52,023 bases of DNA. Origin: an uncultured bacterium (GTDB taxonomy: Bacteria; Patescibacteriota; Gracilibacteria; Absconditabacterales; Absconditicoccaceae). Position 1 is the first letter of the stretch; every line of letters begins with the position of its first letter. Below, one piece after another: positions 1-52,023 of this stretch. A program made the position numbers and the translations under genes. Where the stretch lies: assembly GCA_937862565.1 (NCBI GenBank), contig CALMFT010000039.1:1-52023 (forward strand). Direction: 5' to 3'. The notes under the pieces are model-generated. The model worked only from the letters and a program-made list of their open reading frames with translations, was not told the origin of the DNA and did not search any database.

Positions 1-2159
1 AGGAACAAGAACTGCTATCCCGCTTATCAGGTGAACATAAAATATGAAATAGACAAAGTTTATGATTTTATTATTCACCGTTTCTAATAAGTAGTTTTTT
101 ATCTGAATTTTCAAAAGTCATAGAACCTAAAAATATTCTCGACCCAACAGCTTGATTATGATCAAGTTTACGTATCATATCAGATTCCTTAAATAACAAA
201 ACAAACATTACTGCGATTGAAATTAACCAACAAAATTTAGAAATAGCAAAAGAACGATCAACAAATTTTCCTATAAATTACATTTTATGAGATTCATTAG
301 AAATTTTGTCTAAAATAGAAGAAAAATTTGATTTTATAACGTGAGATTTACCTTGGTGAATAAAGGTTGATAAAAGATATTATAATCTAAATTTAGAATT
401 AGATACAATTATATTATTAATGTCCTTAGATAAATTAAAAGATTGATGATTTGCTATATTTACAAATCCTGATAAATTTTTTCTAAGCGAATATGATAAA
501 ATTAAGGATATTATAAAAGAAAAATGAATATCATTAGTTTGATCTATAAAACTTCCAGCTGGTACGTATTACCCTCAAACATGAATACAAGCAAATATAA
601 TTATCTTTCAAAAAATTAATAAAATCGATAAAGTATTTTTATGAGAGCTCACGGAAAACAATTTGAGTAAATTAATCAAGAATTTCTTTGAAAAAAATTG
701 ATCAAGTGATTTAATTGGTAAATTTATAAATGAAAATGAAAATGAAAAATTTTTACGAGACAGGAAAAAATCCTATGAAAAAATAGATAAGTTACTTACT
801 CAAAAAAAAATTGAAGTTATGGATAAATGCATAATCTCAACAAATGTAAACTTTGAAGATGAAAATGCTGTTTTCGTAACCACTTTCGGTTTCCCTAAGA
901 TTAAACTGAAGTTCAATAATGATGAGATTGAAAAAATAAAAGAAAAGAAATCTAAATATTTCCAGATTATATTGCCAAAAAAATATGATCCAAATATATT
1001 TAAAAATTTTTATAATAGTTCGTTTTGAAAATTATATTTTGGTAGGTTGGTAACTTGAATAATGAGCAACTTAAATTTATTAACTATTAAGGAAGCAGAA
1101 CTTTACTACCCCACGAAAATTTATCTAGAGAAGATACAAAAAACTTTTGAAAAAATGGAGTCTATAAAAAATATCATGTCTGATGTAGACGATACTTTAA
1201 AGGTAGATTTTTTCTCAATAGATCAAGTATATGAAACAATATCTAAAATTAATATCATGTCTGATATCGACTATACGATTGAAGGTTTTCCTACATTAAT
1301 AGCAAAGCAATATAAAGAGTTGATAAATTCAAAAGAAGAAGGTGAATATCAGAATGCACTTGAAATCATAAATAATATTTTCATTACAACGGGAGTTTTT
1401 TGCATTAGCGTAATGCTTTGATGACTTAGTTGAAGCGTAGATTTTATGAGTGAAATTTCAGATGACCTAACTGGGTCAGTCAGAGATTTTACTAAATTAG
1501 GGCTTGGAGACATATATTGTCTTTATTGAAATATTGCTAAAAAAATTAAAACTAAATCAGATGATGATGATGGAGGAAAAGATTTTTTGAAAAGTTTATT
1601 CAGTTTAGACGATATAGCAATACTTAATAAATTAACAAATAAAGAAATATACATATTAATTGATGAATTCTCAAAATTAAGAAATAAATATATATGACAT
1701 AAAGGTAAATTAGACGAAACCATATATAAAGAAATTTTAATTGAAGCTGAAGCCTTATTGAATAAATTTATTTTAAAACTTTCTTGTCTAAAAGAGATAA
1801 AAGTCATTTTATGATCGAATAAAATTAATCGCATAGATGAATATGAATATGAAGTAGTGGTAACTATATTCAATTGATATTCACCTTACTCGGAGAGATT
1901 AATTCTGTTGGAAGCTCCTATATGAGGGAAACTCTATTTTACTATATGATTAAATAAAAAAATCATATCCTTACCTGAATTAATTAGATATGACACAAGT
2001 ACGGAAAATCAAGCAAAAATTTCATATATATACAACAGAGTAGATAAATGAAACATAGAGTATGTAACTTACGAAATAGCAGAAAAAGAAAGAAAGAAAT
2101 ATTATATTTCTGATATTAAAAATCCAATATTACAAAAACTTTTATCTAAACCTGATTAG
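1..2159 (+). CDS. N6-adenine-type DNA methyltransferase with C-terminal HEPN-like region (5' partial)
   Basis: The frame is open from the first bases to TAG at 2157-2159 if TGA is read as Gly, about 718 residues; the start lies outside the window. Near the left edge are a GFYYSP segment and DPTAG (141-155), which match methyltransferase motifs X and I. GDLPWG (342-359) stands where motif IV (N/D-PP-Y/F/W) should be, with Leu for the first Pro. The second half lacks methylase motifs. It contains SKLRNKYIGHKG, with R at 1680-1682 and H at 1698-1700, the R-N-x4-H signature of HEPN ribonucleases. The C-terminal approximately 100 residues look like a beta-rich domain I do not recognise. The gene converges on pycTM. 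It could be a solitary modification enzyme, part of an R-M system continuing to the left, or a methylase-toxin defence protein. The methylase call is firm; the HEPN call rests on a short motif. Confidence 0.75.
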
Positions 2160-2352
2160 ACAGCTAAACAAAAAACCAAGTCTTAAGTTGGGAACATGCC
2201 AGAAATATATTTTTGTCTTATTCTATAAAAATGTTTAAATTTTCTTAGACAATTATGTCTATACTGACATCTGTACTATGAAATAATATCTTTTTAGATG
2301 CAATTTTGAGAATTCTCGGAGATGTTTTTTTTAGAGTTGTCATACTAATTTA

Positions 2353-2823
2353 TTAAATTATAAAAAGAGACATAAAACTTATGATAATTAGTAAAATTAA
2401 AGGGTATACAGAGTACTTAGTATATGTCATTTTTTTATTTGCAATTTCTGCGTTAGTATGAATCTGCTCAAGTATTCATTCTTTAACATCGCTATCACTA
2501 ATTAATAAAATCTTATCTCTAAAAGAACTAAAATCTTTTTTAGCAATAGTTCAGAAATAAAATAGGGAGTCTCTATGTATGTTTTTAAGTCTTGGAGTAA
2601 ACGATAAGTATATAAGAATAAATCAAACTGCAAAAATCAAGGATATAAAAAATATAGTACATATATAATAACATCATAACATCTCTTTGAGAATTTTTAT
2701 ATTTGAAATCCAATATCATAATATACCAACATAAAAAGCCGATATAAATCAGAGTTTACTATCAGCATGTTTAATTCGATCATTGATAATTTGCAATTGA
2801 TCTTTTAATTGATTGATATCCAT
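2353..2823 (-). CDS. pycTM: Pycsar membrane effector, PycTM family (DUF5706-type)
   Basis: 156 residues with ATG start and TAA stop; three TGA codons fall inside hydrophobic segments. The order fits PycTM: an amphipathic N-terminus with the HADSKLGF motif (residues 19-26), two membrane helices (about 24-40 and 52-75), a cytoplasmic segment SLFYFGTIAKKDF (86-98) and EQIHTNAEIANKKMTYTKY (119-137), and a last helice at about 140-156. In Pycsar systems the effector senses cCMP or cUMP and disrupts the inner membrane to stop phage growth. Its start lies 28 bp after the cyclase stop, so the two are likely co-transcribed. The family assignment is from remembered sequence signatures, chiefly ADSK and SLFYFGTIAKK, and I regard it as strong. 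Activity is inferred. Confidence 0.85.
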
Positions 2824-2851
2824 TTATATATTATATTTTTAAAAAATAAAA

Positions 2852-3649
2852 TTAAACATTATCTAGTGCAATTATTGCTCTACAATAATCTTTTCAACAT
2901 TTTTCACACCAAATAGTTTTTAGAACCTTAACTCAATTAAAATCAAATTTCTTATTATTGGTTGTATCATAATCTTCTCGTAAAATCGCCTCTTCAGAAC
3001 ATCAACATGATTTATGTACCAAGTCAGAAGTAGATAAATTATTATAAAATCTATCTGAAACAAAAAGCTCTCAATCATTCGATAATGATGCTAATTTTGC
3101 TGACATATTAATCGGTTTTCATGCTCGAACTTCATTTTTCCTACTATCTCTTCACTCTGAATCTTTCAATCACAATTGTTTTACTAAAACAGTTTTTTGA
3201 TCCATTCACATATGATATCCTATATTAACTTCATTGCTCAACTTTCTATCCACTAAAGGTTTAAATGTTTTTTCTGCAAAAGTTTTAAAAGTAATTGCAG
3301 CAGCGAAAGCTGTATGTATTTTATTGCTACTAAACAATGCAAAAACTCAATCTCACTTGATATCAATATATTCAGCTCACATTTCATGAAATATTCTAAT
3401 TGCAGTACCTGTAAAAAACTCATAAATAGCAGCGGTAGTTTTTTCATGGTGGCTAGAAGCGCTTAGCTCCGTTGATCATCTAATATCAACAAATAACGAA
3501 ATAATGTTCGGAATTTTATACCAACATGTTGTTAAATAGTTACCTCCTGGAACTAGGGTATTACGATTGGTTATGCTAATGGTGCTATGAAAAATTTCTT
3601 TTCTCGCTTCAATGAGATTTGCAATGCTTTCTGGATAGTAATTTGGCAT
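2852..3649 (-). CDS. pycC: Pycsar pyrimidine nucleotide cyclase, PycC family (class III cyclase fold)
   Basis: 265 residues, ATG to TAA, with eleven or more in-frame TGA codons. The cyclase core is clear: SLFVDIRGSTELS (51-63) carries metal ligand Asp55, DIKGDGVFALFS (96-107) carries metal ligand Asp100, and EVRAGKPINMSAKLASLS (173-190) is the second half of the catalytic site. FVSDRFY (196-202) closes the core. The V/WAGKPxNxAAKL wording is typical of PycC rather than of ordinary adenylate cyclases, and the stand-alone small size fits. PycC makes cCMP or cUMP on phage infection to activate the adjacent effector. The C-terminal tail has five cysteines (C215, C217, C248, C251, C256) that could bind zinc. 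The gene lies 35 bp after hsdS on the same strand. The nucleotide used (CTP or UTP) cannot be read from the sequence by eye. Confidence 0.87.
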
Positions 3650-3684
3650 GATAATTTTTTTTATAAAACATAAACATATATTTG

Positions 3685-4983
3685 TTACATAGCTACCTCT
3701 ACCTGACCATTCATCAACATAGGTAAGAGCCAGTCACGGAGTTCTGAGAGTTTTTTATTTTCTTCTAGAGTTTTTTGTCTTTTTCTCTCTGTATTTTCCA
3801 TGAAATCAAAAAATCCTTTTTTCGTTTGTTGGTTTGGAATTGCTATATAATTAGTGTCTACGAAACTATCAAACAAAAAGTTTTTTATCCCAGATGTTTT
3901 TCCTTCATATCAAAAAAGTATTTTATTGTCATATAATCTATTCCAGAAATAATGAAAATTATGAGTAAGTTCATAATCTTTCAGTGTAAGTGCTTTACAA
4001 AAATTTGAACATATCAAAGGATGATTAAATCTTTCTGATAATGTAGATGAAACATAAGCTATACGACCTGTAGATTGAGTAGGGCTTCCACCTGAAATTT
4101 CTACGATCAGATCGTAAGATTTCAATAATTTATGACCATTCTTTTCAAGAATAAATCTTTTGGGTGGATTACATTCTTCTTTACCATTTAACCCATTTAT
4201 ATCTGCTCCACGAATACAAAAAACTTCTTGTGTATAGTTTCATGTTTCTTCATCTTTTCCCCAATCTCACCCCTTATATTCACTAATCAAATCACCAATT
4301 GTCTTCACCTTCCACCCCATCGGAATATCTCTTTTCAACTCCTCATTCCACACCATCTCACCACCGCTAGACTTATATGGCTTCCCATCTTCATCTGGAA
4401 AATCAAACTGTACAAACCAGTAGTCATACAGTGCCTTTGCTATGGCTTCGAGTTCGGTATTTATTTTGTTGTTGAGTTCTATTTTAGCGTCAAGATCAGA
4501 AAGGATAGAAGCAATTTTTTGCTGATCTTCTTTGTTCTCATGAACCCAAAGTTCTAAATTATCAAAATCTGTTTTATTTAGAATTGGCACAGCAGTGCTT
4601 CCAGTAGATGCATTTCTTAATAATTTATAATTCTTTTTAAAAATATAATACAAATAATCTGAATCATACAAATCATTAACAACAATTGAATTTATTTGTT
4701 GATTAGTGACACAATCAAATTTATTAAGTACTATTTTGCCCATGGCGGAACCTATACAAGTAATCAAAATACTTTTTGGAGGCAATAATTTTGATGATAA
4801 TTTTCTTTTCCCAATGTCTGATAAGTACCTTTCTGATGTATTAATAAATTTATTGCTAAAAGAATCTGAGGGAGTAATAAACATATACTTAAGTCCAAAA
4901 TGATCTGGATAAGACGAAGAAGGCGTATTACCCGTTATAGTTTTACCAAACTGTGAAATTTTCTTTTTTTGTATCTTACTCAT
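3685..4983 (-). CDS. hsdS: Type I restriction-modification specificity subunit HsdS
   Basis: 432 residues. Two target-recognition halves are visible: the first begins KISQFGKTITGNTPSS and ends with the coiled spacer QKIASILSDLDAKIELNNKI; the second begins WKVKTIGDLISEYKG and ends QKTLEENKKLSELRDWLLP. The matching ends of both halves are the conserved helices that fix the spacing of the bipartite DNA target. The YDYWFVQFDFPDEDGKPYKSSGG linker type is typical of HsdS. The start overlaps the hsdM stop by 8 bp, which indicates translational coupling. Within the second half, residues run through TGA at 4267-4269, read as Gly. The protein determines the sequence recognised by both methylation and cleavage complexes. 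Confidence 0.93.
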
Positions 4984-6595
4984 ACTTCAAACTTTTTAGA
5001 TTACTAAAAATCTTCTCTTCTAACACTCTCGATTCTTTGAAATAGTCAGTCAGAGTATTTTCATAATTCTGCATCTTCTGAATAAACTCTTCTGGTGTGA
5101 TATCCGTATATTCTATCTTGATATCAAAATATTGTCCTGCAGAGAAGCTATGATTTTTGGCTATGATCTTATCACGAGTGACTATTACCGAAAGGTTTTC
5201 TATCGCTTTTTTGTTATGAAAAATATCGATTATCTGCTGTTCTTCTTCTGGACTGAGGACTGTTTTTTGATTCTTTCCATCTTTGGCGGTAGTGCCGAGT
5301 TTACTTGCATCCATGAGGACAATATTTGCATCATTATGTTGTTTATCTAAGAAGATCACTGATACATTGGTCCCAGTAGTAGCGAATATGTTACTTGGCA
5401 TACTCACAACTCCTTTGAGCATCTTTTTTTCTATCATCTGTTCCCTGATCTTCTTTTCTATACCGCTCTGAGCAGTAATAAAACCAGTAGGCACAACTAT
5501 TGCTGCTTTCCCTTTACTAGAAAGGGAGTACATAATCTGCTGAATAAAGAGCAAATAGATTGCCATTTTCTCAGGACTTTTTGGGGTTATATTTGGGACT
5601 CAGGCAAAAAATCTTTCATTGGCGTTCGGTAAACTCGCTACTTCATCTTTCCAGTCAGAAAAATCCATCTTAAACGGTGGATTAGATACTATAAAATCCA
5701 TCTTAGTAGTAATATGTTTATTGTGAGTTATAGAGTTACCTTGTATGATATTACTAATAGAATGACTGAGATTATTGAGTATTAGATTCAGACGAAGAAG
5801 ATTTGATGATTTTTGTGAGATATCTTGACTATATATTGAGCATTTACTTGCACCTATTTTACTTGCTATATTCATGAGCAATGTCCCAGATCCAGCAGCA
5901 GGATCATATACTTTTGCATCAATGATATTATCATCTTCTACTAATATTTCTGCCATTACTTTCGCTACTGAGTGCGGAGTATAATACTCTGCATACTTAC
6001 CTCATCAATCTTTGTTGTAATCTTTGATCATATACTCAAAGATCGTAGAGAAAAAATCAAATCCTTCATTAAATATTTCATTAAAATGAAATATAGAATT
6101 GGTAAGTTTATTGACGATAGATTTTGCTACCGTATTGTGCTTAGAACGATCAGAGATAGAACTTTGTATGAGTGATTCTTCAAATAAACGAATCTCTGAA
6201 TTACCATCCGTATGTACCGAAAATATATCATTATTGAGGATAGATATATCATTAAGTGTCTCATCAAATGTCTTTGCAAAATCATCTTTATCTTGTTGAG
6301 AAAAAAGAAAAGGAAGTAGATGCTTTGGTTTCAGATGAGCAGTCTTGGTTCCTATTTCAAACTGTAGTATCCTATTATATTCACTATCAGATAATGCTTC
6401 TAGATCTTTATATTCCTTGAGATCAGGATGTATTTTTTGTATTTCATACAAGAATTTATCACTGATAAATTTGTACAGAAAAGATTGAGTGACGATCTTA
6501 TATTCGTTCGCATCACCTCCCAACCCGTTGTGATTACAAATATTTTTTATGTCATCTACGAGTTGTTTAACTTTTGCATTATAGTCACTAGTCAT
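4976..6595 (-). CDS. hsdM: Type I restriction-modification methyltransferase subunit HsdM
   Basis: 539 residues, a normal HsdM length. The N-terminal helical domain is followed by GKYAEYYTPHSVAKVM, then motif I DPAAGSGTLL (near residue 231), which binds S-adenosylmethionine, and motif IV SNPPF (near residue 303), the N6-adenine catalytic site. Two TGA codons are read as Gly, one in the segment before GKYAEYYTP and one before VPNITPKSPE. The subunit methylates adenine on both strands of the target chosen by HsdS. It starts 26 bp after the hsdR stop and overlaps hsdS. Confidence 0.95.
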
Positions 6596-6621
6596 AATTT
6601 TATCTTTATGGAGTAAAAGAA

Positions 6622-9600
6622 TTAAGCCTCATATTCTAGTATATATTCATTTGCTGTCAGGTCACGAAATTGTTGTAAGACCTCAAAGGTGATAATCTCT
6701 TTATTCATGGGAGATTCATCAATTGCACTGTTGATCATCGGTCAGATATGCTGTTGAAAAAATACTTTATTTTTGAGCAATCATCAATTATTGTTAACTG
6801 CATAGTCTATTTTTTCTTTTGCAAGCATCATAATATTGTATAATGGAATATTATTACTAATAGTCCCAGAGCGTTCTAGTGATTTGAAACTACGAGCATA
6901 TTTTTTATCTCCTTTAAATTTTTGTTCTAATACTTGATTTTTACGATTGAGTTCTTTAATTTTACTGTAGATGTTATGCAATTCACTACTTACAAAGTGC
7001 ATTGTGTCTGATGTATCTTTTGATTCATCAATACTATATTTTGCAAGCAATTCTTTAAATAATTCATACAGCGATAACCACTCTGGATCTTTCTTGTTCC
7101 AATTATTACTTAATTCAACCCTTGTTTTGTGCGCTATATCTTGCAGATCATTTGCAAGCATTTTAAGTTCCTCTTCTCACTTTTTAGAAAAACTAAAGAT
7201 TACATTTTCTATCGCTACGTTAAGAAGTTGTTTACTATCTACATCTTTTACAGCTTCTTGAAGACTAAGTAGACGAAGACGATTATTTACTTCATTGATT
7301 AGTGAAGATAATAACTTGATGTCCAATTGTTCCAATGCTTCAGTATGTCCTATCAAACGAGAAATATTATACAGTTCACGAGCGTGTTCAAGAGCATTCT
7401 TAAGACTAAGGATAGCACTTCTATCTTCAATCGCCGTGATTTGTTCTGAGAAAAGCTCCAGGTTATCAGTAGAATAATCAGATAAAACTGTTGCTATGGC
7501 AACAAGCCCCGATTCAATTTCTTCCTTACTCATAAACAACGAACCAAAAACGTTTTTTCCATCCTCTCCAGTAGAGTCTGTATCGTATTCACGATTGAGT
7601 TCATCAAAATATGCTTTGTTAGTAATATCAAATTCTTTGCTAATATCTGCGAAATCAACAACGTATCAAACACGGAATTCTTTATAAGGTCTATTGACAC
7701 GAGTAAGGGTTTGCAAGAGATTATGTGATTTTATTCTTCTTCATAGATATAGTTTTTTGAGTCTTGGTGCATCAAATCATGTCAGCAGCATGGCATATAC
7801 GAAGAGAATATCTATTTTCCCGTCTTTAAAATCTTGTATTTGTGTTTTTCTTGTTTCTTTATCATTCTCGTCATGCAAGATAAGTGCAGATGATAAATTA
7901 TATTCTGATTTTTTATTCGTTAGCATTACGTGCATTTCTCTTGCTTGTTCTGAACTATCACAAACCACCATTGCTCCTATAGTAGGGTCTCAAAATCTTA
8001 CTCTTGAAGAATTAAAATCATTGGCGATATATTCCACCATCGGTTCTACAAACTTCTTATGAGAATAGAGATCTCTTTTATCTAAACTACCTGACTTAAT
8101 AAGTTCTTTGAGTTCTTTCTGTATTTTTTGCAACCTCTCTCTATAGCTCGTTTCAATCTCTTCACGAAGCAATTTGAGTGTGTATCAGTCTTTGATTGAG
8201 CTATTATAATAATATTTGTGCATATAGTTTCCAAAAATATTTCTTGTGGTTTTGAGATCTGCTTTATCTTCGAGATCAGTTTCTTCATCGTCTATTTTTT
8301 TATGATCATTATACATAATGAGAGGCGTGCCCGTTAGTGCAATTTTTATGGCATCTTTATCTGAATTATAGAGATTTGCCAAGAAACTTCCTTTAGGATC
8401 ATAACTTCTATGGGCTTCATCTACAAAATATATTCTTTGCACCGCAATATCATATCCACTATCATTAAATACTGTAGTATCTTCATTAAATTTTTGAATA
8501 TTAATCACGGTGATTCATTCGTTGCTCGTATTTTTTCTAAAATCCTGCACAAGATCTTGTTTATTATTAACTATATGTACTTTCAATCATCTTTTTCTAA
8601 ACTCTCTTTCTGTCTGTGTTAAAAGATCCAATCTATCAACAACAAAATAAAACTTTGGAACTATTTTCCTCTTACTAAAATAATCAGTTAGATATCTCAC
8701 ACTATAAAATGCAAGTGCTGTTTTCCCACTTCATTGCGTATGCCAGATAATTCATCTCTTTTCTCATTGATTGAGTTGTTGTTCTATTGCCTTCATGGCA
8801 AAAAATTGAGGATATCTCATAATGTGTTTTTGAATCATGAGTTCTCATATTTTGTTGGTCTCATCGATATAAACAAGCGTATATTGTAAGATCATCTGTA
8901 ATCTTGATTTTGTGAAAAGGGATGTCAGAATACGATTCGTTGGTCTGTTTATGTCTTTATTTGTTTTAAATTCAGGAGAATATTTAAGAGTAGAATAATT
9001 AGTATCTTTGAGAATAAAATCTTCTATATCTACGTTAATATCCTGAATATTATCTATGAGCTCACTTTTGAGCTCCTCACGAAAATTATTAAACTTTATG
9101 CTACTATTTCTTGTTGTTGTTGCATAAAATGCTCATTGTAATTGATCAATTCCTGTGTCATCATATTCCATATTATTAGAAAATACAAGTAGTTGTGTAA
9201 TATTGATAAATTTTCTAAAAGCAGAATTTTTAAATCTTGTATTAATTCTATCTCTCTCTGCTCTTATTCCTTCATGATTATTTGGTTTTTTAACTTCAAT
9301 AAAACTCAATGGTAGCCCATTAACAAAAACTGTTATGTCTGGGCGGAATTCATCCTCTCAATTTTTGCATGTGAGTTCTGTGCAGACATGAAAGGTGTTA
9401 TTATTAAAATTATCTCGATCAATGAGCTTGTAGTTAGAGTTTCATTTATTTAATAGACGGTTATAAAATTGTTTTCATAAATCATCTTGTCATAACTCAA
9501 GAGACATATTTTGAAATTCATTTTCAAATACTTTCAGATCATCCTCGCTTTTATCACTCATTTTATTGATTTTGAGAAATTGATCACGAAAAATATTAAT

Positions 9601-9723
9601 CAATATATTAGTTTCTCAATCTATAGTATATGAAGAATCTTTCAGTGAAAAATAAGTATATCCCAATCTTGTAAGATGCAACAATGCGGGTATTTTTACT
9701 CTTGTATCTTCGTTATGAGCCAT
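6622..9723 (-). CDS. hsdR: Type I restriction endonuclease subunit HsdR
   Basis: 1033 residues, ATG at 9721-9723. The N-terminal PD-(D/E)xK nuclease is visible as RPDITVFVNG with Asp129 and SFIEVKKP with Glu143 and Lys145. The translocase motor follows: Walker A HTQGSGKTALAF (near residue 329, its first Gly written TGA), DEAH box YFVDEAHRSYDP (near residue 433), and LTGTPL (motif III). The C-terminal helical part contacts HsdM. The gene is first in the run hsdR-hsdM-hsdS-pycC-pycTM. All frame segments between 9723 and 6622 are in one phase once TGA is read as Gly, so I see no break. The complex translocates and cuts unmethylated DNA. Confidence 0.95.
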
Positions 9724-9758
9724 AAAAAATCAAAGTATATACTAAATCATCACTAAAA

Positions 9759-9786
9759 ATAGTACGAAAACACATGCCACTTTCAA
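9759..9786 (-). promoter_or_regulatory. Candidate promoter for the hsdR-pycTM unit
   Basis: On the minus strand TTGAAA (9786-9781) and TACTAT (9764-9759) are 16 bp apart, about 35 bp before the hsdR ATG. It is a reasonable sigma70-type match only. Confidence 0.4.
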
Positions 9787-9819
9787 GTAGAAACAGCGTC
9801 CTAAAAAGCAGTTCTACTT
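9785..9819. repeat. Inverted repeat upstream of hsdR
   Basis: AAGTAGAA (9785-9792) and TTCTACTT (9812-9819) form a perfect 8-bp inverted repeat with a 19-bp centre. It overlaps the -35 side of the candidate hsdR promoter, so an operator is possible. No regulator gene is seen beside it. The remainder of 9724-9992 holds nothing I recognise. Confidence 0.4.
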
Positions 9820-9992
9820 TAGATTTAACGAACTAACAAAAGTATAATTTATTGCTTCTAGTGTGTCCAAATCAACCTCCTCTTGATTTCCCCACAAAAA
9901 TTTGCCATATTAACCCTACAAGTGAGCTAATACCATTTCCGATAAACCAAGAGTATCTGGTTTGGAGAAATGTTTATCCTCTTATCATTCAT

Positions 9993-11366
9993 ATGAAAAA
10001 AACACTATTGGGTTTAATAATCTGAATAGGAATAACGCTAAGTATAGGAATAATGTCTAAGGTATCTGCTGAAGAGTTCACAGATATTGCAGGACATAAA
10101 TATAGCAGTAGTATCCAGTTTCTCTCCGATCGTGGAATCGTACAAGGCTATGGAGACGGAAAGTTTTGACCAGATAATACAGTCACGCGTGCGGAACTTC
10201 TCAAGATTGTTTTGGAGTCAAGTACAGGATTTGAAGAAAGCAGATTAAACTGTTTCACGGATGTAGATCCTAATACACGACCAGCAAAATACGCTTGTTA
10301 TGCCAAACTCAAAGGTATTCTAGACGGTTACTCCGACAATACATTCAAACCAAATCAGACTATTACTGTTTCTGAAAGTCTCAAAGTTACCCTCAATACT
10401 TTCAATAAATGAGGAGGAGACCCAGGAGCTGGAAATTGGTATGATCCTTATTTTGATTTTGTACACAATAATAATATTTTCTCTAAATATGCTCTCAGAG
10501 CCAATGTTCCTATGACTCGTGGAATGATGGCTTACCTCGTCCATCAATTGTTACTCGAACAAGAAGGAAAACGTACTTTTGACAATGTTCGTGATGTAGA
10601 ATCAATCGGTTGTAATCTGCCAACGCCATCAGTAGCACCTACAGAAACTAATGTCAATGGAGTAACGCGTCATTTTATCACGGATGTAGGAAAAAACTAC
10701 GATCCGAGTAAACCTACAAGACTCATTATCGCCTTCCATGGACGTACCAACCCAAATACCATGGTTCGCACCTATTATAAGATTCAACAAGCTTCACAAG
10801 GAAATGCAATCATCGTATACCCTGCTTGATTACCTGAGTGAGGACCAAGTCGTAGTCGAAGTGCAGGTGGAGATAAATCAGATAATCTGAGAGATTTTGC
10901 ATTGTTTGATAAGATTGTGGAAGATATCAGTGCTCAGTATTGTATCAATAAAGACCAAATATATGCTGTCTGACATTCGCTGGGAGCGTGGTTTTCCAAT
11001 AGTCTCGCTTGTGCTCGTGGAGATGTACTGCGTGCCATCGGAACGGTAGGAGGCGGAACTACAATAAATAACTGCAATGGTCCGACTGCCGCCATAATCA
11101 TGCACAATCCTGATGATACACTCTCGACCTTCAAGTCTGGTCTCACTGCTCGTGATCAGTTGCTCGAACAAAATTCTTGTGGTCCAGAAACGGTGAAAGT
11201 TGGTCCCGCTTTAGGAAATTGTGAAATGTATACTCAATGTCAGACAGGGGCTCCGGTAATTTGGTGTCCACATAGTGACTCATACGAAGGATCTACCTAT
11301 TATACCCATACACGACCTGATTTTGCAGGGCAAGAAATATGGAACTTCTTTACATCACTCGACTAA
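9993..11366 (+). CDS. Secreted SLH-domain protein with C-terminal alpha/beta-hydrolase (feruloyl esterase / PHB depolymerase-like)
   Basis: 457 residues. A signal peptide (MKKTLLGLIIGIGITLSIG) is followed by surface-layer homology modules: FTDIAGHKYSSSIQFLSDRG then GYGDGKFGPDNTVTRAELLK, and a second with GYSDNTFKPNQTITVSESLK. The C-terminal half starts near residue 230 and has LIIAFHGR (oxyanion strand) and the nucleophile elbow GHSLG at 327-331, with Ser329 and its first Gly written TGA. Later HNPDD and WCPHSD supply likely Asp and His. The fold fits the LpqC/feruloyl esterase group. The SLH part probably binds the protein to the cell envelope. The substrate is unknown. Confidence 0.82.
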
Positions 11367-11402
11367 TTTCAGCTTATTATTTATCATTATAGCCTTAATA
11401 TT

Positions 11403-11810
11403 ATGAATATCTGAAACACACTCTTGAGTTATGCAATTATTTTAGTGAGCTTTCTCGCGATTGATTTGACGTGGATTGGCGTGATTGCCAAAAAAATGTA
11501 TGGGAATTATCTCAAAGATTTCTTGGCTCCTACGGTAAACTGGGCTCCTGGGCTTATTTTGTACGCACTCTTGGTGGTGGGAATGATGATCTTCGTGATT
11601 TATCCTGCTGTAGCTAAAAACTCTCGAACTTCTGCTGTGATTATGGGTGCTCTTTTCGGTTTCTTTACTTACGCAACCTATGATTTGACCAACCTCGCTA
11701 CTCTCAAAAGCCGACCTCTGCCTTTTGTATTTATTGATATCTTGTGGGGAATGGTGGTAAGCGCAGCTGTTGCACTCATAGGATTTTATGTAGTGAGATA
11801 CTTAGGATAG
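11403..11810 (+). CDS. DUF2177 family membrane protein
   Basis: 135 residues with four predicted membrane helices. The hallmark segments are AIDLTWIGVIAKKMYGNYL near the N-terminus and FTYATYDLTNLATLK before the last helices. The ATG at 11403 is chosen because it reads through one TGA (Gly4) into the first helix. The function of this family is unknown to me. It follows the esterase by 36 bp on the same strand. Confidence 0.8.
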
Positions 11811-11872
11811 GCTTCAAAATTAAAAATAATCTGAAGAAGATCGTGAGATATCTATTATTTTTATCAATCAGT

Positions 11873-12181
11873 ATGAATAATAAACTTTTGTTATTTAAAA
11901 GAATAATAATCGGCATAGGATTTGCTATCTATTTTAGTTTTTGGATCATTGGGTTAATATCTCAAAGAGGACTATTGGACGTGATACCAAAAACAAAAAA
12001 TTCGTTTTTTATTCTGATGGTAATAGCTTGAGCAGTTGGTGGAGCTGGATACTACTTCATAAATCCTATTCCTGTTCTGAGAGGTTGGAAAAAATTTCGA
12101 AATCCAGTATTAGCTATATTATTTTATGTGTTGATCGTTTGAATTGCGGGCTTACTGGGATACTATACAATTCTCAAATAA
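11873..12181 (+). CDS. Small membrane protein, unrecognised
   Basis: 102 residues, ATG to TAA, with two TGA read as Gly. Three hydrophobic helices are visible: IIIGIGFAIYFSFWIIGLI, FFILMVIAGAVGGAGYYF and AILFYVLIVGIAGLLGYY. Basic residues between helices 2 and 3 (RGWKKFR) suggest a cytoplasmic loop. I do not recognise the family. It lies between DUF2177 and a lipoprotein on the same strand. Confidence 0.6.
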
Positions 12182-12256
12182 TACCACCGATTCAAGTAAG
12201 TACTACAAGGTCTCACGACACAGTTTCAAATTATTTAAATTATCATTCTCAACCTT

Positions 12257-13477
12257 ATGAAAAAAGTAATATTCGGACTCTGTCTGTTATTGATTGCAGG
12301 ATGTAGCTACAATAGACCACCTGCAGGAGACAAGGTTACCAATCAAGAAATAGGCTGAACAGCCCAAAGTGGTGCGATAGCAAGCGGAGATAAGACAAGT
12401 TCCAATGGTGTTTCACGAGGAAATAACATCACTCCAGAGCGTGCCAAGCCCATCCTTGCTCAGCTCAAACTTCCTGAAGGCTTCCAAATCGAAGTGTTTG
12501 CACAAGTTCCCAATGCAAGATCACTCGCTGTTGCCTATGATGAAAAGCGTAACAGACAGGTCGTATTTGTAGGGAATAAGGATGAATCTAGTGTCTATGC
12601 CTTGATTGATGAGGGCGCAGATTATACAGTAGATGCAGTAAAAACTATTGTAAAAGGACGAAAAACTCCAAACGGAGTAGCCTTTCACGATGGGAATTTG
12701 TACGTTGCTCAAGTCAGTACCATCCATGAATTTCCCAATATCTTGGACAACTTAGACAATGAAGGAGAGATTCCTTCGACGATAGTGTACGACAAACTTC
12801 CTAGTGATACTCATCATGGATGGAAATATATTGCTTTTGGACCTGATGATAAACTCTATATTCCTGTTGGCGCTCCTTGCAATACCTGCGTGAGAGATTT
12901 ACCATACGCCAGTATTCAAGCACTTGATATGACTACCAAAGAGCTCACAACTGTTGCAAAAGGTATCAGAAATACAGTATGATTTACACGACATCCTTAT
13001 ACCAAAGCATTGTGGTTTACAGACAATGGAAGGGATTCACTCGGAGATACCATTCCCCCAGATGAGCTTAATAAACTCTCAAGCATTGGTGAAGACTTTG
13101 GTTTCCCAGCCTGCGGAGGAACTCAGACACTTGATAAGGGTGCAGATTGTTCGAAAACTACAATGCCACAAGTTACACTCGGAGCTCATGTAGCAGCACT
13201 TGGTATGAAATTTTATACTGCCGATCAATTTCCTAAGCAGTACAAAAACCAAGTCTTTATAGCAGAACATGGTTCACGAAATAGCTCTACTCCTGTAGGA
13301 TACAGAGTAACAATGGTTAATCCTGAGACAAAAACATATGAAGTATTTATAGACTGATGGCTCAGCGCTGGTAAAACTTGGGGAAGACCAGTTGATGTGT
13401 TACAGCTCAAAGATGGTTCTTTACTTATCTCTGATGATTATGCTGGTCTTGTATATAGAGTTGCGTATACCCAATAA
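12257..13477 (+). CDS. Sorbosone/glucose dehydrogenase-like beta-propeller lipoprotein
   Basis: 406 residues. The N-terminus MKKVIFGLCLLLIAGCS is a lipoprotein signal with lipobox IAGC. A short Ser/Gly/Asn-rich linker leads to KLPEGFQIEVFAQVPNARSL, the opening strand of the PQQ-type sorbosone dehydrogenase propeller. Further family marks are GRKTPNGVAFHDGNLYVAQ, HHGWKYIAFGPDDKLYIPVG, GIRNTVGFTRHP, WFTDNGRD, AEHGSRNSS and DGSLLISDDYAGLVYRV. TGA codons are Gly within GFTRHP and DGW. It probably sits on the outer face of the membrane and oxidises a sugar or aldehyde. Quinone dependence is inferred from the family. Confidence 0.82.
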
Positions 13478-13504
13478 TTTTCTTAAAATAATACTCTATT
13501 ACTA

Positions 13505-13532
13505 TTGACAAAGTATATAAAAATATTATAGT
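13505..13532 (+). promoter_or_regulatory. Sigma70-type promoter for the hexapeptide-repeat gene
   Basis: TTGACA (13505-13510) and TATAGT (13527-13532) are 16 bp apart, an almost consensus promoter. Transcription would begin near 13540 and give a leader of about 150 nt before the ATG at 13690. Confidence 0.6.
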
Positions 13533-13566
13533 ATATCTGCATAATACTGTTGTTTTTTAACATTCT

Positions 13567-13619
13567 GTAAATAAATCCACAAGTGTGGCGCTATTTACTT
13601 AACCCCATCCATTGGTTAA
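13567..13619 (+). promoter_or_regulatory. Structured 5' leader (three stems), possible cis-acting RNA
   Basis: GTAAAT (13567-13572) pairs with ATTTAC (13593-13598) and encloses CCAC-AAGT-GTGG (13577-13588). Directly adjacent, TTAACC (13599-13604) pairs with GGTTAA (13614-13619) around a 9-nt loop. There is no T-run after it, so it is not a terminator. It lies between a strong promoter and the next gene. I do not recognise a riboswitch class. Confidence 0.45.
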
Positions 13620-13689
13620 TAACTCAAAATGGAGAGACACGATAAGTCTTTAAAATAAAAATAAATCAATAATTAAAAATAAAAAGAAG

Positions 13690-14496
13690 ATGATGAAAAG
13701 AATAACAATCGGAAAAAGATTATTTGAATATCAAAACAACTCTGAGTTGATGGAGATATTTAAACAGTTTGGTATACAAGTGGGAGAAAATTTTGTAATA
13801 GGAGATGATTCTGCTATAAAAACTTCTTTCCAAGCTGGGAGAAATTTTAAAGCTGGTGATGGGTTCAAAGCTGGGGATTTTTTTAAAGCTGGTGATGAAT
13901 TCAAAGCTGGGGATTTTTTTAAAGCTGGTGATCGTTTCGAAGCTGGTGATCGTTTCGAAGCTGGGAGTAATTTTAGAGCTGGTGGCATATTCAAAGTTGG
14001 AAATGGTTTTAAAGCTGGTGATGATTTTAGAGCTAGTGGCATATTCAAAGTTGGAAATGGTTTTAAAGCTGGTGACGGATTCGAAGTTGGTAACAATTTT
14101 AGAGCTGGTGATGATTTTAGAGCTGGACATAGTTTTTATGCTGGTGATAATTTTAGAGCTGGAGATTTTTTCCATACTGGGGACAGATTCGAAGTTGGTG
14201 ATGGTTTTAAAGCTGGAGATGATTTTAGAATATGTGATGATTTTAAAGCTGGAGATGATTTTAGAGCTGGTGATGATTTTATAGCTTATGATGACTTTAA
14301 AATCAAAAATCATATTATTTTACCAGATAAAATAATATCACGAACTTATTTGAATCTAAAAGACAACACTTGGTATCTACAATATTCCAACAAACTGATG
14401 AGTCTGGAAGAATGGGATAGGTATTGCAAGAATCCTGACGAATCGGAAAAAATTAACTTACTCAAAAAATTTATAAAAGCGATGAAAGATGAATAG
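13690..14496 (+). CDS. Hexapeptide-repeat protein (FxAGDx repeats)
   Basis: 268 residues. Residues about 52-205 are some 26 tandem hexads with consensus F-K/R/E-A-G-D-x, such as FKAGDG, FKAGDE and FRAGDD; a few are degenerate (FRICDD, FIAYDD). Regular six-residue spacing of Phe and Ala-Gly fits a left-handed beta-helix or another solenoid. The hexad is not the usual [LIV]-G-x4 acyltransferase repeat, and no acyltransferase residues are seen. The C-terminus has a short WYLQYSNKLMSLEEWDRYCK segment. There is no signal peptide, so it is probably cytoplasmic. The DNA is an 18-bp tandem repeat, which makes other frames look open. A promoter and structured leader precede it and a terminator follows, so it is monocistronic. 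Confidence 0.75.
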   Translation: MMKRITIGKRLFEYQNNSELMEIFKQFGIQVGENFVIGDDSAIKTSFQAGRNFKAGDGFKAGDFFKAGDEFKAGDFFKAGDRFEAGDRFEAGSNFRAGGIFKVGNGFKAGDDFRASGIFKVGNGFKAGDGFEVGNNFRAGDDFRAGHSFYAGDNFRAGDFFHTGDRFEVGDGFKAGDDFRICDDFKAGDDFRAGDDFIAYDDFKIKNHIILPDKIISRTYLNLKDNTWYLQYSNKLMSLEEWDRYCKNPDESEKINLLKKFIKAMKDE

Positions 14497-14517
14497 AAAC
14501 AATTTTATTATGCAACA

Positions 14518-14546
14518 ATGTCTCGGGAAACCCGAGACATTTTTTT
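14518..14546 (+). terminator. Intrinsic terminator of the hexapeptide-repeat gene
   Basis: ATGTCTCGGG (14518-14527), an AAA loop and CCCGAGACAT (14531-14540) form a perfect 10-bp stem followed by a T run to 14546. Confidence 0.9.
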
Positions 14547-14561
14547 CATTTGGAAAAAAGC

Positions 14562-14807
14562 TTATTTCTTGGATTCATCAATCAAACTAATCACTTTGAG
14601 ATAATCTTCAGGAGTATTATTAAAAATTTCTTCTCCTTCATAACCCAGGTGAGTTCCGTCTTCATAGAGATTGAAAACATCCACTCCGTTACCTTTGGTA
14701 ATATTGGTACTGACAGTGATGTAATTTTTTCACTCGGTAGTTTTGAGTAATGAAAACTTAGTAATATTGTTGGTATTGTAATAAATTCCATAAGAACACA
14801 CGAACAT
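14562..14807 (-). CDS. Small protein, paralogue of the next gene upstream
   Basis: 81 residues, ATG to TAA. It aligns along its length with the 84-residue product of 14842-15096: both have a Y-x-T-x-x-I-T opening, a KNYITVSTNI / QKYLNVYTDI strand, NLYEDG / RLYENG, and NTPEDYLKVISL / NSPEDYMKIRDL near the C-terminus. The one in-frame TGA is Gly in the TTEGKNY segment. I do not recognise the family. It has no signal peptide or membrane segment. The two genes are 34 bp apart and form a tandem duplication. Confidence 0.65.
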
Positions 14808-14841
14808 AATCAGATTATTTAGGATTTAAAACATCAAGGTA

Positions 14842-15096
14842 TTATTCACCCTTATTTATTTTGAGGTAGACCAAATCACGAATTTTCATATAATCCTCAG
14901 GTGAATTGTGATCTACTTTTGAGCCTTCAGAGCCGTTTTCATAGAGTCTAAAAAAGGCTAAAGTATTGTCTTCTGGTTTTACAATATCTGTATAAACATT
15001 GAGATATTTTTGTCCTTCGACTTCTCTTTCTTCCACCATGGTTATTCTACTTGTCTTATAATGCGTTCCATTCGCTTTGATAAACATCTTGTACAA
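14842..15096 (-). CDS. Small protein, first of a tandem paralogous pair
   Basis: 84 residues with no in-frame TGA. Charged and beta-rich, with conserved FFRLYENGSEG and HNSPEDYMKIRDLVYLK shared with the downstream paralogue. The pair is divergent from the alpha-2-macroglobulin gene. Function unknown. Confidence 0.65.
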   Translation of the reverse strand: MYKMFIKANGTHYKTSRITMVEEREVEGQKYLNVYTDIVKPEDNTLAFFRLYENGSEGSKVDHNSPEDYMKIRDLVYLKINKGE

Positions 15097-15149
15097 AAAA
15101 GAATTTAAATAACTATTTTTATACTGAATCTGATTTTCATTTCAATATT

Positions 15150-15178
15150 TTGTCAATTTGGATAAATGTTCTTGATAA
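15150..15178 (+). promoter_or_regulatory. Candidate promoter for the alpha-2-macroglobulin/PBP1C genes
   Basis: TTGTCA (15150-15155) and TGATAA (15173-15178) with a 17-bp spacer, about 57 bp before the ATG. Moderate match only. Confidence 0.35.
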
Positions 15179-15234
15179 TGGCGTATGTTTGCATATATCT
15201 GAATCAAAGTTCATCATTATTTTTCATCTTCATT

Positions 15235-18200
15235 ATGCAAAAATTTCTTTCTCTACGTGTATGGTTTTGAATTTTCTTAACTTCTGTTATCCTAGCTTGA
15301 TGCACTGACATGGTAGTACGTCCTAGCGAAACTAATAGTAACTCGGATGTCAAAACTACAATGGCGGTCAGCGAAGATATCGCTCCCACTGTCCTCCGTG
15401 GTTCAACGAAATTGCATATCGATAGCAACAATGTCTGGCTCAATGATGATGGTCTGCAACAGATATTCGTTGATGAGTCTACCTCTTCATGACAGACAAT
15501 ACAAGCAATCATGAACTGGATTGACAGCTACAAACAACCTAACAAATCCAAACAAATCGCGATCAAACAAGTTACTCTCAGCACTCAGTGAAGTACTCTG
15601 AAAATAGTATGATGAAGCGGACTGAAAGAATATATTTCCTCTGTCCATACGCAAGTTTCAGTTTCTGGAGGTGATTTGCTACTATCTGCTAATCCACAAA
15701 GAAATGGAGCAACATCTTATTTGCTAATTTCAAACTCCAATCCCAATAACTATACTATTACAAACGACCAAGATCGATACAATCCTGGTTTATTCATGAT
15801 CAATAAAAATAACTATACTCTGATCAAATTACAACGAAGTTCAGATCTCGAATACGTGAGTTTAAATTATAAAACTGGCGCAAATGACTACCAATTGGAT
15901 ACGCGAAACACACTTTCCATTCCCAAACAAACTCAGATTATTCTTAAATCTGATTATATAAAATCACCATTTACTGCATACTTAATAAATTTTGAAACAG
16001 AAAATAATCAGAATGCTGATGCGAAAAATAATATACTTAATGAAATTGGCTTACAATATAATAAAGGAGTAGTGGAAAATTTAACAACCCAAATATATGG
16101 AATCCAATCCTATAGTAAGCTTACTAATCCAAATTCTAGTGGAGAATACAACTTCACAACAACAAGCTGAGAACGTCAGTGATTATTATTGGTATCGTCA
16201 GCATTTACAAAACTCATTACTTGGACTTCTCCAAAATTTGAACCAAAATTGATTGATGTAGACATTGCTGGAGACTATGAATGAATCATGCCATATGTGA
16301 AGCGTATCGCAACAAATTACCAGATTGATAGTGAAAGCGTAGATCAAAGTCTGATTAAAATACTTGGTACTGGCAATTTTCAATGGAATGATGGCAATCA
16401 GTTTAGTTACAACATACAGCCTAAGCAAACCTACAGTTGAACTATGAATATCAAAACAATATTTGGTGATAGCGAACAATTACCAATTTCTTTTTACATA
16501 GATAGTATCGATCCACGCACTATCGTAAAGCAAATACTTTCCAATACGACCGTTTCTACCCTTGCAAATAGTTGATCATTTCAAGATGTCTTGGTTCAGT
16601 ACAAAAATATTGCAAGTTTCCCAGTGAGTTTTACGCCTTGCACGATAAACATTGCTAACACTTTTGAAAACTTCCAATGACAATGAATGGAGAATAATCT
16701 CTTCGATTGTGATGAAAAAAGTTACACGACTACGGTAAATACTACTGATTTCAAATATCGAAAAGCTTATAGAACTCCAGTCAAGTTACCAGCCAATTTC
16801 CCTACTAGTCAAGCATTCAAGGTTTCAATTCCTGATGCAAGATGAATAGCTCAAGTACATTATTTTTATAAATCTGATATCGGTATCTGGACAAAAGTAG
16901 CTGGAAATCAGCTTCATGTGCGAGGTATGAGATTTGATGACAACAGCGCAATAGAGTCTGGTTATGTTATTCTTTCAGAAATTGGATGAAAACAGATATC
17001 CAAACAAAGCATCCAGGCGACTAAATCAATCATACCTTTACCAAAAGATGCACAAGGCAATCTACCTCAAGAACCACTCTTGTTACAAATAGTGACGGAT
17101 AAATCATCTGCATTTGTTATCGTACATCCTCAATGAAAATGAGTAATTTACAAACAAAAAACTGATAAATCCTACACGATCAATAGCTTTTTGGATCCAA
17201 GCGAAGTTGCTTTATCCAATCAATCACTTGCTGGTGGAAGCGAATACCCTGTGAAAATATATGGTTATAGCGATAGATGACTTTACAAAGCATGAGATTC
17301 AGTATTTTTTGCTGGATTTGTAAGAGATTTGAGAGTTTTTGATAATCTGACTTATCTCAAAGATAAAAAAGTAAGCATCAGCATGACTGATCCCCAAGGT
17401 AATAGTATCTATACTAATACTGGCATTGCACTTGATGAATTTGGTGGTTTCAATGGCTCGATGACTCTAGCAAAATCTATGCCACTGTGAGACGTATTTA
17501 TTTATTATTATCTCAATGGTGATGATCAGGTAAGCTATAGTCAGAACATTAAAGTTGAAGAATATCAAAAGCCTACTTTCTTCGCAGATTTGACTCATGA
17601 AATATTAAAAGATAATCTGAATATAGTAATAGCTCCACAATATTTCTTCGGTCAAGCTCTCAAAAACTATGACATTAAATTTGATCGATCGCTCGCTGGT
17701 AAAGATAGCTGTGCTTACTGCCGATGGTGGAATCAAGATCCTTACTATTACAACTATGTATTCAACGATACTATAAATACAGGATGAGGATTTATGCTGT
17801 ATGGCCAATCAGATCCACAAATCTCAAAATCTCTATTCTCACAAGATATATTACAACAGAAGTGATATCAATACACTCTCAAAGCAACCATGATTATCAA
17901 AGATAATACAAGCGATGAAACACAATTCTTCACAAAATATATAGACTTTTCGCCTGAGGTTAAGCTTGGTCTTAGTGGGCAACCTAGCGAACGACTTTAC
18001 GAAGATGGTGCTAAAGATACTGCAAAAAAATTTACTATTGATTGAGAGATTTCTGCTGGTAAAGATAAGATCGCTGGTCTTCAGTATGAAGTGTATTACC
18101 GAAGTTATGATCAAGAAATGCAAAAAGGTATTGATGGAAGTATGTACTATCTCAATGACCATAATTATCAATTATTGAAATCCTGAAGCATTGATAATCA

Positions 18201-21048
18201 GAAAAATTTTTCGATAAAAAACGATTTTATCAGTAAGCCTGGTAGTTATTTTGTTCGCGTATTTGCTACTGATAGCAAAGGCGCTATCATCGGTGAAGTT
18301 CAAAAACAAATAGAATATTATATTTTCACACAAGATCCTGATGGACTGCTGTGAAGTTTACCAAATAACTACACTCTCACGGTGTCAGTTCCCAAAAAAA
18401 CATACGAAGAAGGAGATCTCATCCCCATAGACATTGCTCCGTATCAAAAATGAGCACGCATAATCATGACTGCAGAAAGAGGAAATCGTATCATAGATAC
18501 AGTGGAAACAGTGCTTGATGGCTCACCACTCACCATGTTGGTCAAACCTTGATATGCTCCAAACATCACCATAAGTGTCATGCAAATGATAGGAACTGAT
18601 AAATCAAGTTGACCAAGAAAGGAACCAAGATTTTTGGTAGGATATGCCGAAGCTGAAATTAGTACTGCAATGCATACTATGCAAATCGATGTAAAATCCG
18701 ACAAAGCAGAATACAAACCTGGGGAATTGGTAAAACTAACAATTAGCACCAAAGATAGTAAGGGAAATCCAGTGGATGCAAGACTTTCATTGTGAGTTAT
18801 AGATCAAGCTTTGATGGCTTTGTACGACAGTATTAGAGAACCAATTCCTTATTTCTTCAATAAACTTGGGTCAAATGTATTCACCTACACCAACATGAAA
18901 CTTCTCTATCAGTCACTCAGAGCATTTGCAAACAATGGAAATAAATGAGGATGAGGAGATGGAGGAAAAGCTATGTTTAGCGTTATTAGAGACGATTTAT
19001 CAGATCTATCGTTCTGGAGATGAGGCTTGTATACTAGTGGAGGAAAGCTCGAAGTAAGTTTTAATCTTCCAGAAAATGTAACTACTTGGGTAGTAGATAT
19101 CATCTGATTTACTAAAGACACCAAACTTGGAACTGCGAGAACCACATTTCAAGCAAATAAAAATCTTATTGTAGAAGCGAATACTCCAACATTTCTTACT
19201 ATTGGGGATTCACTCAATATTCCAGCCAAACTCATAGTCCCAGCTGATAAAGTCAAATGAAATCAGAATATAACACTCTCAGCATTTATTCAAAATGACT
19301 CTGGCGACAAAGTCGAACTTGGAACCTTCAATGCAAAACCAAATACCAAAGTGCTCTTACCGACTACGATTCCCAATACACGACTTTCCAGTAATTCTGT
19401 AAAACTTAGTATCAAAGCAGAATATGGCAATGAAACTGATGCAGTTTTACAAACCATAGTATTGAGAACTGATGGACTTATTGCTAAGGATGCAGTATGA
19501 ATTATAAATACTGAGGGAACTCACGACTTCCAGGCTCCAGAAAATCTCGGAGGAAACATTCACCTTTCATTGAGCCAATTCCCGACAAATCTCATCGATC
19601 CCGCTTTACAATATTTGGTACAGTATCCATACTGATGCACTGAGCAAATCCTTAGTTCACTCTTGCCTCTTCAGAATATTCAAAATCTCATAAAATCATG
19701 AAAGTATTCTAGCAGTCTTTTGAGTTGAGAATATGTACAACTTCCAGATGGTTCATATAAAGTAAAAGATATTCTGACAGATGGAATAGCGAGCCTTATT
19801 TCACATCAACAATCCAATGGATCATTTGGTCGACGAGATGGAAAAGATACTGAAAATTCAGTTCAAAAATACCTACTGAGTGCATATGCGTATGGAGGAT
19901 TACAAGAACTCAAAAATTCTGCATCATCAATCACAAGGATCGAGCAAGTGCTTGCCAGCGCAGAGTCTTACCTTTGGTCAAATCGTACACTCAGCCCTGT
20001 GTGATTCTTGTATTACCTTTCACTCAAAACGAAAATAAACAGTAAGCTGGACCTTGCTGAAATGGATGAACTCAAAAATATCAACCCACAAAAATATCCT
20101 TATGGGTGATTGTTGCGTTATGTCATTGCCGTAAACCAAAAAAATAATGAAGATATGAAATTTTGGAAACCTTATGCGGTTATTCCTACCAATCAAGATC
20201 AACGAACAGACACTTCTATTTTTATCAATCAAACTTCAGCTCTAGCATTAAAGTTACAAGCATTTGCGAAAGACCCAAATACCAATCAAGATGAACGTAT
20301 GCAGGCTTTACAGGCACTGTTGTGAACGAGAAACAAACAAGGTCTACGAGGACAAAGCACACAAAGCAATTCTCAAGTGCTACGTACTCTTGCTACCGTG
20401 GGAGCAAATCGAACTTCCAAAGAGAATGTAAGCTGTGATGCTATGTTAGGAAACCAATACTTTACTGGATTACAAATATTGGCAAACTCAGGCATAAGTT
20501 TAACACAAACTTTACTAAGCACTCAAGCAAAAGTTTCTTGGAAATGTGATAGTCTGATTATAGCAGATTCTTCAATCAATTTCATCCCAAAGACATTGAA
20601 CGATCTTCTTGGAGCGAATACAAATGTTACACAAATGGATTATAACATTAGTAATCTCAAAGCAAAAATAGGTGACCTTGTAGACATCAACGCAAGTCGA
20701 ACTACGACAGTTCCAGGCGAACAAGTTGCCGTGGAAATATTTATACCTAGCACTTATAAATTATTAGAAACAATAGTCAGTAAAAATAATCAGAATGATC
20801 AGGACAATGAATACCCAAACGATGGAAATAATCAGCTTCCGTTCACGGTTTCAGATTCTGAATGTCAACCTAGTCACCGAGAAACAAGATTTGACAGGTT
20901 ATTCCTTTACTACGAAAACCTTCCTGCTATCACTTGTGATATCAGCACACAAGCGCTCAAAGCATACGATGGCACTGGAACAATTATGCCAATGAGAATT
21001 TATGAGATGTATAAATGAACAATCAATGGTAGAAAAGTGATACAATAA
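15235..21048 (+). CDS. Bacterial alpha-2-macroglobulin lipoprotein with thioester motif
   Basis: 1937 residues, the longest gene here. The N-terminus MQKFLSLRVWFGIFLTSVILAGCT is a lipoprotein signal with lipobox LAGC. Family marks include the MG-domain segment YSDRGLYKAGDSVFFAG, ARLSLGVIDQALMALYDS, the LPENVTTWVVDIIGFTKD segment, and the thioester motif YPYGCTEQ with Cys1468 and its Gly written TGA (19633-19635). A helical thioester-domain barrel follows. In bacteria this class traps attacking proteases in the periplasm or at the surface and is commonly encoded with PBP1C, as here. No in-frame TAA or TAG occurs before 21046. The cell plan of CPR bacteria makes surface display likely, but that is inference. 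Confidence 0.93.
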
Positions 21049-21099
21049 TCATCTACCATAATTCCAAATTGAATAAAAATTCAGTTTATTTCACATCTC

Positions 21100-22722
21100 A
21101 TGCAAAAGAAATACAAAAAAAATGTTATTATTACTCTTATAATCGGGTTTTTTCTGATAATTCTCTATCATATTATTTTTTCTTTTAAACTTCCTACGCC
21201 TGATACTACTCTCATTCCACTACTCAATCAGAAACAACAGTGATATGAAAACTACGATGAGATTCCAAATAACCTGACTCAAGCTCTTGTAGCAGTGGAA
21301 GATAGACGTTTTAGGTATCATCCTTGATTTGATCCTATCGCAATACTGAGAGCTGCGTATCAAACTATTCGAGAAGGGAATATACAAGGCGCTTCGACCA
21401 TAGACCAACAGACCATAAAGCTTACACAAAAACATTTTACAAGATCAATGTCGCGTAAGGTATATGAGATATGGCGAGCTTTCAATCTTCAATTCCACTA
21501 CAGTAAAGACGAAATACTACTCGCTTACGTCAATGCAATCCCCTTTTCTCATGGCATTGTTGGTCGAAAATCTGCCTGCACTATCTACTTGCACAAATCT
21601 TGCGAGCTCCTGAGTGATTCAGAACTCAGTTATCTGATGGCTATTTCACAAATGTGAACCAATCCTTACAAAGAAACAAATACATTACAAATACTCTGAA
21701 AATGATCACGCATTGCCAATCAGCTTATAAAAGAATGACTAATAGAGAGTCGAATTCCATCTTCAATTTCACTAGAGCATTACGAACCAATTGTGGAGCC
21801 AAGAATACAAGACTTTATCATGTCTCAGGATATAGAATCTCAAAAAGTTTTTGATTTTGATTTGTATAAAAATATTGATGGGATCCTTAAAACTACAAAA
21901 AAACTCAGAGATCAATACAATGTTCATGATTGTTGCGTAATAATTTTGGATCGTAATGGGAAGGTAAAAAGCATGAATCTATGTAGTTCACGAGATGATG
22001 AAGCTGGTAAAATAAATGTTTGTCTCAAACCCAGACAAACAGGTTCAGCCATCAAACCATTCTTGTATCTTTTTGCATTCAAGACTTTGGGTCTAATAGC
22101 TAGCGATACCATTATTGATGAAGCAGTAGAATTTGACCTTGGAGATGGCAACATCTATAGTCCCAAAAACTTTGATCTCAAATATCATGGCAAGGTAAGT
22201 TTAGCATTTGCTTTAGGTAACTCTCTCAATGTTCCAGCTATAAAATTGGTACATCAGGTAGGAGTAGCGCCATTCTTGAAATTTCTAAAATTACAGTTAG
22301 CACACTTTGCAAGTGGCATGGATGAAAATAATAAATGATCGGACGATGTGTGACTTTCTGTGGCTTTAGGTACTTATGAAATTACTCCACTTGCTTTTAC
22401 ACAAATCTGGAGATTATTTTTGCTAGGAAATGCTGATTCTGATTATATAAAATATACCAAACAAATTGTTGATATCCTCAGTGATCCACGCAATAAAATT
22501 ACATCATTTGGACAAGATAATTTTTTGGATACTCCAGGTCGAGCTGTAAAAACTGGAACTTCAAGAAAATTTATTGATGGTCGAGTTTGCTGAATACAAT
22601 TACAAAAAGGACTAAGTATGTGTATCTGGATGGGAAATTATAATAATGATGAGATGAAATGACCTAGTGGCGAGGTTGCAAGTTACCTATGGAGACTTGT
22701 TACGCAAGCATTGAATAAATAA
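21100..22722 (+). CDS. PBP1C-like bifunctional peptidoglycan glycosyltransferase/transpeptidase
   Basis: 540 residues. One N-terminal membrane helix (NVIITLIIGFFLIILYHIIF) is followed by the GT51 glycosyltransferase with VAVEDRRFRYHPGFDP and GASTIDQQTIKLTQ. The transpeptidase carries the SxxK motif in TGSAIKPF (Ser316, Lys319), the SxN motif in GNSLN, and KTGTS near the C-terminus. It starts 51 bp after the alpha-2-macroglobulin gene, the same pairing as the yfhM-pbpC pair of Proteobacteria. It lacks the C-terminal BiPBP_C domain of the longer PBP1C proteins. The pairing suggests that the inhibitor guards peptidoglycan repair at breaches. Confidence 0.9.
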
Positions 22723-23046
22723 CTGTTAGATCAATTTATTTTTAAATTATGAGGAGATAATTATCTTATCAGTTTCTATATGCCAAGTGAATATACCATG
22801 GAAACTCTACCAAAACCAAACAACAAGCTTGTAACTATTTCTGAAGAAGCTCAGACAACTCGTTATGTTTGGAAATTTTGATGATGGGCAAATGAGTCGA
22901 TGGTCAAAAAAGAAACTCAACTCTTTACTGATGAACTCAAAGCTCAAAACTTGGAAACTAGTGGAGGATATACTCTATCTCAATACAATGATCCATGGAC
23001 ACCACCTTTCATGAGAAAGAATGAACTGTGGATTCAAGCCAAATAG
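22723..23046 (+). pseudogene. SOUL heme-binding domain, N-terminally truncated
   Basis: Directly after the PBP TAA the same frame stays open: NYLISFYMPSEYTMETLPKP, then RYVWKFGGWANE, SGGYTLSQYNDPWTPPF and RKNELWIQAK before TAG at 23044-23046. These are the C-terminal hallmarks of SOUL heme-binding proteins (FxMPSxYTxETLPKP and YNPPWTPPFxRRNE). The N-terminal half of the family is missing, and homology already begins upstream of the only good ATG (22780). An 88-residue product from that ATG is possible, but a remnant left by deletion or recombination is more likely. Confidence 0.6.
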
Positions 23047-23139
23047 TATAATAAATTCAGTCTTTCAGATTATTTTGTCATACTTTTGTTGCTTGATCGT
23101 ATACCCTGTAGAAGTATTTTTAGTTTATTGAAAACACTT

Positions 23140-23565
23140 ATGAAAAGGTGAATTTTGATTTCCTTGCTATCGATATTGGTGATCGCAGGATGTACGAATA
23201 AGCTTTCAAATTCAGCTACAACTCAAAATGATGATGTACCTAGAGGAGTATCCAGTAATTATGATTATGAAAAATTACATGTCGTAAATTTGTCAGACAA
23301 AAAAACTACTACTCTGTCATTTGAACTCGATATAGGAGATAGAATAACTCTCAATATTGAGCAGCCTCCTGTAGATAGCGTAGTAAGAGTAAGCCAAATA
23401 GAGATGCCAGACGGCACTATGGACGGACCATTTTCAAGCCAAACAAACTATACCGCAACAAGCAAAGGTGAATACAAATTCAGAATATCAGAAAATATGA
23501 TGGCTACAAATACGCCATACACAGGTAATGTAAACGTAAACGTAAAGATTGAAAAAATTAAATAA
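23140..23565 (+). CDS. Small lipoprotein, unrecognised
   Basis: 141 residues. The ATG at 23140 reads through one TGA into MKRGILISLLSILVIAGCTN, a lipoprotein signal with lipobox IAGC. The rest is Thr/Asn-rich and beta-rich, with ELDIGDRITLNIEQPPVDS and YKFRISENMMA, and looks like a small beta-sandwich. No family recognised. Confidence 0.6.
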
Positions 23566-23685
23566 ATTTCTCATATCACATTATATTATCTCATCTTTTT
23601 TGACTCATGATAAAGAATTTTTTAGATTTTAAATAATCAGATTTTAGAGTATTGCAGTATTAGATTAAAAAATTATAACAAACAT

Positions 23686-24210
23686 ATGAAAAAAACAAAA
23701 CAAAACCCGATGCACAACTATGCATTTATAGATGGGCAAAACTTATTCCAATCTATTTCCTGGTCTATAGATTACACGAAGTTTAGAGTCTATCTCAAAG
23801 ATAAATATAAAATTACGAAAGCATATTACTTTCTCGGCTTCCAAGAAAAGGAAAACATCCTGTATGAAAAACTCCAGGAAGCCTGATTTATACTGGTATT
23901 CAATCTCAAAGGAGAAAACCTACAAAGTCATAAAAAAGGTAATGTAGATACCAATATCGTATTTCATATTATGAAAAAACTCATAGAATGAACTATGGAT
24001 GGAGCTTTATTGGTCTCTTGAGATGGTGATTATAAGATGGTAGTTGATTATCTCATAGAAAGAGATAAACTCATCAAAGTCCTTTCTCCAAATCTCAAAT
24101 TTGCATCCAGTCTCTACAAAAAAGAAGCAAACATCGACCCCAAATACTTTGATTTTATAGACAAACCCGATATCCGTAAGAAAATTAAATACACAAAAAA
24201 AGCCCCTTAG
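23686..24210 (+). CDS. NYN-domain (PIN-like, LabA/DUF88) putative RNase
   Basis: 174 residues. NYAFIDGQNLFQSI has the first acidic residue (Asp16) of the NYN/PIN fold. KGNVDTNIVFHIM supplies the second conserved Asp, and LLVSGDGDYKMVVDYLI the SGDGDY motif with two further acidic residues. Gly codons of LVSGDGDY and EAGFIL are TGA in part. Family members cleave RNA with metal ions; the target is unknown. It stands alone between a lipoprotein and a pirin gene. Confidence 0.83.
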
Positions 24211-24321
24211 GCACCAGCACCGTTTGGGAATCTTTTCCGTATGAATACAGTCCTATTATATTTATTTGTGCTGAGATTGCAAGAAAAATAATTCTTTGTC
24301 TTTTATTCTTAGCTACTCCTC

Positions 24322-25026
24322 ATGATCAATTTCATCCCCGCTTCTTCCAGAGGTCAAGCCGATCACGGTTGGCTCAAGACTGCCTATAGTTTTTCTTTTT
24401 CGAGTTGGTACGACCCTGCGAGAATGCACTTTGGCGTCTTGAGAGCACTCAATGATGACAGTATAGCAGGCGGAAACGGCTTCCCTGAGCATCCTCACGA
24501 TAACATGGAAATCATCACTATCGTGCTTTCTGGAGCTCTTCAACATACCGATAATATGGGAAACGGAGGCATCATCAGACCCGGTGACGTACAAGTTATG
24601 TCTGCAGGAGATGGAGTCGAACACAGCGAATTCAATCCCTCACCTACCGAAGCAGTTACCCTTTTCCAGCTTTGGATTTACCCTCATACCCAAGACATTC
24701 CTTCTAGATATGATCAAGCTTCCTTTGATTGGATGAATATGAAAAATGATCAGAAAACACTTGCGTCATCTGATAGTCGCAACGACAGTCTTCTCATTCA
24801 CGCGAATGCTTTCGTAAGCATGTGAGTTTATGATAAAGGACAAGAAACTACATACGTCTTGAATAATGCTAAATACTGAGTATTCCTGATGTGTGTGGAA
24901 TGAACTCTCGAAGTAGAAGGACAAACCCTCCACAAAAGAGATGTATTGGAAATTACTGACAGGACAGAGTTTGGGATTAAGATGATCGATGATGGGCAGT
25001 GGATGGTGGTTGAGGTGGAGATGTAG
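24322..25026 (+). CDS. Pirin family cupin protein
   Basis: 234 residues. The N-terminal cupin has the pirin signature FGVLRALNDDSIAGGNGFPEHPHDNMEI in shortened form: FPEHPHDNMEI provides His57 and His59, and GDGVEHSEF provides His101 and Glu103, the four metal ligands of pirin/YhhW. QLWIYPHTQDIPSRYDQ is the domain connector. The C-terminal cupin is intact to TAG. YhhW-type pirins oxidise quercetin in vitro; the role here is unknown. Confidence 0.9.
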
Positions 25027-25047
25027 TTTTATTTATTAGATGATAGT

Positions 25048-26964
25048 ATGTATATATCTCAACTTAAATTATGGAATTTTAGAAAATTTTGATCAGATGC
25101 TACAGAAATAAATTTAGAAAAAGCTGATTTAACAGTGAATTTTCATAATTGACTAAATCTTTTAGTTGGTCCAAATGATGCAGGGAAGACAGCAATTATT
25201 GATGCTCTTAAAATTGTACTTAAAACATACAGTTCAGAATGGATTAAATTGGAGGAAAATGATTTTTATAATAATGCAAAACATATAAGGATTGAAATTA
25301 TTATCTCTGATCAGTTTAAAGATGGTGATAAAACAGCAGAATGGGCTAGTAATTTTACAGAGTGGTTAAGATTTGATATAGACGGAAATCCTGAATTAAG
25401 ATTAATTTTGGATACCCATAGAGAAGAAAACTGAAAGATAAAACCATATGATATAAAAGCATGAAATGATGAGATAGGATATGCTCTTACAGCAGACGCA
25501 AAAGACTACTTAAAGTCAGTTTATTTGAAGCCATTGAGAGATGCAGAAAATGAGTTAACACCTAAGAGAGGATCAAGATTGTCACAAATTTTATCATGAA
25601 CAAATCAATTTAAAAACCAACTTAATTCTCATCCCTTTAATGAAAATTTTGAAATTTTTTCCGATTTTATTAAAAAATACTTTGAAGATGATGGCGCATG
25701 ATATAATTGAATATCAAAAGAAATTAATTCCTTTTTGGAATCATTTTGAAGACCTGGGGCTCCTATTGTGCCCACAGATAAAATAGATCTTAAATATATA
25801 TTGGAACTACTAAAATTAGCTTATAATGACAAAAAGCCTGGTTTATGAAGCCAAAATCTATTATTTATTGCTACAGAATTATTACATCTTGCAACTTGTC
25901 CTGATGACTCTCTCAAATTGTGATTGATTGAAGAAATTGAGGCACATTTAAACCCTCAAATTCAGTTAAAAGTTATTGAAACATTACAAAAAGAGTCGGA
26001 AGATAAATTATTTCAACTTATATTAACTACCCATAGTCCGAACCTCTCATCAAAAGTAAAACTTAAAAACTTAATTCTTTGTAATAATTGATGAGCTTTT
26101 AATTTATGATCCAAAGAAACTATAGATAACCTAGAAGACAAGTATACAAAATTAATGAAAACAGATTATCAGTTTTTGGAAAGATTTTTGGATGTTACAA
26201 AATCCAACTTATTCTTTTCAAGATGACTAATTTTAACTGAAGGATGGTGAGAAGAATTATTATTACCAATTCTAGCGGAAAAACTTGGGGTTATGGAAAA
26301 ACAATCAAAAGATAAGTATAATTTAACAAAAAAATGAGTCAGCATTATTAATGTATGAAATACTGCTTACATGAGATACGCAAAAATATTTTGAAGACAG
26401 CAACCCCTTGAGGATATAGGTATAAAAATATCAGTTATTAACGATTTGGATGTTCAACCTAAAGACACAGAGGGAGATGGAGAAATTAAAAGATTAAAAA
26501 AAGAAGAGCTAATAAATGCTATTTGATCTAGTAATATAAAACCTTTCATCTCACCTAGTTGGACTTTAGAATATTGTCTTGCTACTTCAAATGTATTTAA
26601 AAAAGTACTCATAAGAGCTATAATTGCGGCACAAAAAGAAGAAAAACTTCATGATTATGAGTATTGAAAATTAAAACAGGAATCAATAACATTAGATAAT
26701 ATTGATTACGAAAAATTTGAAAGTTCACCAATTGAGATATATTTACAAATTTCTGAAGGGAAACCAATAAGTTATCAAGAAAATGGTAAAACTAAAAGTC
26801 TTTATTCTTCTAAAGTTTCAAAGTCGATCCTTGCACAAAATTTAGCAAAACTGCTAGAGGAAGAAGATGAAGATTTCTTTCTTGAATTACAGAAGGAAAT
26901 AAACTCAAGTCCTACTCATTGATTAAAATATTTATTTGACGCTATAAAACATGCTTGCTGATAA
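25048..26964 (+). CDS. gajA: OLD-family ATPase/TOPRIM nuclease, Gabija GajA-like
   Basis: 638 residues. The N-terminal ABC-type ATPase has FRKFGSDATEINL, Walker A GPNDAGKT (41-48), and LIEEIEAHLNPQIQ (Walker B region) with LTTHSPNLSS (switch His). The C-terminal TOPRIM domain starts at LILTEGWGEELLLPILAEKLG with the conserved Glu and continues with SVINDLDVQPKD, the DxD metal site. This is OLD class 2 architecture, in which the nuclease is encoded beside a UvrD-like helicase. In Gabija GajA nicks DNA when nucleotide levels fall during phage infection. The gene overlaps the helicase gene by 14 bp. Gly is frequently TGA, so it is adapted to the host code. Another OLD/UvrD system cannot be excluded. 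Confidence 0.85.
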
Positions 26965-29004
26965 ATTACACAATAGCTTCGAAGAAGATTTTTTATATGC
27001 ACAAAAACTTTTGTTAAAAGAAGGGCAATACTTTAATGACGAAAGAAAAATATTTATTTGCGACTTTGAGAATTCTTTTGATGTACAGGCTGTACCATGA
27101 AGCGGAAAGACAACTGCTTTATTGGCAAAATTAATTATTTTAGAAAAAAATATTAATAAACTAGAAGGTGGGGTACTGATTTTATCTCATACTAATAAAG
27201 CAATAGATAATATAAAAAATAGACTTTGATGATTATGTCCTCAATTAATTTCTTCTAAAAAAAATTTTGTTGGGACAGTACAAAATTTTGTAAATGACTT
27301 TTTAGCAAAACCCTACTATGGCTCTAGTACATGAAAAAAAATACAAAGCATTGATGATGATTATCGAGTATATAAACTTAAATCACAAATTGGGAGCAAA
27401 TATTATGAGGGATTAGATTCAAAATATTGCAAATACCTAAATATAGGAATAAAAGATGATGAACATTTAGCATGGGAAGTAAATATATGAGAAGATACAG
27501 ACACTTATAAAAAAGTTTTGGAAGCATATAAAAAATTAGAGTCAGAGAGTATATTTCGTTTTAAAGATATGTTTGATTTTTGAAATCAATATATTAAAAA
27601 TCATCCTTTAATTATAAAAATTTTACAAAAGCGCTTTAAGTACATTTTTGTAGATGAAACTCAAGACTTGGAGCCTCATCAGCTTAATATATTGTTGCAA
27701 ATATTTGATAACTCTGATAGCTTAATACAAAAAATTTGAGATATTAATCAATCAATTTTTCATGAATGATCTAATGAGGATCTTGAATCTCTATGGATTC
27801 AAAAAGATTATAAACAAACAGGAAAACCTTATTTTATTTCCTGATCACATCGTCTACCTAATAGAATTGCTAATATTACTAATATGTTCCAAAAAGATGA
27901 AACATTAGAAAAAATTATATGAAATGACTGTGCAAATGAGGAACTCGAGCCTAAATCAACAATTTGTATTTTTAAAAAATGAAAAGAAAAAGAAGTTATA
28001 GTATGGTTTATTAATAAGTTAAAAGAAAAATGATTTGTGGGCAATTACAATGAAAAAGAAATGAAAGTAATTGGGGATGAACATAACGAAGAAGTAAAAT
28101 TACGATATAGTGCAATTGCACGAACTACTAAAAATAAAATTGAAGAAGATATTGAAAAAAATAAAATAAAGAGGGAAGAAGGCGAAGACGCTAAAGAATT
28201 AACTACTCGATGTATGAAGCATTATTTTGAAAGTTTTTCTAAAAAATCTATAAAAGAAAGAAGAAGATCAATAGAATTTTTTGACACAATCCTTTGATAT
28301 GTGATGAATTTTGATCCTGTAGAACCCTGACTCACACAAATCAGAAAAATGATTTTATACAGTATGTATCGCCCCATCAAAGGAACTAAAGTAAAAACTA
28401 TTCAGTGAGAGAAAGAAATTAGTGGGGTAAATTTTTTATTAGAAATAATAAAAATTATAGACAATGAAAAGTTTAAGAAATTTAAGAAAACTATATATAA
28501 AATTGCTTGCAATATAAAAAATGCTAAAAATACATCTGATCTTGTAACTCAAAAAGACAGTATATATAATTTATTTATTTGATTATTAGACTTCTTAGCA
28601 ATAAATAGATCGGTCATACCAACTAATTATAACTCTAGTACTTTATCTAATAGAGAGTTAAAAAACTCACACAGTAATGAAAAAAAAAATTATCATCAAG
28701 ATGGATACTATCTTAACTTTGATTCTATACATGGAGCAAAAGGGCAAGATCATGAAGCAACAATATATTTGATGACCAATTATCATAAGGAAGACTTTAA
28801 ATATTTTATAGATATAATTAAAGATCCGAAAAAATCATCCAAAAAAAACGTCATAATGGAGCAAAAAAAATATTTTATGTATGATTTAGCCGTGCAAAAA
28901 AATGGTTATGTTATGCTGTTTGCGATGATTGTATTATTGAAGAAGATGAACTACTACTAGAATCTTATGGACGAGAGATAAATAAAGATTTAACTATAGA
29001 GTAG
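26951..29004 (+). CDS. gajB: UvrD/Rep-like helicase, Gabija GajB-like, with -1 frame break near 28841
   Basis: The ATG overlaps the end of gajA. Helicase motifs are in order: Walker A QAVPGSGKTTALL (46-58), FVDETQDLEPHQ (motif II), IGDINQSIF (motif III), SGSHRLPNRI, and SIHGAKGQDHEATIYL (motif V). In the starting frame translation ends at 28958-28960 without motif VI. In the -1 frame the sequence reads KIFYVGFSRAKKWLCYAV, a clear motif VI, then a short acidic tail to TAG at 29002-29004. The frames meet in eight A at 28841-28848; one extra A, or a -1 slip, joins them into about 684 residues. This is longer than usual GajB (about 500). It may be a sequencing error, a phase-variable tract or programmed slippage. 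Confidence 0.78.
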
Positions 29005-29213
29005 TTCTCTATATAACTTATTACCTCCTCCTCTATCTTATACTTAGTCTTAAATTTTCCCGCTACTATTTTCATCACTGCTAATGTTGGTGATAATTTT
29101 TTAGCTATTACTGCCTTTGGAACGATTCTGATAGTTTCTGTTTGTGATGATTTTGCATGCGCAGGAACAGCAACAAACACCAACGCCAATAAAAGATACA
29201 GATATTTTTTCAT
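28965..29213 (-). CDS. Small secreted protein, unrecognised
   Basis: 82 residues. MKKYLYLLLALVFVAVPAHA is a classical signal peptide with cleavage after AHA. The mature part is basic (pVIAKKLSP, AGKFKTKYK) and has no motif I know. Its last 13 codons overlap the end of the convergent helicase gene if that gene runs to 29004. Low information content makes function unclear. Confidence 0.55.
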   Translation of the reverse strand: MKKYLYLLLALVFVAVPAHAKSSQTETIRIVPKAVIAKKLSPTLAVMKIVAGKFKTKYKIEEEVISYIENYSIVKSLFISRP

Positions 29214-29545
29214 ACATAATTATTCAGAATAAAATTATTGATTGCCCATTCACTACATCATCAAGGCGATTTCTTTTCTTTTGATATTCAAACCTCCTTC
29301 AGATCATTTATAATTTATTCATTTTCCATACTTTTCAAAACCAGATTATTAACTCATATTGAGCAGGTAATACTAAGAATTATATCGAGAAATTAAAATA
29401 GTCAACAAATAGTTTAAAAATAGTATTGAGGAGTCAAGGTGGATATCAAGTTTATACACAGAACAAGCAGTGTTGGTTTGATTAAGAAATATATATCATT
29501 ATAATCTTTCCTAGCTTTTACTTTATATAGTTAACAAATAGTCTT
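29214..29545. other. Intergenic region
   Basis: 332 bases between divergent genes. Apart from the candidate promoter at 29478-29505 for the gene to the right, I see no open frame, repeat or RNA in it. Confidence 0.5.
29478..29505 (+). promoter_or_regulatory. Candidate promoter for the propeller/SLH surface protein
   Basis: TTGATT (29478-29483), 16-bp spacer and TATAAT (29500-29505), about 40 bp before the ATG. The -10 box is a perfect match. Confidence 0.5.
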
Positions 29546-31900
29546 ATGAAAAAAATGTTATGATCATCGATCTTACTTTGATCTTTCTTATTGTGAATGT
29601 ACGCGTACAGTTATAGTTTTATCAATGTTTCTATGGGAGGAAATGGTGATTCTATAAGACCAGACATTTCACCAGATAATAGATACTCTACCTATGCATC
29701 TGAAGCGACAAACTTAGATTTGATAAATACTGATATCAATGGATTTAGAGATGTGTTTGTACGAGATATGGTAACTAGTGGTACTATCAATATCACTGTA
29801 GAGTGAAATTGAGTATCTACTTCCCCAAGTATATCAGATAATGGAGAATTTATTGCATTTCACTCCAATGCGAACAATTTGGATTTGGTTAATTCTGATG
29901 TGAATGGTTTTGCTGATGTTTATTTGTACGATAAATCAACTACGGTTTTCAAAAATATTACCTATTTTGCTAATGGTTCATCGAGTGCTGCTCATATTTC
30001 TGCTGATGGTAAGTTTATTACTTTTCTTTCCAATGCAACCAATTTATGAACTGGAGACAGCAATCCAGGATCAGATGTATTCTTATATGACGTAGATGCT
30101 GATACTATTACAAATATTAGCTATGGTCAAACCAATGGGAATGTGAATAGACCAACTATTTGTGGAGATGGTAGTTATGTAGCCTTTGAGTCTACTGCGA
30201 CTGATCTTACTACTGGAGACGCAAATGGACTTGTAGATGTTTTCCTATATAATAGATTAACTAGCACTATGACTGGCATTACAGTACATGGTAATGATTA
30301 TGCAGATACAGTATATATTTCTGATGATTGTAAATACCTAATTTTTGAGGCAACTTCTTCAAATTTAGTGAGTGGAGACGTAACTCATCTTCCTGCTGAT
30401 ACTTTCGTTTATGATATAGCTACACAGACTATTACTTTACCTATTTCATCTATAGATCTATGATATTGAAATATTCAATATTCTGATATTTCTAATGATG
30501 GCAGATATTTATTGATAACTGCATTTACAGGTTGAGCACGATGGTATACCACATATGATACTCTCAATGACACTTTCAATTATATTGCTTCTGCAGGAAC
30601 ATCACTTTTCTTACCTCGTATTTCCCCAGACGGAAGATATGTTATTTTTCAAAGTAGTATTGATACATTAGTTTCAGGTGATTTAAATGCTAAAGTGGAC
30701 ATATTCATTTATGATTCTCGAGATACAATGCCACCTGTAGTTACTCTTTCTTGATCTTCAGGGATGGTAATACTTGTTTGAAATACTTTCACAGATCCAG
30801 GTGCAACTTGGACTGATGATGTAGATGGAAGTGGAATAGTTACGATAATTTCAGGTGGAACTGTAGACACAAACACTCCATGAATTTATGTACTTGAATA
30901 TGTATATGTAGATAGTGGTGGTAACTTATCAAATATTGCTACAAGAATTATTACTGTGGTGGATAATACCCCACCAGTAGTGTCAATCATCTGAGTTACT
31001 CCACTATTTGTTACTCTGTGAAATCCATTTACTGACCAAGGAGCAACTTGGACTGATAATGTAGATTGAAGCGGAATAATAACTATTGCTACTTCAGGAG
31101 CTGTTGATATCAATACAGTTTGAACCTATATTCTCACATATACTTATATCGATTCTTCTGGTAATACATGAAGTGCAATTAGAACTGTGATAGTATTTAA
31201 ACCGCAAGATTGAGGACAATACAATCCTACAAGTATACCCACTCCAAACACAAGTAAAGATCCGATTGCACCAACTGAACCAACAACACCAAGTCAACCA
31301 ATAGATATGAATGAGATCATGAATCCTTCTATTAGCTCGGATACTTGTTTTTCTCCATTAAATAAATCTACAATTGATCAAGGAGGAATGACAGAATATC
31401 AAAGATTAGCTCATCAAATGTTATATAGTTATGAACTTACGACTATACCAGGTACCAAAGATTTTGGACCAACTAGGAATCTTACAAGAGCGGAGGCTGC
31501 TAAATTCTTCGTACAATTTGCTGAAAACGTACTTTGTAGAAAGAAAATTCAAACTTACGACAATAGATTTGTAGATATCACTGGTATACATCCTGACCTA
31601 CAAACTAACATCAAGTTATCGTATGAATATGGAATCTTCTACGGTTACAAAGATGGAGTATTTAAACCAAATGATTTTATCTCAAATGACGAAATCATAG
31701 CTGTAATGGTGAGATTAGTTACCAACAAATATGACGATGCTTCAGGTACAAATCGAGCTGCTAATTATAAAAAAACTCTCAACAACAGAACTACTGTAAA
31801 ATTAGGTAATACATTGAGAGGTAGTATTATACAAGTAGTATTCAATTTATATAAAGAAAATGAATATGTATTGGAAGATGTAGGATATGTTATTAAGTAA
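29546..31900 (+). CDS. Secreted surface protein: TolB-like propeller, two Ig-like (DUF5011) domains, SLH
   Basis: 784 residues with a signal peptide rich in TGA-coded Gly (MKKMLGSSILLGSFLLGMYA). Residues to about 390 are WD40/TolB-like propeller repeats with the recurring pattern RPDISPDNRYSTYAS..NLDLINTDINGFRDVFVRD in broken form: each blade has DG-x-Y/F-I-x-F and D-V-N-G/A-x-x-D-V/I-F-x-Y-D. Two DUF5011-type Ig-like domains follow, each with PPVVxx and GATWTDxVDGSG. A Pro/Thr linker (TSKDPIAPTEPTTPSQP) precedes a C-terminal SLH region with TRAEAAKFFVQFAENV and YGYKDGVFKPNDFIS. Likely a cell-wall-attached extracellular protein. The pattern suggests calcium or ligand display rather than an enzyme. 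Confidence 0.8.
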
Positions 31901-31935
31901 GTGTATATTTTGATTATATAATTATGAATGATTAC

Positions 31936-31964
31936 AAAAAACCTCCCAAGTGGGAGGTTTTTTT
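31936..31964. terminator. Bidirectional intrinsic terminator
   Basis: ACCTCCCA (31941-31948) pairs with TGGGAGGT (31951-31958), flanked by an A-run on the left and a T-run on the right. It serves the surface-protein gene and can also serve the convergent DUF2779 gene. Confidence 0.85.
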
Positions 31965-32026
31965 GGTTTTTTATTTCCTAGAAATATTTTTATTCAGATT
32001 ATTTAATATTTTATAAACCATAAGAT

Positions 32027-33553
32027 TTATTGAGGCGTTTCAATTTTCTTCACGAGCTCTTGCCAGATTCTCACCATCGCCCAAGTATCTTGTTTACAGT
32101 ATTCTAGCAAATTCTGTCTGTGTTTTTCGAGTTGCTCAGCAGGAACATTTCCAGTAGCGATATCCATAAGAATAGTTGTAGCAATAACACCATTTGAAAC
32201 ATCCAGCCCATCATAGCTAATATCCGTCATGACTGGAAGGACTTTCTTGATACTCGCGCTTCCCTTAAATCTCCTATCAAAATAAGAATATTCACTAAAG
32301 ACCTCCATGAGATCGAAAGTATGTTCATTCACCTTTTCAAAAAATTCTCTATATTCTGGATACATATTCGCTGTTTCCATATTTCTAGAATTCTCAAATC
32401 CTTTGTACCAGACGATGTATGTACCATTCCCATGCTCTAGATCTTCGTAAAGCTGTGAGATGACTTGTTTGTTGTCTGTAATCTTATCGCTGATTAGACA
32501 TTCTTTGTGCGTTATTGTTCCATCAAGGTCGATTTTATGCACCGAGTACTGCACTACAATATGCTGTCGTGAAGTCGTTCCGTCAAATAATGGAACTGGA
32601 CTCGAGATCGTTTCATAATCATAGAAAAATAATGGATATTCTAGCACAGAAAGTTGAGTTTTTATTCTTTCTGTGTCCATGAGCGTTTCTGACTTCTGAT
32701 ACATTTCTACATAATCGGAAGCTTTCGTAGCTTCTCCTTTACTCGAAAGCAAGAGAGATTTTTCTTCTTCACCCAAAGTCAGAATATTTGTTTTTCCTAG
32801 TTCGTACAATACCTTCTTTTTGGGACCTATTCCTGGGATTGCTCGGATACTCTCCTTTGGTGCTGGCAATCCAAAATATGAAAAGTGATCTTCATTATCA
32901 TAAGGATACATACTTTCAAAAGCTCTTCTTTCTAGTCCGAGCTGCGTGCTCATGAGACTAATAGTATTTTCTATATTCTGATTATCGAGAAGCTCTGCAG
33001 TAACGTCTTCTTTTTTGATGAGCTGATGAGTATCAAGTTCTCATTGTCTGATATAGTCTTTATTGAGATAGACTAAAAAACATTTTCCAGAAAACTTTTC
33101 TCCCAAAACTTTGCTAATCACATAACGTTGGAAACTAATATCATTGATCAACTCCTCTTTCAAAGGTTCGCCTTTGGTCGGTTTTCTTACTGTATTTTTT
33201 GCTTTTACCTCCCACAAATCATATGTTCCTTCCTCGTTACGAACAAGAAAGTCCGACCTTACCAAAAGGTTATACGATTGAAACCAAGGTTGGTAAATAA
33301 TTTTTGCATTCTCGGCAAACAGTCTTGAACTGTCATTGATTGCTCCAAAAAAATCTCCTTGAGGAGCTTGGATATCATTTTTATCAAAAAGTTCCATCAC
33401 CTGATCTTCTACAGATTGCCCTATCTTTGCGCCATCCATCCCACCATATTCCAATTCTTGAATCTGCTTATATATTTCTTTATCATTCACATGAAATCGA
33501 GCAATTTTTGGAGCCGCAGCAAATTCACAGAAGAGAGTTTTGGTAATACGCAT
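32027..33553 (-). CDS. DUF2779 nuclease: RecB/Cas4-like domain plus RNase H-like exonuclease
   Basis: 508 residues; ATG at 33551-33553 is preferred to the TTG one codon upstream. The N-terminal part has RSDFLVRNEEGTYDLWEVKA, a PD-(D/E)xK arrangement (Asp, then E-V-K) as in RecB or Cas4. The middle has GIGPKKKVLYELGK, a helix-hairpin-helix-like segment. The C-terminal DUF2779 domain has FFYDYET (DxE of a DEDD exonuclease), IVWYKGFENSR, FDLMEVFSEYSYFDRRFKGS and CKQDTWAMVRIW with the last Asp. One TGA is Gly after YLNKDYIRQ. The family is a predicted nucleic-acid nuclease of unknown role. Confidence 0.83.
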
Positions 33554-33600
33554 CAAAGTAGGTTAATATAAAATAGTGAAATCTTCAATTTTATTTCCAA

Positions 33601-33951
33601 TTATTCATAGAGTCCATCTTGTAGTCGTTGTTTTTGTAACTCCATGTACTCTTTTCCTTCGATAATATTTTGTTGTAAAGTTTTATCAGGAAATTCTTTT
33701 CCATAAAATCCATCCTTATAACTACTATCAAATTGTCCATACGTAGGATCAATAATATTACCTTCTGTGTCTATTAAGAAAGTGTGTCCTACTCCAGGTT
33801 CGGTATAAGAAAAGGCTTTTTTAGTCTCTATACCATATTTCTCCTTGAGCATTTTTTGTAATTCAGTAGCCGCAGGATTACAGTAATCATCAGGAAATCA
33901 GGGTTTATTTTTCCCCCATTTTCATACAAAATCTTTAAGATGTTTTTCCAT
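33601..33951 (-). CDS. Small Cys-His-Asp protein (transglutaminase/papain-like fold suspected)
   Basis: 116 residues from ATG at 33949-33951. A Cys24 (DDYCNPAATELQ) at the start of a helix, His56 (VGHTFLIDTEG) at a strand and Asp68 (NIIDPTYGQF) make a plausible catalytic triad in transglutaminase order. The HxFLID-x2-G-x-IIDPTYGQF wording resembles small cysteine-protease or transglutaminase-like proteins. Two TGA codons code Gly. I cannot name the family. It lies 48 bp after the DUF2779 start and 107 bp below the copper operon. Confidence 0.6.
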
Positions 33952-34058
33952 AAATTTTTGTATTAGCGATTAAAATATGTTAGTAAGTTTTTAACCAAAT
34001 ACCCAATCTTATCAAGCTATAAAAATTATAAATAATCTGAAATAATGCACGTGAGATG

Positions 34059-34526
34059 CTACTCAAATTTTATTTGGAATCTGTACATTCACATACCACA
34101 AAGACCTTCCATAGTTGTTCAAGCTTTTTGAGGTTCTACCTCTACGCTATCACTTCCATTTGCATCAAGGTTTTTAGCATATTTTAAACTAGGTATCGTA
34201 ACTGCACTTTCGCATCCATAGGCATTTTTTCATTGAATCTTAATCGTTGTTGCTACTCCAGCTTTCGCGATTGAAACTCTAGGATTGTATCCATTTCAAG
34301 CAATGATACTTATTTCTTGTTTTCCATTTACCATCTTTACATTACTACTTGTCGTACCTGCTACTATTGGCGTAGTAGTTGATCCGCTATTTTGATATGC
34401 ATTATATCACCAGATAAAACCTGCAATAGCAAGAAGTACAACTCCCAGCCAAATGAGAGATTTTTGATTTTGAGAGTTTTGCGTAGTGATTTTTTCTTTT
34501 GGATTTGATTGATTTTTATTTTTCAT
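34059..34526 (-). CDS. Membrane-anchored cupredoxin (copper-binding)
   Basis: 155 residues. A single N-terminal helix (SLIWLGVVLLAIAGFIWGY) anchors the protein outside. The cupredoxin domain begins NGYNPRVSIAKAGVATTIKI, has NAYGCESAVTIPSLKY with Cys105, and ends GLCGMGMYRFQIKFE with Cys143 and Met147. These are the CxxxxxxxP and CxMxM copper sites of the plastocyanin-like domains often encoded with copper ATPases. It is last in the copper operon, 9 bp after its upstream neighbour. Copper buffering outside the membrane is inferred. Confidence 0.82.
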
Positions 34527-34535
34527 AATCGGAAA

Positions 34536-35534
34536 CTAGAAATTAAATAAAGGCGGGATGATTCAAAGTACTGCAAGATTATTGATGATATTAAAAATTC
34601 ATAAAGCTAAAAGGATTACTCATATAACTTTGAAGAATAGACTTGAGTATTTTGAAGTTTGAATATTTTTACTCGTAAAACTCAAAAATAATAACATAGG
34701 CAGAGTTCCCATTGCAAAGCTAAGCATAGTAAGTCAGCCTATCCAAAAATTACCAGTAGTGAGAGTGTAAATCTGCATGGACTGTGTAAACCCACATGGC
34801 GCAAAAAATGTTCCAATACCGAGCAATAAAGGTCATCGAGTCAGTCCACCTTTTGTGGAAAGTCGTTTAAAAGTTCCTCCTCAAAGCGTTACTCCTGATC
34901 TGATTATGCCCAATAAGTTTAATCCGAATATAAATAATACAATACCGATGACAATGTTGAGAACAGTTGTTATAGTAGGAGAAATTTTGAATGCTGAACC
35001 AATCAGTCCCAAGATCCCTCAAAGAAGAAAGAATCCACCCAATCTACCGAGGTGAAACATCCACTGTGGTTTACTAGATTTGGTTTGTCTGGCAACTGCT
35101 GCCCCTAATGCCAATACAATTCATCCCACTACCGCCAAGCAACTTGATAAAGATGCTACGAAGCCAATAAAGAACGAAATACCATAGGTTCTTTTATCGG
35201 AATGAATCAAATCCAACAATCCTAAATTTTGTAGTCTACTAAAAAAGAATATGAGCACTGAGGCAATAAGAAATGCTATAATATATTCCTTTCGATTTAT
35301 TGTGCTTGAAGGTTTTTTAAGGTGCATTCTATACCCACTTTCTTCCAGTAAAAGATTTATAAGAGAGTTCAGTTCATCTGGTTCCAAATCTTCACAGCAT
35401 ATTTGTACTGTTTGTTGTTGGAGATTTACGTGAGCATTTTTCACTCAAGGAATTTCAATCACTGTTTCTTTGACAATAAGAGTACATGATTTGCAATGCA
35501 TGCCCGTGACATGAAGCGTATGTGTTTTTTCCAT
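34536..35534 (-). CDS. HMA domain fused to TauE/SafE-like (UreH/DsbD-like) membrane protein
   Basis: 332 residues. The N-terminal heavy-metal-associated domain has HVTGMHCKSCTLIVKETV with Cys14 and Cys17. After a linker come about seven hydrophobic helices with the pattern YGISFFIGFVASLSSCLAVVGG, GLNLLGI and LLGIGTFFAPCGFTQSMQIY; the last contains a Pro-Cys in the membrane. This HMA-plus-TauE/SafE layout is seen beside copper ATPases and is thought to handle copper or thiols in the membrane. Spacing to copA is 18 bp. Confidence 0.83.
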
Positions 35535-35552
35535 TTTTTTTTGAATAATAAA

Positions 35553-37808
35553 TTATAATCTGATTCTTTTGAGTCTCAAACTATTAGTAACTACACTTAC
35601 GCTACTGAGAGCCATTGCTAAGCCTGCAAAAATAGGATTGAGCATGAGTGGGTAAAACAAACCTGCTGCGAGAGGAATTCAGATGATATTATATCCAAAT
35701 GCTCGTCCTAGGTTTTGTTTTATAGTTCTCATAGTAGCCTTTGACAACTTGATAGCTTTCACCAATTTACCAAGATCTCCAGCAAGCAAAGTAATATCCG
35801 CCGTCTCAATAGCCACATCCGTCCCTGTTCACATAGCCACTCCTACATTTGCACGAGCGAGTGCGGGCGCATCATTTACTCCATCTCCACACATAGCTAC
35901 TACCTTACCCTTATTTTGTAATTCCTGAATTATTTTTGCTTTATCTTGTGGTAATACTTCAGCATACACTGCATCAATTCAGACCAGTCAAGCAATATAA
36001 TTTGCCGTTTGTTCGTGGTCTCCGCTGATCATAACAGTTTGAATACCTAAATCATGAAGGTCTTTTATTGCTTGTATGGAGTTTTCTTTGATGGCATCAG
36101 CTAGAGCAAAAATACCCACCACTGTTTTAGAATTAGCTAAGAGAATTGGTGTTTTTCCTTCAGACGTGAGTTTTGAAATAACTTGATTATCGAAAGACAA
36201 ACCAAGATCTTCAATAAGTTTGAGGTTTCCAGCATACCGAAGTTCACCTTTGATATTACCCTGCAAACCTTTACCTTCAATGATTTTGAATTCAGAAACT
36301 TCTTCAAAACTTATATTTTCTTCTTTTGCTTTATTGATGATAGCTTCAGCCAAAGGATGTTCGGAAAGCTTTTCCAGACTCGCGAGTAATTTCAGATTAT
36401 CATTTCTATTCTCTCCTATATAATCCACGAGTTCAGGTTTTCCTTTTGTAATTGTTCCAGTTTTATCAAACACAACAGTAGTAATCTTATTGATCTTTTG
36501 TAAACTTTCTGCATTTTTAATCAATATACCATGTTGAGCACCCTTTCCTACACCTACAATGATTGCAGTTGGCGTAGCAAGTCCCAAAGCGCAAGGGCAT
36601 GCAATCACTAGTATACTTACAAACGCAACTAATCCAATAGCCGCTTGTCCCATGACGATTCGGACAATCAATGTTATCACTGCTATTCAGAGTACCGCAG
36701 GTACAAAATATGCTGAAATTTGATCCGCAAGTTTTTGAATAGGAGCTCTAGATCATTGTGCTTCTTGAACCATAGTAATAATATGAGATAGCACACTTTC
36801 TGATCACAGTGAAATCGCTTGCACTTTCAAAAATCCCTGCTTATTTATAGTACTTCCTATTACCTTATCTCATACTATTTTATCGATTGGCATAGATTCT
36901 CCGCTTATCATAGATTCATCGATACTACTTGTTCAGCTTATTATCACTCCATCTACAGGGATTTTGGAACCTGGTTTGACAAGTATAATATCTCATTGTT
37001 GAAGTTGTTCAATCGGTATTTCTATTTCTTTTCCATCTTTTTCAATGATAGCTGTTTTAGCCTGCAAACTGAGTAATTTTTCAATTGCTTCACCTGTTTG
37101 AAGTTTTGACTTTGTCTCCAGATACTTACCATAATAAATAAGTCAGATTACTATAATGGTAACGTCATAATAATGAATGCTCGTATCGAGGTAAGCCTGC
37201 AATGGTCATGCAAACGCTCCGACAATAAAACTATAAGCAAATGCTACACTTGTTCCTAGTCAGACAAGCGTATCCATGCTTGCTATTCCTGTTTTAAGAA
37301 ATCTTCGTAAAGCAATAAGATACTTTTTACCAATGACAAACAAGGTATAAGTAGCCATAAGAGGAAACAAACTATGCCAAACTTCATATAACCATTCTGG
37401 CATTACTGGCAACCATCACAATTGTTTACCACCTATATCCAAAATCATATAAAGGAAGCTCAAAATCACAAAAGGAACAATAATATTTATATTCGTTTTC
37501 ATACTTTTTATTTCTTGGATTTTATCATCTTTACTTTGACTTAGTCCTGTATGTTCTGCGTGCTCTTCAGCTGACATATTCATTGACTGTGCAGTTTGTA
37601 TACTTTTTAGTCCGTATCACAAAGGTTCAATAGCACTATTCATGCTATCATAATTGGTTTGATCTGCATCAAATTCTATTTTCGCAGTCTCTGTTGAAAA
37701 ATTAACTTCACAAGAACTAACTCAGGGTAACTTGTTAAGTTTTTTTTCTATATGTGAAGCACAACTTGCACAGCTCATTCAGGTTATTGGATATGATTTA
37801 ATAGTCAT
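35553..37808 (-). CDS. copA: Copper-exporting P1B-type ATPase CopA
   Basis: 751 residues, one N-terminal HMA domain with [14 protein letters not shown] (Cys13, Cys16; Gly10 is TGA). Then eight membrane helices and the P-type set: SGESMPID (actuator), [13 protein letters not shown] (copper channel CPC), [12 protein letters not shown] (phosphorylated Asp), [11 protein letters not shown] (HP motif), and [16 protein letters not shown] (hinge). It ends [10 protein letters not shown]. It exports Cu(I) from the cytoplasm using ATP. It is the fourth gene of the operon. Confidence 0.96.
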
Positions 37809-37829
37809 ATATTTTTTTAGAGATAAAAA

Positions 37830-38972
37830 TTATGGTGTTCATCATTGTCATTTTGTCCATATACTTATGCCATTGGGGCCTTTCCCGATCTGAATATTAT
37901 TTATCACTTTTTTAGTGCGTATATCAATTATTGTTAAACTGTTAGACAAGAGGTTACTTGCATAAACCGTATTACCATCAGGGCTCACAAGTATCCCATG
38001 AGGTCAGTCTCATCATGTAAATGAAGAAACTACTTTTGCTTGTATTACATCTATTTGATAGATTTGATGACCTGTTCATTCATCAAAATAGAATCCTTGA
38101 TCAGCTACATATAAGTAACGGCTATCTGGACTAGGATATATTTGTATTGGTCACTGAGAATCTTTGGGGAGATTAATATAATCTGTTATTTTAGTAGTTG
38201 TATTATAACGAGCAATACGTTTGCTAGTATAAAGAGACGCAAAGACATAGCTATTATCTGGGCTTACCGCAACTTGCATTGCTTTATCTCATACAGAGAT
38301 TGTTTTGAGTTCATCCGTTTTGATATCCAATATCCCAAGAGCCTTTTCTCATATAAAAGCTATAAACAGATACCTTCAATCGGGTGATAGGCGAATCCCA
38401 TGAGGCTGTGATCATGAGGGCAAATCTATTGTTTTTTCTATTTTTTGATTGTCCAATGATAATACATAAAGCTTAGATTTTTCTTGAGAAACAGCATACG
38501 CGCGAGTAGCGTTGTTATCAATAACCACATGAGCAAGATGCGCTCATTTTTCAATATCAATACGTCAAACGATCAAGTCTGACAATGGATCAATAAGTAC
38601 CACTTGATCATTATTTGACATATTTTCTTCATGACCTCATTTGTTTTTTGGTTCAGCAATGTTTGCAGTTACCGCCAGAATCTTTCCATCTGGACTTACC
38701 TGCACATTGTGAGCAGAATACTCCAGAAACTTACCATAGTATTGTTGAGAAAGGTTTATGCTCTTGATGATTGCATTATTCGAAGCATCCACAACAGTTA
38801 CTGAGCTTTCATCTTCATTTGCTATATAAATTTTTTGTGATGATGTATTTGTTACAGTAGTCTTATCTGTAAATGAGTAGTAGTTATTTCATCATTGCCA
38901 GGTGATGACTGCTCGCAATAGTCATCCGAAAGCAATAATACCAAATATAATCCAGCCAGTAATATTTTTCAT
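37830..38972 (-). CDS. YVTN-type beta-propeller, membrane-anchored
   Basis: 380 residues. One N-terminal helix (ITGWIIFGIIAFGGLLRAVI) is followed by a seven-bladed-type propeller with blades of the YVTN form: VQVSPDGKILAVTANI, IRLSPDGRYLFIAF, VAVSPDNSYVFASLYTS, IYPSPDSRYLYVADQGF, and ILVSPDGNTVYASNLLS. Many TGA codons fall at PDG positions and turns. It is not a usual member of copper operons; the position between copZ and copA suggests a role in copper handling at the envelope. His-rich or Met-rich clusters are few, so a direct metal role is not shown. Confidence 0.8.
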
Positions 38973-38998
38973 ACAATTAAAAAGATAATTAAATAAAA

Positions 38999-39199
38999 TT
39001 ATGCTTGTAAGATAAAGTCCATCTCAGCGAGATCGGCTTTCAATCCTTGGATATCGATTTGTGAGTCAGAAGACATAGTTAGTGTTCACTTTTCAACATC
39101 TACTTGAGAGTCTTTTCCATAATTATTTGCAATTCTTTCTACATTTCTTTTACATCCACCGCAGTGCATTCCTGTTACTTTGTAAGTTTGTGTTGTCAT
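38999..39199 (-). CDS. copZ: Copper chaperone CopZ (HMA)
   Basis: 66 residues, the normal length of CopZ. TYKVTGMHCGGCKRNVERI has the copper-binding Cys13 and Cys16, with the usual beta-alpha-beta-beta-alpha-beta order. It delivers Cu(I) to CopA. It lies 31 bp after csoR. Confidence 0.92.
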
Positions 39200-39230
39200 A
39201 ATAGGTTTTTAAAAATAATAAATAATCTGA

Positions 39231-39509
39231 TTACTTTCTGGTACTTACATCTCGAGCTCTTACAAGCTCATCTACGAAATTTTCTACCACTCCGCTATCT
39301 GTTGAAGTTAAATTGGTTTTTGCGCAGCATTTGAGATGGTTCTTGAGTAATTGTCTATTCACTTCTTGTAAAAGTCATTTTGATGCATTTACTTGATTTG
39401 CAATATCCACGCAATAAGCATCTTCTTCAATCAATTTGATTACTTTATCAATCATTCATCTGGCTTTCTTAGCACCTATCAATATTTTTTTCTTATTATC
39501 TCATAGCAT
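39231..39509 (-). CDS. csoR: CsoR-family copper-sensing repressor
   Basis: 92 residues, all helical. The C-H-C copper site is present with exact family spacing: Cys33 (EEDAYCVDI), His58 (KNHLKCC) and Cys62, that is 25 and 4 residues apart. Without copper CsoR-type repressors bind the promoter; Cu(I) releases them. It is the first gene of the operon and a perfect palindrome lies 24 bp upstream. Confidence 0.93.
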
Positions 39510-39532
39510 ATTCTTTTATCATTAAAATATAA

Positions 39533-39554
39533 AACCATACCCTAGGGTATGGTT
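39533..39554. promoter_or_regulatory. Palindromic operator of the copper operon (CsoR site)
   Basis: A perfect 22-bp palindrome: AACCATACCCT followed by its reverse complement AGGGTATGGTT. The G/C-tract centre flanked by A/T matches known CsoR sites (TACCC-N-GGGTA type). It overlaps the -10 box of the csoR promoter, so binding would block the polymerase. Confidence 0.85.
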
Positions 39555-39579
39555 ATAGCAATTTAAATTTTGGATGCAA
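39552..39579 (-). promoter_or_regulatory. Promoter of the copper operon
   Basis: On the minus strand TTGCAT (39579-39574), 16-bp spacer, TATAAC (39557-39552). The -10 box shares 3 bp with the CsoR palindrome, a classical repression layout. Confidence 0.6.
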
Positions 39580-39660
39580 GGTGATTCTTGATCACAATCA
39601 ACATAACTTTATAGCATTCAATGAAAAATACTTTATAGTTCCAAAATAAATTCCAATCAA

Positions 39661-39950
39661 ATTCTACTCCCTATAAGGTATCAACTCTGCTGTTCAGCGG
39701 AGCAGGCACCACCACTATCACCGTAGTTCAATCCTACTCCCTCCAGCTCGTCAACTCAGCACTTCGGCGGAGCGGGCAACACAACATGATCAATTTCAGT
39801 ACCAACTTTGTAAGCTTGACCAATATCGGTTGAGACGTGGGTCCCTCTGGGGGCGAACTCAACTCCGCTGTACAGCGGAGCTGTTTTTGACTAGACTTTT
39901 TGTTACTTTTGGGGCAATACCAAAAGTAAGAGAAAACCTAATGTAATGCT
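39661..39950. repeat. Dispersed repeat array, copy A
   Basis: Non-coding array with three copies of a TCAACTC-led imperfect palindrome (near 39681, 39751, 39857; the last is CTCCGCTGTACAGCGGAG). There is an approximately 70-bp block (about 39778-39849) nearly identical to 46371-46444, and a TTACTTTTGG...CCAAAAGTAA hairpin block (about 39880-39947) shared with 46493-46602. Under code 25 a short frame from ATG 39785 shares its first 20 codons with copy B. 39580-39660 shows nothing I recognise. Confidence 0.75.
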
Positions 39951-40006
39951 CAATTCTACTTTCTATTTAATTCTATCTCAATACCGAAACAGATTAAATT
40001 GTTCCA

Positions 40007-40051
40007 ATAAAAAAATCCTCAATCATTACAATCGAGGAATTTTTTGGATTT
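40007..40051. repeat. 45-bp perfect direct repeat (left copy), containing a terminator hairpin
   Basis: Identical over 45 bp to 46657-46701. TCCTC (40016-40020) pairs with GAGGA (40034-40038), with A-run and T-run outside, so it acts as terminator for the surface-protein gene ending at 40060. Its last 7 bases equal the 3' end of the tRNA-Lys acceptor seen in the right copy, but no tRNA follows here. Confidence 0.85.
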
Positions 40052-40059
40052 ATTTGGTA

Positions 40060-43000
40060 TTAAAACGCACCAGCATGTGGTAAGATTTTAATATATTTAG
40101 GAATAATTACATCATCTCTAACATACAATATCCTTTTTGTAGAACCAGTTGTAGGTGGATCTATAGGTGCAACGGTATGAATAACTTCGCAACCTGTGCC
40201 CGTACAAACTGGGATTACAATTTCACAAGAGCTATTACACAATAAGCCTCCATCACACTCTTCAGTTCCTTCTCTAATATTGTTTCCACAGTATGGATCA
40301 CTTCCACCCCCTCCGAATGTTCCTTGAACACTGATTGAACAAGTTTGAGTAAGCCCAGAGTTGATACGATTTGCAACTGTGGCTGTGATCGTGTATGGTC
40401 AATTAGTATTATAACTATGGACAAATTGCATAAGAGTTAGGTTACTTTCACTATTAGAATCTCCATATGTTAATCCACTCAATATTTGCATAGTTCAGAA
40501 TCCAAAACCAGTAAGGTTAACAGTCACTGCAAGAGGGTTTAGGGATTGATACGAATCAACAGAAAGCGAGCAAGAAGGCATTTCGTATTGGCAACTAGCG
40601 CTACATGCATCTCCATTGGTATTGTTTCCATCGTCACATTGTTCAGATCCATTGAGTACACCATTACCACATAATGACACAGGAGAAGTTCATGAACAAC
40701 TGTTATTACAGTATCAAGCTAGACCATTATTTGCTCCATCATCACATACTTCTCATGTTTCTACTGTATTATTACCACAGAATGCTCAAGTAGTAGTTCT
40801 CATCAAAGTTGCGTTGTCGGTACTTGATGATGAATACCCATTAAACAATGCGTTGATAGACACTCAATTGAGGTCTAAAATACCATTATTAATAACACCA
40901 GTAAACGATCTTGTAGTAACATATCATGATGGGGCCGTAAATGTTAGCGTGTACAGTCATGGAAGTAATCCAGTAAATACATACGAACCTGTTGAAGAAG
41001 TTAAAGTAGTAGCAATAAGAATACTTGATTGAGAAAGTCAAACCACTACTCATGATAGTGGAGCATCGCCTCACAATAAGTCATCTCCGTTTGCATCGTC
41101 AAGCACTGTACCTTGTAAGATATTTAGTGAATAGGATGCGACCCATTTACTGTTGTTATTTGTCTTATCAGCATCTGCTATGTAACTTTCTGGTATAAAG
41201 AGTATATCGTAAGCAAAATCATTCTGAACAGTATCAAAAGCATTTTTACCTGTAGAAATAATGAATATTAGGTCAATTGAATAAAATCATCCTGGTTCTA
41301 TTACGACTCCAGTCCACATAATTATACGGTCAGCAGCATTGTGATACATATTCGTTAGTCATTGAGTACTATTTAAGAACATCGAGAATTTTAGCCCTGA
41401 CTCATATATATCATACAAGTTCATGATTCCAGTAAGGGTTCAAGGATTAGAGTAGCTTATTCTATAAATAATTGGAGCTCCAGGATAAAATGACGACAAG
41501 ATAATTTCTTTACTTCCATAAGGAGTATAGATAGTAGGATCTGGCGCAATTACAAGTCACGATACTTTTGCTGAAGCCAAATTGATCAACGTAGAGGAAG
41601 AAACAATTCAAATATTTCATGCGTATGACACAAAATCAAGAACTGTTCATGTTATTGCCAGGTTTGTTACTTGATACTGTGTGACAACAAATTTACACTC
41701 ACTATTCGCTAAGGATATATTGCTCCATGTAACCCTAGACTTCATAGCGTCAAGAGTATATCAAACTCCTAAGTCTGTAGCTCATATGGCATTCAGCCGT
41801 ACCATACCTGGCATAAATGTTTCAACTAATCCGATATCGCTTCTCCCTGTCCCATTGTTACAAATAGTAGTCGTAATTTCTACAATATCATTTGGTAAGA
41901 TGTTACCAGTTTGACTTATGGTTTTAGTAATAATAAGATCATATGGTTCTCGGTCTCCAATAGTCACAAAAGCTCATGTTATATTATCCTCTCCTAGAGC
42001 ATCATCTCACGAAAGACCTCATAACGGCTCATGTGTGTCTATGTAGTACAATCATCAAAACGTAATAAGGCAAGGCTGATCCGAATATCGATAAAGCGGA
42101 AAGGTATCGCAAACTCAATTAGTTCATATCCTCGCAGTAAAATCAAGAACCGATCAAGAATCCGCCTCATTTACTAGGAAATTGAATCACATTACATAAG
42201 GCTGTGTAGAATTGTGAGAAAACTTGGAGTTCAGTAAAAGCTCACCGGATGTCGTATAATCATCAATAAAAATATTTTCATATATAAAATCTAAAACAGT
42301 GCTTTCTATAAATCCTGAATTTCGGACTATCCAATGTCATGACACTATCATATTATTTTCAAAATTTTGTTTAATTTGAAGAAAATCATCATATCAAATT
42401 TTAATATAATCTGATGGATAGGGGTTTGGGTTTGGTCCGTAATTTATATTATAGTTATTCATACAATTCGCATCAGAACAATACGAAGCGAGTGTGTTTC
42501 CACTCGATATCATTCCATATTGCTTAGATAGAGGCCTACTTTCGCTATACAATCAGATAATGCGATTTGTTAATAGCTGGCGAAATCCAGCAATTGATAA
42601 GTTTGTAGCATATGCATCTTGAAGAGTAAGTTCGGTTTGAAGTTCGAAAGTAGAAGCTAAGTCAACATCATCATACACTAATCACATTATCTGCACATTA
42701 TTTCTACATATCTCATAGTTAACTGAAAGACTTCCTCAGCATAACTTAAAGACGCTAGCTTTGTTGGTAAAATTGTTTCTCGCAAAAGATCAATAATAGT
42801 CCCCTTGGACCATAGCTTGTCCAGTTGTATACCCATCATTGAGAGCATCCACATATCACCTATTATAAAGACATGAATAATACCATTCACCTGCATCATA
42901 TAGCGCACTATCTGATGATCAATTTAGAGAATAGGAATAAAGCAATACCTGTACATCAATAATAGCAGCCGCATGTGCTTTTATATGATTATATCACTGA

Positions 43001-44988
43001 TTTATGTAACCTGAATAACCACTAAGGTAGGCATCGGTAACTACAAACGAAAGGTTTTCTAGATAAGGGTAAAGTGGAAATCATTGATCCAAAGGTGTCC
43101 CCGTAGGAAATGTCGTATATCAACAATCACTTCCGGTTGCAAAAGATCCAGGGTTTTCGTATGTGTACTTTAATTGAGATCATTCTGTATTTCATCCCAA
43201 TAAAATCATCTTATTTGACATATTTATCATGGACGAACTTAATTTATCCACGATACCTACATTGTTATTCATGCCCGTAGCAACCAATCATGCAAAACTC
43301 AATCAAGTATTATATGTTATGCCCAGACTAAATGTGCTAAATCATAAATCTGAAGAAGAGTAAATATTGAATGGAACCCAAAATGTTATTATTTCACCTG
43401 GGTTTACGATCCCAGTGTTTGAGGAACTTACAGTTCAAATTACATCATCACGATATCGTGTTTCGGTTAAACAAATATTTTCTGAATCAATATACAGACT
43501 ATCATAATTATTAAAATAGTTTAATTCTCTAGTAAGATTACTTATAAAATCAAGATATAGTGGTCTTGAGCTTTGAAGAGAATATCAATAATTATCAATG
43601 ATTGAGATACGGGAAGTAACTAAACGAGAATTGCAAGGCTGCGTTTTATAGGTAATATCAATATATCCAGTTTCTCAATTGGCTAAAGATATATTGTTTC
43701 GGTATCATCATTGCGCTTCAGTTCGTTGAAATCAGGTCGGGTATGCTGTGTTAAACGGACCATAATCACGGTTTCAAGTGTGTCAAATATAGTTATTTTC
43801 ATACACTGAATTCATGAGGATTATATTGTTTCTTGCCAGCCCATTATTACCAAATTCGATTCTTACGGTTACAGTTCAGCTAGCGCTGTATGTTCATGGC
43901 ACAGCGCCTTCATCGCCGGTAAGTATACTCGAAGTTACCCAAAGATCAAATTCTGGTCATTGAGCCTGCACCATGGGAGTATTGTTCGACAAATCTATCT
44001 CGTAGATTCTCGAAATGATATTATATTCATCAGGAATCCCTATTTCAAAATTAACATCCATTGCCGTGCTATAGTCATTAATCATTTTAAAACGAACTAT
44101 TATTTGACTTGTTCATCAAGTTGCTACGGCGAAACCATTTCGACTTACTTTTGAAGAATCTTTATAATTGTATCGAGAGTATTCTCAGATTCCAAGCTGT
44201 GGATGGATAATGTAAGCTACTGGCAAATCAATTCCTCAAGAATCAACAACACCAACAAATTCCATTAAATATGTTTTGTATGATATATCGAGCATGATGT
44301 TACCGCTTTCGTATGTATCATTTGTAATATCAAGCGCAATGTCAATGAAATCTCATGAGTTATATGTGTCTCATGATAATAAGTTTGCTTCCAACATTAA
44401 ATCATATGGCGGAGGTGGGTCCAATGGTTTAGGATTTATATATCCTACCGAAATTCATGTGCTTTGTACGGTGTACGGATCTTGACACAATACGCACGAG
44501 ATACCTACATTACTTGAATTGAAAACATCAGTATTTTCTGGTAAGCTCATTGAGACTAAGTATCTTATAATAATCTGACCACTCATCCCAGTACCCAAGG
44601 ATATATTATCTCGACGGAGTGTTCTAAAAATAGTATCATGGTTGAAAGTCACTGGACTAATAGTAAGATCAGGAGCAGAAGAAACAATACTATCCAGCGT
44701 AAGTCATGATGAATAAACATCAGATATACTAATCCCTGATAATGCTGTTGGTCAACTGTTGTTGTAATCAATAATTGTTTCAACAATTGCTCATGGATAC
44801 ACAGTACCACTCAAAGTCTTTGTGATACTAAGATCGTTTGGTAAGACAGTTAGAGCATTCGCAACATCAGGTAAAAATGATGTAATACTAAGTATCAAAG
44901 AAGCGAATAACGAAAAAGCATACACTGCAACACAAACTGACGATGTTATCTTTTGTCAAATTCTGAAAAATAGATTTTTGATAATCAT
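40060..44988 (-). CDS. Giant Cys-rich surface protein with DUF11-like and DUF4215 modules
   Basis: 1642 residues; I read every codon from 40021 to 44640 and found no TAA or TAG before 40060. A signal sequence with a long hydrophobic stretch (VCVAVYAFSLFASLILSITS) is followed by repeated DUF11-like domains, for example DLSITKTLSGTVYPGAIVE near the start and DLIITKTISQTGNILPNDIVE near residue 1015. The C-terminal 300 residues hold DUF4215-type Cys-rich modules (CGNGVLNGSEQCDDGNN and two others). The protein ends YIKILPHAGAF: an LPxxG-like sorting motif but with no hydrophobic anchor after it. A terminator follows at once. It is divergent from a sortase gene and is likely an adhesin. Confidence 0.85.
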
Positions 44989-45019
44989 TATTAGAACTAA
45001 GAATTAAAATTGTATTGAA

Positions 45020-45048
45020 ATGATACTGGCATTTTGATATAAACGCAA
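45020..45048 (-). promoter_or_regulatory. Candidate promoter for the giant surface protein
   Basis: Minus strand TTGCGT (45048-45043), 17-bp spacer, TATCAT (45025-45020), about 30 bp before the ATG. Confidence 0.4.
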
Positions 45049-45114
45049 ATGTAACACATTAAATCTTTTTTTATTATCAATTTTAATTTACACATATCAT
45101 TATTTAATCATAAC

Positions 45115-45936
45115 ATGAAATATTCCATAAAAACGTTTTTCTATTTCTTAACGAGCATAGGCCTACTGACAGTAGGAATTTTGTTCTATAGCAAGGTTTT
45201 TTTTTCAGAAAATATAAAAATATGAGATCAAATTAGTTGAAAACCCACATCGTGAACTGATGATAAAATGCAGGAAGTAAATAAGCTATCCATTCCAATA
45301 CGCTCAGACTCAGTTTCATATAAAGACATAGTATCTATCGTCGAAAACTCAAAAGTAGATGTAACTCCTCCATCGTGGTTACAGGCTACGGGAAACATAG
45401 ATCCACAATTCTGGATACAAAAAGTTTTACCTTTTACAGGTGAAAGAAATTATGATAACTATATCATCATACCACAGCTTTGAATTATTGTGCCATTGCT
45501 ATCTATCGATCCAACTTCTTCAACTTATAAACAAGTACTTGCAGGAGGAGAATTACATTGGACTCATTTTACTTCAGGAGCTATATTATATCCTTGAACG
45601 CCAGAACTAGGGCAAACTGGTAACGCATTAATTGGCGCTCACAGTAATTATTATTATTCAGATCCATCGTATTATAGAACTATTTTCACCACTCTGCCAG
45701 AACTTATAAAGGACGACGTTGTAATCTGATTATCAAAAACTTCCACATGACGACTTGTGTATCAATACCGCGTATTTGACTCTTACCAAACTGCTTGACT
45801 GCCTGATCAAGTGATAGCCCAACCCATCTACAAACAACGAATAACACTCTATACCTGTGTTCCTATTGGTACCAGCAACGAGAGATGGATAGTACAAGCT
45901 GAGCTTTCTGGAAGTATTTTTGTTCCTTTTGAGTAG
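45115..45936 (+). CDS. Sortase (class D/E-like)
   Basis: 273 residues. An N-terminal membrane helix (FFYFLTSIGLLTVGILFY) is followed by a variable linker and the sortase barrel: NYIIIPQLGIIVPLL, the catalytic His176 in NALIGAHSNYY, Cys248 in ITLYTCVPIG and Arg257 in SNERWIVQAEL. His-Cys-Arg order and spacing are those of sortases. It joins LPxTG-like proteins to cell-wall or other acceptors. It is divergent from the giant surface protein, its likely substrate. Several Gly are TGA, as in QLGIIV and YPGTPE. Confidence 0.9.
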
Positions 45937-46023
45937 CTAATGATTAGTTTGCAATTGCTGAAGGAAAAAATTGGTGATATTGGACTTATAATCAGAATAT
46001 AATTATATTATAATAGTTGCGCA

Positions 46024-46203
46024 TTATTGTCACAATAAATTCAATCCTCACCCATTTACATATAGTGTTATAATTTTATCATTATCAAACAAATCAGATG
46101 CTTTCTTGCTTCCAAGTAAGGCATTGTTGCCGTCGATAATTTTAGTAATAACCTCATTATAGGAAGAGCTTATATCTACATGACATCCTGGTATCTTTCT
46201 CGA
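46024..46203 (-). pseudogene. Gene remnant truncated at the repeat array
   Basis: An open minus-strand frame without a start reads KIPGCHVDISSSYNEVITKI, then DGNNALLGSKKASDLFDNDK and IITLYVNGGGLNLLGQ before TAA at 46024-46026. Composition and Gly (TGA) use look like coding sequence of this genome. Upstream a TAG falls in the repeat array, so the 5' part is lost. The family is not recognised. The remainder of 45937-46212 holds nothing else I can name. Confidence 0.35.
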
Positions 46204-46212
46204 TTGACATAC

Positions 46213-46602
46213 CAATCAACTCCACTATTCATCGGAGCAGGCTCATACTCTGCAGCAGAACAGATAAAAAACCCAAATCAATTCCTACTCACTCCGACCA
46301 TCAACTCCGCAATGCAGCGGGGCGGGCAACGCTACATGATTAATTGCTCCTTACTTTGCGAGGCGTCAAAAACACAACATGATCAATTTCAGTACTGATT
46401 TTGTAAGCTTGACCAACATCGGTTGAGACGTGGGTCCCCTTGGGTCGTCTCAACTTCTAGGGAAAAACTTACTAGAAGCTGTACGCGGAATGCTGTTTTT
46501 GATTAGACCTTTTGTTACTTTTGGGGCAATGCCAAAAGTAAAAGAAAACCTAGTATTAATACCAGGATTCGGTGCCAAAAGTAAAAGAAAACCTAATGTA
46601 AT
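46213..46602. repeat. Dispersed repeat array, copy B
   Basis: Counterpart of 39661-39950 in the same orientation. It has TCAACTCC palindromes near 46216 and 46301, the 70-bp block at 46371-46444, and the CCAAAAGTAA hairpin block at 46493-46553 followed by a second partial copy at 46571-46602. A frame from ATG 46379 stays open to 46660 with code 25 (93 codons, MINFSTDFVSLTNIGGDVGP at its start), but it runs across the repeats and looks like a decayed gene. Confidence 0.75.
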
Positions 46603-46656
46603 ACACTGCTCCACCCATCCTACCCAAAGAAATTATAAAGAAAGAAAAATTAGACT

Positions 46657-46701
46657 ATAAAAAAATCCTCAATCATTACAATCGAGGAATTTTTTGGATT
46701 T
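46657..46701. repeat. 45-bp perfect direct repeat (right copy), terminator overlapping tRNA-Lys 3' end
   Basis: Identical to 40007-40051. The hairpin TCCTC...GAGGA with T-run terminates the minus-strand ribosomal/tRNA unit. Bases 46695-46701 are the last seven bases of tRNA-Lys. Element boundaries at tRNA 3' ends are the classical form of integration sites. Confidence 0.85.
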
Positions 46702-46767
46702 GCAGGGAATCGAACCCTGGACCAGTGGCTTAAAAGGCCATTGCTCTACCAACTGAGCTACAAATCC
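46695..46767 (-). tRNA. tRNA-Lys (anticodon TTT)
   Basis: 73 nt. Acceptor GGATTTG/CAAATCC with discriminator A, D arm GCTCAGTTGGTAGAGC, anticodon loop CTTTTAA giving TTT, and T arm CAGGGTTCGATTCCCTG. CCA is not encoded. Confidence 0.95.
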
Positions 46768-46863
46768 ACAAAGAGTGGAAGCGTACTATATATAATCATT
46801 ACAGAACGTCTTCTCTATTCGCCTTCTTATTATTTTATCCTTATACAAGCTCTATTTTGAGTA

Positions 46864-47049
46864 CTAGATAAACCCTTTCAATTTTTTATACATTCTTGTA
46901 CTTACTTTCATAGCAATCGATAATCCAGCAAATTTGATAGTTTTCTTTTGAATGTTCACCTTGAAAGTTCTTCTTGTAGCTCTCATAGAGTGAGATCTTT
47001 TATTTCAAGCAGATGTTCTTTTTCCAGATAGATAACAAACTCTAGGCAT
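46864..47049 (-). CDS. rpmB: 50S ribosomal protein bL28
   Basis: 61 residues: MPRVCYLSGKRTSAGNKRSH is the bL28 signature, followed by a basic SMRATRRTFKVN segment and IKFAGLSIAMKVSTRM. Gly15 is TGA. It binds 23S rRNA in the large subunit. It is the last protein gene before tRNA-Lys. Confidence 0.92.
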
Positions 47050-47100
47050 TATAGTATGATTTTAGGATAATAAAATTAGTGATATTCAGATTATTAATAA

Positions 47101-47712
47101 TTATTCTGCTGCAGGCGCTTCTGCTTCAGTCGTTGTTTCAGGAGTGATAACTTCTTCAACTTCTACCGCTTGTACTGCTACTGCAACCACGATAGACAAA
47201 TCTGGATCAGCATCAATTTGAACTTTATCACCAAGATTTAAATCTCTTACGAAGATACCTTGATCGAGTGAAACGATATGTGAGATATCAAGTACAATTT
47301 CACGTGGCAAGTCTTTTGGTAATGCAGTCACTTCAATACGATCTCTTACCAATTCCACTCTACCTTCGTTAACTTTAACAAGTGGTGATTCACCAGTAAG
47401 AACTACAGGAACTTGTGCAGAAACTACTTCGTTAGCTGTTACAGCCAAAAAGTCAGCGTGCAAAAGATTGTTTGTTACCGTATTTACTTGGAAATCATAG
47501 ATCAATACCATTTCTTTATGATCTCCAACCAAATCGATTACAGAACTAGAACCAGCATTTTTGTATAGTTTGATAAATTCGTTTTTATCAAAAACTACTT
47601 GTACAGATTCTTTCATATGTTTACCATACACAATCCCTGGTATAAGTGATTGTTTTCTGACCAATTTGATATTTTTTGGGTACTTTTCTCTTTTTTGTAC
47701 TTTCAATTCCAT
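47101..47712 (-). CDS. rplY: 50S ribosomal protein bL25 (CTC/TL5 long form)
   Basis: 203 residues. The N-terminal 5S-rRNA-binding domain has LIPGIVYGKHMKESVQVVFD and LLHADFLAV; the C-terminal TL5 domain has VPVVLTGESPLVKVNEGRVE, EVTALPKDLPREIVLDISH and an acidic, Ala-Glu-rich tail. The length matches the long CTC form. Confidence 0.95.
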   Translation of the reverse strand: MELKVQKREKYPKNIKLVRKQSLIPGIVYGKHMKESVQVVFDKNEFIKLYKNAGSSSVIDLVGDHKEMVLIYDFQVNTVTNNLLHADFLAVTANEVVSAQVPVVLTGESPLVKVNEGRVELVRDRIEVTALPKDLPREIVLDISHIVSLDQGIFVRDLNLGDKVQIDADPDLSIVVAVAVQAVEVEEVITPETTTEAEAPAAE

Positions 47713-47757
47713 ATTATCGATGTTAGAATAATTAAATTAGTGAAGTATTATGAGTTA

Positions 47758-48147
47758 TTAACACGGTATAGATGAGATTTCTGATCCTCTTGCATCTTTA
47801 GAGATCAATGATTTGAGTCTTGCATCTTTACCAACCTTATCCTTGATAAAGTAAATTTTACTTCTTCTTACCTTAAATTCGTCAAGTAAGATGATTTTAG
47901 CAAATTTTTTATAACTCATAGGATATGTTTTTTCAATTTTTACACCTGAAGTTTCACCGATTGCAGTGAATGATCCATCGTGATGAGTAGGATTGTGTGT
48001 AGCAATTACTAAACATTTGAATTTCCAAACTCTCTTGTTGTCTCATTCTCATACATATTCATGTATTTCCAACTGATGACCAACTTTTATTGGAAAAGTT
48101 ACATATTCTTGTTGTTGTGCAAGAGTCTTAAGTAAACCAAAGTTCAT
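47758..48147 (-). CDS. rplS: 50S ribosomal protein bL19
   Basis: 129 residues. VTFPIKVGHQLEIHEYVGEGDNKRVWKFKC in part and the following GSFTAIGETSGVKIEKTYPM and KVRRSKIYFIKDKVGKDARLK segments match bL19 in order (KVGDxVxVHxKxxEG, GxxxRFxVRK, GVGVExxFP, VRRxKLYYLRxxxGKxAR). It binds near the 30S interface. Confidence 0.93.
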
Positions 48148-48203
48148 AGTTATTTATAAGTAATTAAATTAATAATATTCTGATTTCGTAGCGTAAATTT
48201 GTA

Positions 48204-48359
48204 TTATTTAGAACTTGAAGATTGTTTTCTAGATTTCATGATTTCAGCTCTCCATTTTCTTTGTTGTTCAAGATCCTTTCTGAATTGCATCATTACTACT
48301 TTTTCTACTCTATTAGCAGCTTTAGATAATTTTCTTTTAGCACCAGTTTTAAGTCTCAT
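48204..48359 (-). CDS. Small basic protein in ribosomal cluster, unrecognised
   Basis: 51 residues, very basic and helical: MRLKTGAKRKLSKAANRVEK, then a VVMMQFRKDLEQQRKW helix and a KSRKQSSSSK tail. No TGA. It sits between rplS and the 93-residue gene on the same strand. The charge and position suggest an RNA or ribosome partner, but no family is known to me. Confidence 0.6.
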   Translation of the reverse strand: MRLKTGAKRKLSKAANRVEKVVMMQFRKDLEQQRKWRAEIMKSRKQSSSSK

Positions 48360-48414
48360 AATAGTATGGTAATAACAAATAATAAATTATAGGTTTATAT
48401 TTAGATCTTAAGAA

Positions 48415-48696
48415 TTAGATTTTATATTTTTCTAAACCTTTAGATTCAAGTTTAGTATTCAACATATCATTAGTAATACCCATTTTTTTGAGTCTCCCTA
48501 AAGCCTGAATTCTAGCTTTATAACACCATTTAGACATTCCAAATTTATCTTCGAGTCCGTATTTTTCAATTTTTTTAAGAACATCGATAGTAAACTCGTA
48601 AGCCTTTTCTACCTTTCTTCTTGATTTCACTCTCACTCTTCCAGCGTTATACCAGATTCTATGATCGTAAGCTCCATTATTAAATCATTTTGACAT
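48415..48696 (-). CDS. 93-residue basic protein in ribosomal cluster, unrecognised
   Basis: ATG at 48694-48696 reads through one TGA (Gly4): MSKGFNNGAYDHRIWYNAGR, then a basic RVKSRRKVEKAYEFTIDVLKK helix in pieces, and a C-terminal QALGRLKKMGITNDML helix-turn-helix-like end. It lies 67 bp after rpsG. It may be a lineage-specific ribosomal or translation protein. Function unknown. Confidence 0.65.
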
Positions 48697-48763
48697 TAAG
48701 TTCTTCAGTAAGAGTATAAAACTGGGTATTTCTTATAGTGTAGTATTCAATCGATATAATAGA

Positions 48764-49231
48764 TTATAAGTATTTTGATAGGTAAGCATTTGCTTTGTTA
48801 GCTTCAGCATTTCTGTGAGCTTCTTCTTTTTTCTTTACTGCCGATCCTTGTCCTGTATATGCTTCAAGAATTTCTTTAGTAAGTTTCTTGAACATAGGTT
48901 GACCTTTTTTACCTCTTGCAGTATCCAATATCCATTTTGCTGAGTAGAAGAATCTTTTTTCTCCTTTCACCTCAAGTGGAATTGCATATACGGCTCCACC
49001 AATTCTTCTTGATTTTACCATCACGTTTGGAGATGCGTTTTCAATTGCAGTTTCCCATACAAGCATAGGATTGCTATGTCCACTGTTTTTGATCTCTTCA
49101 AGTGTACCATCAAAGATTTTTCTTGCAATGTTTTTCTTACCATCCTTCATCAAAAAGTTAATAAACTTTTCAATTCTGTCGTTTGTTGATGGAATATGAA
49201 ACAGATCGACTCTCGTATATTTTCTTGGCAT
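48764..49231 (-). CDS. rpsG: 30S ribosomal protein uS7
   Basis: 155 residues, normal length. MPRKYTRVDLFHIPSTNDRI, FINFLMKDGKKNIARKIFDG and ENASPNVMVKSRRIGGAVYAIP are the uS7 signature; the C-terminus keeps EEAHRNAEANKANAYLSKYL. It organises the 3' major domain of 16S rRNA. Confidence 0.97.
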   Translation of the reverse strand: MPRKYTRVDLFHIPSTNDRIEKFINFLMKDGKKNIARKIFDGTLEEIKNSGHSNPMLVWETAIENASPNVMVKSRRIGGAVYAIPLEVKGEKRFFYSAKWILDTARGKKGQPMFKKLTKEILEAYTGQGSAVKKKEEAHRNAEANKANAYLSKYL

Positions 49232-49310
49232 TGGTATAAAATAATAATAATGAATAATATTCTGATAGATGCGTAGTGGATATAGTTATTTCTTAATTCA
49301 GATTATATTT

Positions 49311-49733
49311 TTATTTTTTATCTTTTGGTCTTTTAGCTCCATAGAGTGATCTTGATTGTTTTCTACCTTCTACACCAGCGCAATCATATCTATTTCTTAC
49401 GATATGGTATCTTACACCAGGAAGATCTTTTACTCTCCCTCCTCTTACCATCACTACCGAATGCTCTTGTAAGTTATGTTTTACACCAGGAATATAAGCA
49501 ATCACTTCGAGTCCGTTACTCAATCTTACTTTAGCAACCTTTCTCTGTGCCGAATTCGGTTTTTTAGGTTTTGTTACGTATACTTTGAGGCATACACCTC
49601 TTTTGAAAGGCGCAGGTTGCATTAATTTTTTGTTTCTTTCAAGTCTGTTTATTCCAAACTGTAAAGCAGGAGCTTTAGACTTGTAGTTTTTTGGTTTTCT
49701 ACCGTTTCTGAGAAGTTGGTTAATAGTTGGCAT
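49311..49733 (-). CDS. rpsL: 30S ribosomal protein uS12
   Basis: 140 residues. [53 protein letters not shown] and [10 protein letters not shown] are the uS12 marks. TKPKKPNS keeps the Lys that governs streptomycin response. VYVTKPKKP replaces the usual VYTTTPKKP. It is first of the str-like block with rpsG next; fusA and tuf do not follow. Confidence 0.97.
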
Positions 49734-50043
49734 TAAGTATCGTATCCAAATATAAATAAAATTAATTCTTTATGATTATTATTGCGTTATACTGTTTTTC
49801 AAATTATCTTACCATTCTTAGTGATTGGTTTGTAGAGTACAAAAAAAATCACGATGACAAATATTCATAATGATTTCTGAGTTGATTTCAAGTAATAATA
49901 TGAAAAAAACAGAAATTTGAATAAAAGTCACGAAAGGGTTGATAGATCATGCGCTCTTCTTGCTTCAGCAAAACAAGAATAACAGTTGCTATCTATAGGA
50001 ACTCAAATGCCCAAAGCACAGTATTATTTACTAAGAGCAAGTT
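49734..50043. other. Intergenic region between rpsL and tRNA-Trp
   Basis: 310 bases. On the minus strand a GTATAACG box about 60 bp before rpsL could be a -10 element. A 32-codon plus-strand frame at 49900 is not convincing. I see no RNA or repeat. Confidence 0.4.
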
Positions 50044-50116
50044 CAGGGCCTGAGGGAATTGAACCCGCGACACGAGGCTTTGGAGACCTCTGCTCTACCA
50101 ACTGAGCTAAGACCCT
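50044..50116 (-). tRNA. tRNA-Trp (anticodon CCA)
   Basis: 73 nt. Acceptor AGGGTCT/AGGCCCT with discriminator G, D arm GCTCAGTTGGTAGAGC, anticodon loop CTCCAAA giving CCA. The T stem has one mismatch (GCGGG/CCCTC). The CCA anticodon reads only UGG, consistent with UGA being taken by Gly. Confidence 0.93.
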
Positions 50117-50300
50117 ATAGTAATTTTTATTGTGAATTGTGGCTCTAAAATAGTAATGTTGGTCTTTATTTCAAGAGGGAATCAGATTAGTTGGATTCAA
50201 CTCTTTTAAAACTAGGCGGAAAGCTCGATATGCGTGAGTATAATCTCAATGCTTTTACCTCTTGCAAGTGTTCGTTTGAAAGATTTGGTGTCACAAAAAA

Positions 50301-50324
50301 ACTCCCGATGAAGGGAGTTTTTTA
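50301..50324. terminator. Bidirectional intrinsic terminator
   Basis: ACTCCC (50301-50306) pairs with GGGAGT (50313-50318), with an A-run before and a T-run after. It lies after the secreted-protein gene on the minus strand. Confidence 0.85.
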
Positions 50325-50341
50325 TTATTTTCGGTAGATAA

Positions 50342-51886
50342 CTATTTAGACTTTAGATATTTCTCAGTAGAGAGTGATTTCTCGCTTCCTTTAACACTAC
50401 CATTTGTTTCAGTGGGGATTGGTCATTTACAATCAGCCTTACAAATTGGATTTCCAAATTTATCCTTTTCATTGGCTTGGCAAATATTGTCACCACAGTA
50501 TTCTTCACAATTTACAGGTAAACCATTGCTAATTAATAAGTTAATGAGTAAAACATCATCGCCATTTTTTCAGCTTGGATTTGAATCTCTCAGAATTTCT
50601 CCTAAGAAAGATAAATCCTTAGTATCTATTTCACCATCTTTATTGAGATCACAAATTTTACCTATAGGACATACAGGAGCTTTTCCTTGTTGTTCAGCAT
50701 TCTCAATTAGTTCTCCAAGAGCTTGGAGATTTTTAGCCATTAGTTCTCGTTTAGTCGCATTTGTATATTCAGAATCATTATTAGCATAATCGTATTTACT
50801 TAAACAATAAAGATCTTCTTCGGCAGAATTTAAATGAAGTGGAGTTTGTTCAAAAGCTTTATTATTTGCTTTTACTGTTATTGGTTCGTTTACATCTCAA
50901 TCAACATAAGTAGTCCAAAAAATAACTTGATTATTATTTGAATCATTAAAAGGCGGATTAGTATAAGGTAATAAAATACTATAAGTACAAGATTTTCCTG
51001 CTGCAATAGTGAAATTACTAGAAAATGAAATTTTTCATTGGTTATTCATAGTACCATTTGATGGACAATTAGCACCGTTATTAGATTCTAAACTAACAGC
51101 ATAGGTAGTGGAATTTATAGGTAAAATTCGTCCTTTATTCATTCCAGTAAGATGGAGAGTTAGTGGTTGGTTGTTTGTGGTTCCAGTAAGATTTTCAATA
51201 GTAAATCTTTCTTTGAGTTTAATACTCCCTGCTATTCAATAATCTATATCACTAATATTTGGCACTGCCATTGTAAGTTTTAAATCTGTAACGGTACAGT
51301 TATACTCTAAACGTTCTAAATTATAAGATGCAGATCCTCGTACTTTATAATAAACACAGAGTCTATTATTGGTAGCAAGATTATTGAGTGGCACACTTTT
51401 ATATTGAGGAGCCGCTCATCTTTGTTGGGCAACATAATTACTTGGAGGATTTGCATACGTATTATCAAATTGACTTAGTGTCATGGCTGGACATGCGGTA
51501 TTGGAATTTACAGTGGTAGCTATTGTTTGTAGATCTCGAGTATTTCCCAATCCCCAAAAATTTTTTAATTGATTCCATTTATAAATAGTATCTACATCAA
51601 ATACCGCACTTACAATTCAAGCTTGTCCATTTAAGGATTTTATTGCCCAAGTATCACGAGATGCAATATAATATCCTGTAGTATTATTATGTACTATACT
51701 AGTAGAGTTTGAAGGATCCCATACATCATTTACAATGCCATTATATATACATCAAGGTAGCAACCCTAATCCTTGAGTCACGAAAGCTAATTTTGGTGAA
51801 GGATTATTCAAAATTGAAGTGAGTCCCGTAGCAAGTCCTGCTACTCATAGGATTCCTCAGATGATCCATGATGTTGTTTTATTCAT
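50342..51886 (-). CDS. Secreted protein with dockerin/EF-hand-like segment
   Basis: 514 residues. The N-terminus TTSWIIGGILGVAGLATGLT is a signal sequence in which three Gly are TGA. The middle has Ig-like beta-rich stretches with Cys pairs (CTVTDLKLTMAVPNI, KLKERFTIENLTG, KSCTYSILLPYTNPPF). Near the C-terminus CDLNKDGEIDTKDLSFLGEI is a calcium loop (D-x-N-x-D-G-x-I-D) of dockerin or EF-hand type. A Cys-rich tail (CEEYCGDNICQANEKD) resembles the DUF4215 modules of the giant surface protein. No sorting motif is seen. Function unknown; an extracellular adhesin or scaffold component is plausible. Confidence 0.75.
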
Positions 51887-51924
51887 TAGTGAAAAGAGTA
51901 TAAATATAAAATATATATACTCTT

Positions 51925-51953
51925 ATAATACGTTCCATAGCTGAACTTGTCAA
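51925..51953 (-). promoter_or_regulatory. Strong sigma70-type promoter of the secreted-protein gene
   Basis: Minus strand TTGACA (51953-51948), 17-bp spacer and TATTAT (51930-51925), about 40 bp before the ATG at 51886. The -35 is a perfect consensus. The rest of 51954-52023 holds nothing I recognise. Confidence 0.65.
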
Positions 51954-52023
51954 ATATTGTGGGTATCGGAGATTGACAAATAGGTATTTTCTTGGAATTC
52001 TCAATTTAAATGAAAATAATCTC

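What the first reader, a model, noticed from the sequence alone, without database searches (positions are those of the whole stretch)
2353..3649. Pycsar antiphage system written in code 25 (UGA = Gly)
The two adjacent genes carry the class III cyclase core (FVDIRGST, KGDGVFALF, AGKPINMSAKL) and the PycTM marks (ADSK, SLFYFGTIAKK). Both are broken by many TGA codons, so standard-code gene calling would miss them: no substantial frame survives in either gene. A cyclic-pyrimidine immune system in an ultra-small recoded CPR bacterium is, to my knowledge, not described.
Basis: partly seen in the sequence, partly recalled or inferred. Interest (0 to 1): 0.92.

Follow-up and report, generated by a model that had tools for sequence, protein, structure and literature searches.

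The report
Pycsar phage defence, alternative genetic code
Two genes that look broken under the normal genetic code are, when UGA is read as glycine, an intact-looking Pycsar anti-phage alarm system beside restriction-modification genes in a Gracilibacteria-type bacterium; the system is known, while the host and setting seem not to have been reported.

Summary
Window 2852-3649 (-) and 2353-2823 (-) are open only in code 25 (12 and 6 TGA); table 11 lists no in-frame ORF of 60 aa. The first protein is a clade-D-like Pycsar cyclase: PADLOC PycC 3e-94; best solved relative the Anabaena uridylate cyclase 8jsz (3e-66); model TM 0.87 to it, 0.59 to ordinary cyclases. Metal Asps, published UTP-specificity residues and a zinc site (Cys4 for Cys3His) are present. 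The second passes the PycTM cut-off. TGA columns are Gly in 161 of 249 cells of 22 relatives, Trp in none; release factor 2 was not found; two UCA tRNAs resemble tRNA-Gly. PycC occurs in 8 of 353 class genomes, four of them with TGA inside. Three code-25 PycCs form one clade; a fourth is separate. In two of four code-25 loci the pair is contiguous with type I restriction genes, and here its TGA share exceeds that of 23 other ORFs counted, suggesting transfer among recoded bacteria. No held paper pairs Pycsar with Patescibacteria, Parcubacteria, Gracilibacteria or Candidate Phyla Radiation. Activity is inferred.

The parts
2852..3649 (-). pycC: clade-D-like pyrimidine (uridylate) cyclase, 265 aa in code 25 (12 TGA = Gly)
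   Evidence: reading; PDLC00763 3.1e-94; 8jsz 3.3e-66; model pLDDT 89.2; TM 0.87 to 8jsz; active-site and zinc residues
2353..2823 (-). pycTM: Pycsar membrane effector, 156 aa in code 25 (6 TGA = Gly)
   Evidence: PF18967 39 bits, cut-off 27.2; PDLC02364 1.6e-26; all-helical model, pLDDT 93.4; hydrophobic windows
3685..4983 (-). hsdS, type I RM specificity subunit; 35 bp upstream of pycC, same strand (operon context)
   Evidence: PDLC03068 3.5e-83; gaps
4976..6595 (-). hsdM, type I RM methyltransferase; overlaps hsdS by 8 bp (operon context)
   Evidence: PDLC03033 1e-241
6622..9723 (-). hsdR, type I restriction subunit; 26 bp upstream of hsdM (operon context)
   Evidence: PDLC03048 1.9e-43

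Best explanation
A two-gene Pycsar abortive-infection system of a code-25 bacterium of the Gracilibacteria class, at the end of a five-gene same-strand run hsdR-hsdM-hsdS-pycC-pycTM. On phage infection the cyclase (class III fold, two metal-binding Asp, head-to-tail dimer by analogy with AnPycC) would turn UTP into cyclic UMP; cyclic UMP would activate PycTM, which would damage the cell membrane and stop growth before phage release. Restriction would act first and Pycsar as the second line. Shown here: gene structure, code, family membership by sequence and fold, conserved active-site, specificity and zinc residues, purifying selection on pycC, gene layout. Inferred: the product is cUMP, PycTM is the receptor, the outcome is abortive infection, the five genes are one transcript, and the pair reached this genome from another code-25 lineage.
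For: Profile hits; nearest solved structure a proven uridylate cyclase and TM 0.87 to it. D55/D100 = AnPycC D62/D106; F53/K98/F103 = AnPycC F60/K104/F109, reported as important for cUMP production; zinc ligands C215, C217, C248 as in AnPycC, with C251 for H263. A PycTM profile finds the same 8 of 353 class genomes as the PycC profile; six of the eight are rows of that PycTM profile, so the informative part is that the other two PycC genomes (G616, G198) are found too and no further genome is. PycTM lies near PycC in 26 of 30 distinct loci. Code 25: release factor 2 over cut-off in G493 only, not in G000, G446 or G393; two 74-base UCA tRNAs with tRNA-Gly-like ends; TGA at conserved Gly. dN/dS about 0.25. 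AnPycC with AnPycTM protects E. coli from phage T2 (PMC11224242, Results part 1).
Against: No activity data. The residue equivalent to AnPycC K64 is R57, variable in the family. The window's PycTM is only 27% identical to that of G446, no solved structure matches its fold at E of 0.001 or better, and nothing read here says how PycTM binds the nucleotide. Pycsar is rare in the class (8 of 353). The pair lies about 2.3 kb from a contig end in a genome with 3.84% estimated contamination. The window has one cyclase gene only, and the fourth zinc ligand differs from AnPycC.
Confidence: 0.87

Rival explanations
1. An ordinary class III adenylate or guanylate cyclase beside an unrelated small membrane protein, used for house-keeping signalling.
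For: Shares the class III fold and metal Asps; Pfam Guanylate_cyc gives a weak hit (17.9 bits); Foldseek also matches adenylyl and guanylyl cyclases, TM up to 0.59 among the 50 rows shown.
Against: Ordinary cyclases are far weaker in sequence (3r5g 0.0054 against 8jsz 3.3e-66). The Asn-xxx-Arg pair visible in CyaB is Asn181-xxx-Lys185 here, as in the two PycC structures aligned and in 22 of 25 relatives (Leu in 3). The partner is over the PycTM cut-off.
Confidence: 0.05
2. A Pycsar pair that makes cCMP instead of cUMP.
For: The substrate of this protein was not measured.
Against: According to PMC11224242 only clade E makes cCMP; the specificity residues here match the cUMP-making AnPycC (F, K, F), not EaPycC (F100, R142, Q144); the clade E structure 8jsf ranks far lower (E 1.8e-9).
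Confidence: 0.05
3. Dead or decaying genes whose TGA codons are real stops.
For: Both genes are broken by TGA under table 11; G554's pycC has a frameshift.
Against: dN 0.28 against dS 1.14 under code 25, and 9 Gly positions are TGA in both window and G446; TGA falls on conserved Gly; 27 of 31 ORFs counted on the contig hold at least one TGA.
Confidence: 0.02
4. The Pycsar pair is a dedicated guard of the type I restriction system, released when a phage inhibits restriction, in the manner of the PrrC anticodon nuclease in EcoprrI (recalled). This is an addition to the best explanation, not its opposite.
For: The pair is contiguous with hsd genes in two code-25 genomes with divergent cyclases (33% identity) and different gene orders: after hsdS in the window, between hsdS and hsdR in G571.
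Against: Only 2 of 30 distinct loci have type I hsd genes contiguous, found with profiles built from those two loci only; the Fisher value of 0.014 for code-25 loci is post hoc on four loci; other restriction or methylase genes also occur near Pycsar, as expected of defence islands.
Confidence: 0.15

Closest known systems
Anabaena Pycsar (AnPycC, PDB 8jsz, with AnPycTM), clade D
   Same: Cyclase homology (53% to the aligned part), same fold (TM 0.87), same metal and UTP-specificity residues and three of four zinc ligands; PycTM as effector.
   Different: Fourth zinc ligand Cys instead of His; genes written with UGA = Gly; contiguous with hsdRMS. The surroundings of AnPycsar were not looked at.
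Burkholderia cepacia PycC (7r65), clade B
   Same: Pycsar cyclase core; TM 0.76.
   Different: Weak sequence match (3.6e-6); other base-recognition residues (Y50, D94, R97; PMC11224242).
G446 and G554 Pycsar loci in code 25 (G554 = JAQUWS010000046.1, Candidatus Gracilibacteria STD2_196)
   Same: Same PycC clade (100/99), 13 and 18 TGA codons, PycTM next door.
   Different: Beside an S24/LexA-type gene, not hsd; G554's cyclase gene is frameshifted.
G571 Pycsar locus in code 25
   Same: Code 25; PycC-PycTM contiguous with type I RM genes.
   Different: Another PycC branch, with CPR sequences (99/96); pair lies between hsdS and hsdR, with a Bro-N gene between hsdM and hsdS.
Type I RM operons with an embedded anticodon nuclease (PrrC/EcoprrI; recalled)
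   Same: A second-line cell-suicide gene inside an hsd operon.
   Different: Effector chemistry is unrelated; coupling to restriction is untested here.

Membership tests
Pycsar cyclase (PycC) | Profile membership above other cyclases | tested here: met
   All 12 PADLOC hits at E up to 1 are PycC models, best 3.1e-94; Pfam Guanylate_cyc below cut-off
Pycsar cyclase (PycC) | Two metal-binding Asp of class III cyclases | tested here: met
   D55 and D100, same in 25 of 25 rows
Pycsar cyclase (PycC), clade D | UTP-specificity residues F60, K104, F109 (PMC11224242) | tested here: met
   F53, K98, F103 in the aligned positions
Pycsar cyclase (PycC), clade D | C-terminal zinc site C221, C223, C260, H263 | tested here: inconclusive
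   C215, C217, C248 present; H263 is C251, as in 6 of 25 rows (19 have H). Four ligands remain, but zinc binding was not shown
Pycsar cyclase (PycC) | Fold of solved PycC | tested here: met
   TM 0.87 to 8jsz, 0.76 to 7r65, 0.59 to CyaB
Pycsar cyclase (PycC) | Makes cUMP or cCMP | not testable with these tools
   Needs purified enzyme and LC-MS
Pycsar effector (PycTM) | PF18967 / PADLOC PycTM membership | tested here: met
   39 bits, cut-off 27.2; PDLC02364 1.6e-26, models named Effector/2TM weaker, best 7.2e-17
Pycsar effector (PycTM) | Membrane protein | tested here: met
   Hydrophobic 19-residue windows over 1.6 starting at 47-61 and 135-138; all-helical model. Sequence-based only
Pycsar system | Cyclase and effector adjacent and co-occurring | tested here: met
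   28 bp apart; the same 8 of 353 genomes by both profiles, six of the eight being rows of the PycTM profile
Pycsar system | Antiphage activity | not testable with these tools
   Needs a phage challenge
Genetic code 25 | UGA read as Gly, release factor 2 absent, tRNA-Gly(UCA) present | tested here: met
   TGA columns; no release factor 2 over cut-off in G000, 93% complete; two UCA tRNAs of 74 bases, named SeC by ARAGORN, with Gly-like ends. Charging with Gly is inferred

The most novel reading that the evidence does not exclude
Recoded bacteria share a defence-gene pool that is locked to their code: Pycsar (and Gabija) genes dense in UGA-Gly pass between code-25 lineages and cannot work in standard-code hosts; within that pool Pycsar has been built into type I restriction operons at least twice, as a fail-safe that fires when restriction is defeated.
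Probability: 0.2. Interest if true: 0.78.

Novelty: new member of a known kind. Interest (0 to 1): 0.52.

Why it matters
It extends cyclic-pyrimidine immunity to genome-reduced, recoded bacteria, where one might not expect suicide defence. Because UGA-dense genes should not be readable in standard-code hosts, such loci give a direct way to ask whether an altered code restricts the flow of immune genes as well as of phages. A practical point: defence surveys that call genes with table 11 would miss these two genes.

Tried and rejected
Ordinary adenylate cyclase: rejected on sequence, fold and the Asn-xxx-Lys pair. UGA = Trp: rejected, 0 Trp in 249 cells. Decayed genes: rejected.

A prediction that did not generalise: type I hsd genes contiguous with Pycsar occur in 2 of 30 distinct loci only. 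L086 has an N6/Eco57I-type methylase near by that matches the HsdM profile weakly (17.7 bits; Pfam) and was not counted. Of the 13 plasmid records, which are outside the 30, two were viewed: no type I genes are annotated near; the second has type IIL and ISP-type restriction genes. S24/LexA-type genes lie within about 340 bp of pycC in 6 of 30 loci (L009, L058, L077, L085, L086, L087; Pfam confirms five of the six, L077 rests on BLAST and a two-row profile), but none was found in the window, so this cannot explain the window's regulation.

Led nowhere: PDB fold search with the PycTM model (0 of 264 matches at E of 0.001 or better); promoter/terminator scan (43 promoter-like sites against 46.1 in shuffles; 7 terminator-like sites against 2.1, none on the minus strand between 2300 and 3700); NCBIfam (no hit near a cut-off); viral contigs (one relative, L091); phages (one weak relative); plasmids (13 actinobacterial records at 24-30% identity).

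Against a simple story: G393, in the window's own family and with 11 TGA in its release-factor gene, carries a divergent pyc pair without internal TGA; it may be a recent import or a misbinned contig. hsdS and hsdM in the window are poor in TGA (0.11, 0.14), unlike hsdR (0.53) and the pyc pair, so the operon looks mosaic. The high TGA share goes with low G+C, which alone could explain part of it; one non-defence ORF (37830-39089) reaches 0.56.

Rows dropped: the PycC alignment A3 and tree leave out the remote L059, L060, L108, L109, duplicate fetches (L010-L013 repeat L088, L089, L083, L087; L079 repeats L058) and the short overlapping fetches; G554 enters the tree by its N-terminal piece only. 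The 23 'other' ORFs were picked by me from the ORF list.

Full report
WHAT IS THERE. In the window, two ORFs run on the minus strand at 2852-3649 (265 aa) and 2353-2823 (156 aa) when TGA is read as Gly. They hold 12 and 6 TGA codons and end in TAA. Under table 11 no in-frame ORF of 60 aa is listed in either. They are 28 bp apart and follow hsdS by 35 bp; hsdS overlaps hsdM by 8 bp and hsdM follows hsdR by 26 bp, all on one strand. PADLOC profiles name the three upstream genes as type I specificity, methyltransferase and restriction subunits.

FAMILY. The first protein hits 12 PADLOC models, all PycC, best 3.1e-94. Among solved structures, phmmer gives 8jsz (uridylate cyclase) 3.3e-66, 7r65 3.6e-6, CyaB 3r5g 0.0054. 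Pfam Guanylate_cyc is below its cut-off (17.9 against 21.9 bits). AlphaFold2 on 25 aligned homologues gave mean pLDDT 89.2; Foldseek ranks 8jsz first (E 2.1e-30, TM 0.87), then 7r65 (0.76); the next, the adenylyl cyclase CyaB, has TM 0.59. The second protein passes the PycTM cut-off in Pfam (39 against 27.2 bits) and hits PADLOC PycTM at 1.6e-26; models named Effector/2TM are weaker, best 7.2e-17.

ACTIVE SITE. PMC11224242 (read: Introduction, part 1 of 3 of Results, Discussion) describes AnPycC, the clade D enzyme: catalytic D62 and D106; F60, K104 and F109 important for cUMP production; zinc ligands C221, C223, C260, H263, of which the three Cys were mutated together with loss of cUMP production and phage resistance. 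That 8jsz is this enzyme follows from its title (uridylate cyclase from Anabaena sp.). In the alignment, where the chain is numbered one ahead of the paper, these residues are D55, D100, F53, K98, F103, C215, C217, C248 and C251 in the window protein: all kept but the last zinc ligand, Cys for His, as in 6 of 25 rows. The Asn-xxx-Arg of CyaB is Asn181-xxx-Lys185 here (Lys in 22 of 25, Leu in 3). That this Arg is the usual transition-state residue of class III cyclases is recalled.

CODE. At the 12 TGA columns, 22 relatives read with table 11 have Gly in 161 of 249 non-gap cells and Trp in 0; at other columns Gly is 159 of 5341. The fit is not perfect: at position 239 most relatives have Lys, at 58 Asn. 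G000, G446 and G393 have no release factor 2 over the cut-off, G493 does. G000 has two UCA tRNAs of 74 bases (ARAGORN calls them SeC; 30 of the 60 tRNA places were fetched and scanned with their flanks) whose ends, GCG... and ...CGCT, are those of its tRNA-Gly(UCC). On the contig, 27 of 31 ORFs counted hold at least one TGA, and on another contig of G000 the Obg and release-factor genes hold 4 and 1. TGA reading is thus a property of the genome and not a local defect.

LINEAGE AND DISTRIBUTION. PycC at E of 1e-10 or better: 8 of 353 genomes of the class, four with TGA inside (G000, G446, G554, G571) and four without (G393, G493, G616, G198). A PycTM profile finds the same 8 of 353; six of these are rows of that profile, G616 and G198 are not. 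In a sample of the phylum, 6 of 379 by the PycC profile and 3 of 379 by the single protein at 1e-6; 4 of 192 relatives by the single protein. The PycC control rings in 1 of 14 named genomes, Methanosarcina acetivorans. Named CPR records with a PycC read in the standard code include Yanofskybacteria, Nomurabacteria, Magasanikbacteria, Parcubacteria and Saccharibacteria, each with a PycTM-like neighbour.

EVOLUTION. In a tree of 27 rows, window, G446 and G554 PycCs form a clade (100/99); G571, also code 25, falls among CPR sequences (99/96); the tree needs two changes of the label. Window and G446 pycC differ by dN 0.28, dS 1.14 and share 9 TGA-TGA glycines. The pyc pair uses TGA for 18 of 23 glycines, against 233 of 852 in 23 other ORFs of the contig that I picked from the ORF list (Fisher 8e-7); seven G446 genes counted range from 0.56 to 1.0. 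This fits arrival from a more UGA-rich code-25 lineage; low G+C is a confounder. The Gabija-like genes (0.58, 0.46), hsdR (0.53) and the MTase-like ORF at the contig edge (0.63) are also UGA-rich, hsdS and hsdM are not.

SETTING. In G571 the order is hsdM, Bro-N, hsdS, pycC, pycTM, hsdR with gaps of 24, 24, 6, 9 and 17 bp (coordinates; identities). The cyclases of window and G571 are 33% identical and on different branches, so two independent insertions beside hsdS are likely. Among 30 distinct PycC loci read here, PycTM is near in 26 (not found in L080, L081, L082, L108; six of the 26 are rows of the profile used), type I hsd genes are contiguous in 2, an S24/LexA-type gene is adjacent in 6. 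Several of these loci are cut by contig ends and the hsd and S24 profiles had two rows each, so these are lower bounds.

MECHANISM. By analogy with AnPycsar (PMC11224242) the cyclase makes cUMP on infection and PycTM then breaks the membrane. The trigger is unknown. CapW and CapH/CapP, DNA-damage-responsive regulators, are reported beside immune operons including Pycsar (PMC13373217, passages). They were not searched for here; S24-type genes were, and BLAST and a two-row profile found none in the window.

NOVELTY. No held paper has both Pycsar and Patescibacteria, Parcubacteria, Gracilibacteria or Candidate Phyla Radiation. Of the 14 listed for Pycsar and type I restriction only passages of PMC13373217 were seen, the rest as listings. 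In a study of CRISPR-Cas in Gracilibacteria, Absconditabacteria and Saccharibacteria (PMC10746230, passages) the word 'abortive' does not occur. The founding Pycsar paper of 2021 (recalled) is not held. Most subscription papers are not in the library, so a report elsewhere cannot be excluded. The system itself is known; host, code and operon setting are what seems new. I score it as a well-supported new member, of middling interest, with a bolder reading (code-locked immune pool, restriction-coupled Pycsar) still open.

Noticed in passing
window 25048-26964 (+) and 26951-28960 (+): Gabija-like pair in code 25: GajA 3.7e-180, GajB 1.4e-107 in PADLOC, with 22 and 16 TGA codons.
   Followed up: partly
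window 3-2159 (+): DNA-methyltransferase-like ORF (PADLOC mad2 4.8e-26) running off the contig start, 26 TGA, convergent with the Pycsar operon.
   Followed up: partly
L009, L058 (= L079), L077, L085, L086, L087 (= L013): An S24/LexA-type gene lies within about 340 bp of pycC in these loci, five from CPR-type records and one (L077) of unnamed phylum: a possible DNA-damage switch for Pycsar.
   Followed up: partly
L077, L078, L080, L081, L082, L083, L087: A second, divergent PycC-like gene (about 20-32% identity to the references) beside the first cyclase; its role is unclear.
   Followed up: no
L070 10797-13874: PycTM-PycC pair overlapped by a DUF1156/D12 methylase gene in a Thermoanaerobaculia MAG.
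   Followed up: no
L057 5845-6663: Bro-N domain gene between hsdM and hsdS of the G571 RM-Pycsar operon.
   Followed up: no
L011 10317-11680 (G393): Divergent Pycsar pair without internal TGA in a genome whose release-factor gene has 11 TGA: recent import or misbinned contig.
   Followed up: no
window 15166-21048 and 21100-22722: Alpha-2-macroglobulin-like protein followed by a transglycosylase.
   Followed up: no
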